This document shows positions 1 through 45,422 of a stretch of 45,422 nucleotides of DNA, piece by piece. Every line of letters starts with the position of its first letter. Within the stretch, counting starts at the first letter, position 1. Where the stretch lies: positions 1-45,422 of the forward strand of contig JADGBZ010000002.1 of assembly GCA_015231175.1 (NCBI GenBank), written 5' to 3'. This stretch comes from Magnetococcales bacterium (GTDB lineage: Bacteria; Pseudomonadota; Magnetococcia; Magnetococcales; DC0425bin3). A program made the translations under genes and the position numbers. Below the pieces are notes generated by a model. That model searched no databases, was not told the origin of the DNA, and saw only the letters and a list, made by a program, of their open reading frames with translations.

Positions 1-68
1 CCCCACCAGGACGCTGTCCTGGACCTGCCAGGGAGCCAGCCCCCTGGATCCCGATACGTTCCTGGGTG
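1..68 (-). repeat. Dispersed hairpin repeat, copy 1 (truncated by window edge)
   Basis: Read on the minus strand this stretch carries the element's front (CACCCAGGAACGTATCGGGA), the first hairpin arms CCAGGG/CCCTGG and the second hairpin CCAGGAC-agc-GTCCTGG. These match the copies near 3417, 11541, 23839, 27427 and 27523. The rest of the element lies beyond base 1. The front runs to about base 68, so it touches the GTG proposed as the start of the following gene. Unlike most other copies, this one is not behind a gene on its own strand within the window. Confidence 0.85.
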
Positions 69-1220
69 TCGAAGGGTTGCCTTTTTTTATTGTTTTTGAC
101 CGCAATGTGGGGCGGCTGGGGGTATGCCCGGCAGTTGCGCCACGGCCTGACGGTGACCGGCATGTCCGATCAGATCACCTGGGGCCTCTATATCGGCAAT
201 TTCACTTTTTTGGTGGGTTTGGCAGCGGCGGCGGTGGTTTTGCTCGTCATGGCCCATGTTTTTTGCCATGCCGGGATGGATCAGGTGATTGTGCTGGGGG
301 AGGCAATGGCTCTCACGGCTGTAGGCATGGCCTTGTTGTTTGTGGTAGCCGATCTGGGACAACCTTGGCGTATTTGGCATGCCTTGCCACTTTTGGGTTG
401 GCTCAACTTTCCGCAGTCGATCATGGCCTGGGATATCGTGGTTCTTGTTCTGTACGGGGTTGCCAGCCTGGCATTGGGGTACCGAATGTTGCGCGGGGGA
501 GACCTTTCGACCGTCGGACGACAGCCTGATCATCTGGCTTGGCCATGGGTCGGAATCGTTTTGCTCTTGGGCCTCTCCATCCATACCGTGACCGCCTTTT
601 TGTTGGCTGCCAACCCTGCTCGTCCCCTGTGGCACAGCGCCGCTTTGGCGCCGCGTTTCCTGGCCTCGGCTTTTGCTTCCGGGGCGGGGTTGCTGATCAT
701 GCTCCTTTTGGGTTTACAGCGGTCGAAGTGGTTGCATTGTCCAGCCGGGGTTCTCCCTGCCTTGACCCGGGTCATGGTTTTTTCGCTTTTGTTGGAGCTG
801 TTTTTCATGGGGGCGGAGTTTTTTGTCCTGTTTTATCGGCCAACTGGTGCGTCAGCTGCGGCGCAATGGCTTTTTTTTGCCCAAAACAGCTTTTTTACTG
901 TTTGGATCCGCGCGGCATGGACCTGTATGGCCGTGGCAACTTTGCTGCTGCTGGCGCCGGGCGTGCGACACCGCCGACCGATTCTATTCCTGGCCGCCTC
1001 TTTGACCTGTGTGGGGGTGTGGATGGAAAAAGGGCTGGGCTTGATCGTTCCCGGGTTTGTACCGACTCCGCTCGGCGAAGTGGCAACCTATGCGCCTACG
1101 TGGACGGAGATCCAGGTTACGCTGGGGATATGGGCCGTGGGGGCGATATGCCTGACGCTCATGATCCAAGGGTTGGCCCGGCACCAGGGGACAAAAGCCC
1201 GGCAATCCCCCAGGCACTGA
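66..1220 (+). CDS. dsrP: DsrP/NrfD-family integral membrane subunit (quinone-interacting)
   Basis: This is an NrfD/PsrC-family polytopic membrane protein of 384 residues with about ten hydrophobic segments. The order of motifs follows DsrP of the DsrMKJOP complex: WGLYIGNFTFLVG near residue 40, VVADLGQPWRIWH near 93, SIHTVTAFLLAANPARPLW near 170, APRFLASAFASG near 195, and EKGLGLIVPGF followed by TPLGE near 320. DsrP exchanges electrons between the membrane quinone pool and the periplasmic DsrO/DsrJ side of the complex in dissimilatory sulfur metabolism. The reading frame is open to base 3 and the GTG at 66 lies at the edge of a dispersed repeat. The usual short N-terminal tail therefore seems replaced or missing, and the true start may differ (an ATG at 105 is another option). 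The partner subunits would lie to the left and are not visible. Confidence 0.8.
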   Translation: MSKGCLFLLFLTAMWGGWGYARQLRHGLTVTGMSDQITWGLYIGNFTFLVGLAAAAVVLLVMAHVFCHAGMDQVIVLGEAMALTAVGMALLFVVADLGQPWRIWHALPLLGWLNFPQSIMAWDIVVLVLYGVASLALGYRMLRGGDLSTVGRQPDHLAWPWVGIVLLLGLSIHTVTAFLLAANPARPLWHSAALAPRFLASAFASGAGLLIMLLLGLQRSKWLHCPAGVLPALTRVMVFSLLLELFFMGAEFFVLFYRPTGASAAAQWLFFAQNSFFTVWIRAAWTCMAVATLLLLAPGVRHRRPILFLAASLTCVGVWMEKGLGLIVPGFVPTPLGEVATYAPTWTEIQVTLGIWAVGAICLTLMIQGLARHQGTKARQSPRH

Positions 1221-1339
1221 TGCTTCGGCGGGCTGTTGTGGCAACAGGGCGGGGCTCGGAGTGGACAGGGGCGCGGAAACGGCCCCGGGGAGCGGACAGG
1301 CTACTTGGCTTGTTCCTTCTCTTCCATCGCGACGCTCCT

Positions 1340-1735
1340 TCACGCCAAACCGTGTTCGCCCAGTTTCAGAACGATTTTGGTTTCCGAAAATGGCTTGGTT
1401 ATATAATCGTTGCAGCCCTCCCCGAAGAGAGCCCGAGAGATATGTGCATCGGAGTCCAGGGTGCTGATCATGAAAATGACTGCTCGCGAGCTGTTGGCCC
1501 TACAGCTTCGCTCCTCGATCTCCCTGATGCGGGACAGCGCATGATGACCGTCCATGACGGGCATTTCGATGTCCATGCAGACCAGATCGTAGGGTTTGCC
1601 GACCCTCAGGGCATTTTGGAATGCCTCGACGGCCTCAAGACCATGAGCGGCAAAATCGCAGGAACCGAATCTGGACAGAATCCTTTCCAAAATTTTGCGA
1701 ATGACGGGTTGATCATCGACGATCAGTGTTTTCAT
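1340..1735 (-). CDS. Single-domain response regulator (CheY-like receiver)
   Basis: A 131-residue stand-alone receiver domain with no output domain. The acidic pocket is D7/D8, the phosphoacceptor is D55 in LVCMDIEMPVMDG, the switch residue is S91/T92 after VIFMI, and the conserved lysine is K114 in ITKPF. Such proteins relay phosphate from a histidine kinase to a target by protein contact. No kinase is adjacent, so the partner is unknown. It follows htrA on the same strand after about 200 bases and converges with dsrP. A TTGACA hexamer at 1827-1832 (minus strand) could be a -35 box, but its -10 is poor. The Shine-Dalgarno sequence ahead of the ATG is also weak. Confidence 0.9.
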   Translation of the reverse strand: MKTLIVDDQPVIRKILERILSRFGSCDFAAHGLEAVEAFQNALRVGKPYDLVCMDIEMPVMDGHHALSRIREIEERSCRANSSRAVIFMISTLDSDAHISRALFGEGCNDYITKPFSETKIVLKLGEHGLA

Positions 1736-1881
1736 AGGTTTGTCTCGCTCGGGTCAGACGCCATCCCCCCTCCTTCCTTACCGGCACCGCTTGCAAAGAG
1801 AGACATCGCCGGAGTCGGAACGCCCATGTCAAGGAAACAACCCGGAGCACGCCAAGATCGAAAATCACGACACACCCGGGG

Positions 1882-1922
1882 AAAGTCATCTGACTTTGTT
1901 GATAGCAAGGATTTCACTATCA
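1882..1922 (-). terminator. Possible 3' hairpins behind htrA
   Basis: Directly behind the htrA stop on the minus strand lie two small inverted repeats: TGATAG/CTATCA (1900-1905 and 1917-1922) and the 7-base palindrome AAAGTCA/TGACTTT (1882-1888 and 1891-1897). There is no clear T-run after them, so termination is only a possibility. Operator palindromes for the downstream response regulator are an alternative. Confidence 0.3.
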
Positions 1923-1939
1923 GACATTTCAGAGTTTTT

Positions 1940-3340
1940 TCAGCGTACCAGAATGAACATCCCCTGTCCACCACGTTCTATGTTCAGCAACAGTTGTCGG
2001 TGGCTACGGGCTGCGGCGGTGGTTAAATCCTCGAAGCTTTTGACCACCTGGCGGTTGACGGAGAGGATGTGATCTTCGGGGCGCAGGCCGATGCGCCAGG
2101 CGGGGGATCCTTCCCGGACGGTGGCTACGAGGATGCTTTCGTTCTCCTCATTTTTGCCTGGTTTGATTGCCAGCAAAGCGCCATCCAGGAGTGGATTGGC
2201 CGTTTTTCCTTCCATGCGCAGAACTTCAGGCATGGATACCACGGCCTTGGCTTCGTGAATTTTGCCATCGCGCATGTACTTGATCTGGACCTCATCACCC
2301 ATCCGAACCAGACCGATCATGTTGCGCAAGGAGGCGGCGTTGCGAACCTCGCGGCCATTGACTTCGATGATGACATCACCACGGCGCAGACCGGCTTTTG
2401 CCGCGCCGGAGTCGGAGACTACGTTGCCAACGACGGCGCCACCAACGCGATCCAGTCCAAAAGCCGTGGCCAAATCCGGGGTCAAGTCCTGGGATTGTAC
2501 ACCCAACAGGCCACGGCGCACCTCACCGTTGTCGATGAGTTGTGCCATGATTTTACGTACCATATTGACGGGAATCGCGAAGCCGATGCCAACGTTGCCA
2601 CCCCCCTTGGCCAGGATGGCGGTGTTGATGCCCACGAGCTCGCCACGGAGGTTGACCAGGGCGCCGCCCGAGTTGCCCGGGTTGATGGAGGCGTCTGTCT
2701 GGATGAAATCCTCGTATCCCTCGATGCCTAAACCATTGCGACCCATGGCGCTGACGATACCGGAGGTCACGGTGGATCCCAGACCAAACGGGTTGCCGAT
2801 GGCCACGACAAAATCCCCTACCCGCAAAGCGTCTGAATCCCCAATGTCGAGGGCCGTCAAACGTTCCGCCGGGATGCGGACGACGGCAATGTCGGTTTCA
2901 GAATCCTGGCCAACCTTCTGGGCTTGCAGGTTGCGGCCATCCATCAGGGTGATGGTGATCTCCTGAGCATCTTTGATGACATGATTGTTGGTCAGGACGT
3001 AGCCTTTGGCGGCATCCATCAACACGCCGGAACCCAGGCTGCGCTGAATTTGTTCACGGGGTTGGGTCCGGGCGTTCGGCAGATCAAAAAAATTGCGAAA
3101 CAGGGGGTCGCTCAACAACGGATGATCGGAGACCTGGAGGCGTGTGCTGGTGTGAATGTTGACCACCGAGGGCATCACCTTTTCCAACATGGGGGCCAGA
3201 CTGGGCATGGGTGATCCGGCGACCTCGGTTGGCCAAAACCCCGCCCTGGCAGTGGCGGGCATGATCGCCAGCAATGATGCACACAGCGCCCATGCCAGCG
3301 ATTTGCATCGGGAGGCTTGACCTTGGCCATCTCTGTTCAT
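1940..3340 (-). CDS. htrA: Periplasmic HtrA/Do-family serine protease (DegP/DegQ type)
   Basis: A 466-residue Do-family protease. A signal peptide ends near residues 30-33 (PATARA). The catalytic triad is H120 (TNNH), D150 (ETDIAVV) and S224 (NPGNSGG). Two PDZ domains follow, at about 270-350 and 380-460. The family degrades or refolds misfolded envelope proteins. The start at 3340 is chosen because GGAGGG lies 8 bases upstream and the signal peptide begins there; the frame extends 57 bases further without support. Length and the short loop between residues 80 and 100 fit DegQ/MucD-like members rather than DegP with its long Q-linker. A dispersed repeat lies upstream, and the response regulator follows. 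Confidence 0.95.
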   Translation of the reverse strand: MNRDGQGQASRCKSLAWALCASLLAIMPATARAGFWPTEVAGSPMPSLAPMLEKVMPSVVNIHTSTRLQVSDHPLLSDPLFRNFFDLPNARTQPREQIQRSLGSGVLMDAAKGYVLTNNHVIKDAQEITITLMDGRNLQAQKVGQDSETDIAVVRIPAERLTALDIGDSDALRVGDFVVAIGNPFGLGSTVTSGIVSAMGRNGLGIEGYEDFIQTDASINPGNSGGALVNLRGELVGINTAILAKGGGNVGIGFAIPVNMVRKIMAQLIDNGEVRRGLLGVQSQDLTPDLATAFGLDRVGGAVVGNVVSDSGAAKAGLRRGDVIIEVNGREVRNAASLRNMIGLVRMGDEVQIKYMRDGKIHEAKAVVSMPEVLRMEGKTANPLLDGALLAIKPGKNEENESILVATVREGSPAWRIGLRPEDHILSVNRQVVKSFEDLTTAAARSHRQLLLNIERGGQGMFILVR

Positions 3341-3416
3341 GCTTTCCCTCCAGCGAATAAAACGTAACGATCCTGAAAAAGGGCAACCATTCAGCACCCA
3401 TTTATGAAAAAATTTG

Positions 3417-3505
3417 ACATGAAAAAATTTGTCAGGGCTTCGCCCCGAACCCCTACCAGGAGGAAGGGCGCAGCTCTTCCTCCTGGACCTCCATCCCAGT
3501 TTTTC
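3417..3505 (-). repeat. Dispersed hairpin repeat, copy 2
   Basis: The minus-strand copy lies immediately behind the Nudix gene stop. It has the conserved tail GGGGTTCGGGGCGAAGCCCTGACAA-like segment. It also has a variant central hairpin, CCAGGAGGAAG/CTTCCTCCTGG, with 11 paired bases around a 9-base loop. The first hairpin of the other copies is missing here. ATGAAAAAATTTGACATGAAAAAATTTG at its left end is a short direct duplication (positions about 3402-3431). Confidence 0.8.
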
Positions 3506-3518
3506 ATTCGTTTTATGG

Positions 3519-3959
3519 TCACCCCCGCCACAACGGCGCGACCAGCCCAGTCTCGCGAAAACGGCGATAATCTGTCAAGATTTGTGCATGGTCGAAGGCC
3601 AATTCGGCAGGCCAATCCGGCAAGGCAAAGATGCCCAGGCCTTTGGCATCGTCGGCGGCCTGGGGGATCCCTTCTCCCTCGCCCACATAGACAGGTGTGC
3701 AGGTGTGCATCCTGGGATCCCGTGCCGGGTCGGAGTAGACACCCAGCAAGCATCGTAACCGGACCCGCAGGGAAATCTCCTCCTGAATTTCCCGCAATGC
3801 GGCCTGTTCGAGGCGTTCGCCACGCTCCACGAAACCGCCGGGAATGGCCCATCCGTAAGGGGGATTACGCCTTTGGATCAACACGATTGGTCGCTCTGGC
3901 CGATCCGTGAGTTCAACGATGACATCGACTGTCAGAAAGGGCGTTTCGGGTTTGAACAT
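3519..3959 (-). CDS. Nudix hydrolase
   Basis: A 146-residue Nudix-fold pyrophosphohydrolase. The Nudix box spans about residues 41-63: GFVERGE, then RE and QEE in the expected spacing. The glycine near the end of the consensus is serine (EEISL), a mild deviation. Substrate cannot be read from sequence; the short protein with an N-terminal beta strand (FLTVDVIVEL) resembles ADP-ribose or NADH/8-oxo-dGTP type members. The start at 3959 is preceded by GGGAG. It begins 25 bases behind the stop of the LuxR-type regulator and is probably its co-transcribed last gene. A dispersed repeat follows the stop. Confidence 0.9.
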   Translation of the reverse strand: MFKPETPFLTVDVIVELTDRPERPIVLIQRRNPPYGWAIPGGFVERGERLEQAALREIQEEISLRVRLRCLLGVYSDPARDPRMHTCTPVYVGEGEGIPQAADDAKGLGIFALPDWPAELAFDHAQILTDYRRFRETGLVAPLWRG

Positions 3960-3984
3960 GGGGGCTCCCTTCGTGGCAAACTTC

Positions 3985-5922
3985 CTATAGCTTCTTATCC
4001 TCCTCTGGCAGGGTATGCCAGATGGCGGCGCGGACCATGCCATTGATGAAGGTCAGGGTTTGTCCCGGCCCCATCCCCGATGTTTCCAGGAGCCCCACCT
4101 GTGACAATCGGGCTGCGGCACTCCTGGTCAGGTTGGGCTCTGCATGCAACTCCAGGGCGAGAAGCTGGCTCATGGTGATTTTGCCACCGGCGGCGATGGC
4201 GCGCGCTGTGCGCCAATCGATGCCGGCACCTTGAATCCGCTCCAGGATCAGACCCTGCAAAGAGAGGGGGAAAAAGTCGTTTTCGGTGAGGTTGTTCACG
4301 GTGGACAAATCAGGAATATGTTGCAGATGTTTGGCGATCTCCACGGCGAACAGTGGCACCCCCCGGCACCAGCGTGCCAGATGAAACAAGGTGGCATCCT
4401 GAATGATTTTCGCCGGCAACATGCGGCGTAACAGGTCGGCCAGAAAGCGCGTGGAGAGTTTTGGGAGCGGCAGGGGCTCCATGCCTGTGTGGGCTGGAAG
4501 CTGGCGTAACTCCGCTTTGCGTCCCGCGCCCAGGAGCCAGACGGCGCTTCCATTGAGCCGCTCCACCAGGAGGGGAAGCAGCGCATGCGTGGCTGGATCG
4601 GCCCATTGCAGATTGTCCAGGAACACAACCGTGGCGGTGGGTTCCAACCGCAAGACCCCGGTGATGAACTCCGCAGCCGCGACCAAACGGCTGTTGGATG
4701 GTGCGGATGTCAAAGCGGGATCGGCTGCCGTGTGCCAGTCGATCAGGGCTTTTCCTGGTTGCACCAGAGGTTTGGGGAGGGTCTGGACCCACTGATGCAG
4801 ACGTTCCCCGGACCGCGTGGAGGCCGGGTCGGATGGCGAGCAACCCGCCAGTGTCTCCAGGATCGCGAACAATGGGTGCAGCGGAAAGTGGTACGCCGCT
4901 GGGCGACACCTTCCTGCCAGCCAGCGAACCGGCAGGGCGGATGGCCATTCGGTTTGAAAGGTCTCGACCAGGCGGGTTTTGCCAAAACCCGCCTCTCCCA
5001 GGATAACCACCGAGCGGCTTTGTCCCTGCAATAGAAGATCTTTGTGCTGGCGAAGAGATGCCAACTCTGCGGTGCGGCCAAAAAAAGGGAGATCCGGAAT
5101 CGGCGCAAGGTCCAGACACCCCTCCGGCACCGGCAAGGGAACCTGGCCATAACGTCCGGCAAGTTTTGTCAGGGCATGGCGCGTTGTGGCGTCGACACAA
5201 GGGGCATGCCACTCTCGGCAATGCTCGGCCATGGTCTCGCTGGTGTGGACCAGTAGGGCGCCGTGCAGGGTGGTTTTATCGCCATCCGAGTTGATCACCA
5301 GGTCGCCGGTAAAGACGCATATGCGCAGGGGAAACTCGATGGCGTCCAGCTCTTCTTGCCAGTGTTGGCGGGTCCGGTGGAAAATGCGGTGGGCGCAGCA
5401 TGCGGCTCGTTCAGGGTCGTCTTCCCGCAGATGGGGTGTTCCGAACAACAACAACAATCCGTCAGGCGTGCCTTGCAACGCACCCTCGAAGCGGCGGGAC
5501 TCCTGTTGGCAGATTTCACGAAACATGTGGTTGAAACGGGCAAAACCACGGCTACCCAACGTGTTGACCAGGGCCTCGGAGGCCTGTATCACAACCTTGA
5601 CGAGGGTGACCGGTTGCATGGCGGCGGTAAAACGGGGAAAGGTCAATGCCGGCAGCGATTTTCCCGATTTGGCACGTACTCCGCCCCCCTTTTCCACTGT
5701 TGTCGGCAGAAAAAGCGAATCGGCGCGGCGGCCAACTTCGGCAGCCATGGTGCGGTTGGTGACATTCAACCGGCGATAGACTTCGAGAAGGTGCTGCTTG
5801 ACCGTTCCTTCAGAGATTTTCAACTCACGCGCCACTTCCTTGTTGCTGAGACCCAATTGCACCAGGCGCAGAATCTGGCTTTGACGTTCCGTCAGGGGTG
5901 TTGAAGAAGAGGAGGGGGGCAT
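3985..5922 (-). CDS. Regulator: N-terminal LuxR HTH, cyclase-like domain, STAND-type ATPase
   Basis: A 645-residue protein. Residues 8-65 form a LuxR/GerE helix-turn-helix (LTERQSQIL, LSNKEVARELKISEGTVKQH). Residues about 103-260 resemble a class III nucleotide cyclase domain (GTPDGLLLLFGTP, DDPERAACCA), but the metal-binding aspartate expected at the first strand is absent (VTLVKVVIQ), so it is probably inactive. Residues about 280-600 form a STAND/AAA-type ATPase with Walker A GEAGFGKT (309-316) and Walker B VVFLDNLQWAD (432-442). MalT-like regulators carry the HTH at the C-terminus, so this order is unusual. It lies 70 bases behind hlyD in the export operon and likely senses something related to export or controls it; the ligand is unknown. 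Confidence 0.88.
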   Translation of the reverse strand: MPPSSSSTPLTERQSQILRLVQLGLSNKEVARELKISEGTVKQHLLEVYRRLNVTNRTMAAEVGRRADSLFLPTTVEKGGGVRAKSGKSLPALTFPRFTAAMQPVTLVKVVIQASEALVNTLGSRGFARFNHMFREICQQESRRFEGALQGTPDGLLLLFGTPHLREDDPERAACCAHRIFHRTRQHWQEELDAIEFPLRICVFTGDLVINSDGDKTTLHGALLVHTSETMAEHCREWHAPCVDATTRHALTKLAGRYGQVPLPVPEGCLDLAPIPDLPFFGRTAELASLRQHKDLLLQGQSRSVVILGEAGFGKTRLVETFQTEWPSALPVRWLAGRCRPAAYHFPLHPLFAILETLAGCSPSDPASTRSGERLHQWVQTLPKPLVQPGKALIDWHTAADPALTSAPSNSRLVAAAEFITGVLRLEPTATVVFLDNLQWADPATHALLPLLVERLNGSAVWLLGAGRKAELRQLPAHTGMEPLPLPKLSTRFLADLLRRMLPAKIIQDATLFHLARWCRGVPLFAVEIAKHLQHIPDLSTVNNLTENDFFPLSLQGLILERIQGAGIDWRTARAIAAGGKITMSQLLALELHAEPNLTRSAAARLSQVGLLETSGMGPGQTLTFINGMVRAAIWHTLPEEDKKL

Positions 5923-5992
5923 CTCAACCTCGACAGGGGAACTTTTAGGAAACGGTTTCAGGGCGGACCGGCAAGGGCCGTGACCGTGGGGA

Positions 5993-7276
5993 CTAAATCA
6001 ACGGTTTCAGGAGATAATTCAACAGCGACCGGCTGCCTGTAACGATTTCGGCATCTGCCCACATACCGGGAAGGATGAAATATTGCTGCCCGGCATGGTC
6101 CACGGTGCGGCTTTTCGGGCGGACTGTACCTTTATAGTAAGCCTGTTTGCCCGCATCCATATAGGTGAACGGCGAGACGGAGGTCAGGGTGCCTGCGATG
6201 GTGCCAAATCGATCAAAGTCAAAGCTCGTGACCCGGATCACCACCTCCTGATCCGGGTGTACAAAGCCGATGTCCCGGGGTGTGATGTTCAGTTCAAGGA
6301 TGAGATCGTCACCCTTGGGGATGATCTCCATCAACAGATCCCCCACGCCAACCACGGCGCCGATGGAGCGAAAGCGCAGGTTTTGGATGCGTCCAGAGGT
6401 GGGAGAGAATATCTCCAGGCGCTTGCTGCGGTCGGTCAGTTTGGCCAGGGTTTCACGGGTTTGTGCAATCTCGTTATGGACTTCGCTCAACTCTCGTGAT
6501 GCCTGGGTTTGGAGATCGTCCTCAAAGACCTTGCGTCTCAGGGTGACTTCCTGCAGGGAGGAGCGGGCTTTGTTGAGGCGCACCTCCAACCCCTGAATTT
6601 CCCCTGTACTTGTCAACAGGGTTCGTTGGGCTTCCAACTCTTTCATGCGGGAGACGAGATTTTTTTTCGCCAGTTTCTCTTGCAGCGTGAGCAGGGATTC
6701 ATTGACACCGGCACGGCTGCGGGCATTTTTGATCTCTTCCTCGATTTGGGCGATTTCAGCTTGTTTTTGTCCTTCCTGGGTGGTGAAGACCCAATGGCTG
6801 GCCTGACGGGATTGGTTCTGGACGTGCAGCAAAGCGGCCTGATCCCGGATCAGATCTTTCCTGTTGGTCACGATGGCGGAAAAATCGGCTGGTGTTCCAT
6901 TCAGGAAGGCCGTCAGGCGGGCAGCACGGGCCAACAACCCCGCCAAACGTCCTTCCATTTGTTCCTGATTGGCGGCAGTGGCGGCATTTTTCAATCGCAA
7001 CAGCAGCTTGCCTTTCTCGACCGCATCTCCCTCCTGCACATGGATTTCATCAACGATCCCCCCCTCGGAGGGTTGTATCTTGTGGATGAAACTTTGGGGA
7101 CGGAACTGGCCATGCGCCATGATGGCCTCGTTGACCTGAGTGTTGGAAGCAATCAGGACGGACACGATGAAAACCGCCACGCTGCCCAGCAAGGCCAAGC
7201 GAAATCTCCAGGAAAATTCGCTCTCTTCCAGGATCAGGGCTTCGGAAAGATAGCGGGTCAATTTGTTTTTGGTCAT
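5993..7276 (-). CDS. HlyD-family periplasmic adaptor of a type I-like exporter
   Basis: A 427-residue membrane fusion protein. It has a short cytosolic N-terminus, one membrane segment at about residues 27-46, a split lipoyl/biotinyl domain (IQPSEGGIVDEIHVQEGDAVEKG, with its second half near FSPTSGRIQNL), a long coiled-coil hairpin (about 95-275) and a C-terminal beta-barrel region. It matches HlyD/PrtE adaptors that link an inner-membrane ABC exporter to an outer-membrane TolC. The gene follows the double ABC transporter by 87 bases on the same strand and precedes the LuxR-type regulator, so the three probably form one transcript. The outer-membrane partner may be the TolC-like protein encoded at 16.2 kb. 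No RTX-type substrate gene is in the window. Confidence 0.93.
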   Translation of the reverse strand: MTKNKLTRYLSEALILEESEFSWRFRLALLGSVAVFIVSVLIASNTQVNEAIMAHGQFRPQSFIHKIQPSEGGIVDEIHVQEGDAVEKGKLLLRLKNAATAANQEQMEGRLAGLLARAARLTAFLNGTPADFSAIVTNRKDLIRDQAALLHVQNQSRQASHWVFTTQEGQKQAEIAQIEEEIKNARSRAGVNESLLTLQEKLAKKNLVSRMKELEAQRTLLTSTGEIQGLEVRLNKARSSLQEVTLRRKVFEDDLQTQASRELSEVHNEIAQTRETLAKLTDRSKRLEIFSPTSGRIQNLRFRSIGAVVGVGDLLMEIIPKGDDLILELNITPRDIGFVHPDQEVVIRVTSFDFDRFGTIAGTLTSVSPFTYMDAGKQAYYKGTVRPKSRTVDHAGQQYFILPGMWADAEIVTGSRSLLNYLLKPLI

Positions 7277-7363
7277 GGGGTCACTCGTTGGGCATTCCGG
7301 CAGACATGGAAACGAGGCAGGATCCTGCCCACTGGTCCTGGGGTTGTGTGTTGCACAGCATCA

Positions 7364-10300
7364 TCAGACGAAGCCATTGGGCAGGATTTTGCTGACCTCG
7401 GCTGGTGTTCCGGCGGCGCGCAGGTAACCCCCTTCCATGTAGAGAACCAGGTCGGCGATCTTCAGGTGGCTGGGGCGATGGGTCACGATGAAGACTGTGC
7501 TTTTGCCGCGCAGCTCGTTGACGGCTTCCAGAAAGAGTCGTTCACTCTCCGCATCCAGATTGTTGCCCGGTTCGTCATAGAGCATGATCGCCTGGCTTTT
7601 GAGGTAGACCCGAGCCAAAGAGAGGCGTTGCCTGAATCCTGATGAGAGCGTTCCGTCGCCGCTTTCCTGCAACCGGGTGTCGAACCCCTTGGGAAGCCGC
7701 TTGATTTCATCCAGGAGACCGGCCCGCGCCGTGGCTGCCTCAAGTTCGGCATCGCTGGCGTCCGGGTTGACCAGGCGCAGGTTTTGCGCCACTGTGCCGA
7801 AAAAGATGTCGCAGGTTTGTGGCAGGTAGCTGATGCCCTGGCGCAACTCCAGGGGATCGGTCTGCCGGATGTCGCCATTGTCGATCAGAATGCTGCCGGC
7901 CTGGGGTGTGTACAATCCCAGGATCATTTTGAGGAGGGTCGATTTTCCGGAACCATTGGCCCCGATCACGGTAACCACCGATCCGGCTGGGACGCGAAAA
8001 GAGACGCCAATCAAGGCGGGGTCGGCATCGTTGCGATAGCGGAACGAGACGCGGTTGAAAACCACCTCGCCCTGAAAGGTGCGTCCCATCGGGGCGATGG
8101 CGCCGATCTCCCGTTCTCCCTTGATCTCCATCAGGCGATCTGTTTGGGTCATGCTGTTGAAAACTTGAACCATTTTAGCGATGCCCAAAAAGGTGGTTTG
8201 CACCGGACCAAAGATTCTCCACGTCAGCAGCATGGCGGCCATCACGGCGCCACTGGTGAGTTTTCCCTCCATGACACCCTGGGCGGTCATGCTCATGACT
8301 CCCAAGGCGGCTGCCATGGTGATGGTTTGAGACATGGTGCCGAGCAGGGCTGTGACCTGGTTAAGCCGAAAGTTGGCCAACGTGGCCTTGCCGGATAGGT
8401 CACGATAGCGGTCATACCAGACCTCCTGGGCATGCACACCCTGGATGGTCGGCAACCGGTGCAGAGCCTCGGTCAGAAAGGCCTGCCGGTGGCTGCCAAG
8501 GCGGGTTGAAAGACTGGAACGGACGCGCATGACGGGAAAGATGATGAACCCGACCAGCACGAGACCCAGGATCAACAGCAGCATGAAGAAGATGACCGAA
8601 GGATTGATGATCCCCAGCACGATCATGTAGAACAAGGATGTAGGGGCGTCGTAGTAGAGATAGGCCAGAGGTCCGGTCAACATCTCCCGGATCACTTCCA
8701 GGGTGCGGATGCGGGCCACCTGCACTCCGACCGAGACCCTCTCCGTATAGGCGGCTGGCAGGGCCAGGATCCGGTCCAGGATGCCGCTGCTCAGGGTGCG
8801 TTCCGCCTTGGAGCCGATGTAGGCCATGAGCCGAACCCGTTGAACGCGAACGGCCACATCGACCAGCAATGCCAGCAACAAACCCACCAGCAAGACCAGT
8901 GCCATGGATTTGGCGCCGCTGGGGATGATCTGCCCATAGACCGCCATCACGAAGAGGGGGGTCATGGAGCCCATGATATTGCCGAGGATGGTGATGCCCA
9001 TGATGGTCCAGATCAGGGGCTGAAAACGTTGCAACTGGCTGCGTACCCAACTGCCGATCGTGATGGCTTCGGCGCCAGGCAGGGAGAAGAGGTAGGCGCG
9101 CCCTGCGCCAAGATGGTGCACGACCTTTCTTTCGCCATCGTCGCCATCGATCACCTCGGTGGCGCCACTCTCGGGGCGCCCCAGGGCGACCACCACACGA
9201 CCTTTGTTTGAAACGAACAAAAACGGCATCAGCCGCGGATCGATGCTTTCCAGTTTGCCGCGTGCCTCCCGGTAAACATGGTGCAGGTTGGCCATGATGG
9301 AGCAAAAATTTGTCAGATCGAGCTTTTCGGAGAGGTGGGGAACCGATTCGGCCAGTTGACGCGCCGTTCCTTTCCAGCTCATGGCCGTCAATAAACCTTT
9401 CAGGCAGCGGGAAAAGGGGGTCTGCACATGCATCTGGTCCAGAAACAGCTGCCATTGTTGCTCCTGGGAGAGGGAGCGGCGTTGTTCCAGCAAGGCCAGA
9501 GCGTCAGCGTGTTTTGTCTGGGGCAAGGTTTCCTCTGGACCCTGGCCCGGATCAACCACGGGATGGGCGACAGGTTTTGCCAAGGTCGGTGAGGGCTTTT
9601 CCACCCGGAAGGCATCCATCAAATCTTCCAGGAGGTGCAACGTGCCCCCTTGCAGGCGAAAAACCCGATCCGCCATGCGCAGCAGGGAGGGGCGTTGGGA
9701 GATCAGGATGATCGAACACTCCCCCTTCATGTTTTCCAGGCAGGTCCGCAGGAGATTGTCTCCGGCGGAGTCGATGGCCATGTTGGCTTCGTCGAAGAGC
9801 AGGATTTTGGGTTCTCGCGCCAGAATACGGGCGATGACGATGCGTTGTTGGACCCCGGCTGGCAACGTATCCTGGGCGCCGTCACCCACCACGGTGTGGT
9901 ACCCTTTGGGCATGCGCGCCACCACGGCATCGAGTCCCAAACGGGCAGCCATGGTCAATGCCACGGATTGACGGGTATCGTCGAACATGGTCAGATTTTG
10001 CAAAATCGTCCCATTGAACAGCGTCCCTTTTTGGGGGATGTAGCCAATTTGTGCGGAGAGATGTTGGGGCAACAAATGGACTTCGCGGCTATCGATCCGG
10101 ACGGTTCCCTGTGTGGGCTGCGCCGCGCCGGTGATCAGTTTCAGGAAGGTGCTTTTACCGCTGCCACTGTCGCCGACAATGCCGATGCACTCCCCAGGGT
10201 CGATGGTCAGGGAGATGTCGGTCAGAATGGCTGTTTTGTGTACGGGGGGCGGGGGTTCGCCAGGTTTTTGCCATCCGGTATTTTTGGTGACCTCGAAGGA

Positions 10301-11314
10301 GATGTTTTGCAGTTGAATGGCGCCGCTCAACGGCTCCCCGGAGGCGTGTTCGGCCAGATTTTCCCGTTGCGGAATGGTGAGCAGGGCATTGACCTCTTGG
10401 CGAGCCATGCGAATGGCCTGCAACCGCGTCCATCCGGCGACCAGTGCCTGGATGGGTTGCAACGATCTTCCGGCGAGCATGGTGCAGGCTGCCAGTCCAC
10501 CGGTTGTCAAATCTCCGTCTATGACCTGGATGGCCCCGAAGGCGATCACCATGGCCGTCATCCCCTGGGCCGTGAACGAGGAGAACGCCGGCATGATGGC
10601 GCCCAGAAAGATCAGGTCGTAAGTTTGACGCAATCCTTTGATCAGCAACATTTCATGGCGCCGCAACAGGAGTGATTCCATGGCCAGGGCCTTGACGGAA
10701 TGAATGCGGTCCAGGGTCTCGGTGATAAAGCTGTAACGCCGCTGCTTTTGATCCATATCCTGCTTCAGCGTTTTTTTCAGTGAGAAGCCAACGTAGGCGG
10801 AAGGCACGCTGATCAGAATGAGGGCGCCCAGGGGCACCAGGGCCAGGGGGCCTGCCAGCAGGTAGACGAGAAACAGGTACATGACCAGAAAGGGCAGGTC
10901 GAACAAGGCCATCAGCGCCTGTCCGGAATAGAGCTCACCGACCTGGTTGATGGCGTTCATCCCCTCCATGAATTTGCTGCCATCCGCTTTCTCGATCTCC
11001 TCGGGTGCGGCGTAGAGCAGGCGCCGGAACGAGTTGCAACTGACCTGATGCTCAAACCGGGCGCCCATCCAGCCCATATGATAGGCCCGTACCGAGCGCA
11101 AGGCCGCCTCCACCACCAGGGCAACCAGCACCCCGAGCACCAACAGGGAGAGGGTCTGCGTGGCATGATTGGGCAGGATGCGGTTGTAGACCTGGATCAG
11201 AGCCAACGGGACCAACAGGCCCAACAAGTTGATGATGAACGATGTCACTCCTGGTATCCACAGTCCGGAAAACGACCCCAACTTGATCGTGTCCTCCTGG
11301 ATGGCTTTCTTCAT
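7364..11314 (-). CDS. Single-chain double ABC exporter (two TMD-NBD units, type I secretion-like)
   Basis: About 1316 residues: TMD1-NBD1, a C39-peptidase-like domain without catalytic residues, then TMD2-NBD2. Type I secretion ABC proteins are usually 550-720 residues and act as homodimers; here both halves are in one chain. Walker A boxes are GDSGSGKST (encoded near 10150-10190) and GANGSGKST (near 7935-7970). Both signature motifs deviate from LSGGQ: LPAGV in NBD1 and LSSGF in NBD2. NBD1 also has glutamine in place of the H-loop histidine (ISQRPS), while NBD2 keeps it (VTHRPS). Both Walker B glutamates are present. The frame stays open to 11524, but the extra 70 residues have poor codon structure and no good ribosome site; the ATG at 11314 is preferred, with 11422 as another option. 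Confidence 0.9.
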   Translation of the reverse strand: MKKAIQEDTIKLGSFSGLWIPGVTSFIINLLGLLVPLALIQVYNRILPNHATQTLSLLVLGVLVALVVEAALRSVRAYHMGWMGARFEHQVSCNSFRRLLYAAPEEIEKADGSKFMEGMNAINQVGELYSGQALMALFDLPFLVMYLFLVYLLAGPLALVPLGALILISVPSAYVGFSLKKTLKQDMDQKQRRYSFITETLDRIHSVKALAMESLLLRRHEMLLIKGLRQTYDLIFLGAIMPAFSSFTAQGMTAMVIAFGAIQVIDGDLTTGGLAACTMLAGRSLQPIQALVAGWTRLQAIRMARQEVNALLTIPQRENLAEHASGEPLSGAIQLQNISFEVTKNTGWQKPGEPPPPVHKTAILTDISLTIDPGECIGIVGDSGSGKSTFLKLITGAAQPTQGTVRIDSREVHLLPQHLSAQIGYIPQKGTLFNGTILQNLTMFDDTRQSVALTMAARLGLDAVVARMPKGYHTVVGDGAQDTLPAGVQQRIVIARILAREPKILLFDEANMAIDSAGDNLLRTCLENMKGECSIILISQRPSLLRMADRVFRLQGGTLHLLEDLMDAFRVEKPSPTLAKPVAHPVVDPGQGPEETLPQTKHADALALLEQRRSLSQEQQWQLFLDQMHVQTPFSRCLKGLLTAMSWKGTARQLAESVPHLSEKLDLTNFCSIMANLHHVYREARGKLESIDPRLMPFLFVSNKGRVVVALGRPESGATEVIDGDDGERKVVHHLGAGRAYLFSLPGAEAITIGSWVRSQLQRFQPLIWTIMGITILGNIMGSMTPLFVMAVYGQIIPSGAKSMALVLLVGLLLALLVDVAVRVQRVRLMAYIGSKAERTLSSGILDRILALPAAYTERVSVGVQVARIRTLEVIREMLTGPLAYLYYDAPTSLFYMIVLGIINPSVIFFMLLLILGLVLVGFIIFPVMRVRSSLSTRLGSHRQAFLTEALHRLPTIQGVHAQEVWYDRYRDLSGKATLANFRLNQVTALLGTMSQTITMAAALGVMSMTAQGVMEGKLTSGAVMAAMLLTWRIFGPVQTTFLGIAKMVQVFNSMTQTDRLMEIKGEREIGAIAPMGRTFQGEVVFNRVSFRYRNDADPALIGVSFRVPAGSVVTVIGANGSGKSTLLKMILGLYTPQAGSILIDNGDIRQTDPLELRQGISYLPQTCDIFFGTVAQNLRLVNPDASDAELEAATARAGLLDEIKRLPKGFDTRLQESGDGTLSSGFRQRLSLARVYLKSQAIMLYDEPGNNLDAESERLFLEAVNELRGKSTVFIVTHRPSHLKIADLVLYMEGGYLRAAGTPAEVSKILPNGFV

Positions 11315-11540
11315 TTCTTCACAAACTCCGCGTCTGGTTGCATCCGCCCTTGACAGGCCCCGCGCAAAAAAGGTCCGTATGGCGCTATCTTCTAAACCAT
11401 ATGTGGCTTCGGAGCCAGCCATCCCAGAGCCCGGTTCGTTGTCGGGTGCTGAGTGGCTACCAAAAAACCATGCACCGGCGGGAGCGAATGCAGCTTGTAT
11501 GCCGTTGCCGTAACTCTTCCTCACCTTTTTAAAAAGGGCT

Positions 11541-11655
11541 TGGATAGGAAAGCTTTTGTCAGGGCTTTGCCCAGAACTCCACCAGGACTCTGTTTGAATC
11601 CCTGCCAGGGAGCCACCCCCCTGCCCTGGACCCCGATGCGTTGCCGGGTGGTGAA
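11541..11655 (-). repeat. Dispersed hairpin repeat, copy 3
   Basis: The minus-strand copy starts 25 bases behind the HD-GYP gene stop. It has the front CACCCGGCAACGCATCGGGG, first-hairpin arms CCAGGG/CCCTGG with a longer loop, a weakened second hairpin (CAGG/CCTG) and the tail GGCAAAGCCCTGACAAAAG. It ends near a CCTTTTTAAAAAGG palindrome at 11522-11536. Between it and the ABC gene start (11315-11540) I see no convincing gene. Confidence 0.8.
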
Positions 11656-11679
11656 CAGTGACCCGTTTATCAGCGCTCT

Positions 11680-14600
11680 TTATCTCGGTTCGACCGCCAA
11701 CGCCGCTGGACTCAAATAATCCCGTATATTCACTGCATCCTGCTGACTGGCTGGCAGGTAGAGATTGGCGTAGGTTCGATAAACGCCGGAGGTGAGGAAG
11801 AGGTCGAAAAGATCGCTGTCAAGATGCTGGTCCTTGCGCATGAAGCTCATGATGCGCAGGGCCTGGTTCAAGGTTTTGGGGGGTTTGTAGGGGCGGTCCG
11901 CTGCGGTCAGGGCTTCAAAGACATCGGCAATGGCCAGCATGCGAGCTTGCACGCTCATCTCGTCCCGGTGCAGGCCACACGGATAGCCCGTTCCCACCAT
12001 GGTTTCGTGGTGTGAGCCGGCCATCTCCACGGCGCTGCGCATGGTTTTGGGCAGGGAGAGGTGTTCCAGCATGAGGATGGTCTGGATGACATGTTCGTTG
12101 ATCTTGAAACGTTCTTCGTTTGTCAGAGTGCCCCGGCTGATGGAAAGGTTGTAGATTTCGCCGTAATGGTACAGGTGCTCCGGAACCACGACCTTGAATT
12201 GTGGATGGGCGGCATAGGGGGTGGGATCAGCCCGGGGGACGATGTGTTCCGGTTTGTCGGCCAACAGCGTCTCGACCGCAGGCAGGGGGGACTCCGGAAT
12301 ATTTTGTACATGCAGTTGCTCGGGAGGCGAGAGACCGAGACGGTCACTGAAGTGACGTTGCCAGGTTCGCCCGGCAATTTGTTTCAGGCGGGTGATGCTT
12401 TCCGGATCCATGAATTCGCCGCCCTGATTGCACTGGGCCACGAAGGCAAACTCCTCGCGCAGAGTGGCCAGAGAGGCATCCAGGGTTTCGGGTAGAGGAT
12501 TGGAATCACCCAGGCGGGCCCAATGTTCCTGCTGGGCCTGGATGATGGCATCCCGGTAGAGCACCTCGAAACGCATCCGAATTTCATGGATGCGATTGTA
12601 GACGGTCTCCAGTTTGGTGGCTTTGTCCACCACATATTCGGGAGTGGTGACCTTGCCGCAATCGTGCAACCAGCCGGCCAGGTGAAAGGCCTTCCACGCA
12701 TCTTTTTCCATGTTGAAGGATGCAAACGGCCCGGTGTCGCAACGGCAGGCGGCTTCCGCCAGCAGACGGGCCAGTTCAGGAACCCGGGCGCAATGGCCCC
12801 CGGTATAGGGGGATTTGGCGTCGATACTGGTTGCCAAGACCTTGATGATCGACTCGAACAGTTTTTCCTGGGCTTCGATGAGGCGCAGGTTGTGCAGTGC
12901 CACGGCTCCCTTGGAGGCCAGGGACTCGATGAAACCCACCAGATCGTCGGCAAAGGAAACAACCTTTTCACGGGTTGGATCCAGGGCATTGATGAGTTGC
13001 AAAGCCCCCAGAATGTCCCCTTCGCGTGTCATCAGGGGAACCACCAGCATGGATTGAGTGTGGTAGTTGGTGGCCGCATCGAACTTCAATGTTCCGGAGA
13101 CATCGAACGGGCCGGTATCGCCGTAGACATCGTCCAGCCGCACACTCTTGCCGGTCAGGGCGACATGGACCGAGACATAATGGTGGTTGGGCTTTCCGGT
13201 GGTGGGGTCATGGAGGGGCAGGGCCGACACCGGAAGCGTGTCGGTACTGGTCCGGTGGGAAAACTGGAGGGTATTCTCATCGGTCAGGAGAAAGAGAGTG
13301 GCTCTGTCGGCTGGGGCGATCTCCCGTCCTCCCTCAAGAATGCGACGCAGCAGGCGATCGATGTCATGTTCCATGGCGAGGGCGATACCCAGCTCCACCA
13401 ACTTTTCGAGCTTGTTTTGACTGATGACCAACTCGCGGGTCCGTTCTTGAACCTTTTCTTCCAAAACCTCGGCAACGCGCTCCCACTCAAGACGTGCCAC
13501 TTGTTCGAGGCGTTTGGCCAGTTCTGTCTGACGAAAGGCCCTGTAACCCAGGAAGAGAAGCAACAGAAAATTGGCGCCGACCGGAAAGACCGGATCCAGC
13601 AGCAGGGTGTGAACATGGAACGCATAGGCCCCGCCAGCGCCGCACAACGTGGACAAGGAGAGAAACAGGATGGTTGTGAAGCGAACGCCCATTTTGGAGA
13701 CCAACAGAATGAGGAGCAGCCCCATGACCGTCGTCAGGAGTTGCTCCAGCCACAGGGCATATCCTGGCCTGTCGAGGGCGATGCCCTGGAGAATGGTCTC
13801 AATCGCCTGGGCCTGGATTTCGGCGCCGGAAATTTGACCTTGCATCGGGATGGCGTGGATATCCTGGAGGCCAGCCGCCGACGAACCGACCAGAACCAGG
13901 CGTCCCTGGAACAGGTCGGGGGCCAGTTTGCCCTCCAGCAGGTCACCGACCGAAAAGTAACGGCCTGGATTGACAGGTCCATAATGGATCCAAACCTGCC
14001 CCTGGGAATCTGTGGGAATGGGTGCCCCTCCAACCAGAATACCCTTGATTTTCTGGTTTTGGTCCACAATGGCGACCGTGCCCCGGCGACCCGAGGCCAC
14101 GCGCAGCGCTTCGAGCGTGAAGGTGGGCCGGATGCTCTGGGCCATGCCCACCATCAGAGGAACCCGTCGGACGATGCCGTCCGATTCAGGGTTGACATAC
14201 AACAGGCCGTTTCCGGCTGCCGCCTTCTCGAAAGGGGCATCATTGGGAATCAAACCATCCACCTCCGATAAAAAGGGGAGGGCATCTCCGCCCATGGAGG
14301 CGATATTGTTTGTTTGCAGGGATGCCTGGGTTGCCGTCGTGGTGGAACCGTAACGCACCATTTGCCCCAGAATGACGGGCGCTCCAAGCATGGCATGCGC
14401 GAAGGCGGCATCGGTATCCGGCAGGGCGTACAGCTCCTGTCGGCTTTTCTCGCTCAAGGTTTTGAGATCGTCGGCCATGACATGGGGAGAGTGCAGATCC
14501 CGACCAGGAAAAACAAAATTAAAGCCAATGCCGGCGGCTCCCATCTCCTTGAGACGATTGACAATGTCCGCCAGCCGGGTCCGGGGCCATGGCCATTGAC

Positions 14601-14880
14601 CAAAACGATCCATGGAGCGTTCGTCGATGTCCAGGATGACCACCTGGGTCACCTCGGACGTGCGGGGATAAAAACGCTGATAGGTGTCGAAGACGCGGAG
14701 ACGCAACTCCGCCAGGGGTTTGGGATCGACCCCCTGGAGGAGGACGAGAAACCCCAGGAACAGCAACGTCACCACGCGCATCCGCCAGGCCCACGGACCA
14801 CAGCTGGCGGACCCCTTGTTCGAGGCGTCAGAGGAAGAAGCCACCTGTTGTTGCAAATGTGGCTCCATCTTCTTGTTCAT
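11680..14880 (-). CDS. CHASE2-GAF-HD-GYP protein (putative c-di-GMP phosphodiesterase)
   Basis: 1066 residues. An N-terminal membrane segment lies at about 33-50, a periplasmic CHASE2 sensor at about 55-365 (LDIDERSMDRFG, WPWPR), three further membrane segments at about 380-450, a coiled coil, a GAF domain at about 500-665, and an HD-GYP domain from about 680 to the end. HD is at 739-740 (HDCGKV), a second histidine lies in NEHV, HHE at 957-959 and GYP at 965-967. HD-GYP domains cleave cyclic di-GMP. About 190 residues separate the HD pair from the NEHV histidine, far more than the roughly 30 in compact members, so an insertion sits inside the catalytic domain. It starts 6 bases behind the OmpA gene with little ribosome site of its own, which suggests translational coupling. 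Confidence 0.92.
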   Translation of the reverse strand: MNKKMEPHLQQQVASSSDASNKGSASCGPWAWRMRVVTLLFLGFLVLLQGVDPKPLAELRLRVFDTYQRFYPRTSEVTQVVILDIDERSMDRFGQWPWPRTRLADIVNRLKEMGAAGIGFNFVFPGRDLHSPHVMADDLKTLSEKSRQELYALPDTDAAFAHAMLGAPVILGQMVRYGSTTTATQASLQTNNIASMGGDALPFLSEVDGLIPNDAPFEKAAAGNGLLYVNPESDGIVRRVPLMVGMAQSIRPTFTLEALRVASGRRGTVAIVDQNQKIKGILVGGAPIPTDSQGQVWIHYGPVNPGRYFSVGDLLEGKLAPDLFQGRLVLVGSSAAGLQDIHAIPMQGQISGAEIQAQAIETILQGIALDRPGYALWLEQLLTTVMGLLLILLVSKMGVRFTTILFLSLSTLCGAGGAYAFHVHTLLLDPVFPVGANFLLLLFLGYRAFRQTELAKRLEQVARLEWERVAEVLEEKVQERTRELVISQNKLEKLVELGIALAMEHDIDRLLRRILEGGREIAPADRATLFLLTDENTLQFSHRTSTDTLPVSALPLHDPTTGKPNHHYVSVHVALTGKSVRLDDVYGDTGPFDVSGTLKFDAATNYHTQSMLVVPLMTREGDILGALQLINALDPTREKVVSFADDLVGFIESLASKGAVALHNLRLIEAQEKLFESIIKVLATSIDAKSPYTGGHCARVPELARLLAEAACRCDTGPFASFNMEKDAWKAFHLAGWLHDCGKVTTPEYVVDKATKLETVYNRIHEIRMRFEVLYRDAIIQAQQEHWARLGDSNPLPETLDASLATLREEFAFVAQCNQGGEFMDPESITRLKQIAGRTWQRHFSDRLGLSPPEQLHVQNIPESPLPAVETLLADKPEHIVPRADPTPYAAHPQFKVVVPEHLYHYGEIYNLSISRGTLTNEERFKINEHVIQTILMLEHLSLPKTMRSAVEMAGSHHETMVGTGYPCGLHRDEMSVQARMLAIADVFEALTAADRPYKPPKTLNQALRIMSFMRKDQHLDSDLFDLFLTSGVYRTYANLYLPASQQDAVNIRDYLSPAALAVEPR

Positions 14881-14886
14881 ACGCCG

Positions 14887-15489
14887 TCAGCGGATCGACA
14901 CCTCGACGCGCCGGTTGCGCGGCTCAGGGAGTTCGTCCGCTGTTTGCACCAGGAGGTTTTTCTCGCCGTGGGAGGTAACTTCGATGGCGGAGGCGGGAAT
15001 GCCAATGCCCAGGAGCAGCCCGTGCACCATTTTGGCGCGATCCAGGGCCAGCCGATGGTTGGCATCTTCGGCGCCGACCGTGTCGGTATGGCCAACGACG
15101 GCAACTTCGGGGGATACCCAGCTCTTCAGGGTGGAGAGAATTTCCGGCAATTTGGCCTGGGACGAGGGCACCAGGGCGGTGCCACCAGTCTGGTAGTAAA
15201 GGATAAACTTGACCGGTTTGCGTGATTTGGCCGCCATGGCGGCGGCGTAACGCGCTTCAATCTCGTTATCGGGCACTACATTTGGCGCGGCAGGTTCTTC
15301 CGTCGCTTTGCTGATCCGGGTTCCTTCGTTGGCCTTGTCGAGGGTCACGGTACCGGATGTCGTCTCAACGATGGCCTTGCCCACATGGCCATCATCGTCG
15401 GGTAGCAGCACGATCTGTTCCGGTTTTGCACAGCCAAAGAGAAAGGCTAAAGCCAACATGCCCATCGACAAACGTGACATGGATCTCAT
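14887..15489 (-). CDS. OmpA-family outer-membrane lipoprotein
   Basis: A 200-residue lipoprotein with lipobox LFGC (cysteine at residue 20) and a C-terminal OmpA-like peptidoglycan-binding domain: VAVVGHTDTVGAED, NHRLALDRA and EPRNRRVEV. It should be anchored in the outer membrane and bind peptidoglycan. The start at 15489 is chosen because GGAG lies about 11 bases upstream and the signal peptide begins there. It is the middle gene of the fecR-ompA-CHASE2/HD-GYP operon, 37 bases behind fecR and 6 ahead of the HD-GYP gene. FecR, OmpA and CHASE2 proteins often sit together; here they probably form one envelope-sensing unit. Confidence 0.92.
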   Translation of the reverse strand: MRSMSRLSMGMLALAFLFGCAKPEQIVLLPDDDGHVGKAIVETTSGTVTLDKANEGTRISKATEEPAAPNVVPDNEIEARYAAAMAAKSRKPVKFILYYQTGGTALVPSSQAKLPEILSTLKSWVSPEVAVVGHTDTVGAEDANHRLALDRAKMVHGLLLGIGIPASAIEVTSHGEKNLLVQTADELPEPRNRRVEVSIR

Positions 15490-15526
15490 TGCAAAAGTCT
15501 CCAACTTGCGGACAGAGGGTGTGGAA

Positions 15527-15967
15527 TCAAGGCTCGGGAACATGGACGAGTATGGACGTTCCCCGCACTCCGATGGACCCCAGCGGGGTTGTCAGTCGGA
15601 TGCGTTTGGGATCCAGTTTACCAATCTCGCCGGTGTTGAATGTCAAGGTGCCCGCCGCCATATGACCCGAGAGCGCCAGACGCTGGGCGTGCGGATCGAA
15701 GGCAAACTCCTCGACGACGAAACGGCTGTTCGGACCCAGGGAAAAACGAGTATTGTCCTTCATGGTGACACCCACCGCGCCATCGGCGCCGGTTTCCAGG
15801 ACATCCTTGGCATCCAGCGGTGTTCCCACTTTGGCGGGACTTTTTTCCCCAAGGTGCTGGATAAAAACGTCCCCAGAAGCCGTCTTGACCATGCCATCCG
15901 AGGCTTGCACCGGCAAAATCAGGCCCATTGACCCACAAAAAAGGATTGAGCGAACAACTCGTTTCAT
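15527..15967 (-). CDS. Periplasmic FecR-domain protein
   Basis: A 146-residue exported protein with a signal peptide ending near VQA (residue 22) and a FecR domain: GDVFIQHLG, PLDAKDVLETGADGAVGV, LGPNSRFVVEEF and TPLGSIGVRGT. It lacks the N-terminal cytosolic anti-sigma part and membrane segment of classic FecR, so it is not a sigma regulator of the FecIR kind but a free periplasmic FecR-fold protein. The start at 15967 has GAGGAG 7 bases upstream. It is the first gene of the operon with ompA and the CHASE2/HD-GYP gene, and it is divergent from the tolC-like operon. Confidence 0.9.
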   Translation of the reverse strand: MKRVVRSILFCGSMGLILPVQASDGMVKTASGDVFIQHLGEKSPAKVGTPLDAKDVLETGADGAVGVTMKDNTRFSLGPNSRFVVEEFAFDPHAQRLALSGHMAAGTLTFNTGEIGKLDPKRIRLTTPLGSIGVRGTSILVHVPEP

Positions 15968-16252
15968 GCAGCGCTCCTCACGGTTACACGTCCGAACCAT
16001 CTGAAACCCCACGACCTGAAACCTTGCGACGTTGACCCCACCCAGAGTGACAGAATCCTCTGGATCCTAACCAACTTCATGTTGTTTGTCCACAAGAATC
16101 CATGGCTCCCATAAAGCGGAGTATCGCTGCAACGTCCTGCTTCGTGTCAGGCCGGGTTGGCCGATGGGGCTCCAGAAAATTGGCAGATGTTTTGCGTGTC
16201 TGGCAAGGGTTGGCTTGGTTTGCTCTCTTCGGTTGATTGTTGGTTGGTGCAG
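15968..16252. promoter_or_regulatory. Divergent intergenic region between fecR and tolC-like operons
   Basis: These 285 bases separate two operons read in opposite directions and must hold both promoters unless either starts further inside. I see no strong sigma70 pair. A short direct repeat, CCATCTGAAACCCC / GACCTGAAACCTT, lies at about 15999-16025. The shared region makes co-regulation of the two operons plausible but does not show it. Confidence 0.4.
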
Positions 16253-18277
16253 ATGTCCGTTGCCAAAACATCTCTTCCCCTCGTGGTGCGTTTGTTGATC
16301 GGGTCGGCCCTGCTGATGGTGTCGGCTGGGTGTGTCGTGAAACCCCAGGCCTTGACCGAGGCCGAGCAAATGCAGCTTGTCCAGGCGGACCAGACCAAAA
16401 TGTTCCAGAATCAGGATCCCATCCCGGATACCCTGACCATCTACGATGCCATGGCGCGTGCCATCAAATACAACCTCGACCACCGCCTCAAGCTGATGGA
16501 AGGGTTGCTTTCCAGCAACCAGCTTGACCTGACTCGGGCCGAGCTGCTCCCCAACCTGGTGACCTCGGCTGGGTATTCGAGCCGTTCCAATGCAGCGGCC
16601 TCCAGCAGTCAATCGGTGCAGAACGGCACCCTCTCCCTGGAATCCTCCACCTCCCAGAATCGGGATCAGGAACAGATCGATCTCTCCCTGACCTGGAATG
16701 TTTTGGATTTTGGTGTCAGTTATTTTCGTGCCCGGCAGGAGGCTGATCGCTTGCTGATCACCGAGGAGCGGCGGCGCAAGGTGATCCAAAATTTGATCCG
16801 GGAGATTCGTTATGCCTTTTGGCGGGCCTGGGGGGCGCAGAGCCTTGCCCAGGAGATCGGCGTAACCTTGAAGGAGGCGGACGCCGGTCTGAGCGCCTTG
16901 CAACGCATCGAAGATGAGCGCCTGCGCCCCCCTCTGGAGATTCTGCGCTATCGGCGCTCCATCCTGGAGGCGGTGGTGCAGTTGGAAAAACTTCGGGATG
17001 ATTTGGCCATGGCCCATGTCGAGTTGGCGCCATTGATGAACATGCCCCCGGGGGTTTCCTACAAGTTGGCCGCCGAAGAGCCGGTGTTGACTGTGTTTCC
17101 GACCGACCTGCCGCTGGAGGCCCTGGAGCGGCTTGCCTTGCGCAACCGTCCCGAGCTTCGCGAGGAGAACTACCAGGCCCGCATCAGCGTCGAAGAGACT
17201 CGCAAGACCCTGGCCCGGCTTTTTCCGGGTCTGGAGATGAGCCTGACCGGCAACCATGACAGCAACACCTTCCTGGTCAACCAGAGTTGGGCTGAGGCGG
17301 GTTTGCATATTTCGTGGAACCTGATCAATCTGGCGACAGCCCCCAGGCGGCTGGAGTGGGCCAAGGCGCAGGAGTCGGTCACCGACACGCGGCGCCTGGC
17401 TCTGCACATGGCCATATTGAGCCAGATTCATATTGCCTGGCGGCAGTATCTGACGGCGTTGCAACAATATCGTCGGGCCATGGATCTCAGCACCATCGAC
17501 CGGGAGATTCTGCGCCATGTGACCACGCAACAGGATCAGGCCGCCGAGGGGCGCCTGGAGCAGGTGCGCAACCGGGTGAAGGTCGTCCTGACCCGTTTGC
17601 AACAGCATCAGGCTTTGGCCCAATTGGAGAACGCCCTGGGGCAATTGCAGGTGGCCGTTGGTGCCGATCCCATTCCTCCGAACGTGAAGGAGGGTGATCT
17701 GGGTGCCTTGAGCCGGGAGATCGAAAAAAATCTGGCCGAATGGGACCAGGCGCTGGTGCAAGGGCAGATACCGGCCAGGCCGGATATGCCAGGAAAGGTG
17801 CCCGTCGCGCCACAGGGTTCCGACACGGCGCCCGGCATGGGTGACCACGCAGTGGTTGGGGCGGATGCCCCCGACCGGCCCGGTGATGGGGCTGATACGC
17901 CGGTCCAACCCGTTGCCGCGACCGACACATCCGGGCAAACCGGTTTCCCCGGCGCCATGCAAGGCGTGTCCGACATGCACAGCAAGCCGGTCGATGCATG
18001 GCCTCTGACCGGTTCTTCCTCCGTGACTGCGAGCCGCATGTTGCCTGGGTCTCCCGCCAGGCCCGCGAAGGTGCAGCCACAGGCGGCAGGTTTTTGGCGG
18101 GCGGTCACGATCGAACGGGTTCGACAGCTTTTGAAAAAAGGGGGGGACCGCCCTCCTGCGGGAACGTCGACCAGGGAAATGCCGCGCCTCGTTCCAGAGA
18201 GGGAGGGGCGGGCGCCCTTTCTTTCGGAGGTCCGCTTCGTTATGCTGAGCGGGGTGCAACGCCCTCCTCCCGACTGA
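16253..18277 (+). CDS. TolC-family outer-membrane efflux lipoprotein with long C-terminal tail
   Basis: A 674-residue outer-membrane factor. A lipoprotein signal ends in SAGC (cysteine at residue 27), followed by two TolC/OEP repeats of long helices (about 60-280 and 300-500; ENYQARISVEETRKTLARL, WRQYLTALQQYRRA). TolC proteins form trimeric channels across the outer membrane. Beyond about residue 520 comes a Pro/Gly/Asp-rich low-complexity tail of about 150 residues, absent from typical 420-500 residue members. The start at 16253 begins the signal peptide, though its ribosome site is weak. It is the first gene of a plus-strand operon with two HlyD-type adaptors and an M50/HlyD fusion; it probably provides their outer-membrane exit. 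Confidence 0.9.
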   Translation: MSVAKTSLPLVVRLLIGSALLMVSAGCVVKPQALTEAEQMQLVQADQTKMFQNQDPIPDTLTIYDAMARAIKYNLDHRLKLMEGLLSSNQLDLTRAELLPNLVTSAGYSSRSNAAASSSQSVQNGTLSLESSTSQNRDQEQIDLSLTWNVLDFGVSYFRARQEADRLLITEERRRKVIQNLIREIRYAFWRAWGAQSLAQEIGVTLKEADAGLSALQRIEDERLRPPLEILRYRRSILEAVVQLEKLRDDLAMAHVELAPLMNMPPGVSYKLAAEEPVLTVFPTDLPLEALERLALRNRPELREENYQARISVEETRKTLARLFPGLEMSLTGNHDSNTFLVNQSWAEAGLHISWNLINLATAPRRLEWAKAQESVTDTRRLALHMAILSQIHIAWRQYLTALQQYRRAMDLSTIDREILRHVTTQQDQAAEGRLEQVRNRVKVVLTRLQQHQALAQLENALGQLQVAVGADPIPPNVKEGDLGALSREIEKNLAEWDQALVQGQIPARPDMPGKVPVAPQGSDTAPGMGDHAVVGADAPDRPGDGADTPVQPVAATDTSGQTGFPGAMQGVSDMHSKPVDAWPLTGSSSVTASRMLPGSPARPAKVQPQAAGFWRAVTIERVRQLLKKGGDRPPAGTSTREMPRLVPEREGRAPFLSEVRFVMLSGVQRPPPD

Positions 18278-18283
18278 GGAGGG
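18262..18283 (+). other. Hairpin spanning the tolC-like stop codon
   Basis: CCCTCCTC (18262-18269) pairs perfectly with GAGGAGGG (18276-18283) around a 6-base loop, and the TGA stop is at 18275-18277. No T-run follows, so it is not a typical terminator. It could slow 3' decay or lower read-through into the HlyD gene 68 bases further on. Confidence 0.45.
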
Positions 18284-18345
18284 GGGTGGTCAGGTCTTGT
18301 GTCTTCTCCGGTTGCCCCTTGATCTTCATCAGTGAAAGAGATCCA

Positions 18346-19236
18346 ATGCTCCGCGATGCTAGGCGAACCCCTGTTCGGTTTCCCGTGTCTTTGGGATGGG
18401 TGGTTTGTTGCCTACTGCTGGCGCCGACCTCCTGGGGTTGGGCGGCTCTCTGCGATGCTCCCGCATCCCGCTCTTCGGAGGCGCCACTTTCCGTTGCGCC
18501 GCCACAGAAGAGCGCCGAAGCTCCGCAAAGACCTGACGCCGCCAGGGTCGGTGAGGAGAACGAAGAGATCCGGGCGCAACTGACGCCCCGACAACGGACG
18601 GTGATCGGCGCCGAGATCCCGGCCAAGATTGTACGTATCAACGTTGCCGAAGGGGAGGCATTTACCCAGGGAAAGGTGCTGGTGGAGTTTGACTGCACCC
18701 TCTTTCAGACCCGTTTGCGCAAGGCCGTGGCTGAAGTCGATGCAGCCAGCAAGCGGGTCGAGGTCCACTCGCGCCTGATGGAGCTGGGGTCGCTCTCCCC
18801 CCTGGAGTTGGAGCTGGATCAACTGGAGCTGGCGCGCAACGTCGCCGAAGTGGAGACGCAACGCGCCATGGTGCATCGCTGCCGTATCTATGCCCCTTTT
18901 GCCGGACATGTCATTTCCCTCCAGGCCCAACCTTTTCAGTATGTGACCGAGGGGCAGCATCTGCTGGACATTTTGAACAATGCCGACCTGGAACTGGCCA
19001 TGATCGTCCCCTCCCGCTGGCTCCCCCGGTTGACGCCTGGCGCAGCGTTTACAGTCCATATCGATGAGACCGGTCGTGATTACCCGGCCCGGGTGGTGCG
19101 TCCTGTTCCCCAGGTGGATGCCGTCAGCCAATCGATCAAGGTGATTGCCCGGTTGGATGGCCACTTTCCCGAACTGATTTCGGGCATGAACGGGCGCATT
19201 CGTTTCCCAGCCGACATGGGGGTGACCAAACCGTGA
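18346..19236 (+). CDS. Short HlyD/RND-type periplasmic adaptor
   Basis: A 296-residue exported adaptor. A signal segment lies at residues 12-33 (hydrophobic, followed by LCDAPASR). It has lipoyl half-domains (VIGAEIPAKIVRINVAEGEAF and YAPFAGHVISLQAQ), a short helical hairpin, and a barrel domain (LELAMIVPSRWL). The helical hairpin is only about 70 residues, much shorter than in HlyD of type I systems and closer to RND/MacA-like adaptors. The start ATG at 18346 has an AAAGAG site. The longer open frame back to 17998 overlaps the tolC-like gene and is not supported. Its last bases overlap the next gene's GTG by four (GTGA), indicating translational coupling. Confidence 0.88.
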   Translation: MLRDARRTPVRFPVSLGWVVCCLLLAPTSWGWAALCDAPASRSSEAPLSVAPPQKSAEAPQRPDAARVGEENEEIRAQLTPRQRTVIGAEIPAKIVRINVAEGEAFTQGKVLVEFDCTLFQTRLRKAVAEVDAASKRVEVHSRLMELGSLSPLELELDQLELARNVAEVETQRAMVHRCRIYAPFAGHVISLQAQPFQYVTEGQHLLDILNNADLELAMIVPSRWLPRLTPGAAFTVHIDETGRDYPARVVRPVPQVDAVSQSIKVIARLDGHFPELISGMNGRIRFPADMGVTKP

Positions 19237-20606
19237 CCGAGGCCCAGCAAAAGGGAGCGGTGGACTCTTTGCAAGGTCGGCTGCGGAGCCTGGGGTCTCT
19301 CCTTGAACTGGGCAAGATGGCCCGTGACGCTCCCGATGACGAGGCCCTGGGTTTTGTGCTGGTCAACGAGACCCATCTGCTGACCCCCTACCGTCAGGCC
19401 ATTTTGTGGCGGCGCATCTCACCCGGTCGTGGTGAGGTGGTGGCCATTTCTGGACTTTTCCGCGTCGATCCCCAGACGCCATTTGTGGCCTGGTCAAGCC
19501 GGCTTTGCGCCACTTTGGACCGGGATGCCGATGCTGCCCAGGTGCGGGTCATTGCCCCGGATACCCTGCCGGAAGCAGACCAGGCGGCCTGGGCCGAATG
19601 GCTGCCGGCGGAACTTCTCTGGTTGCCTTTGAGCGTCTCCTCCGGTGCGCGTCCGGGGGGGTTGTTGTTGGCCCGGGAGGCGCCTTGGAGTCCGGTCGAG
19701 CAGGAGTTGTTGGCCGTTCTGGCCGAGAGTTATGCCCATGCCTGGCTGGCTTTGCACCCGCATCATCGTGTGCAGCTGGGGCCGTTTCCTGACATACGCC
19801 GCCTTCCCCTCCTGGTTTTGGCGGCTGTTGTGGTTGGGGCGCTCGCCCTTCCTGTCGATCTTTCGGTCCTGGCGCCGGCTGAAGTCGTTCCCATCGATCC
19901 TGTCGTGGTGCGGTCCCCCCAGGATGGTGTCATCGACCAGTTTTTGGTGCGCCCCAACCGCATGGTCAAGAGTGGTGATATTCTGTTCACCCTGGACGAC
20001 ACCAACCTGCGTAACCGCCAGGATGTGGCGCGCACCGAAATGGAGTCGGCCCAGCAGGAGTATCGTCAGGAGGCGCAAAGGGCGGTCCTTGATGCGGATA
20101 GCAAGACCCGTTTGGCATTACTCCAGGGGCGTGTCGAGCAACGCCGGACCGAAGTGACCCATGTCGAGAACCTGCTGGAGCGCACCCGTGTGCGGGCCAG
20201 CCGGGACGGCATGGCCCTGTTTGAGGATGTCAACGATTGGTTGGGGCGTCCTGTCGCGGTGGGGGAGCGCGTTCTGACCCTGGCCAATCCGGCGGCCACG
20301 GAGCTGGAGATCCACCTCCCCGTTCCTGACGCTGTTCGCCTGGAACCCAACGCCGAGGTCAAATTTTTCAGCAACAATCAACCTGAGCAACCGTTACCCG
20401 CGCATCTTGTCGAAGCGGCCTTTCGTCCGACCTCCGCTCCGGAGGGGTTCTTGATCTATCGGCTGACGGCACGTTTTCCCAATGAGTTGACACCGCCGCG
20501 CATAGGTTTGCGTGGCACGGCCCGGGTTGTCGGGCAGGAGGTGTCCCTTTTCCACTTCCTGCTGCGCCGTCCCCTGGCAGCCCTGCGGCGCATGACCGGG
20601 ATTTGA
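19233..20606 (+). CDS. Membrane HlyD adaptor with N-terminal GAF-like domain
   Basis: 457 residues. A cytosolic N-terminal region (about 15-180; LLELGKMARDAPDDEALGFVLV, QAILWRR, LPLSVSSG, LLLAREAPWSPVEQELLAVLAE) has the pattern of a GAF domain. One membrane segment lies at about 190-209, followed by a HlyD adaptor with lipoyl halves VVRSPQDGVIDQFLVRPNRMVKSGD and RVRASRDGMALF. The GAF part could bind a small ligand in the cytosol and report it to the periplasmic adaptor; this is inference. It starts with GTG overlapping the preceding stop and ends 4 bases before the M50 gene, so the four genes are tightly coupled. Confidence 0.85.
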   Translation: MTEAQQKGAVDSLQGRLRSLGSLLELGKMARDAPDDEALGFVLVNETHLLTPYRQAILWRRISPGRGEVVAISGLFRVDPQTPFVAWSSRLCATLDRDADAAQVRVIAPDTLPEADQAAWAEWLPAELLWLPLSVSSGARPGGLLLAREAPWSPVEQELLAVLAESYAHAWLALHPHHRVQLGPFPDIRRLPLLVLAAVVVGALALPVDLSVLAPAEVVPIDPVVVRSPQDGVIDQFLVRPNRMVKSGDILFTLDDTNLRNRQDVARTEMESAQQEYRQEAQRAVLDADSKTRLALLQGRVEQRRTEVTHVENLLERTRVRASRDGMALFEDVNDWLGRPVAVGERVLTLANPAATELEIHLPVPDAVRLEPNAEVKFFSNNQPEQPLPAHLVEAAFRPTSAPEGFLIYRLTARFPNELTPPRIGLRGTARVVGQEVSLFHFLLRRPLAALRRMTGI

Positions 20607-20610
20607 CGCC

Positions 20611-22719
20611 ATGACCACCCTCCCACCTTTGCGGGAGGAGCTCCACCTCTTTCCTGGCCCGCGCACCCGCGCCCATGCCCCGACATGGACCATTCACGAT
20701 CCGGCCAGCAACCACTATTTTCGCATTGGTTGGCGTGAGTTTGAGATTCTCTCCCGTTGGAACATGGGCGGGGCCGAACAGATTGCAGCACGCACGTCAC
20801 TGGAAACGCCCCTGCATGTGCGGGCGGAACAGGTTTTGGAGGTGGCCCGGTTTTTGACGGCCCACAATCTGGTGCGCATCCAGGGCAGATCCGATTTGGC
20901 CCGTTTGCGGCGACAATCCGCAGGGACAAAGCAGGGTTGGTTGCAGGTTTTATTTCACGCCTACCTTTTTTTCCGGATACCTTTGTTGCGACCGGACCGT
21001 TTTCTGGCCGCCATTCTGCCCTCCATGGCATGGGCTTTCACGCGGGGATTCTGGCTTTTCATGCTGGTCGTGACCCTGACCGGCCTGTTTCTGGCAGGCC
21101 GCCAGTGGGAGCTTTTTTTTTCCACCCTGACGAGAAGCTTTTCCGTGGAGGGCGCCATGGCTCTGGCCTTGGCTATTACGGTATCCAAGGTTGTACACGA
21201 ATTTGGGCACATACTGGCTGCCAAACGGTATGGTTGCTCTGTTCCATCCGTTGGGGTGGCCTTTCTGGTGATGTGGCCGGTGCTCTATTCGGATGTGACG
21301 GGGGTGTGGAAACTTCCGGAGCGAAAGCAACGGCTCGCTGTCGGCGTGGCCGGGATGGCCGCCGAGCTGGTTTTGGCCTCCTGGGCCACCTTGCTGTGGA
21401 ATTTTCTGCCGGATGGACCTGCCCGCAGTGCGGCCTTTTTTTTGGCCACCAGCGGTTGGACCCTGACCTTGATGGTCAACCTCAGCCCCTTTTTGCGTTT
21501 CGATGCCTATTACATGCTCTCGGACTGGATCGAGGTACAAAATCTCCATGCCCGCTCCGGGACTTTGGGACGTTGGTGGCTGCGCGAGCTGCTGTTGGGG
21601 TTGGGGGAACCGGATCCCGAACCCGACTTGCACCCGATCCGTTCATTTTTGATCCTTTTCGCGTATCTTTCCTGGATCTACCGGCTGATTTTGTTCTTGA
21701 GCATCGCCCTGCTGGTTTACTACTATTTTTTCAAACTCTTGGGAGTGGCTCTGATGTTGGTGGAAGTGGGTTGGTTCATTGTGCGGCCCGTGTTTTTGGA
21801 GTTGGGGGTGTGGTGGCGGTTGCGCCAGCGTTTGCACATCAACCTGCATACCTTGTTGACTGCTTTGGCCGTTGGCGGATTGATCTTTTTTCTTCTGCAC
21901 CCCTGGCAGCATCGCATCGAGGTTCCGGCCTTGTTGCGGCCCGAGCATCCTCCCGGCTTGTATGCACCTGTTCCAGCCCGTTTGGATGCCTGGGAGGTGA
22001 CCCGGGGGGATGTTGTCCGACCGGGCCAGGTTCTGGCCCGACTCTCCTCGCCGGATCTTGCCCATGAGATCAGGCGGACACAGACGGAAATCACCCTGCT
22101 GCGTCAGCAACTCTCCCTGCATGCCATTCAGGTGGATCTGTTGGACCAGCGTCGGGATATTCGGCAAAAGTTGCATGCGCGCCTGGCGGAAAATCAGGGA
22201 TTCCTTCGCCAGCAGGGGCAACTTACCCTGGTGGCGTCTACAGCGGGTCAGGTTGTCCATCGTCTGGAGCATCTGCACCCTGGCGATTGGGTTGGCACCA
22301 ACGAGCCATTGTTGGAGTTGGCCCACTTTCACCGTTGGGTCATCGAGGCCTACGTGGAAGAGACGCGGCGCGACCAGATCCTGTTTGGCGGCGAAGCGAA
22401 ATTTTTTCCGGAAATCGGCGAGCTTCCCCCTGTGAGAGCAAGGGTGATGCGTGTCGAGGGGGCCAATGCCAAGCAGTTGCACCATCCCTGGCTGGGTTCG
22501 CATCTGGGTGGTGAGTTGCCTGCCAGGGCCAACCAGCAAGGCGAGGCCATACCCCTTACGGCGGTCTATCAGGTTCTTCTCGAACCCGTCGCCTTCCCCG
22601 ACCACGGCATGATCCATATCTTGCGCGGCACGGCGCACCTGCCTGGTGAACCCCTCAGCATTCTTGGCGCTCTGTATCGCACAGCCCACAGTGCTTTTGT
22701 GCGCGAGAGCGGGTTTTAG
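20611..22719 (+). CDS. PqqD-like / M50 site-2-type metalloprotease / HlyD adaptor fusion
   Basis: 702 residues. Residues about 25-95 resemble the PqqD winged-helix fold (WTIHDPASNHYFRIGWREFEILSRW), known in other systems for binding precursor peptides. Residues about 130-410 are multi-spanning membrane segments of an M50 protease, with zinc motif HEFGH at 196-200 and the distal ligand aspartate at 298 in NLSPFLRFDAYY. Residues about 430-640 form a HlyD-type adaptor with lipoyl halves (LYAPVPARLDAWEVTRGDVV; LVASTAGQVVHRLEHLHPGDW). The catalytic residues look intact. The protein may cleave a membrane-bound or peptide substrate and hand the product to the TolC-like channel; the role is inferred. 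It starts 4 bases behind the GAF/HlyD gene. Confidence 0.9.
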   Translation: MTTLPPLREELHLFPGPRTRAHAPTWTIHDPASNHYFRIGWREFEILSRWNMGGAEQIAARTSLETPLHVRAEQVLEVARFLTAHNLVRIQGRSDLARLRRQSAGTKQGWLQVLFHAYLFFRIPLLRPDRFLAAILPSMAWAFTRGFWLFMLVVTLTGLFLAGRQWELFFSTLTRSFSVEGAMALALAITVSKVVHEFGHILAAKRYGCSVPSVGVAFLVMWPVLYSDVTGVWKLPERKQRLAVGVAGMAAELVLASWATLLWNFLPDGPARSAAFFLATSGWTLTLMVNLSPFLRFDAYYMLSDWIEVQNLHARSGTLGRWWLRELLLGLGEPDPEPDLHPIRSFLILFAYLSWIYRLILFLSIALLVYYYFFKLLGVALMLVEVGWFIVRPVFLELGVWWRLRQRLHINLHTLLTALAVGGLIFFLLHPWQHRIEVPALLRPEHPPGLYAPVPARLDAWEVTRGDVVRPGQVLARLSSPDLAHEIRRTQTEITLLRQQLSLHAIQVDLLDQRRDIRQKLHARLAENQGFLRQQGQLTLVASTAGQVVHRLEHLHPGDWVGTNEPLLELAHFHRWVIEAYVEETRRDQILFGGEAKFFPEIGELPPVRARVMRVEGANAKQLHHPWLGSHLGGELPARANQQGEAIPLTAVYQVLLEPVAFPDHGMIHILRGTAHLPGEPLSILGALYRTAHSAFVRESGF

Positions 22720-22748
22720 GTTTATGTTTTGTTGACGAGTGGCCCAAA

Positions 22749-23813
22749 ATGATCCATCTATTCCGTCCTATCCTGATTGTTTTTTTTCTGGCATGGCCGA
22801 CACGGGCTGTTGCCGATCCGGCGACACCGGTGGGGGATCCACTCTGCCAGGCTGCTCCCATCCAGATGGCTGCGCTGCCGCAGTCCAAGGCCGGGTTGCT
22901 CGAACAAATCCTCAAGATGGATGAGCCTGACATGCAGATGCGGGGCAGGTTGGGCATTCTTGCGTTGGCGCCGGTGCAGGTGATGTTGCAATTGGATTAT
23001 TTTGCCGGGGATCCGCAGCGTATTGTGGACCTGGTCTCGCTTTGGACCCAATCTCCGGCGCTCAAGGGGATGCGGTTGCCCTTGCACCATGTACGGATGG
23101 AAGGGGTCACGGCATGGATGGTGGGCAAGGGGATCGATGTGCGGATCCAGCAGGTGGCTTTACCGGAGGGAAGCCTGCATGATATTCATTTTCAAGGGGA
23201 TGGCGGGAATCGTTGGGAGTTGGCCGCAGCAGATGGCGCGTTGCCCAGGATGCCGGAAGGTATTCCCGGCCTGCCGCCGTTGCACCATGTAAAATTTTCC
23301 ACCTTGCGCGCTTCGGGCAATCGGCACTGTCCGGGTCGCATGGGCATGCCCACCCTGGAGGTCGATGGGATCCAGGTCAGCGACCCGCTTCTGGAGGTGT
23401 TGGATAGCACGCCGGGCCGCGAGGTGTGGCAGATGTGGGTTGGCCGCATCGAGGCGCCGGTCACTTCCGGGCGACCCTCTGCCACGGCGGACCCTCTCCT
23501 GTTTTGGCTTCAGGAGGCCCGGGGGGTTTTGCGGCAACTGACCCACGCCGTTGGTGCGGAGGCGCCTGCGGACGACGCGCCTTGGGTTGTTGAGCAGGGG
23601 ACTCTCCATGTCGCCAGGCATGCGTCGCAGGTTGATGTGACCAACCTGCGTCTATCTGTCGGGAATATGCAGGTCCAGGGCCGTGCCAAAGTGGTGGAGC
23701 AACAACCCTCTGGATGGGTCATGGATCCCGATTTATTGCTGACAACCGATCAGACCACACAAAAGGCCTTTAAAAAGAGGTTGCGTTTGGGGCAAAGTCG
23801 GTCTGGTCATTGA
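22749..23813 (+). CDS. Secreted protein of unknown family, last gene of the TolC/HlyD/M50 operon
   Basis: 354 residues. A signal peptide ends near AVA-DP (residue 22). I recognise no family. The body is rich in short beta-like stretches, and two segments resemble each other (LPLHHVRMEGV near 118 and PPLHHVKFSTL near 178), which suggests an internal repeat. A later stretch (LRLSVGNMQVQGRAKVVE) recalls AsmA-like or lipid-carrier folds, but this is weak. It starts 29 bases behind the M50/HlyD gene and appears to belong to its operon, so it may be a periplasmic partner or a substrate. A dispersed repeat follows the stop. Confidence 0.75.
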   Translation: MIHLFRPILIVFFLAWPTRAVADPATPVGDPLCQAAPIQMAALPQSKAGLLEQILKMDEPDMQMRGRLGILALAPVQVMLQLDYFAGDPQRIVDLVSLWTQSPALKGMRLPLHHVRMEGVTAWMVGKGIDVRIQQVALPEGSLHDIHFQGDGGNRWELAAADGALPRMPEGIPGLPPLHHVKFSTLRASGNRHCPGRMGMPTLEVDGIQVSDPLLEVLDSTPGREVWQMWVGRIEAPVTSGRPSATADPLLFWLQEARGVLRQLTHAVGAEAPADDAPWVVEQGTLHVARHASQVDVTNLRLSVGNMQVQGRAKVVEQQPSGWVMDPDLLLTTDQTTQKAFKKRLRLGQSRSGH

Positions 23814-23838
23814 AAAGAAGGTGTACCCGGCCACGAAA

Positions 23839-23935
23839 CGGGGTCCAGGGGGCTGGCTCCCAGGCAGGGATTGGGACGGTGTCCTGGTGGGGTTCGGGGC
23901 GAAGCCCTGACAAAGGCTTTCATGTCCGGGCTTTT
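23839..23935 (+). repeat. Dispersed hairpin repeat, copy 4
   Basis: The plus-strand copy begins 25 bases behind the secreted-protein gene. It has the front CCGGCCACGAAACGGGGTCC, first hairpin GGGGG-ctggct-CCC (one outer arm base changed), second hairpin GGAC-ggt-GTCC and the tail GGGTTCGGGGCGAAGCCCTG. A TATAAAT at 23947 just after it could be a -10 box for the MORN gene, without a clear -35. Confidence 0.85.
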
Positions 23936-23989
23936 TCTCGCAAGAGATATAAATAGTTAAGTTTTTGGCGGCTGTGCAAGGAGGGTCGT

Positions 23990-24871
23990 ATGATGGGTGC
24001 CAGGATGTCGGTCTCCCACAGGGGGATGGGATGGTTGTGGCGGGGGATCGCGGGTTTGACCCTCATGATTCTGGCCGGGTGTGCTTTCGTGCCGCTCAAA
24101 CGCCAGATTGGACAGGATTTATGGGAGTTCAGTATTGTCGCTGCGGATCGGACCGGCAATCAAGCGATGGAGAGAGAGCTGATCCTTCAGGCCACTGGCC
24201 AGTGTTTGAACTTTACGGTTCTCCAGAAGAGTTATGAAAAAAGGTTCAACCAGAAAAAATTGACAGCCCGCATGCAATGTTCCAACGGAAAGGGCACTTT
24301 CCGGACCGCTGCCGGAAAAGTCATCGAGGCCGGTCCCATGCATGCCCCGATAACCGGCAAAGGGGTCTACGAATTTGACAATGGCAATGTCTACGAGGGG
24401 GAGGTCGTGGACGGGAAGCTCCATGGCAGGGGGGTCTACAAATATCTCATCGGCAATGTTTACGAAGGGGAGTTTGTCAACGATAAACTCTCGGGGAAGG
24501 GCCTCCTCAAATTTGTCAACGGGGATGTCTATGAGGGGGATTTTGTCGACAACATCAGGACCGGAAAAGGTCATTGCACATTTGCCAACGGCAACGACTA
24601 TGTCGGGGATGTGGTCAATGGCCGGATAACGGGACAGGGTGTCTTTAAATTTGTCAATGGCCGGGTCTATGAAGGGCAGTTTGTCGATGGGCACCCGGTG
24701 ACAGTCTCCTCACCCGGGGATCTTCAACTCTGGAAAAGTGTTGGGACGGTCACGGAACAATTCATAGATGCCTACAATAAATCCAGGAGAGGCCAGGGGG
24801 GGGGCTGGTTCGGGAGATCCTCCTGGAGAGGTCGAGGCCGAAAGCGAGGTCGAGGCCGAAAGCATGGATGA
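23990..24871 (+). CDS. MORN-repeat lipoprotein with Arg/Gly/Lys-rich tail
   Basis: 293 residues. A lipoprotein signal ends in LAGC (about residue 31). Residues about 118-235 hold five MORN-type repeats of about 23 residues each (YEFDNGNVYEGEVVDGKLHG, and four similar). The C-terminus is strongly basic (GRGRKRGRGRKHG), encoded by a perfect 18-base tandem duplication. MORN repeats form beta-hairpin rods that act as scaffolds or membrane binders. AGGAGGG lies 6 bases before the ATG. The gene stands alone between a dispersed repeat and the convergent hydrolase, so context says little about its job. Confidence 0.88.
   Translation: MMGARMSVSHRGMGWLWRGIAGLTLMILAGCAFVPLKRQIGQDLWEFSIVAADRTGNQAMERELILQATGQCLNFTVLQKSYEKRFNQKKLTARMQCSNGKGTFRTAAGKVIEAGPMHAPITGKGVYEFDNGNVYEGEVVDGKLHGRGVYKYLIGNVYEGEFVNDKLSGKGLLKFVNGDVYEGDFVDNIRTGKGHCTFANGNDYVGDVVNGRITGQGVFKFVNGRVYEGQFVDGHPVTVSSPGDLQLWKSVGTVTEQFIDAYNKSRRGQGGGWFGRSSWRGRGRKRGRGRKHG
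24828..24863 (+). repeat. 18-base perfect tandem duplication in the MORN gene 3' end
   Basis: GAGGTCGAGGCCGAAAGC occurs twice in a row (24828-24845 and 24846-24863), and a decayed third copy follows (GAAGAGCCGAAAGATC). It encodes the RGRGRKRGRGRK tail, so the tail length could vary by slippage in steps of six residues. Confidence 0.9.
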
Positions 24872-24976
24872 AGAGCCGAAAGATCACCCTTGATCACCGA
24901 CAACGCACGGCACGAAGAGGCGCTCCCGCGCATGGGCTCGGCCCGGATGGTGGATGGACCTGCCGGTTTGTCTCTT

Positions 24977-25804
24977 CTACGCAGGGGGAGTGGCGGGCGA
25001 CGGCAGGCCTTTTTCCAGTTTTTCCAGCCATGTCAGCATGGCCTGGGCAGCCTGCTGCCAACGGGGCTCCAGCATGATGGCATGGGCGGTGTTGGGGAGG
25101 ATGATGGCTTCGGTTCCGTACCAGGAGGCAGTCAGTTTCACTTCGGAAACGGGTACGAAGCGGTCGTTGGCTGCGCCGAGGACCAGCACGTTGGGCAGTG
25201 AATTGGGCAGAGGCGCAAAAGGGCGCCACCCCATCAATTCCATGCCCACCACCCAGGATTCGTTACCGGCTTCCTGGACGAAATGGCGAAAATCCTGGTC
25301 AGGGAAGCCGGGGGAGAAGAGTCCTTCTCGTACCGTGCGCTGATGCACACGGCGGGCTCCGGCAAACATGAGGACAGCCAGCTCCCACCACAATGCCGGA
25401 TTTTCAAAAAACATGCGCCAGACCGCTGGGGTCAATCCGTAGGGTGGTACCGAAGCCATGAGAACCATGCCTGCCACTTTGTGGCCGGAATTGCGCATGT
25501 ACTCCTGGACCACGGCCCCACCCAGGGAGTGACCAACCAGGATGGTTGGTCCCGGCAATTGTCGCAGGGCTGTCTCGATATCGTCGGCGTAATCGGCGAG
25601 GGTGTACCAGCCGATGCGCTCGGCGCCGGGACTGCGCCCATGGCCGCGCAGGCTGAGGGCATGGGCAGGGTAACCCCACTCTGCAAAACAGGGCAGGAAA
25701 TGGGGCGACCAAACCCAGGCGCCCACGCACATGCCGTGGACAAAGAGCAGATTGTAGGGACGTGGGTGGCCCGTAGGCAGGGCAGAGAGAATTTCCAGTT
25801 TCAT
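24977..25804 (-). CDS. Alpha/beta-fold hydrolase
   Basis: 275 residues. The oxyanion-hole motif is FVHG (21-24). The nucleophile is S93 in GHSLGG, the acid is D214 in GAANDRFVP and the base is H241 in NTAHAIM. All the catalytic residues are present. The substrate is not readable; the family includes esterases, lipases and haloperoxidase-like enzymes. The ATG at 25804 is preferred: the frame extends to a TTG at 25915, but that would overlap the EamA transporter gene by 32 bases and has no ribosome site. It follows the transporter on the same strand and converges with the MORN gene. Confidence 0.9.
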   Translation of the reverse strand: MKLEILSALPTGHPRPYNLLFVHGMCVGAWVWSPHFLPCFAEWGYPAHALSLRGHGRSPGAERIGWYTLADYADDIETALRQLPGPTILVGHSLGGAVVQEYMRNSGHKVAGMVLMASVPPYGLTPAVWRMFFENPALWWELAVLMFAGARRVHQRTVREGLFSPGFPDQDFRHFVQEAGNESWVVGMELMGWRPFAPLPNSLPNVLVLGAANDRFVPVSEVKLTASWYGTEAIILPNTAHAIMLEPRWQQAAQAMLTWLEKLEKGLPSPATPPA

Positions 25805-25883
25805 GGACCAGGTGTCGAATGCAAAAGGGTGTGCCAGCAGGCGCCGGGAGGGTTGTGCCGGGGCCAGGCACGGGGTCTCCCCT

Positions 25884-26909
25884 TCAGGTTGATTTCCCAC
25901 AGGGAGCGTTAGCAATGTTTTGGCCAGTTTTTTTCCCCCGGGTGGTGTACCAGATCAGCCAAAGATTGCTGACCATGATGATCACCCCCCCCAGGATGGT
26001 CTGCCCATCAGGGATTTCCTGGAAAAACCAGTACCCGATCGACCCGGCGATCAGGATGCGTGTGTAGTCGAAAGGGGCGATCATGGTGGCTTCACCGACG
26101 GCATAGGCCTGCACCAGGGCGGATTGGGCCACTGTGGCGATGCCGCTCACCAAAAGCAGCAGCAGCAATTGTTGCATGCTGGGCGACTTCCAGAAGAGGC
26201 AGGCCAATGGAAAGGAGAACACGGTCGAGGCGACGGCATAACGGCCCAGAATCGTCATGGTTTTTTCCGTGGCCGTCATTTTCTTGATGACGGTCGTGAC
26301 GATGGCGATCAAAAAAGGACTCAGGACACCGATCAAAATCAAGGGATCGAACCCCTTGGCGCCAGGACGGACCATGACCAGAATGCCGCAAAAGCCGATG
26401 CAGGTGACCACCCAGCGCCGGGGATCGTTGGGTTCTCCCAGAAACAGGAGCGCCAAAGGAATCATGAACAAGGGCGTGGTGAAAGAGAGGGCCGTGACAT
26501 CGGCCAGAGGGAGGAGAGCATAGGCGTAGAATGTTGTGACCATGGCGGTTGTACCCACCAGAGCCCGCATCATGTGCATGCTCTGCCGGTTCGAGCGAAG
26601 GATCTCCCTGCCTTGTCGCCACAAAAAGGGGGCAAGCCACAACAAACCAAACAGGCAGCGGAAAAAAACAATTTGAAATGGGTGAATATCCTGTCCGATG
26701 ATCTTGACCATGGCTCCCACGACCGAAAAAGCGGCTCCGGAGAGGAGGATCCAGACAATACCATGTAAATTGGAGGGGGAGTCAGACCAACGCTGCCGGG
26801 TTGCGAGGAGTAGGGAGCGCATCCGGACATGGGCAAAGTCGTGGCTGATCAAGAGTGGATCTTTTGTTGCATCGGAAGGATCGGGGATGGACTCTCTGGA
26901 TTCGGGCAC
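25884..26909 (-). CDS. EamA/DMT-superfamily transporter
   Basis: 341 residues with about ten membrane segments in two five-helix EamA halves (HPFQIVFFRCLFGLLWLAPF and ALVQAYAVGEATMIAPFDYTRI are typical motifs). DMT proteins move amino acids, nucleosides or related metabolites across the inner membrane, and the substrate is unknown here. The GTG at 26909 gives a 40-residue polar leader without a good ribosome site; the ATG at 26822 is an equally good start. It is divergent from the FHA gene and precedes the alpha/beta hydrolase. Confidence 0.88.
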   Translation of the reverse strand: MPESRESIPDPSDATKDPLLISHDFAHVRMRSLLLATRQRWSDSPSNLHGIVWILLSGAAFSVVGAMVKIIGQDIHPFQIVFFRCLFGLLWLAPFLWRQGREILRSNRQSMHMMRALVGTTAMVTTFYAYALLPLADVTALSFTTPLFMIPLALLFLGEPNDPRRWVVTCIGFCGILVMVRPGAKGFDPLILIGVLSPFLIAIVTTVIKKMTATEKTMTILGRYAVASTVFSFPLACLFWKSPSMQQLLLLLLVSGIATVAQSALVQAYAVGEATMIAPFDYTRILIAGSIGYWFFQEIPDGQTILGGVIIMVSNLWLIWYTTRGKKTGQNIANAPCGKST

Positions 26910-26960
26910 GTTGTGCAGTTACACGCGGGTGGGGCTCAAGATGTTTGTGGAAATGCTGCC

Positions 26961-27353
26961 ATGGACCGACAATATACCTTGATTCTTCAACATATGGAAC
27001 GCCGTTACGGTGTGAGCGTCCTGCGCCAGCGTCTCACCATGGGTCGGCGGTCGGATATGGATCTGGTGGTTGCAGGGAACCAGGTGTCCAAATTTCATGC
27101 GGTCGTCTCTTTTGAACAGGGACACTATTTTTTGGAAGATTGCAGCCGGAATGGAACCTATCTTTTGGGAAACAAGCGTGCGGTCGTTCACCTTGTCCGG
27201 GGCAGAGCGAGGCTGGAGGCCAGAGGCCTGATCAGCCTGGGTGTCCGGCCAGGATTGACCATGAGTGCGGAAATTCAGTATTGGGCCGAGTTGACTGGAG
27301 TGCCCGACGCCGACTTTTCATCGAGTGTCGTGCCGACATCGGATTTGCCTTGA
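26961..27353 (+). CDS. Small FHA-domain protein
   Basis: 130 residues, almost entirely a forkhead-associated domain that binds phosphothreonine peptides. Core residues are G28R29R30S31, S43 and H46 (QVSKFHAVV) and N64G65T66 (SRNGTYLL). No Ser/Thr kinase or phosphatase is in the window, so its partner is elsewhere. The ATG at 26961 is chosen because the fold begins directly after it; the frame is open further upstream to 26829 but would run into the divergent transporter gene. Two tandem repeats follow the stop. Confidence 0.85.
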   Translation: MDRQYTLILQHMERRYGVSVLRQRLTMGRRSDMDLVVAGNQVSKFHAVVSFEQGHYFLEDCSRNGTYLLGNKRAVVHLVRGRARLEARGLISLGVRPGLTMSAEIQYWAELTGVPDADFSSSVVPTSDLP

Positions 27354-27426
27354 GCGGAAATATTTGTTCAACATCCACCCGGGGTTTGCTTGTTTACAGG
27401 TAACGATTCACCACCCGGCAACGAAA

Positions 27427-27522
27427 CGGGGTCCAGGGGGCTGGCTCCCTGGCAGGTCCAGGACAGCGTCCTGGTGGGGTTCGGGGCGAAGCCCTGACAA
27501 AGGCTTTTATGTCCAAGTGTTA
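27427..27522 (+). repeat. Dispersed hairpin repeat, copy 5 (tandem unit 1)
   Basis: The 96-base unit has first hairpin CCAGGG-ggctggct-CCCTGG, second hairpin CCAGGAC-agc-GTCCTGG and third hairpin GGGC-GAA-GCCC. The front CACCACCCGGCAACGAAA precedes it from about 27409. It lies behind the FHA gene in the same orientation. Confidence 0.92.
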
Positions 27523-27618
27523 CGGGGTCCAGGGGGCTGGCTCCCTGGCAGGTCCAGGACAGCGTCCTGGTGGGGTTCGGGGCGAAGCCCCGACAAAGGC
27601 TTTCATGTCCAAGCTTTT
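27523..27618 (+). repeat. Dispersed hairpin repeat, copy 6 (tandem unit 2)
   Basis: This unit repeats the previous one with only a few changes (GCCCTGAC to GCCCCGAC, and TTTTATG to TTTCATG), so the tandem is recent or kept alike by conversion. ATGAATGGTGACGTTTAC after it (27632-27649) is partly the inverse of GTAACGATTCACCA before unit 1, a possible terminal inverted repeat. Confidence 0.92.
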
Positions 27619-27644
27619 CTTGCAAGGGTGATGAATGGTGACGT

Positions 27645-28238
27645 TTACAGCTGCTCAAGGGAGCCATTTTCCAGATCATAGTACCAGGCGTGCAAGGTCA
27701 GAGTGCCTTGTTTGACCCGGGCGGCGACCCAGGGAAAGGTCATGAGGTTGCCACGCGAATGCAGGGCTGCGGCCTTTTCGCAGGCGCGGGCTCTCTCCTG
27801 CCCGCTCATGGTTGGGTTGTGTTGCAGGACGCTTTCTCTGGCCTTCCGGGCGATGGACATCCATTTGCCGAGGAAGTCGCTTGGTACGTTGTCATCTTTG
27901 TCGAGGAGCGTCTGGATGCCCCCGCAGCGGGCATGGGCAAGGATGACGATGTGTTTGACCAGCAGTTTGGTAACGGCAAATTCAAGGGCTGCGCTGGTGC
28001 CGTGATAATGTCCTTCGGCCTCAAACGGGGGGACAAGGTTGGCAACATTGCGGATGACAAAGATGTCCCCGGGGGAGACATCGAAAATGAAGGCCGGGTC
28101 GACGCGGGCGTCGCAGCACGCAACAATTGCCACTTCCGGCGCCTGTCCCTCGATCAGTTTGTGCAGTGCTGCCTGGTTATGGGAAAAATATCCCGAAATA
28201 AATCTCTTGTACCCGTCGAGAAGCTTGGTTGGAATCAT
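27645..28238 (-). CDS. Beta-class carbonic anhydrase
   Basis: 197 residues. It interconverts CO2 and bicarbonate. Zinc ligands are C41 (in ACCDARVDP), H102 and C105 (in HARCGG). The D43/R45 dyad that gates the site is present. The length and motifs fit the bacterial beta class, which is usually cytosolic; no signal peptide is seen. The ATG at 28238 has only a weak GAG site. A small PH-like membrane protein gene lies 76 bases upstream on the same strand. In an autotrophic sulfur oxidiser this enzyme would supply inorganic carbon, which is inference. Confidence 0.95.
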   Translation of the reverse strand: MIPTKLLDGYKRFISGYFSHNQAALHKLIEGQAPEVAIVACCDARVDPAFIFDVSPGDIFVIRNVANLVPPFEAEGHYHGTSAALEFAVTKLLVKHIVILAHARCGGIQTLLDKDDNVPSDFLGKWMSIARKARESVLQHNPTMSGQERARACEKAAALHSRGNLMTFPWVAARVKQGTLTLHAWYYDLENGSLEQL

Positions 28239-28314
28239 GATTGTATCTCACGGAAAATCGCAGCAACAACGTTGACCAAACCTTCTTGGGGAGAGTGCCG
28301 GCGACGAGGGGGGC

Positions 28315-28911
28315 CTACGACGGCTTGGCCTGACAAAGTCGATGGGCGGTTTTCTGAAAAATTTCCGCATCCCGGACAAAAGCCAAAGGTGTCTCGCGTC
28401 CGATTTCGTCCCGAATGACGAGGCGGGAGAAACAGTGTTTTTTCCAGGGACGATGGCGCAGGAGCGGCCAGGGGTGCTCTTGAAGCGTGATGGTCGTGCC
28501 CTGGACCAATGGCCAGCTTTGTGTGTGCAGACGCCAGGTACGGGTTTGATGGACAATTCGCCGTGATGTCAGGGTCAATCGGGTAAACTCCCGGCGCCAG
28601 ATGGTGCGGGCGAAGAGAACGATGGTAGCCAGCACGGAGAAGAACAGGCCGGTCAAGCCAAATCTGGCCAGGGGGAGCAGATGCAACGGTGGTGAGTCGG
28701 TCAGCAACAACTCTTGCAGGGAGGGGAGGGAGAAAAAGTGGTGCCTGATCTTGAGGTTGACCAAGCCCAGAAAAAAGAGGGCCACAAGGCCCAAACAAAC
28801 AGGAAGGATGTAGACACAACCACTCAGGATGGTCTGTTGCATGACCAACTCGTCCGAGGCCAGAGAAAAGCCCAACTTGTTGGCAGGCAGAACACGGTAT
28901 TTGCGGAACAT
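28315..28911 (-). CDS. Small membrane protein with PH-like domain
   Basis: About 198 residues. Two membrane segments lie at about 33-52 and 85-105, followed by a soluble part with LTLTSRRIVHQTRTW, which is the pattern of bacterial PH-like domains of inner-membrane proteins. The function of this family is poorly known. The ATG at 28911 has GGAG 12 bases upstream; the frame continues to 28980 with a cysteine-rich stretch that looks non-coding. It sits between the carbonic anhydrase and the cytochrome gene, all on the minus strand. Confidence 0.65.
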   Translation of the reverse strand: MFRKYRVLPANKLGFSLASDELVMQQTILSGCVYILPVCLGLVALFFLGLVNLKIRHHFFSLPSLQELLLTDSPPLHLLPLARFGLTGLFFSVLATIVLFARTIWRREFTRLTLTSRRIVHQTRTWRLHTQSWPLVQGTTITLQEHPWPLLRHRPWKKHCFSRLVIRDEIGRETPLAFVRDAEIFQKTAHRLCQAKPS

Positions 28912-29057
28912 GGGAATCGTCAACTCCAATATCGAGCCAAGGCAACACGAGCGCGGGCCGGATTTTTGACTGTCGAACATCAGCCACCCTTCCCGGGGCC
29001 ACAGTAATCGATTTTTGTGACGGCGTCATGCTATTTTGTTGCGTTCGCAGGGGCTTC

Positions 29058-29765
29058 TCACGGTGGTGGTACGGGCAGGGGAGGGGGCGTCATGAGGGTG
29101 CTGGGGCGTGGCGTGGCGTCGCCAAAATTATTGGCCAGATAGTCGAGTATTTTCTCCCGGGCTTCGCGGGAGGGTTCAGGCATTTTTTTTTCGGACACCA
29201 TCAATCGCAGGGTTTCATCCCAGACGCGGCGGTTCAGCCGTTGCTGTTTGACAAGCATCAGGGAGTGGCACCCCTGGCAGGCGAAGTAAACCTCCTTGCG
29301 CCCGTTTCCTTCTGGCAATCCACCCCAATCCAAGGGCATGACGACCGCATCCCGATCAGACTCCGAGGCGCCTGAACCGGAGCGTGTGCTCAGAAACGCC
29401 AATAGATTTTGTCGCAGGTCGGTGTCAGGCAAGCCTGAATACTTCATCCGGATGCCGGGCACCTGGCCGGCAGAGGAGGCCAGAAAGCGATCCAGCATGG
29501 CCATGTCCCACGGAGCATTTTTCCCCCAGGCTTTCAATCCATTGCTGTATGGGTAGCCGGGCAGGGATGCCACTTTGCGTCCCACAATGCCCCACAGATT
29601 GGGGCCGATCCGATGGCCCTCTCCGATGCTGACGGGGTGACAGGCAAAACAGTTTCTTCGATAGACATCCTTGCCTTGATCGACTGAATCCCGAAGGTCA
29701 TCGCCTCGTGCCGGGGTGGCCATGAGCATCAGCATGAAAACGAGAATGAGATCCAGGCGTGTCAT
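29058..29765 (-). CDS. Dihaem cytochrome c, electron acceptor of the sulfite dehydrogenase
   Basis: 235 residues. A signal peptide ends near PARG (residue 21). Two haem sites are present: C39-F-A-C42-H43 and C163-Q-G-C166-H167. M107 (GIRMKYSGL) is a likely axial ligand of the first haem. The first domain resembles class I cytochrome c of the c2/c550 kind. A Pro-rich end closes the protein. The molybdenum enzyme gene lies 85 bases upstream, so this is probably its cytochrome subunit (a SoxD/SorB equivalent). SorB is usually a small monohaem protein and SoxD is larger, so the 235-residue dihaem form is intermediate. AAGGGGAG precedes the start. Confidence 0.9.
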   Translation of the reverse strand: MTRLDLILVFMLMLMATPARGDDLRDSVDQGKDVYRRNCFACHPVSIGEGHRIGPNLWGIVGRKVASLPGYPYSNGLKAWGKNAPWDMAMLDRFLASSAGQVPGIRMKYSGLPDTDLRQNLLAFLSTRSGSGASESDRDAVVMPLDWGGLPEGNGRKEVYFACQGCHSLMLVKQQRLNRRVWDETLRLMVSEKKMPEPSREAREKILDYLANNFGDATPRPSTLMTPPPLPVPPP

Positions 29766-29872
29766 GGCTGCTCCCCTTCAAGCCGGAGTGGCGATGAGGG
29801 TTCATGTGAAAACGAGCATGAGGTTCGGGCGTATCACGGGCGCGTCCCCTTCAAGCCACCCTCACGGCGATG
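29735..29872 (-). repeat. Imperfect duplication of the gene junction (sulfite dehydrogenase end / cytochrome start)
   Basis: Two copies of about 62-66 bases, 29735-29796 and 29807-29872, share GGCTTGAAGGGGA followed by a start-like codon and CTCATxCTCGTTTTCA. The second (upstream on the minus strand) contains the dehydrogenase stop and a decayed cytochrome start (GTG ATA CGC then a stop after about 11 codons). The first holds the working cytochrome start. Confidence 0.75.
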
Positions 29873-31185
29873 CGGTGCATGGCGTTGCCGAGAAATCCGC
29901 CTGGATTCCAGGCAATGGCAAAGGGTTGTGCATTTCCCATGCTGTCGGTGGCGCGGGCCCAGATCTCGAAATAGCCTGCTGAGGGGAAGGTGATGTCGGC
30001 GTTCCAATGTTGCCAGGCATATTTGTTGGCGGCTTCGGAGAGGTGTGCCTTGAACCAGGTGGCGCCGAAATCGATGGAGAGTACAACCTCACGCACGGTA
30101 TTCTCCCCGGCCCAGGCGTGACCACGTACCGCGACTTTTTTGCTGGTTGCGTCAACTTTGGTACCACTCTGGGGAGAAGTGATGAGGGACTTGACCGGCA
30201 TGGCTGTGATGATCCTGGAGAACAGGGCCTCGGGTGCCTCTTCACCGGGTTGAAGGGGGCGTTCGGGCAGGCGATAGGATGTTCCGGTCATCCCCTTGCC
30301 GTCGTGAACCACGTCGCGCAACTGGATGCGATTCAGCCACTTTTGCGATGCCGAGCCGACCCAACCAGGAACAACCAGGCGCAAAGGGTGCCCGTTGAGA
30401 GAGGGAATGGGGCCATCGTTCATGGCAAAGGCGATGAGGGTGTGGGGTTCCATGGCTTTTTCCATGGGAATGCCGCGGGAAAGAGCGGGTTTGTCGGGAT
30501 CCGCCAGGTCGCGGTCGGCGCCATGGTGGGCGGTGTAAAGGGCTGATTGTTTGGGGCCGGCGGCCTTGATGACATCGGCGAGACGCACCCCGGTCCATTT
30601 GGCGCAGGCGACGGCGCCGACCGTCCATTGATTGCCCCTGGCAGGGGGATTGAAAAAAGCCCGGCCATTGCCACCGCATTCAATGGTGGCCAGTTCCGAG
30701 ACCACGGGAAATTGACTTTGCAGGTCGCGGATGGTCAGGGTCAGGGGCTTCTCCACCTCGCCATCAATGGTCAGGGTCCAGGCGGCGCCATCGACCTGCT
30801 CCGGCACGCTGCCATGGTTGCGTACAAAATGCCGGGAGGTGGGTGTGATGTCATCGTTGAGCAGATGTGCCGGCGACTCAATGTTGATGGGTTTGTCGCC
30901 CAATACCGTCATCCCCTCTTTGCCAGGCATACCGGCCAAAGCCTCCTCGGCCATGGCGATGGGAATCAAGCCGGAAGGCATGTCGCGGGAGAAGGGGATG
31001 GCGGCTCCCAGCATGGCGGACATGGCAGCCAGGCCGGCCCCTTTCAGAAAGCCGCGCCGATCAGCTTCCGCGATCCGGCCAAAAAAATCCTTGTCAGCCG
31101 CTACGGGATCCTGGGCATATTGTTGCAGCATATTTTGTGGCAAGGAGATTTTTCCCGAATGATCGTTCACGAATCTGTTCCCCAT
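29851..31185 (-). CDS. Molybdenum sulfite dehydrogenase, SoxC/SorA-like, TAT-exported
   Basis: 444 residues. A twin-arginine signal (RRGFLKG at 43-49, then a hydrophobic stretch) is preceded by an unusually long 42-residue leader. The sulfite oxidase fold follows, with the molybdenum-ligating cysteine at C170 in IECGGNGRAFF, then GAVACAKWTGVRL, and the dimerisation domain at the C-terminus (VAVRGHAWAG, WNPGGFLGNAMHR). The enzyme oxidises sulfite (SorA) or Sox-bound sulfane sulfur (SoxC) in the periplasm and passes electrons to the adjacent cytochrome c. Without soxXYZAB nearby, direct sulfite oxidation is the simpler reading. GAGGCG lies 8 bases before the ATG. Confidence 0.9.
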   Translation of the reverse strand: MGNRFVNDHSGKISLPQNMLQQYAQDPVAADKDFFGRIAEADRRGFLKGAGLAAMSAMLGAAIPFSRDMPSGLIPIAMAEEALAGMPGKEGMTVLGDKPINIESPAHLLNDDITPTSRHFVRNHGSVPEQVDGAAWTLTIDGEVEKPLTLTIRDLQSQFPVVSELATIECGGNGRAFFNPPARGNQWTVGAVACAKWTGVRLADVIKAAGPKQSALYTAHHGADRDLADPDKPALSRGIPMEKAMEPHTLIAFAMNDGPIPSLNGHPLRLVVPGWVGSASQKWLNRIQLRDVVHDGKGMTGTSYRLPERPLQPGEEAPEALFSRIITAMPVKSLITSPQSGTKVDATSKKVAVRGHAWAGENTVREVVLSIDFGATWFKAHLSEAANKYAWQHWNADITFPSAGYFEIWARATDSMGNAQPFAIAWNPGGFLGNAMHRIAVRVA

Positions 31186-31237
31186 ATGATGTCGCCTCGG
31201 CGAAAAAATCGATACTGGTGGTGATTCTGGCTGCGGC

Positions 31238-34099
31238 TCAGGTTACCCCCTTTGCCTTCAGGAAGGGAACATACCTCATGTCCTGCTCCATGATGTGATC
31301 CCGCAACCAGGATTTGGCGATGTCGAGGGTCTCCATGGCCACGGTAAACTCGCCGGCCTTGAATCTTTCGTTCAGTTGAGCGACCTGGGCGACAAGTTTG
31401 GTGTGTATGGCGAGATGTCCTTCCGTTTCCGGATAATGATGTTGACGAAACAGTTGGGCTTCGTGATCAAAATGGGTAGAGGTGTACTGGAGCAGCTCGG
31501 AGAGGATCTCACCGATCGCCTCCTGTCCGCGTCCCTGCTCCATGGCTCTGTGAATATTATTCAGTAGATCCAGAAGTTTACGATGGGAAACATCGATGGA
31601 ATCGATGCCGGTCGCCAACTGTTCGGACCAGGGGAAGAACTGGCCGTCATGGGAGGCGCTTTCGCTTTCGTTGCGGTAGATGGCGTCCATGAGGGTAAAA
31701 AGTTCCCGGCAGGATTGCAGGTATTTGCCCATTTCAAGGTTCATGACGGTGGCATCGACACGATCCCGTTTTGCCATGGACATGGCCAGGGAGCGGGCCA
31801 GATCGTGAGTGGCGCGGTTGTATTGGGCCAGTTGCGAGAACGATGGGTGTTCGCCAGATCGAGTCTGTCCGGCGTTGTGGATCCAGGCGCCCAGTTCGGT
31901 TTGGTCGGCGCCTGGAATATCGTCAGGGGAGAGTTCCATCCGGCCTGTGCTGGCCATCTCCAGCCGGCTTTGCAGATCCAGAAAAAAGCCCTTGGCGCGG
32001 CGGACATTGAAGGGAGGTTGGGACATGGTCAAGGAGGCCTGGGTGGCGTAGAGGGCCCCGCTCATGTTTTGCAACACATCTCCCATGCGCTGGAACTGGA
32101 TGGCCGATCCCATCATCATGCTGGCAGTCTGGGTTGCTTGATCCATCCGATCGGCGACTGTTGTGGAGATGGCCATGGTTTGGTTGGCGGATGCAAGAAT
32201 GGATGCGGCGAACTCCTTGGCTTCACGACTCTCCTGGGCCACAAAACCGGCTGCCGTAGCCACCTCGGCGGCTGACCGGGCGACCTCTCTGGTGCCGGTG
32301 GCAGCCTCGGCGGCAGCCCGTGCCACGTCTTCGGCAGCCATGTTCAGTTCCTGGGTGTTGCGGGTCACTTCTTCGGCGGCTTCGGCCACGGCAGCCATGG
32401 AGTGAGCGATACCCTCGATCGTTTTGGTTTGGGTATCCACCGAAGTGGTGATTTCTGCATTGGCCTGATTGATACGTTGGATACTTTCGGTGATTTCGGC
32501 GCTGGCCCGGGTGACATCTTCGGTTTTTTGGCGAATATCTTCCGTCTTTTCGTAGATCATGCGTGTGGCATCGGCGGTTTGCCGGGCGAGTTCCTTGACC
32601 TCATTGGCAACGACGGCAAAACCCTTGCCGGCTCCACCTGCCCCGGCGGCCTCGATGGCGGCATTCAGGGAGAGCATGTTGGTTTGCTCGGCAATGTTGT
32701 TGATCACCTCTACCACATGACCGATCTCGCGGGCGGAGTTGGCCAGTTCCTTCATGACGGTCTGGTTTTCCGTGGCGTTGAGATTGGCCTGCTCGGATTC
32801 ACGGCTGGCTGCCAGGCAGAGTTCTCTGATCCCGATGATGGCGGAACTCATCTCCTGGACCGAGGAGGCGACGGTTTTGACCGAACCATCCACCTGTTCC
32901 AGGCTTTGATTCACCCCGCCGATATTGGCGGTGATCTGCTCGGCTGCCGAAGCGATGGTATTGATGTTGGTGCTGGCTTGTTCCGTACCTGTTGCAATGG
33001 TGTTGACATTGTTGGCCACCATGTCGGCAGCGTCGGCGATGGTGTTGATGTTGGCGTTGGCCTGTTGGACGGCGTTGGCGACCTGGTTGATCTCCTGGTT
33101 GAGAACGACGTTCTGTTCCTGAACATCCCGGGCCAGAGATTGGGAACAGGTGGCATCATCGCGGACCTGATTGCGAATCTTGACCACTTCGGTCGCGCAG
33201 GCTGTCATGCTGCCGGAGTGGAGGCTGATGATGCGCATCAGTCGTTCCACATTGTCCGCCAGGCGATTGATGGAATTTGCCATTCCGTGCGTTTTGCCGC
33301 TGGGATCGGTGAAGCGGACGGTCAAATCCCCGGTGGCCAGGCGATGCAGGATATCCACCATCGTCCGGATGTCACCCCCCATCTGCTCAAGGATGCTGCG
33401 GGCAATCAGCAGGGTGCCGCCGGCCAGAATGGCCATCAGGAGCAGGATTTCAGCCAATTCGGTTCTGGCATTGGCCCAGAACGCAGCATCCACGTCGTCC
33501 AGGTAGATGCCGGACCCGATCACCCAACCCCACGGTCCGAATCCTTTGACAAAGGATATTTTTTTCTCGGGGGCCAAGCCAGCCGAACGGGGCCAGGAGT
33601 ATGCGACCAATCCTGAACCATCCTTTTTGACCTTCTCCACCATGATCCGGAACAAGTGGATTCCGTCGGGATCTTTCGTTTCCGAGAGATCCTGCCCGTC
33701 CAATTCGGGCTTGATCGGATGGTGGATCATGCGCGGGTGCATGTCGTTGATCCAGAAATAGTCATCCTTGCCGTAGCGCAACGCCGAGATGGTGGCCATG
33801 GCCTCCTTTTGCGCCTGACTCCTGGAGGTGAGGCCGGATTTTTCCCGGGCATGGTGAAACTCCAGGATGCCGTAGGCCGTTTCCACAACGTGGCGTGTTT
33901 TGGTTTCCCGATCTTCCAGCATTTGGGCCTTGATCATTCCGAGACCCAATCCACCCAGAGTCAGGGAACTCATGATCCCCAGAACGAGGATCAGCGAAAG
34001 CCGTTGCCGAATCGTCAGGTGAGAAAGGTCCATTCGCCTGAAGGGGGAGGTGAATTTCTGTATGATATGATCTTCTTTTTCGACCATGTTTGTTTTCAT
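31238..34099 (-). CDS. Chemoreceptor: sCache, HAMP, MCP signalling and haemerythrin domains
   Basis: 953 residues. A membrane segment near 40-60 is followed by a single Cache_2 sensor (about 65-215; [29 protein letters not shown]), a second membrane segment, HAMP, and an MCP coiled coil with a hairpin region ([28 protein letters not shown], about residue 480). A CZB-like region ([17 protein letters not shown]) has lost two of the usual zinc ligands. The C-terminal haemerythrin domain (about 820-950) has all expected di-iron ligands ([37 protein letters not shown]). It probably steers aerotaxis or redox taxis. The ATG at 34099 is chosen; the longer frame to 34282 is poor. Confidence 0.93.
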
Positions 34100-34515
34100 G
34101 GGCCATGATCCAGTCTGGAGAGACCCGTCGTGTGGGTAGGTGAACAGGCAACGAAACCGACATCCACCGCGAGGATACACCGGGTCATGCATAAACGAAA
34201 CAGGCCTCCTGAATTGATCGGACGCCGGGCGCGCTGCACGTTTTGCCAGCGAACAGGTGTCAAAAACAGGTGCAAGTTGCATGTCGTGCTTTTGACGAAC
34301 CAGGTTGATGTCGTTTTGAAGGGGTCATCGATCGCCCGGCAACGCATCGGGATCCAGGGTGTCGGTTTTCTGGGGGGCTTGGTATATATCTTGCAATGGT
34401 TTTTCGCCAAAATCATGGACGGTCGCAACAAGCTTGACGCAGTGAACAATAAAGATGCTTGGCTTGGTCGAGTCCGTCACCTTTCTGCCCATGCCCAGAG
34501 TGAGGAGTCAGCAAA
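34100..34515. other. Intergenic stretch between the chemoreceptor and ankyrin genes
   Basis: This 416-base region lies between divergent genes. The open frames in it have poor codon structure, and I accept none. It holds a 26-base fragment of the dispersed repeat (34334-34359) and a TATATA at about 34392 that could be a -10 box without a clear -35. Promoters for both flanking genes must lie here. Confidence 0.5.
34334..34359 (+). repeat. Fragment of the dispersed repeat (front only)
   Basis: GCCCGGCAACGCATCGGGAT plus CCAGGG matches the front of the element as seen behind the HD-GYP gene. The hairpins after it are lost, so this is a decayed or truncated copy. Confidence 0.65.
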
Positions 34516-35361
34516 ATGGCTACGATATTGACCCACGGCACCGACAAGCACCACCATCACTCCCACCATCTGCTGGATTTATTGGAGGTGATTTTCGCTG
34601 CCCTTTTGGCCATGTTCATGGCAACAGCTGTCGTGCCGCTTTTGTTCATGAATCGTTCGGGTGTGGAAAAACAGGTGACTGCTCAGAGCAACCCCCTCCC
34701 CATGGCGGTCATGGAGGGGGATATGAGGCAGGTCGACCTTTTGTTGGCCAAGGGAAAGGGTCTGAACGATGTGGGGCCGGGCAACATGACTGCCTTGATG
34801 TGGGCGGCCAGCGAGGGGAATGTGCCGGTTCTCGAAAAGCTGTTGGCCTCCAGTGTGGATGTCCAGGCTGGCAACGTCTGGGGACAGACGGCCCTGATCC
34901 TCGCTTCCCAATGGGAAAATCCGGTTGTTGTCGATGGACTCCTGGCGCATCGGGCTGACCCGAACGCAACCACTCGGAGCGGGCGGACTCCCCTGATGCA
35001 GGCGGCGAAATATGGCCAGGTGGCTGCGATCCAGCTTCTGGTCGGGGCTGGATCCCGGGTCAATCATCGGGATCGCAGTGGGAACACGGCTCTTATGGAT
35101 GCCGTGCGGCATGGCTCTCTGGCCTCCGTGGAGGCGCTTCTGAAGGGGGGCGCTGATGTCAATCTGCAAAACAAGTCGGGAGACAGTTCCCTGATGTTGG
35201 CTGCCGAGCGTGGCCATGTGGGTGCGGTGCAACGGCTTCTCAAGGCGGGCGCCAATCCGCTGCTGCGCGATGCAGATGGTTTGACAGCTCGTGCGATCGC
35301 CAGAGAAAATGGCCACGAAGGTGTTGTCCAGGTGCTTTCGCAGGCAGAATTGGCCGGTTGA
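34516..35361 (+). CDS. Membrane-anchored ankyrin-repeat protein with His-rich N-terminus
   Basis: 281 residues. The N-terminus has a histidine cluster (KHHHHSHH at 11-18), one membrane segment follows (about 24-45), then six ankyrin repeats (about 60-275; GMTALMWAASEG-like pattern, GRTPLMQAAKYGQV, GNTALMDAVRHG). Ankyrin repeats bind partner proteins. The single anchor suggests the repeats face the periplasm or the cytosol depending on topology, which is not decidable here. GAGGAG lies 8 bases before the ATG. The TMTC-like gene follows after 24 bases. Confidence 0.9.
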   Translation: MATILTHGTDKHHHHSHHLLDLLEVIFAALLAMFMATAVVPLLFMNRSGVEKQVTAQSNPLPMAVMEGDMRQVDLLLAKGKGLNDVGPGNMTALMWAASEGNVPVLEKLLASSVDVQAGNVWGQTALILASQWENPVVVDGLLAHRADPNATTRSGRTPLMQAAKYGQVAAIQLLVGAGSRVNHRDRSGNTALMDAVRHGSLASVEALLKGGADVNLQNKSGDSSLMLAAERGHVGAVQRLLKAGANPLLRDADGLTARAIARENGHEGVVQVLSQAELAG

Positions 35362-35385
35362 TAGAGACGAGAGGGGAGAAGCTCC

Positions 35386-37185
35386 TTGCCTTCCCGCCGT
35401 GCAGCGCAGTTGCTTCTCCTCTTCCTCCTGCTCCTTTATGCGCGGGTCATCTTTGGTGACTGGGTCAACTGGGATGACCTGATCTACTTTCTGAATCCCC
35501 ATCTCCAGGATGGCTTCTCCCCGGCGTTCCTGCGTTGGGCGTGGGCGGATACGGATACGGTTCACCAGTGGATCCCCGTGACTTGGATGTCGATCCAGCT
35601 GGATCGGACTCTTTTTGGGGTCAATCCGGCGGGATCTCATCTGGTCAACCTTGCGATTCATGCAACCAATACATTGTTGTTGCTGTATTTATTGCATCGC
35701 ATGACGGCGCGATTTTGGCCCTCGTTGGCCGTGGCGGCCTTGTTTGCGTTGCATCCACAACATGTCGAGGCGGTCGCCTGGGCCACTGAGCGCAAGGAGC
35801 TGTTGGCGGCATTGTTTGGTCTGCTCTCCCTGCACCAGTACGTCATTTTTGCCCGGGCGCGGGATGCGAACCTGCCCGGGTTGGACTCCCGGGTTGTGAG
35901 GCCGCTTGCCCTTTCCCTGGTCTGTTATTTTCTCAGTTTGCTGGCCAAACCCATGTGGATCACCTTGCCAGCTCTCCTGTTGCTCCTGGATGGGTGGCCC
36001 CTGGGACGCCTGCGGCGGCCATGGTTGCCTCTGTTGCTGGAAAAAGTGTTTTATTTACCCATCATGATCGGCATCATGTGGGTCACTTTCCGCGTCTATG
36101 AGACCCCCTCGTTTGCCCCGGACGGGGTCTCTTTCCTGGATCTGCTCCCCTATGCCCTGGTCAACGACATACACTATCTGGTGTCCACATTCTGGCCTGT
36201 TGGTTTGGCCCCGCTCTACCCATTTCCCCTGGTGAGACCGGGTCTCCTGGAAGTGGGGGGCGCTGTTGGGCTGCTTCTGGCCGGAACGGCTCTGGTTTGG
36301 CGGCTGGCTCGTTCACGTCCCTGGCTTTTGCTGGGGTGGTTGTGGTTTTTCGGGACGTTGTTGCTGGTGTCGGGGGTGATCCACGCGGGTCGGCATGCTA
36401 CCACGGACCGTTTTACCTACCTGCCACACATGGGCCTCTTCACGGCTCTGGTGTGGGAGGTGGATGCCTGGGCAACCCGCTGGCGGCTCAGGCCCCAGGT
36501 CATGGCAGGTGCGACCGGGCTGCTCCTGATGGTCTGTGCTTTTTTGACCTGGAATCAGATCGGCTTCTGGCGCGACAGCATGACGCTCTGGTCACACACC
36601 GTTGCCACCACGCGGAACAACCATTACGCCCACTACATGTTGGCAGGTCTGTACATGGAAGAGCGCAACCTGGAACAAGCCGCGAAGGAGGTGCAACAGG
36701 CCTTGGCCATCATGCCTGGGCAGATCGACTATGCCATCTTGCAGGCGGATATCTCTTACCGGCGTGGCAACAAGGCGGCTGCCTTGCAGATGCTGAGCGA
36801 GATGACCCGGATGCACCCCGAAGTGGCCAGGATACGGCTCAAGATGGCCATGATGCACATCCAGGAAAAGGCATTTTCTCAGGCGCTGCCCTTGCTGCGG
36901 TCTATCGTCGATCCGCATGTACCGGAAGGATCCTCTTCAACCTATGCAGCGGAGAGCATGGAGGCCGCATTCAATCTGGGTGTGGTCCTGGTCGCACTGG
37001 GAGAGAGTGTCGAAGCCGAGGGGCATTTTTTGCGTACTTTTCGCGCCCAGCCTTGGCTGATTCCGCAGCGCTGCATCCTGATGCGCTTGTTTGCCCATGA
37101 TCCAGACTCTGACCAGGAGGTCTGGAAGCGTCTCGCCGGAACGTTTTGCCCCGACGTTGGATCAGCGGCCCGGATGGTTCCGTAA
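35386..37185 (+). CDS. TMTC-like GT-C family membrane protein with C-terminal TPR repeats
   Basis: 599 residues. About ten membrane segments occupy residues 1-390, with the GT-C acidic pair in VNWDDLIYFLNP near residue 27, HLVNLAIHATNTLLL near 84 and FALHPQHVEAVAWATERKE near 119. These match the TMTC/DUF1736 family of putative O-glycosyltransferases. Residues about 410-560 are TPR repeats (AHYMLAGLYMEERNLEQAAKEV). It may transfer sugar to proteins or lipids at the periplasmic face; substrate unknown. It starts with TTG at 35386 with GAGGGGAG 7 bases upstream, and ends 8 bases before the convergent Trm112-like gene. Confidence 0.88.
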   Translation: MPSRRAAQLLLLFLLLLYARVIFGDWVNWDDLIYFLNPHLQDGFSPAFLRWAWADTDTVHQWIPVTWMSIQLDRTLFGVNPAGSHLVNLAIHATNTLLLLYLLHRMTARFWPSLAVAALFALHPQHVEAVAWATERKELLAALFGLLSLHQYVIFARARDANLPGLDSRVVRPLALSLVCYFLSLLAKPMWITLPALLLLLDGWPLGRLRRPWLPLLLEKVFYLPIMIGIMWVTFRVYETPSFAPDGVSFLDLLPYALVNDIHYLVSTFWPVGLAPLYPFPLVRPGLLEVGGAVGLLLAGTALVWRLARSRPWLLLGWLWFFGTLLLVSGVIHAGRHATTDRFTYLPHMGLFTALVWEVDAWATRWRLRPQVMAGATGLLLMVCAFLTWNQIGFWRDSMTLWSHTVATTRNNHYAHYMLAGLYMEERNLEQAAKEVQQALAIMPGQIDYAILQADISYRRGNKAAALQMLSEMTRMHPEVARIRLKMAMMHIQEKAFSQALPLLRSIVDPHVPEGSSSTYAAESMEAAFNLGVVLVALGESVEAEGHFLRTFRAQPWLIPQRCILMRLFAHDPDSDQEVWKRLAGTFCPDVGSAARMVP

Positions 37186-37193
37186 CCGGAATA

Positions 37194-37367
37194 TCATGTC
37201 CCCTCCATATGGCGAGCTTCATCGAGGAGCATGACCGGGATGTCATCCCGGATCGGGAAAGCCAATTTTTCATGGCGACAAACCAACTCCTGGGCCTCTG
37301 GATGATACTCCAGAGACTCCTTGCATTGCGGGCAGACCAGGATATCCAACAACTCTTTGTCGATCAT
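37194..37367 (-). CDS. Trm112/YcaR-family small zinc-ribbon protein
   Basis: 57 residues. The pattern IDKELLDILVCPQC, then C-x2-C and a second LVCRHEKLAFPIRDDIPVML, fits the Trm112 family of short proteins that activate methyltransferases in other organisms; the bacterial role is uncertain. Met at 37367 with AAGGA 7 bases upstream matches the family's usual start. An in-frame Met at 37382 would overlap the recO stop by four bases but has no ribosome site. It is the last gene of the dksA-era-recO operon. Confidence 0.88.
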   Translation of the reverse strand: MIDKELLDILVCPQCKESLEYHPEAQELVCRHEKLAFPIRDDIPVMLLDEARHMEGT

Positions 37368-37378
37368 GGAGCATTCCT

Positions 37379-38140
37379 TCATGATGAGGTGTCCGGGAGT
37401 GGTTCCAGGCCGATCAGGTGGCGAAAGTGGCGTTCGGCGTCGAGAAGTCGGCCACCGAATCGGGTCAGGCCGGCGCTGCTGATGCGGAACAGGTTGATAT
37501 GCTCCTCGGGTGATAATGGGGCAAAACCATTCGGCCAGTCCAGGGTGGCCATGGCGTGGTGTTCAGCGGGGCTGATGGAAAAAATATGACGGGTATAGGG
37601 CAGGCCACAGGTTTGGCAAACCGTCTGGGCCCGCCGCACCGAAAAAAAAGTCAAGGGTTCGGTATGGCCGCAACCTGCGCAGGAGTCGGTGCGCCAACCG
37701 TAACCGATGGTGCGCAGGGTTACACCCTGGATGAAAGCCAGGAGTGCCAGGGGGCTTTGTTTGGCATCCAATTGATCCAGGACTGTTTCTGTCAGATCAA
37801 ACAATTCCGGATGGGGATCCCCGGGAGGGAGGAAACGGTAAATCATCTCCTGAATGACCTGGGCCGAGGCCATGGCCAGGGGTATCTCTCGCAGAGAGTG
37901 GCGCCCACGGACGATGTCGGTTTGCAGGAGAGTGCCCAACGCATGGGCCGGATGGAAATGACCGAGAATGTTGATGGTGTGAAACCCGGCCAGCGCAGCC
38001 CGCTCGGACCCTTTGCGGCTGCGGATACCTCGGGCGAGGACGGATTGCGTGCCACGCTCCCGGGAAAAATAGTGGATCACGAGGGAAGTTTCCTGAAAGG
38101 GAATGCGGCGTAACACCAGGGCTTGATCACTGCACTTCAC
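37379..38140 (-). CDS. recO: DNA repair protein RecO
   Basis: 253 residues. An N-terminal OB fold begins at the usual VKCSDQALVLRRIPFQE, followed by a helical domain with a four-cysteine zinc site (CAGCGH and CQTCG). RecO works with RecR to load RecA onto SSB-coated single strands in the RecF pathway. The GTG at 38140 is chosen because GGAAGGG lies 7 bases upstream and the family begins there; it overlaps the era gene by 14 bases. The frame extends to an ATG at 38170 that would overlap era by 44. Confidence 0.93.
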   Translation of the reverse strand: MKCSDQALVLRRIPFQETSLVIHYFSRERGTQSVLARGIRSRKGSERAALAGFHTINILGHFHPAHALGTLLQTDIVRGRHSLREIPLAMASAQVIQEMIYRFLPPGDPHPELFDLTETVLDQLDAKQSPLALLAFIQGVTLRTIGYGWRTDSCAGCGHTEPLTFFSVRRAQTVCQTCGLPYTRHIFSISPAEHHAMATLDWPNGFAPLSPEEHINLFRISSAGLTRFGGRLLDAERHFRHLIGLEPLPDTSS

Positions 38141-39062
38141 GATCCGACCCTTCCCAATAGCCAAGAGCATTCAGCAGGCGCACGTTGCCCCGCCACCCCT
38201 TGCGAACCACCACCTGGAGCTTCAGGTGTACACGACAAGCCAGAAAGCGTTCCAGATCATGACGGGCGGCAGTACCAATTTTTTTCAGCATGGCGCCGCC
38301 CCGGCCTATGACAATCCCTTTTTGTGAATCACGGTCCACAAGGATAAGCGCTGCGATGTGAATCTGGTCGTCCGCCTCCTGGAGGCTTTCAACCTGGACG
38401 GCTACATGGTAGGGTAACTCCTGTTGCAGATGCATGAACAGTTTTTCGCGCACCATTTCAGCGGCGATAAAACGTTCCGGCTGGTCGGTCCACTGGTCGT
38501 CCGGAAAGTAGGCCGGCCCCATGGGCAGGAGGGAAAAAATCCGGGACATGAGGTGGCCCACATTCTCTCCGGTCAGGGCCGATATCAGGGCAAACTCGGC
38601 GATGGCAATGCCAAGCTCCGTCGCCTTGGCTTCGCACCCGGAGAGCAGGGGGAGCAGGAGAGGCCGGGGGATACAGTCAACCTTGTTGACCACCAGAAAG
38701 GTTTGTTGCTTCTTGCCTGACAGGCGGGCAAGGATTTCCCAATCCTCTTCGGTGGCCCCCGCCGTGGCGGTGATGAAGTAGAGGATCAGGTCGGCATCGT
38801 CGCACGCCCCATAGGCGGTTTGCATCATGACCTTGTCGAGGGCGTGACGGCTTCCCTGGTGGATTCCCGGTGTATCCAAAAAGACCATCTGACCGTCAGG
38901 ACGGTGTACCACACCCAGGATGCGCGTGCGCGTCGTCTGGGCCTTGGGGGTGACGATGGCTGCCTTGTGCCCCAACACCTGGTTCAGGAACGTCGACTTG
39001 CCCATGTTGGGTCGTCCGACGATGGCTATGAAACCGGAGCGGTAGGACGCTCCGGCTTTCAT
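38127..39062 (-). CDS. era: GTPase Era
   Basis: 311 residues. G1 is GRPNMGKST (16-24), G2 is in TTRTRILG, G3 is DTPG (63-66) and G4 is NKVD (126-129). A C-terminal KH domain carries GIVIGRGG near residue 250. Era binds the 3' end of 16S rRNA and helps 30S assembly. The ATG overlaps the dksA stop by four bases. The common partner rnc is not next to it; dksA takes that position here. Confidence 0.97.
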   Translation of the reverse strand: MKAGASYRSGFIAIVGRPNMGKSTFLNQVLGHKAAIVTPKAQTTRTRILGVVHRPDGQMVFLDTPGIHQGSRHALDKVMMQTAYGACDDADLILYFITATAGATEEDWEILARLSGKKQQTFLVVNKVDCIPRPLLLPLLSGCEAKATELGIAIAEFALISALTGENVGHLMSRIFSLLPMGPAYFPDDQWTDQPERFIAAEMVREKLFMHLQQELPYHVAVQVESLQEADDQIHIAALILVDRDSQKGIVIGRGGAMLKKIGTAARHDLERFLACRVHLKLQVVVRKGWRGNVRLLNALGYWEGSDREVQ

Positions 39063-39514
39063 AGCTCTTCATCATCATCGACGGCATTGTTGGTACGGCG
39101 AACTTTTTCCAGATGCTCTTCCTTGGTTTTGCAATCGATGCACAGGTCGGTAACCGGACGGGCTTCCAGGCGTCGCAGGCCAATCTCCACGCCACAATTT
39201 TCACAAAACCCGTAATCGTCCGCTTCGATATTATCGATGGTGCGGTCAATCTTGGAGATGAGCTTGCGCTCCCGATCCCGGGTGCGCAGTTCAAAATTAC
39301 GATCGGTTTCCAGACTGGCGCGGTCCGTGGGGTCGGCGAAGATCGCTTTCTCCTCGTTCATGATCGAGACGGTTTTCTCGGCCTCCTCGATCAGCTGATT
39401 CTTCCACTCCAGCAGCAACTTGCGGAAGAAGGCACGTTGAATAGGGCTCATATAAGGTTCGTCCGGGGAGGGACGGTACCCGTCAGGGACGTGGATATCG
39501 GCAATTTTGCTCAT
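39059..39514 (-). CDS. dksA: RNA polymerase-binding transcription factor DksA
   Basis: 151 residues. The coiled coil has the tip acidic pair D61/D64 (ADPTDRAS), and LRTRDRERKL follows. The zinc finger is C104, C107, C125 and C128. DksA binds the polymerase secondary channel and, with ppGpp, adjusts rRNA and amino acid promoters. GGAGA lies 9 bases before the ATG. A strong promoter-like pair is upstream. It heads the dksA-era-recO-trm112 operon with 4-base overlaps. Confidence 0.96.
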   Translation of the reverse strand: MSKIADIHVPDGYRPSPDEPYMSPIQRAFFRKLLLEWKNQLIEEAEKTVSIMNEEKAIFADPTDRASLETDRNFELRTRDRERKLISKIDRTIDNIEADDYGFCENCGVEIGLRRLEARPVTDLCIDCKTKEEHLEKVRRTNNAVDDDEEL

Positions 39515-39645
39515 GGTCTGTTTCTCCAGGGCAAAAGACCCTTTTCATATCGAAGAGGCCAAAGATCCGATGACTGGTTGGGATCTGCTGGCGGACGGCG
39601 GCATCTGCAACGGAAATACCCCGGCATTTATTTCTAAAAACAGAG

Positions 39646-39674
39646 ATGATAGAGGATTTTGCACAGCAGGTCAA
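39646..39674 (-). promoter_or_regulatory. Sigma70-type promoter of the dksA operon
   Basis: On the minus strand, TTGACC (39674-39669) and TATCAT (39651-39646) are separated by exactly 17 bases. Transcription would start near 39639, leaving a leader of about 125 bases before the dksA ATG. This is the best promoter match in the window. Confidence 0.6.
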
Positions 39675-39693
39675 TTCAAAACGCGCTTTGACG

Positions 39694-41097
39694 TCACATG
39701 CCTGGCGGAGGGGGGAAGATTTTTCCCGGGTTGAGGATCCCTTTTGGATCGAACAAATCCTTGATGCGGCGTTGCAGGTCGAGGGTCGGTCCGGGGATCT
39801 CCTGGTCGATGAAGGCTTTTTTCTGCATGCCGACGCCATGTTCACCGGACAGGGTTCCTTCCAGAGCGAGAACCAGGGAGAAGATCCGGTCGAGGACCGG
39901 CTTGACATAGTCCAGGCTGTGGGAATTCTTGGGGTCGGCCAGGAGATTGACGTGGATGTTGCCGTTTCCCCCATGCCCAAAATTGACGATGGGAATGCCG
40001 GTCTCATGGGCAATGGCCGCCAGGCCTTCGATCAGCTCCGGCAGACGTGAAACAGGGACGACTACATCCTCGTTGATGCGGCGCGGCGCTATTTTTTTCA
40101 GGGTGGGCGCCATGGCATAGCGGGCCTCCCACACGGAAGCGGCATCTTCCGGGGTTGTGGCCTGGATCACTTCCAGGGGGTGGTAGTGCTGAAGCGTGGT
40201 GAGGATATGCCGGACAAGGGATGCCACCGCATCGGTATCGCCGGACACCTCAAGGAGCAGCATGGCCCGGGCGTCCGGGTGCAGGGCGATCTGACCCACT
40301 TGCCGCAAAATGTCCAGGCAGGCCGGATCCATGAACTCGATGGCTGTTGGTGGGGTCTCTTCAATCATCAGGGCAGAGATGGCTTGGGTGGCATCCGGGA
40401 CGGAGCCAAAGGTGGCCCGGAGGAGGCGACGCACCTGCGGGAGTGGAGCCAGGCGCAAGGTTGCCCGGGTCACGATGGCCAGAGTGCCTTCGGAGCCGAT
40501 CAAAAGGCGGGTCAAATCATAACCCACCACCCCCTTGGTGGTCCGACCCCCGGTCTGGATAATGGTGCCATCGGCGAGGACTGCCTCCAGCCCCAGAACC
40601 CAATCGCGGGTTACGCCATAGCGGGGGGCGTTGGCGCCAGCCGCACACATGGCGATGTTGCCGCCGACGGTGCAGGCCCGGGCCGAGGAGGGGTCCGGCG
40701 GCCAAAAAAGATGGTGGGGTTGCAGGGCAGATTGCAGATCGGCGTTGACCACGCCGGGGCCCACCACAGCGAGGCGATCCTGTGGGCGGATTTCGTGAAT
40801 GCGGTTCATGCGTTGCGTGGAGAGAACCAAACCACCCTGGAGCGACAGCGAACCCCCCACGTTGCCGGTGCCCGCGCCGCGTGGCGTGACCGGGACCGCC
40901 ATCTCCTGGCAAAGCGCCAGGGTTTTTGCGACAGCGGCGGTTGTGGTTGCCATGAAGATGGCCTGGGGACGCAGGCGGATGCCGGTGTTGTCCCAGGCGT
41001 AAGCCTCCAGGGAGGCCGGATCGGTCAGCAGACGCGCCGATGAACCGGCTGCAATGGCCTGTAAACCGGCCAGGAATCCTTCCGGCAATCGAACCAT
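39694..41097 (-). CDS. FAD-linked oxidase, GlcD / D-lactate dehydrogenase type
   Basis: 467 residues. The PCMH-type FAD-binding domain is at about 40-220 (PRGAGTGNVGGSLSL, GGNIAMCAAGANAPRYG). The C-terminal substrate cap has INEDVVVPVSRL, NFGHGGNGNIHVN and SGEHGVG. Family members oxidise D-lactate, glycolate or other 2-hydroxy acids and pass electrons to quinones. Partner subunits GlcE and GlcF are not adjacent, so a stand-alone D-lactate or 2-hydroxyglutarate-type enzyme is possible. The ATG at 41097 shares one base with the stop of the BON gene (TGATG). The longer frame to 41379 is the antisense-type extension of that gene and is rejected. Confidence 0.92.
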   Translation of the reverse strand: MVRLPEGFLAGLQAIAAGSSARLLTDPASLEAYAWDNTGIRLRPQAIFMATTTAAVAKTLALCQEMAVPVTPRGAGTGNVGGSLSLQGGLVLSTQRMNRIHEIRPQDRLAVVGPGVVNADLQSALQPHHLFWPPDPSSARACTVGGNIAMCAAGANAPRYGVTRDWVLGLEAVLADGTIIQTGGRTTKGVVGYDLTRLLIGSEGTLAIVTRATLRLAPLPQVRRLLRATFGSVPDATQAISALMIEETPPTAIEFMDPACLDILRQVGQIALHPDARAMLLLEVSGDTDAVASLVRHILTTLQHYHPLEVIQATTPEDAASVWEARYAMAPTLKKIAPRRINEDVVVPVSRLPELIEGLAAIAHETGIPIVNFGHGGNGNIHVNLLADPKNSHSLDYVKPVLDRIFSLVLALEGTLSGEHGVGMQKKAFIDQEIPGPTLDLQRRIKDLFDPKGILNPGKIFPPPPGM

Positions 41098-42209
41098 CAC
41101 TTTTTCCGCTGGGCATCCGCTTCGATGTCTACGTAGGAGACCACTTTTTCCACCCCGGATACATTGCGGGCCACCTCCAGGGCGCGATCCCGTTCCATGA
41201 TCGTTGCGGTCACGCCGGTCAGGTAGACCACTTTCTTGGTGGTCTGGACGTGAATGCCCAATCCACTGGCGATCTGATCCGCCAGAAGCGCCACTTTGAC
41301 CTTGTTGGTGAGCCAGGCATCCGCAGCCAGATCCGAGGTGGTCACCTGTTCCACCTTCAGTTCCGAAATGACCTCCCACACTCCCATGGTGTTTTTGGCG
41401 ATGCGGATGGCCTCGGCAATCTCTTTTTCAGAGGATGCGGTACCGGTGAGAAGAACCTGCCCCAGATAGACCGAGACATCGATGTTGCCAACGTGGACGA
41501 TGTCGCTTTGTACGTAGGCGCCACGAATTTTCATGGCAACCCAGTTGTCCTCCAGAATGTCCGAAGCATTGCGATTTTTGCTGATCTGGGGCGCCGGGGT
41601 TTCCTCCGAGGCATCCGGGTTGACCGGATAGGCCTTGGGGTCGATATCGATGTAGGAGACAACCTGCTTGACTTTGGCCACTTCGCTGGCAATTTTTACA
41701 GCGGCATCCCGTTCGCCGATGGTGCGGGCCATGCCAATGATGTAGACCACACCTTTGGTGGTCTCCACGTGAAAATCCAGACCCCGCACATCGCGGTCCG
41801 TCAAAAGCTTCATCTTGACCTTGTTGCTGATCAAGATATCCAACGCAATGTCCGATGCCGATGCGTACTGGACTTTCAACTCGGAAATAACCTTGTTGAC
41901 CCCCTGCGTCTCCTGGGCAATGCGTTTGGCCTCGGTAATCTCCTCCTCGGAGGCGGCCACCCCGGTGAGGAGAACTTTGCCGCGATAGACCGAGACATTG
42001 ACATTGCCGGCAGAGACCTTGTTGCTCTGTAGATAGGTGTTGCGAATCTTGACGGCTACCCAGTTGTCCTCCAAAAATCCAGAGGAGCCGCGGCGCTCGC
42101 CAAAAACGGCTGTGGCAGTCGCGGCGCCGCTCACCATGGCAACCGGCACGCAACCTTCCAAAAGCAAAAAGATGAGGCTTGACAGGAGGATAAGTGAACC
42201 ACGCATCAT
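41097..42209 (-). CDS. Lipoprotein with four BON domains
   Basis: 370 residues. A lipobox ends in LLEGC (about residue 20). Two BON pairs follow, at about 45-190 and 220-365, which resemble each other closely (LEDNWVAVKIRNTY against LEDNWVAMKIRGAY; GKVLLTG against GQVLLTG). Dual-BON proteins such as YraP/DolP support outer-membrane integrity; here the dual unit has been duplicated inside one gene. The ATG at 42209 has AAGGA upstream and lies 13 bases behind dedA. It probably forms an operon with dedA and the FAD oxidase. Confidence 0.9.
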   Translation of the reverse strand: MMRGSLILLSSLIFLLLEGCVPVAMVSGAATATAVFGERRGSSGFLEDNWVAVKIRNTYLQSNKVSAGNVNVSVYRGKVLLTGVAASEEEITEAKRIAQETQGVNKVISELKVQYASASDIALDILISNKVKMKLLTDRDVRGLDFHVETTKGVVYIIGMARTIGERDAAVKIASEVAKVKQVVSYIDIDPKAYPVNPDASEETPAPQISKNRNASDILEDNWVAMKIRGAYVQSDIVHVGNIDVSVYLGQVLLTGTASSEKEIAEAIRIAKNTMGVWEVISELKVEQVTTSDLAADAWLTNKVKVALLADQIASGLGIHVQTTKKVVYLTGVTATIMERDRALEVARNVSGVEKVVSYVDIEADAQRKK

Positions 42210-42222
42210 GGTTGTTCCTTGA

Positions 42223-42801
42223 TCAAGGTGTCTGGCCAGTTTTGCCGGATTGCCGGAAGCGGCGCCAGGCCACAACCACGACTCCCAGCCCCAACAGGCC
42301 ACCCAGTATGAAGTAGGCGTAGACGCTGACTTGTTCAAAAAATGCGTCAATCGTGTGGCCGAAGACAAAGCCGCAGACACCGAAGATTAAAGCCCAAATC
42401 AAAGCGGCCAGGCCGTTGAGGAGAAAAAAACGCAGAGGCTGGATCCCGTAGGAACCCAAGGCAAAGGGGGTTACGTTGCGGACGCCATAAACGAAACGAA
42501 AGCCCAGAATAAACCATGTGTCATAACGGTGCAGCAGTTGCTCCACGCGCCGACTGCGCTCCTGCCATGTGGCGCTGAGACGGCCCAGAATGCGTTTTCC
42601 CCAGCGATAGCCTACCTGAAAATAGAGCTGGTCGCCAAAAAATGTACCCGCAAACGCCGTCAGGACGACCATCGTCAGGTCGAGAATACCCTGCTGCGCC
42701 ATGAAACCGGCAACCAGCAAGATTGTTTCTCCTTCGAGAAATGTCACAACGAATAGGACGATGTAACCATATTCCCGAATCAACGGCTCCCATTGTTCCA
42801 T
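42223..42801 (-). CDS. DedA-family inner-membrane protein
   Basis: About 192 residues. Typical DedA motifs are FVVTFLEGETILLVAGF, GDQLYFQVGYRWGKR, RFVYGVRNVTPFALG and a C-terminal membrane segment ending in WRRFRQSGK. DedA proteins are linked to membrane lipid (undecaprenyl phosphate or phospholipid) transport and envelope stress tolerance. The ATG at 42801 (MEQWEPLIREYGY) matches the family start. A GTG at 42837 adds 12 residues and cannot be excluded. It is divergent from the small protein at 43027. Confidence 0.92.
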   Translation of the reverse strand: MEQWEPLIREYGYIVLFVVTFLEGETILLVAGFMAQQGILDLTMVVLTAFAGTFFGDQLYFQVGYRWGKRILGRLSATWQERSRRVEQLLHRYDTWFILGFRFVYGVRNVTPFALGSYGIQPLRFFLLNGLAALIWALIFGVCGFVFGHTIDAFFEQVSVYAYFILGGLLGLGVVVVAWRRFRQSGKTGQTP

Positions 42802-42883
42802 GGATTTCACCAGAAGAGTTGTGAAAATGTTCGCCACCCAGCCAACGGGCTATCACAACAAAAATTCCGGTCGATTGTCAACC

Positions 42884-42964
42884 TTTCCGCGAGAATTGGA
42901 CTTTGCCGCGTTTCGATTGGCAGCCATTTCGCGAGATCTGGACTTTGCTGCGTTATCGTCGGTA
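42884..42964. repeat. Imperfect tandem repeat between divergent genes
   Basis: Two units of about 38 bases, 42884-42921 and 42927-42964, share GCGAGA..TGGACTTTG.CGCGTT..CG with about 42 bases from one to the next. The position between dedA and the divergent small gene suits a pair of regulator sites, though no known operator is recognised. Confidence 0.55.
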
Positions 42965-43026
42965 CTGTGCCTGGATGGTGAAGGGCCCCGCAGATTTGGA
43001 TCCACGTTTCCCGTTGTCGAGGTGTT

Positions 43027-43257
43027 ATGAGCGACTCATTCACGTCCGGTCACGTTTTTCAAGCCATTCTCGGCGCGGCAGTCTATCCCGAGAACCGTAC
43101 CCGTTTGTTGGGGAAGGTCGCCGAAGGTCTGCAAAATGACCGCATGCTGGACCCGGTTTTTTTGCGGGAAGGTGTGCAAAAGGCCCTCGATGTGGGCGCC
43201 ATCACGCGGGAGGAGGTCGAAAAATATTTCAACGGGGTGATCACGGGTCACCCCTGA
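43027..43257 (+). CDS. Small protein of unknown function
   Basis: 76 residues, acidic and mainly helical in appearance, without signal peptide or membrane segment. I recognise no family. GAGGTG lies about 6 bases before the ATG, and the codon use looks like that of a real gene. It is divergent from dedA and converges with malonyl-CoA decarboxylase, the stop lying 18 bases from that gene's stop. Confidence 0.7.
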   Translation: MSDSFTSGHVFQAILGAAVYPENRTRLLGKVAEGLQNDRMLDPVFLREGVQKALDVGAITREEVEKYFNGVITGHP

Positions 43258-43275
43258 CGGGAATACGTTGGCAAG

Positions 43276-44658
43276 TCAAGACGCGCCCCAGGCACTTTTG
43301 ACCGGCCCCAGCTTTTTGGTCAATTGCCGGGAAAGGGTGACTTTGCCGTCCTCGAAAAAACGCTCATGGTTACGTTCGAGCTGCTCGGGCTTGTAAAGAT
43401 AGTTGACCATTACTCCGAAGGAGGCATCCCACCGCTCGGCTGAACTGTCACCCAGGGCGTTGATTCTTTCCAGACGAGCGCCGTTGGAGAGGTGGAACAA
43501 GGCGACCGGATCGAAGGCCAATTTGCCGCGCCGGACCTGCACCAGGTAGGCCAGAACCAGGGTTTCCAGGGCGTTCGCCAAATGGGCCCGGGCGCGTTCC
43601 GGTTCGCTTAACAGGGTGAAAAATCCCTCCAGAAGATCCCGTTTGCCGCTCTCGCGCCGAATCACGTCGGCTTGATCCTCCAGGAGGGTGCGCAGCCGTT
43701 GGGGGTTGAACGGGGCTTCTGGATCGGATCGCTTGAGGGTCTCGGCAAAGCGGGGCACAGGGGAGAAGGTGGCAAACTTTTTCAGGTTCGGCAGTTCAAC
43801 CTGCAAATCCGTGGTGACCTGTTTGATGAGAAAATTACCAAAGGAGATGCCTCGCAGGCCAAACTGGCAGTTGTTGATCGAATAAAAAATAGCGCTGTCA
43901 GCCGTGCTGGGGTCCAAAATGGCCGTGTCGGGATTGACCAACGAGTTGGCCTTGTCGGGGATGCCGCGCATCAGGGCCACTTCCACAAAAATCAGGGGCT
44001 CATCCGGCAGTGCCGGGTGGAAAAAGGCGTAGCAGCGGCGGTCCCGCTCCAGGCGTCGCCGCAAATCGTCCCATCCCTGGATGGCATGCACGGATTCGTA
44101 GTTGATCAACTTTTCCAGGATCAAGGCCGGACTGCGCCAGTCGATATGGCGCAACTCCAGAAAACCCCGATTGAACCAGGCGGTAAACAGATCCTTCAAA
44201 TCGGCATCGACCATCTCCAGGTGGGGCCGCTTGGGCAGCAGGCGCAGCAGATGTTCCCGCAGCCGCACCAACACCTGCGTGCCGCCGGGCGAAAGATTGA
44301 TGCGGCGGAACAACTCCTGGCGCGGCGAAGCCACCTCCTGCCGCAGGGCCAGAAGGGTCTTGTCGTTGGGATTTTGCCGGTAGGCATCGACCATCGCCAT
44401 GAGCCGGTTGACGTTGGGGCCATAATCGCTGTGAAGGGTCTCCAGGAAATACCCCCATCCCCGCTCGTCCAGTTTCTCCATGGCCCGGACCACTTCCCGG
44501 GCCAGAGCGGTCCCCCTGGCTTCGCCGGAGCCGGAGAGAAGATCGCGACACATCTGCTTGAGCTGCGTCATCGGCGATTCGGTCGTGTTGATGTTCAACA
44601 ACTCACGGCCACGGTCTGCAACGGAGTATATGATCTGATTCCACCACGCCTGATCCAT
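43276..44658 (-). CDS. Malonyl-CoA decarboxylase
   Basis: 460 residues. It converts malonyl-CoA to acetyl-CoA and CO2. The family motifs HPALPDEPLIFVEVALMRG, FYSINNCQFGLRGISFGNF and FATFSPVPRF are present, with the N-terminal helical domain in front. The catalytic Ser and His of the GNAT-like C-terminal domain lie in this region (the NNCQ and HLSNGARLERIN segments). The ATG at 44658 has GGGGG about 10 bases upstream; a GTG at 44688 adds ten residues. No other malonate gene is adjacent, so the role in lipid or malonate balance cannot be narrowed. Confidence 0.95.
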   Translation of the reverse strand: MDQAWWNQIIYSVADRGRELLNINTTESPMTQLKQMCRDLLSGSGEARGTALAREVVRAMEKLDERGWGYFLETLHSDYGPNVNRLMAMVDAYRQNPNDKTLLALRQEVASPRQELFRRINLSPGGTQVLVRLREHLLRLLPKRPHLEMVDADLKDLFTAWFNRGFLELRHIDWRSPALILEKLINYESVHAIQGWDDLRRRLERDRRCYAFFHPALPDEPLIFVEVALMRGIPDKANSLVNPDTAILDPSTADSAIFYSINNCQFGLRGISFGNFLIKQVTTDLQVELPNLKKFATFSPVPRFAETLKRSDPEAPFNPQRLRTLLEDQADVIRRESGKRDLLEGFFTLLSEPERARAHLANALETLVLAYLVQVRRGKLAFDPVALFHLSNGARLERINALGDSSAERWDASFGVMVNYLYKPEQLERNHERFFEDGKVTLSRQLTKKLGPVKSAWGAS

Positions 44659-45026
44659 GATATGGGCACCCCCTTCGTTAGTGGTCACGTGATCAAGATC
44701 CGGAGAGAGTCATCTCCATCGCGGCCTCACACCTGTCTCCATCCCACTGCATCCAAGCCCGGCAGGGCGTGAGGCGAGGCCAACGACCGAACGGCCCGGT
44801 TGCGTCGTCGCCGGCTTCGAGGCCAACAAAACGCCAAGCACCAGTATAGACATAATTCCCAAAAAAAGAATGTGAAATTGTCATACCCACCACACCAGAG
44901 AATCACGAAATAACCCATTGAAGAATCGCGAAAAACAAGGATAGGAAACAGACAAAGAAGAACAAAAAAAACAAAAAATGAACCAGCCGTTTCACTTTTT
45001 GCAAATCACCCGGCAACGTTCGCCGC
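44659..45026. other. A/T-richer gap beside the partial DnaC-like gene
   Basis: About 370 bases without a convincing gene; composition is visibly richer in A and T than the rest of the window around 44840-44990. Short minus-strand frames exist: 44693-44884 (63 codons, ending CRAWMQWDGDRCEAAMEM-like) and a hydrophobic one ending at 44903. They could be small phage-type genes, but I have no motif for either. CACCCGGCAACG at about 45008 recalls the front of the dispersed repeat by 12 bases only. Confidence 0.4.
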
Positions 45027-45422
45027 CTACCTGCATCGCCACGACGACCACGTAAACGGGACAACCATCCCCCCTTCCCGCAGGCGATCCATACAGCGTG
45101 GCCCCAGGCAGCGTTCAAGTCGCTCGGGATCCAGATTGGAGATGATCACGGTTGGTCGTTGTCGCCTGTAGCGCGTATCCAGCACATGGAAAAGCAACCA
45201 CCCATCCTCAGACCCGACAGCCTGGCCAACCTCGTCCAGGACCAGCAGATCCACACCGATCCACGCCTCCAGGATATTCTTAAGGCTTACCTTGGACCCT
45301 GAGCAATAGGTTGACCGGACCTCGATCACCAAATCTGTCACTGTCAGGTAGGCGGCGGAACGTCCCGCTTCGATGGCCGCCCTGATGATACAGCTCGCAA
45401 GATGGGATTTTCCGGTGCCAAG
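45027..45422 (-). CDS. DnaC/IstB-type ATPase, 5' end cut off by the window edge
   Basis: The frame is open through the last base. The visible 131 residues begin with Walker A GTGKSHLA, then Walker B as LLVLDEVGQ, sensor VIISNLD and a C-terminal RLREGG segment with ending SSWRCR. This is the pattern of helicase-loader ATPases of phages and IS21-type elements; the DEVG and dRY elements favour the DnaC replication kind. The N-terminal part is beyond base 45422. It hints at a prophage or other mobile element starting to the right. Confidence 0.85.
   Translation of the reverse strand, partial: LGTGKSHLASCIIRAAIEAGRSAAYLTVTDLVIEVRSTYCSGSKVSLKNILEAWIGVDLLVLDEVGQAVGSEDGWLLFHVLDTRYRRQRPTVIISNLDPERLERCLGPRCMDRLREGGMVVPFTWSSWRCR

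Follow-up and report, generated by a model that had tools for sequence, protein, structure and literature searches.

How might a bacterium export protein through a TolC-type channel when the operon for the channel and its adaptors holds no pump? The question is raised by an operon of a Magnetococcales bacterium, located in the stretch of 45,422 nucleotides analysed here (the window). We propose, with a probability of about 0.6, that the first four genes of the operon form a cassette dedicated to processing and exporting giant repeat proteins of the LEPR-XLL type, either surface proteins or secreted ones, with Sec-type energy and with no ABC, RND or MFS pump.

Gene content and recurrence of the cassette

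Five co-directional open reading frames are arranged on the forward strand with gaps of 68, −4, 4 and 29 bases, and the coordinates agree in this respect with an earlier note on this DNA. The protein types given there (OEP, HlyD/RND_mfp, HlyD, M50 with HlyD, and a fifth protein with no family) are upheld by Pfam and NCBIfam. Core gene 1 (16253–18277, +) encodes an outer-membrane channel lipoprotein of the TolC/OEP type (Pfam OEP, E = 1e-28), which has a long tail at its C-terminus and the lipobox LLMVSAGC in its sequence. Core gene 2 (18346–19236, +) encodes a short periplasmic adaptor of the HlyD/RND_mfp type, which matches HlyD_3 and scores 97 bits with the NCBIfam RND_mfp model TIGR01730 (cut-off, 94.9). 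Core gene 3 (19233–20606, +) is assigned an HlyD adaptor (Pfam HlyD_3) that follows a cytosolic GAF-like domain and one TM helix, and core gene 4 (20611–22719, +) a PqqD-like N-terminal domain, an M50 membrane metalloprotease and an HlyD adaptor (Pfam Peptidase_M50 and HlyD_3). The fifth gene (22749–23813, +) encodes a secreted protein with no match in Pfam, NCBIfam or PHROG.

A homologue of the M50/HlyD protein was found in 40 of the 41 genomes searched inside the order Magnetococcales, and in 73 of the 299 genomes of a phylum sample, including 43 of the 269 outside the order. Using 127 loci of the window's kind, the genes for TolC, the short HlyD and the GAF-HlyD protein were all detected within 9 kb of the M50 gene in 81; many of the others lie on contigs that are short or truncated, and a few loci represent one place counted twice. 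In most of the complete loci, TolC-like homologues come before the genes for HlyD. The comparison among genomes indicates that the four genes are a recurring unit, which we call the type-1 cassette. Its range covers Alpha-, Beta- and Gammaproteobacteria, Desulfobacterota and Nitrospirota, and among the named genomes scanned, those with loci include Azospirillum, Pectobacterium, Chromobacterium, Variovorax, Burkholderia, Methylomonas, Nitrospira, Geobacteraceae and Desulfonema. The cassette is present in 24 of 5,426 complete E. coli genomes, and 21 of the 25 places are on plasmids. Small genes named 'tail fiber protein' are observed beside several cassettes (L033, L034 and L097).

The earlier note had taken all five genes as one export unit. 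This reading stands for the first four, which recur together, and fails for the secreted orphan, which is found only in the window genome and one congener (G002). The orphan is ruled out as a core part and is regarded as a lineage-specific add-on. A phage origin was also rejected, as phage records gave no match and no PHROG was found.

The nearest ABC transporter, a tandem exporter (7364–11524, −; Pfam 2x ABC_tran and 2x ABC_membrane), belongs to a separate divergent operon with its own HlyD adaptor (5993–7276, −; Pfam HlyD_3), as had been noted earlier; both are neighbours and not parts of the cassette. Between this operon and the cassette, FecR-like, OmpA-like and CHASE2-GAF-HD genes are divergent from the cassette (11680–16012). 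The orphan is followed by a MORN-repeat protein with a lipoprotein-like signal (23990–24871), which has no homologue in the loci searched. At 31238–34282, a chemotaxis receptor with a Cache sensor carries a hemerythrin domain at its C-terminus.

GAF-like, PqqD-like and M50 domains

The M50 active site is conserved, a point named by the earlier note as a test. According to the profile of 70 homologues, H196, E197 and H200 of the zinc-binding motif HEFGH (residues 196–200; 21196–21210, +) are invariant, and so are N290 and D298 of the second motif NLSPFLRFDA (residues 290–299; 21478–21507, +). At position 299, Gly occupies at least 90%; FDG is usual in the homologues, and FDA is found in the window genus. 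The HExxH motif and the downstream N..P....D motif, both placed in membrane helices by the profile and the model, are features of the site-2 type. With the daptide HExxH protease model NF041824, the M50/HlyD protein scores 146.9 bits, below the cut-off of 300 bits.

The GAF-like adaptor of the earlier note is borne out by homologues and models. Pfam does not call GAF in the window protein, and calls it in 10 of 51 homologues. The Pfam-positive GAF of the sister family described below can be aligned to the corresponding region of the window protein (hhalign E = 7e-31 for the whole protein). Another comparison, of A4 with A2, is not independent, since the window sequence is in both. In the AlphaFold model (mean pLDDT 94), an alpha/beta domain is followed by one TM helix and the HlyD part. 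The homologues and the models give good support to the predicted GAF domain in core gene 3.

For the PqqD domain the support is weak. The domain is not called in the window protein. Among 24 members of the N-terminal set, 3 match Pfam PqqD (best, 1.2e-7), and the sole match of the profile in the PDB is a weak one, TfuB1 (E = 0.46). The AlphaFold model of the M50/HlyD protein (pLDDT 91) shows the bbb-aaa order of PqqD in the N-terminal domain. These features weakly suggest a PqqD/RRE-like domain (20611–20880, +), the proposed reader of a substrate leader. In fold searches with both models, HlyD-type domains dominate, and no separate GAF or PqqD match is present among the matches listed.

LEPR-XLL giants as probable cargo

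Annotated records show a giant protein with DUF4347, Ig-like, tandem-95, ELWxxDGT or VCBS features, encoded either by the gene that precedes TolC or within the cassette. The order giant, TolC, HlyD, GAF-HlyD and M50/HlyD is observed on annotated plasmids of Azospirillum, Burkholderia, Magnetospirillum, E. coli, Kosakonia, Variovorax and Niveispirillum, and the same order is also seen in unannotated named genomes. In most loci whose upstream flank is intact, the cassette borders on a giant, and some cassettes, such as L088, have no adjoining giant. The giant open frames found here have 2,000–16,000 residues, and the tandem-95 giant of Variovorax has about 16,240 aa. A relative with a single contig of 4.7 Mb has an open frame with DUF4347 that spans 14,920 residues (G013:C1:2731072).

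The giants start with a basic segment and the motif LALEPRxMFDGA, usually followed by DUF4347. The motif overlaps the NCBIfam LEPR-XLL model, which matched in four of seven cases, one of them above the cut-off. With start codons chosen by rule, the N-termini have a median charge of +3 and a maximum 19-residue hydropathy below 1.4. As they are basic and of such low hydropathy, no ordinary signal peptide is evident.

Outside the order, DUF4347 is present in 45 of the 269 genomes, M50 in 43 and both in 30. DUF4347 is thus found in 30 of 43 M50-positive genomes against 15 of 226 others (Fisher p = 1e-18, for genomes that are not independent). A strict DNA pattern of the LEPR motif is less frequent and more closely tied to M50. 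It was found in 13 of the 269 genomes; all 13 are M50-positive, and each has a motif within 24 kb of an M50 gene. As a control, the reversed pattern gave 2 matches against about 65 for the forward pattern in the 299 genomes. Counted by family, M50 is present in all six of the families with LEPR (chance, 4e-4). Two genomes (G101 and G200) are positive with the strict LEPR pattern and negative for DUF4347, so that the LEPR motif rather than DUF4347 tracks the cassette.

A C-terminal segment, G[KR]PxLTxQL, is common among the giants adjoining the cassette, mostly 31–47 residues from the end. The regular expression matches 27 of 68 neighbouring giants and none of 1,185 internal tiles, with 0.035 expected in shuffles. 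A motif model at 8 bits or more matches 38 of the 68 and none of 1057 internal tiles, a result that is partly circular because about 23 of the matched giants trained the model. In the window, one ORF (43276–44688) reached 8.9 bits; its sequence reads as malonyl-CoA decarboxylase, and we regard the match as due to chance.

No LEPR motif is present inside the window. The window genome has a single strict LEPR match, in a giant with DUF4347 and tandem-95 features that is at least 1,771 residues long (G000:C108:3380) and runs off its contig; that contig is different from the window's. In another genome, G003, an intact giant has both the N- and C-terminal signals and is located on a contig other than that of the type-1 cassette. 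As the LEPR giant lies off the window's contig, we propose that the cargo of the window cassette is supplied in trans, as in G003. G002 has a type-1 cassette, and a clear LEPR giant was not found in it. Joining the window genome's contigs C108 and C86 into a single giant gene is unsupported, as the repeat types look different. Taken together, the comparative evidence is strong that LEPR-XLL giants are the probable cargo of the type-1 cassette.

In DUF4347 of the giants (L059:3548–4036, alignment A8), invariant His-Gly and Tyr-Gly-Cys motifs are located about 43 residues apart. Six of 16 DUF4347 members weakly match Peptidase_C80 (best, 0.0013). The sequence suggests that DUF4347 may be a caspase-like self-processing protease within the cargo. 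With the DUF4347 profile, one distant DUF4347 chain was observed in the PDB (9qpe_G), and matches to designed TIM barrels were rejected as a repeat-driven artefact.

Energy source and comparison with known systems

The earlier note had named a dedicated pump, found consistently in other genomes, as a test of its reading. No such pump was seen: an ABC ATPase is present in the examined stretch of 15 of the 127 type-1 loci, the window included, at scattered positions about 0.1 to 17 kb distant. It starts less than 500 bases 3' of M50 in two loci (L106 and L126). In five Magnetococcales loci, including the window, a T1SS-like ABC lies within about 10 kb of the cassette. In the annotated plasmid loci of Burkholderia, E. 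coli, Kosakonia and Magnetospirillum, ABC is absent from the operon. As judged by reading the window and annotated neighbours, no RND or MFS pump stands among the four core genes of the window or next to them.

A more distant sister cassette, whose M50/HlyD homologues are about 28% identical, has the arrangement giant, DUF3467, GAF-HlyD (~620 aa), M50/HlyD, SecA-like ATPase, HlyD and TolC. The SecA-like protein matches Pfam SecA_DEAD, P-loop_SecA and SecA_PP_bind. Its gene directly follows M50 on the 3' side in 22 of 25 sister loci, and the nucleotide loop GEGKT/S is present in 19. The loop is absent in three Magnetococcales copies (L210, L214 and that of the window genome, L058:3946–5811 on G000:C86). 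The sister cassette of Thalassospira adjoins a protein named LEPR-XLL by NCBI. A FecR gene and an adenylate cyclase gene are observed near the sister cassette of Methylosinus too. No SecA-like match was found in any type-1 locus, and a Sec-type motor for type 1 is an extrapolation by analogy with the sister cassettes.

The cassette might be an accessory of type I secretion, in which an ABC from elsewhere (perhaps 7364–11524) pumps and the cassette gives TolC, adaptors and protease. The double ABC and HlyD operon of the window has no adjoining TolC gene, and besides the window, four Magnetococcales loci and Phyllobacterium have a T1SS-like ABC close to the cassette. However, 112 of the 127 type-1 loci have no ABC ATPase in the stretch examined, the annotated plasmid loci consist of giant and cassette alone, and the sister cassettes recruited a SecA-like ATPase instead. 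We consider this explanation unlikely. The reading of the earlier note, in which the M50 membrane protein itself takes the pump's place and lets the cut product out through the channel, gated by GAF and without a separate motor, accords with the fusion of M50 and HlyD in one protein, the invariant active site and the lack of another motor candidate in type-1 cassettes. Against it, no energy coupling is known for an M50 protease, and a cargo of 1,000–16,000 residues requires a motor or a folding ratchet. The SecA-like ATPase added in the sister cassette argues for another energy source, and we hold this reading to be quite improbable.

PqqD-like domains read RiPP leaders, and among NCBIfam models, that of the daptide HExxH protease comes closest to the M50/HlyD protein (147 bits, short of the cut-off). 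Both facts would fit an exporter of small molecules or RiPP peptides, in which PqqD-like, M50 and HlyD parts would process a short peptide carrying modifications and the giants would be linked to it only incidentally. No RiPP maturation enzyme or short precursor is annotated beside the cassettes examined, however, and most loci with an intact upstream flank place a giant gene next to the cassette. There is very little chance that this explanation is correct. Sec-type energy is preferred over pumping by M50 mainly because the SecA-like gene follows M50 in the sister cassettes.

In the Sec-powered export of giants that we prefer, the PqqD-like domain of the M50 protein would bind the N-terminal leader (basic segment and LALEPRxMFDGA) at the inner membrane. 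Then the leader would be cut at the M50 site. The three HlyD-type domains, of which two are anchored in the inner membrane, would connect to the TolC-type channel and let the chain out. The C-terminal GKPxLTxQL may act as a second recognition or retention signal. A Sec-type motor would power export: the sister cassettes would use their dedicated SecA-like protein, and type 1 probably housekeeping SecA. That these parts amount to a new Gram-negative secretion class, in which a PqqD-like domain reads the LEPR-XLL leader, the fused M50 protease cuts it and a SecA-type motor drives ABC-free export via HlyD and TolC, is a tentative proposal, rather less likely than the cassette function itself.

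Some of the largest bacterial proteins bear the LEPR-XLL/DUF4347 N-terminus, and no account of their exit was found in the open-access literature. The linkage names a candidate exporter and two cargo signals, and poses the motor question in genetically tractable hosts (Azospirillum and Magnetospirillum). If the proposal is true, TolC-dependent protein export would have an ABC-free route, an undescribed secretion pathway with its likely cargo named, and proteins with PqqD-like and M50 parts would gain a role beyond peptide natural products. In the open-access papers found, no link of DUF4347 or LEPR-XLL to export was seen. A description of the cassette was not found in the open-access literature.

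Type I secretion (HlyB-HlyD-TolC, and LapBCE for giant adhesins) resembles the cassette in its HlyD adaptors, TolC-type channel, giant repeat cargo and terminal signal. The HlyD adaptor and the TolC channel are present here, whereas a dedicated ABC exporter in the operon is absent; the cassette has three adaptor domains, M50 and PqqD-like parts and an N-terminal LEPR motif on the cargo. As for the uncleaved C-terminal signal of type I, the C-terminal motif, a putative signal, occurs in 38 of the 68 giants. The pump gene that RND/MFS tripartite systems carry in the operon is lacking in the window. Accessory Sec (SecA2/SecY2), which serves serine-rich-repeat adhesins of Gram-positive bacteria, is similar to the sister cassette only, where a SecA-like ATPase stands beside a giant repeat protein; such an ATPase is in 22 of 25 sister loci and in none of type 1, including the window. 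The present systems differ from it in being Gram-negative, in having HlyD/TolC and M50, and in showing no SecY2. RiPP leader handling (daptide HExxH; YydH/LiaK) shares a PqqD-like domain and an M50-type HExxH membrane protease with weak sequence relation, whereas the cassette protein is below the NCBIfam cut-offs, is fused to HlyD and faces giant, not short-peptide, cargo. The apparent cargo carries both LEPR-XLL (NF012209) and DUF4347 (Pfam PF14252). The cassette parts are of known kinds, and their combination does not fit the definition of type I secretion or, in the case of type 1, that of accessory Sec.
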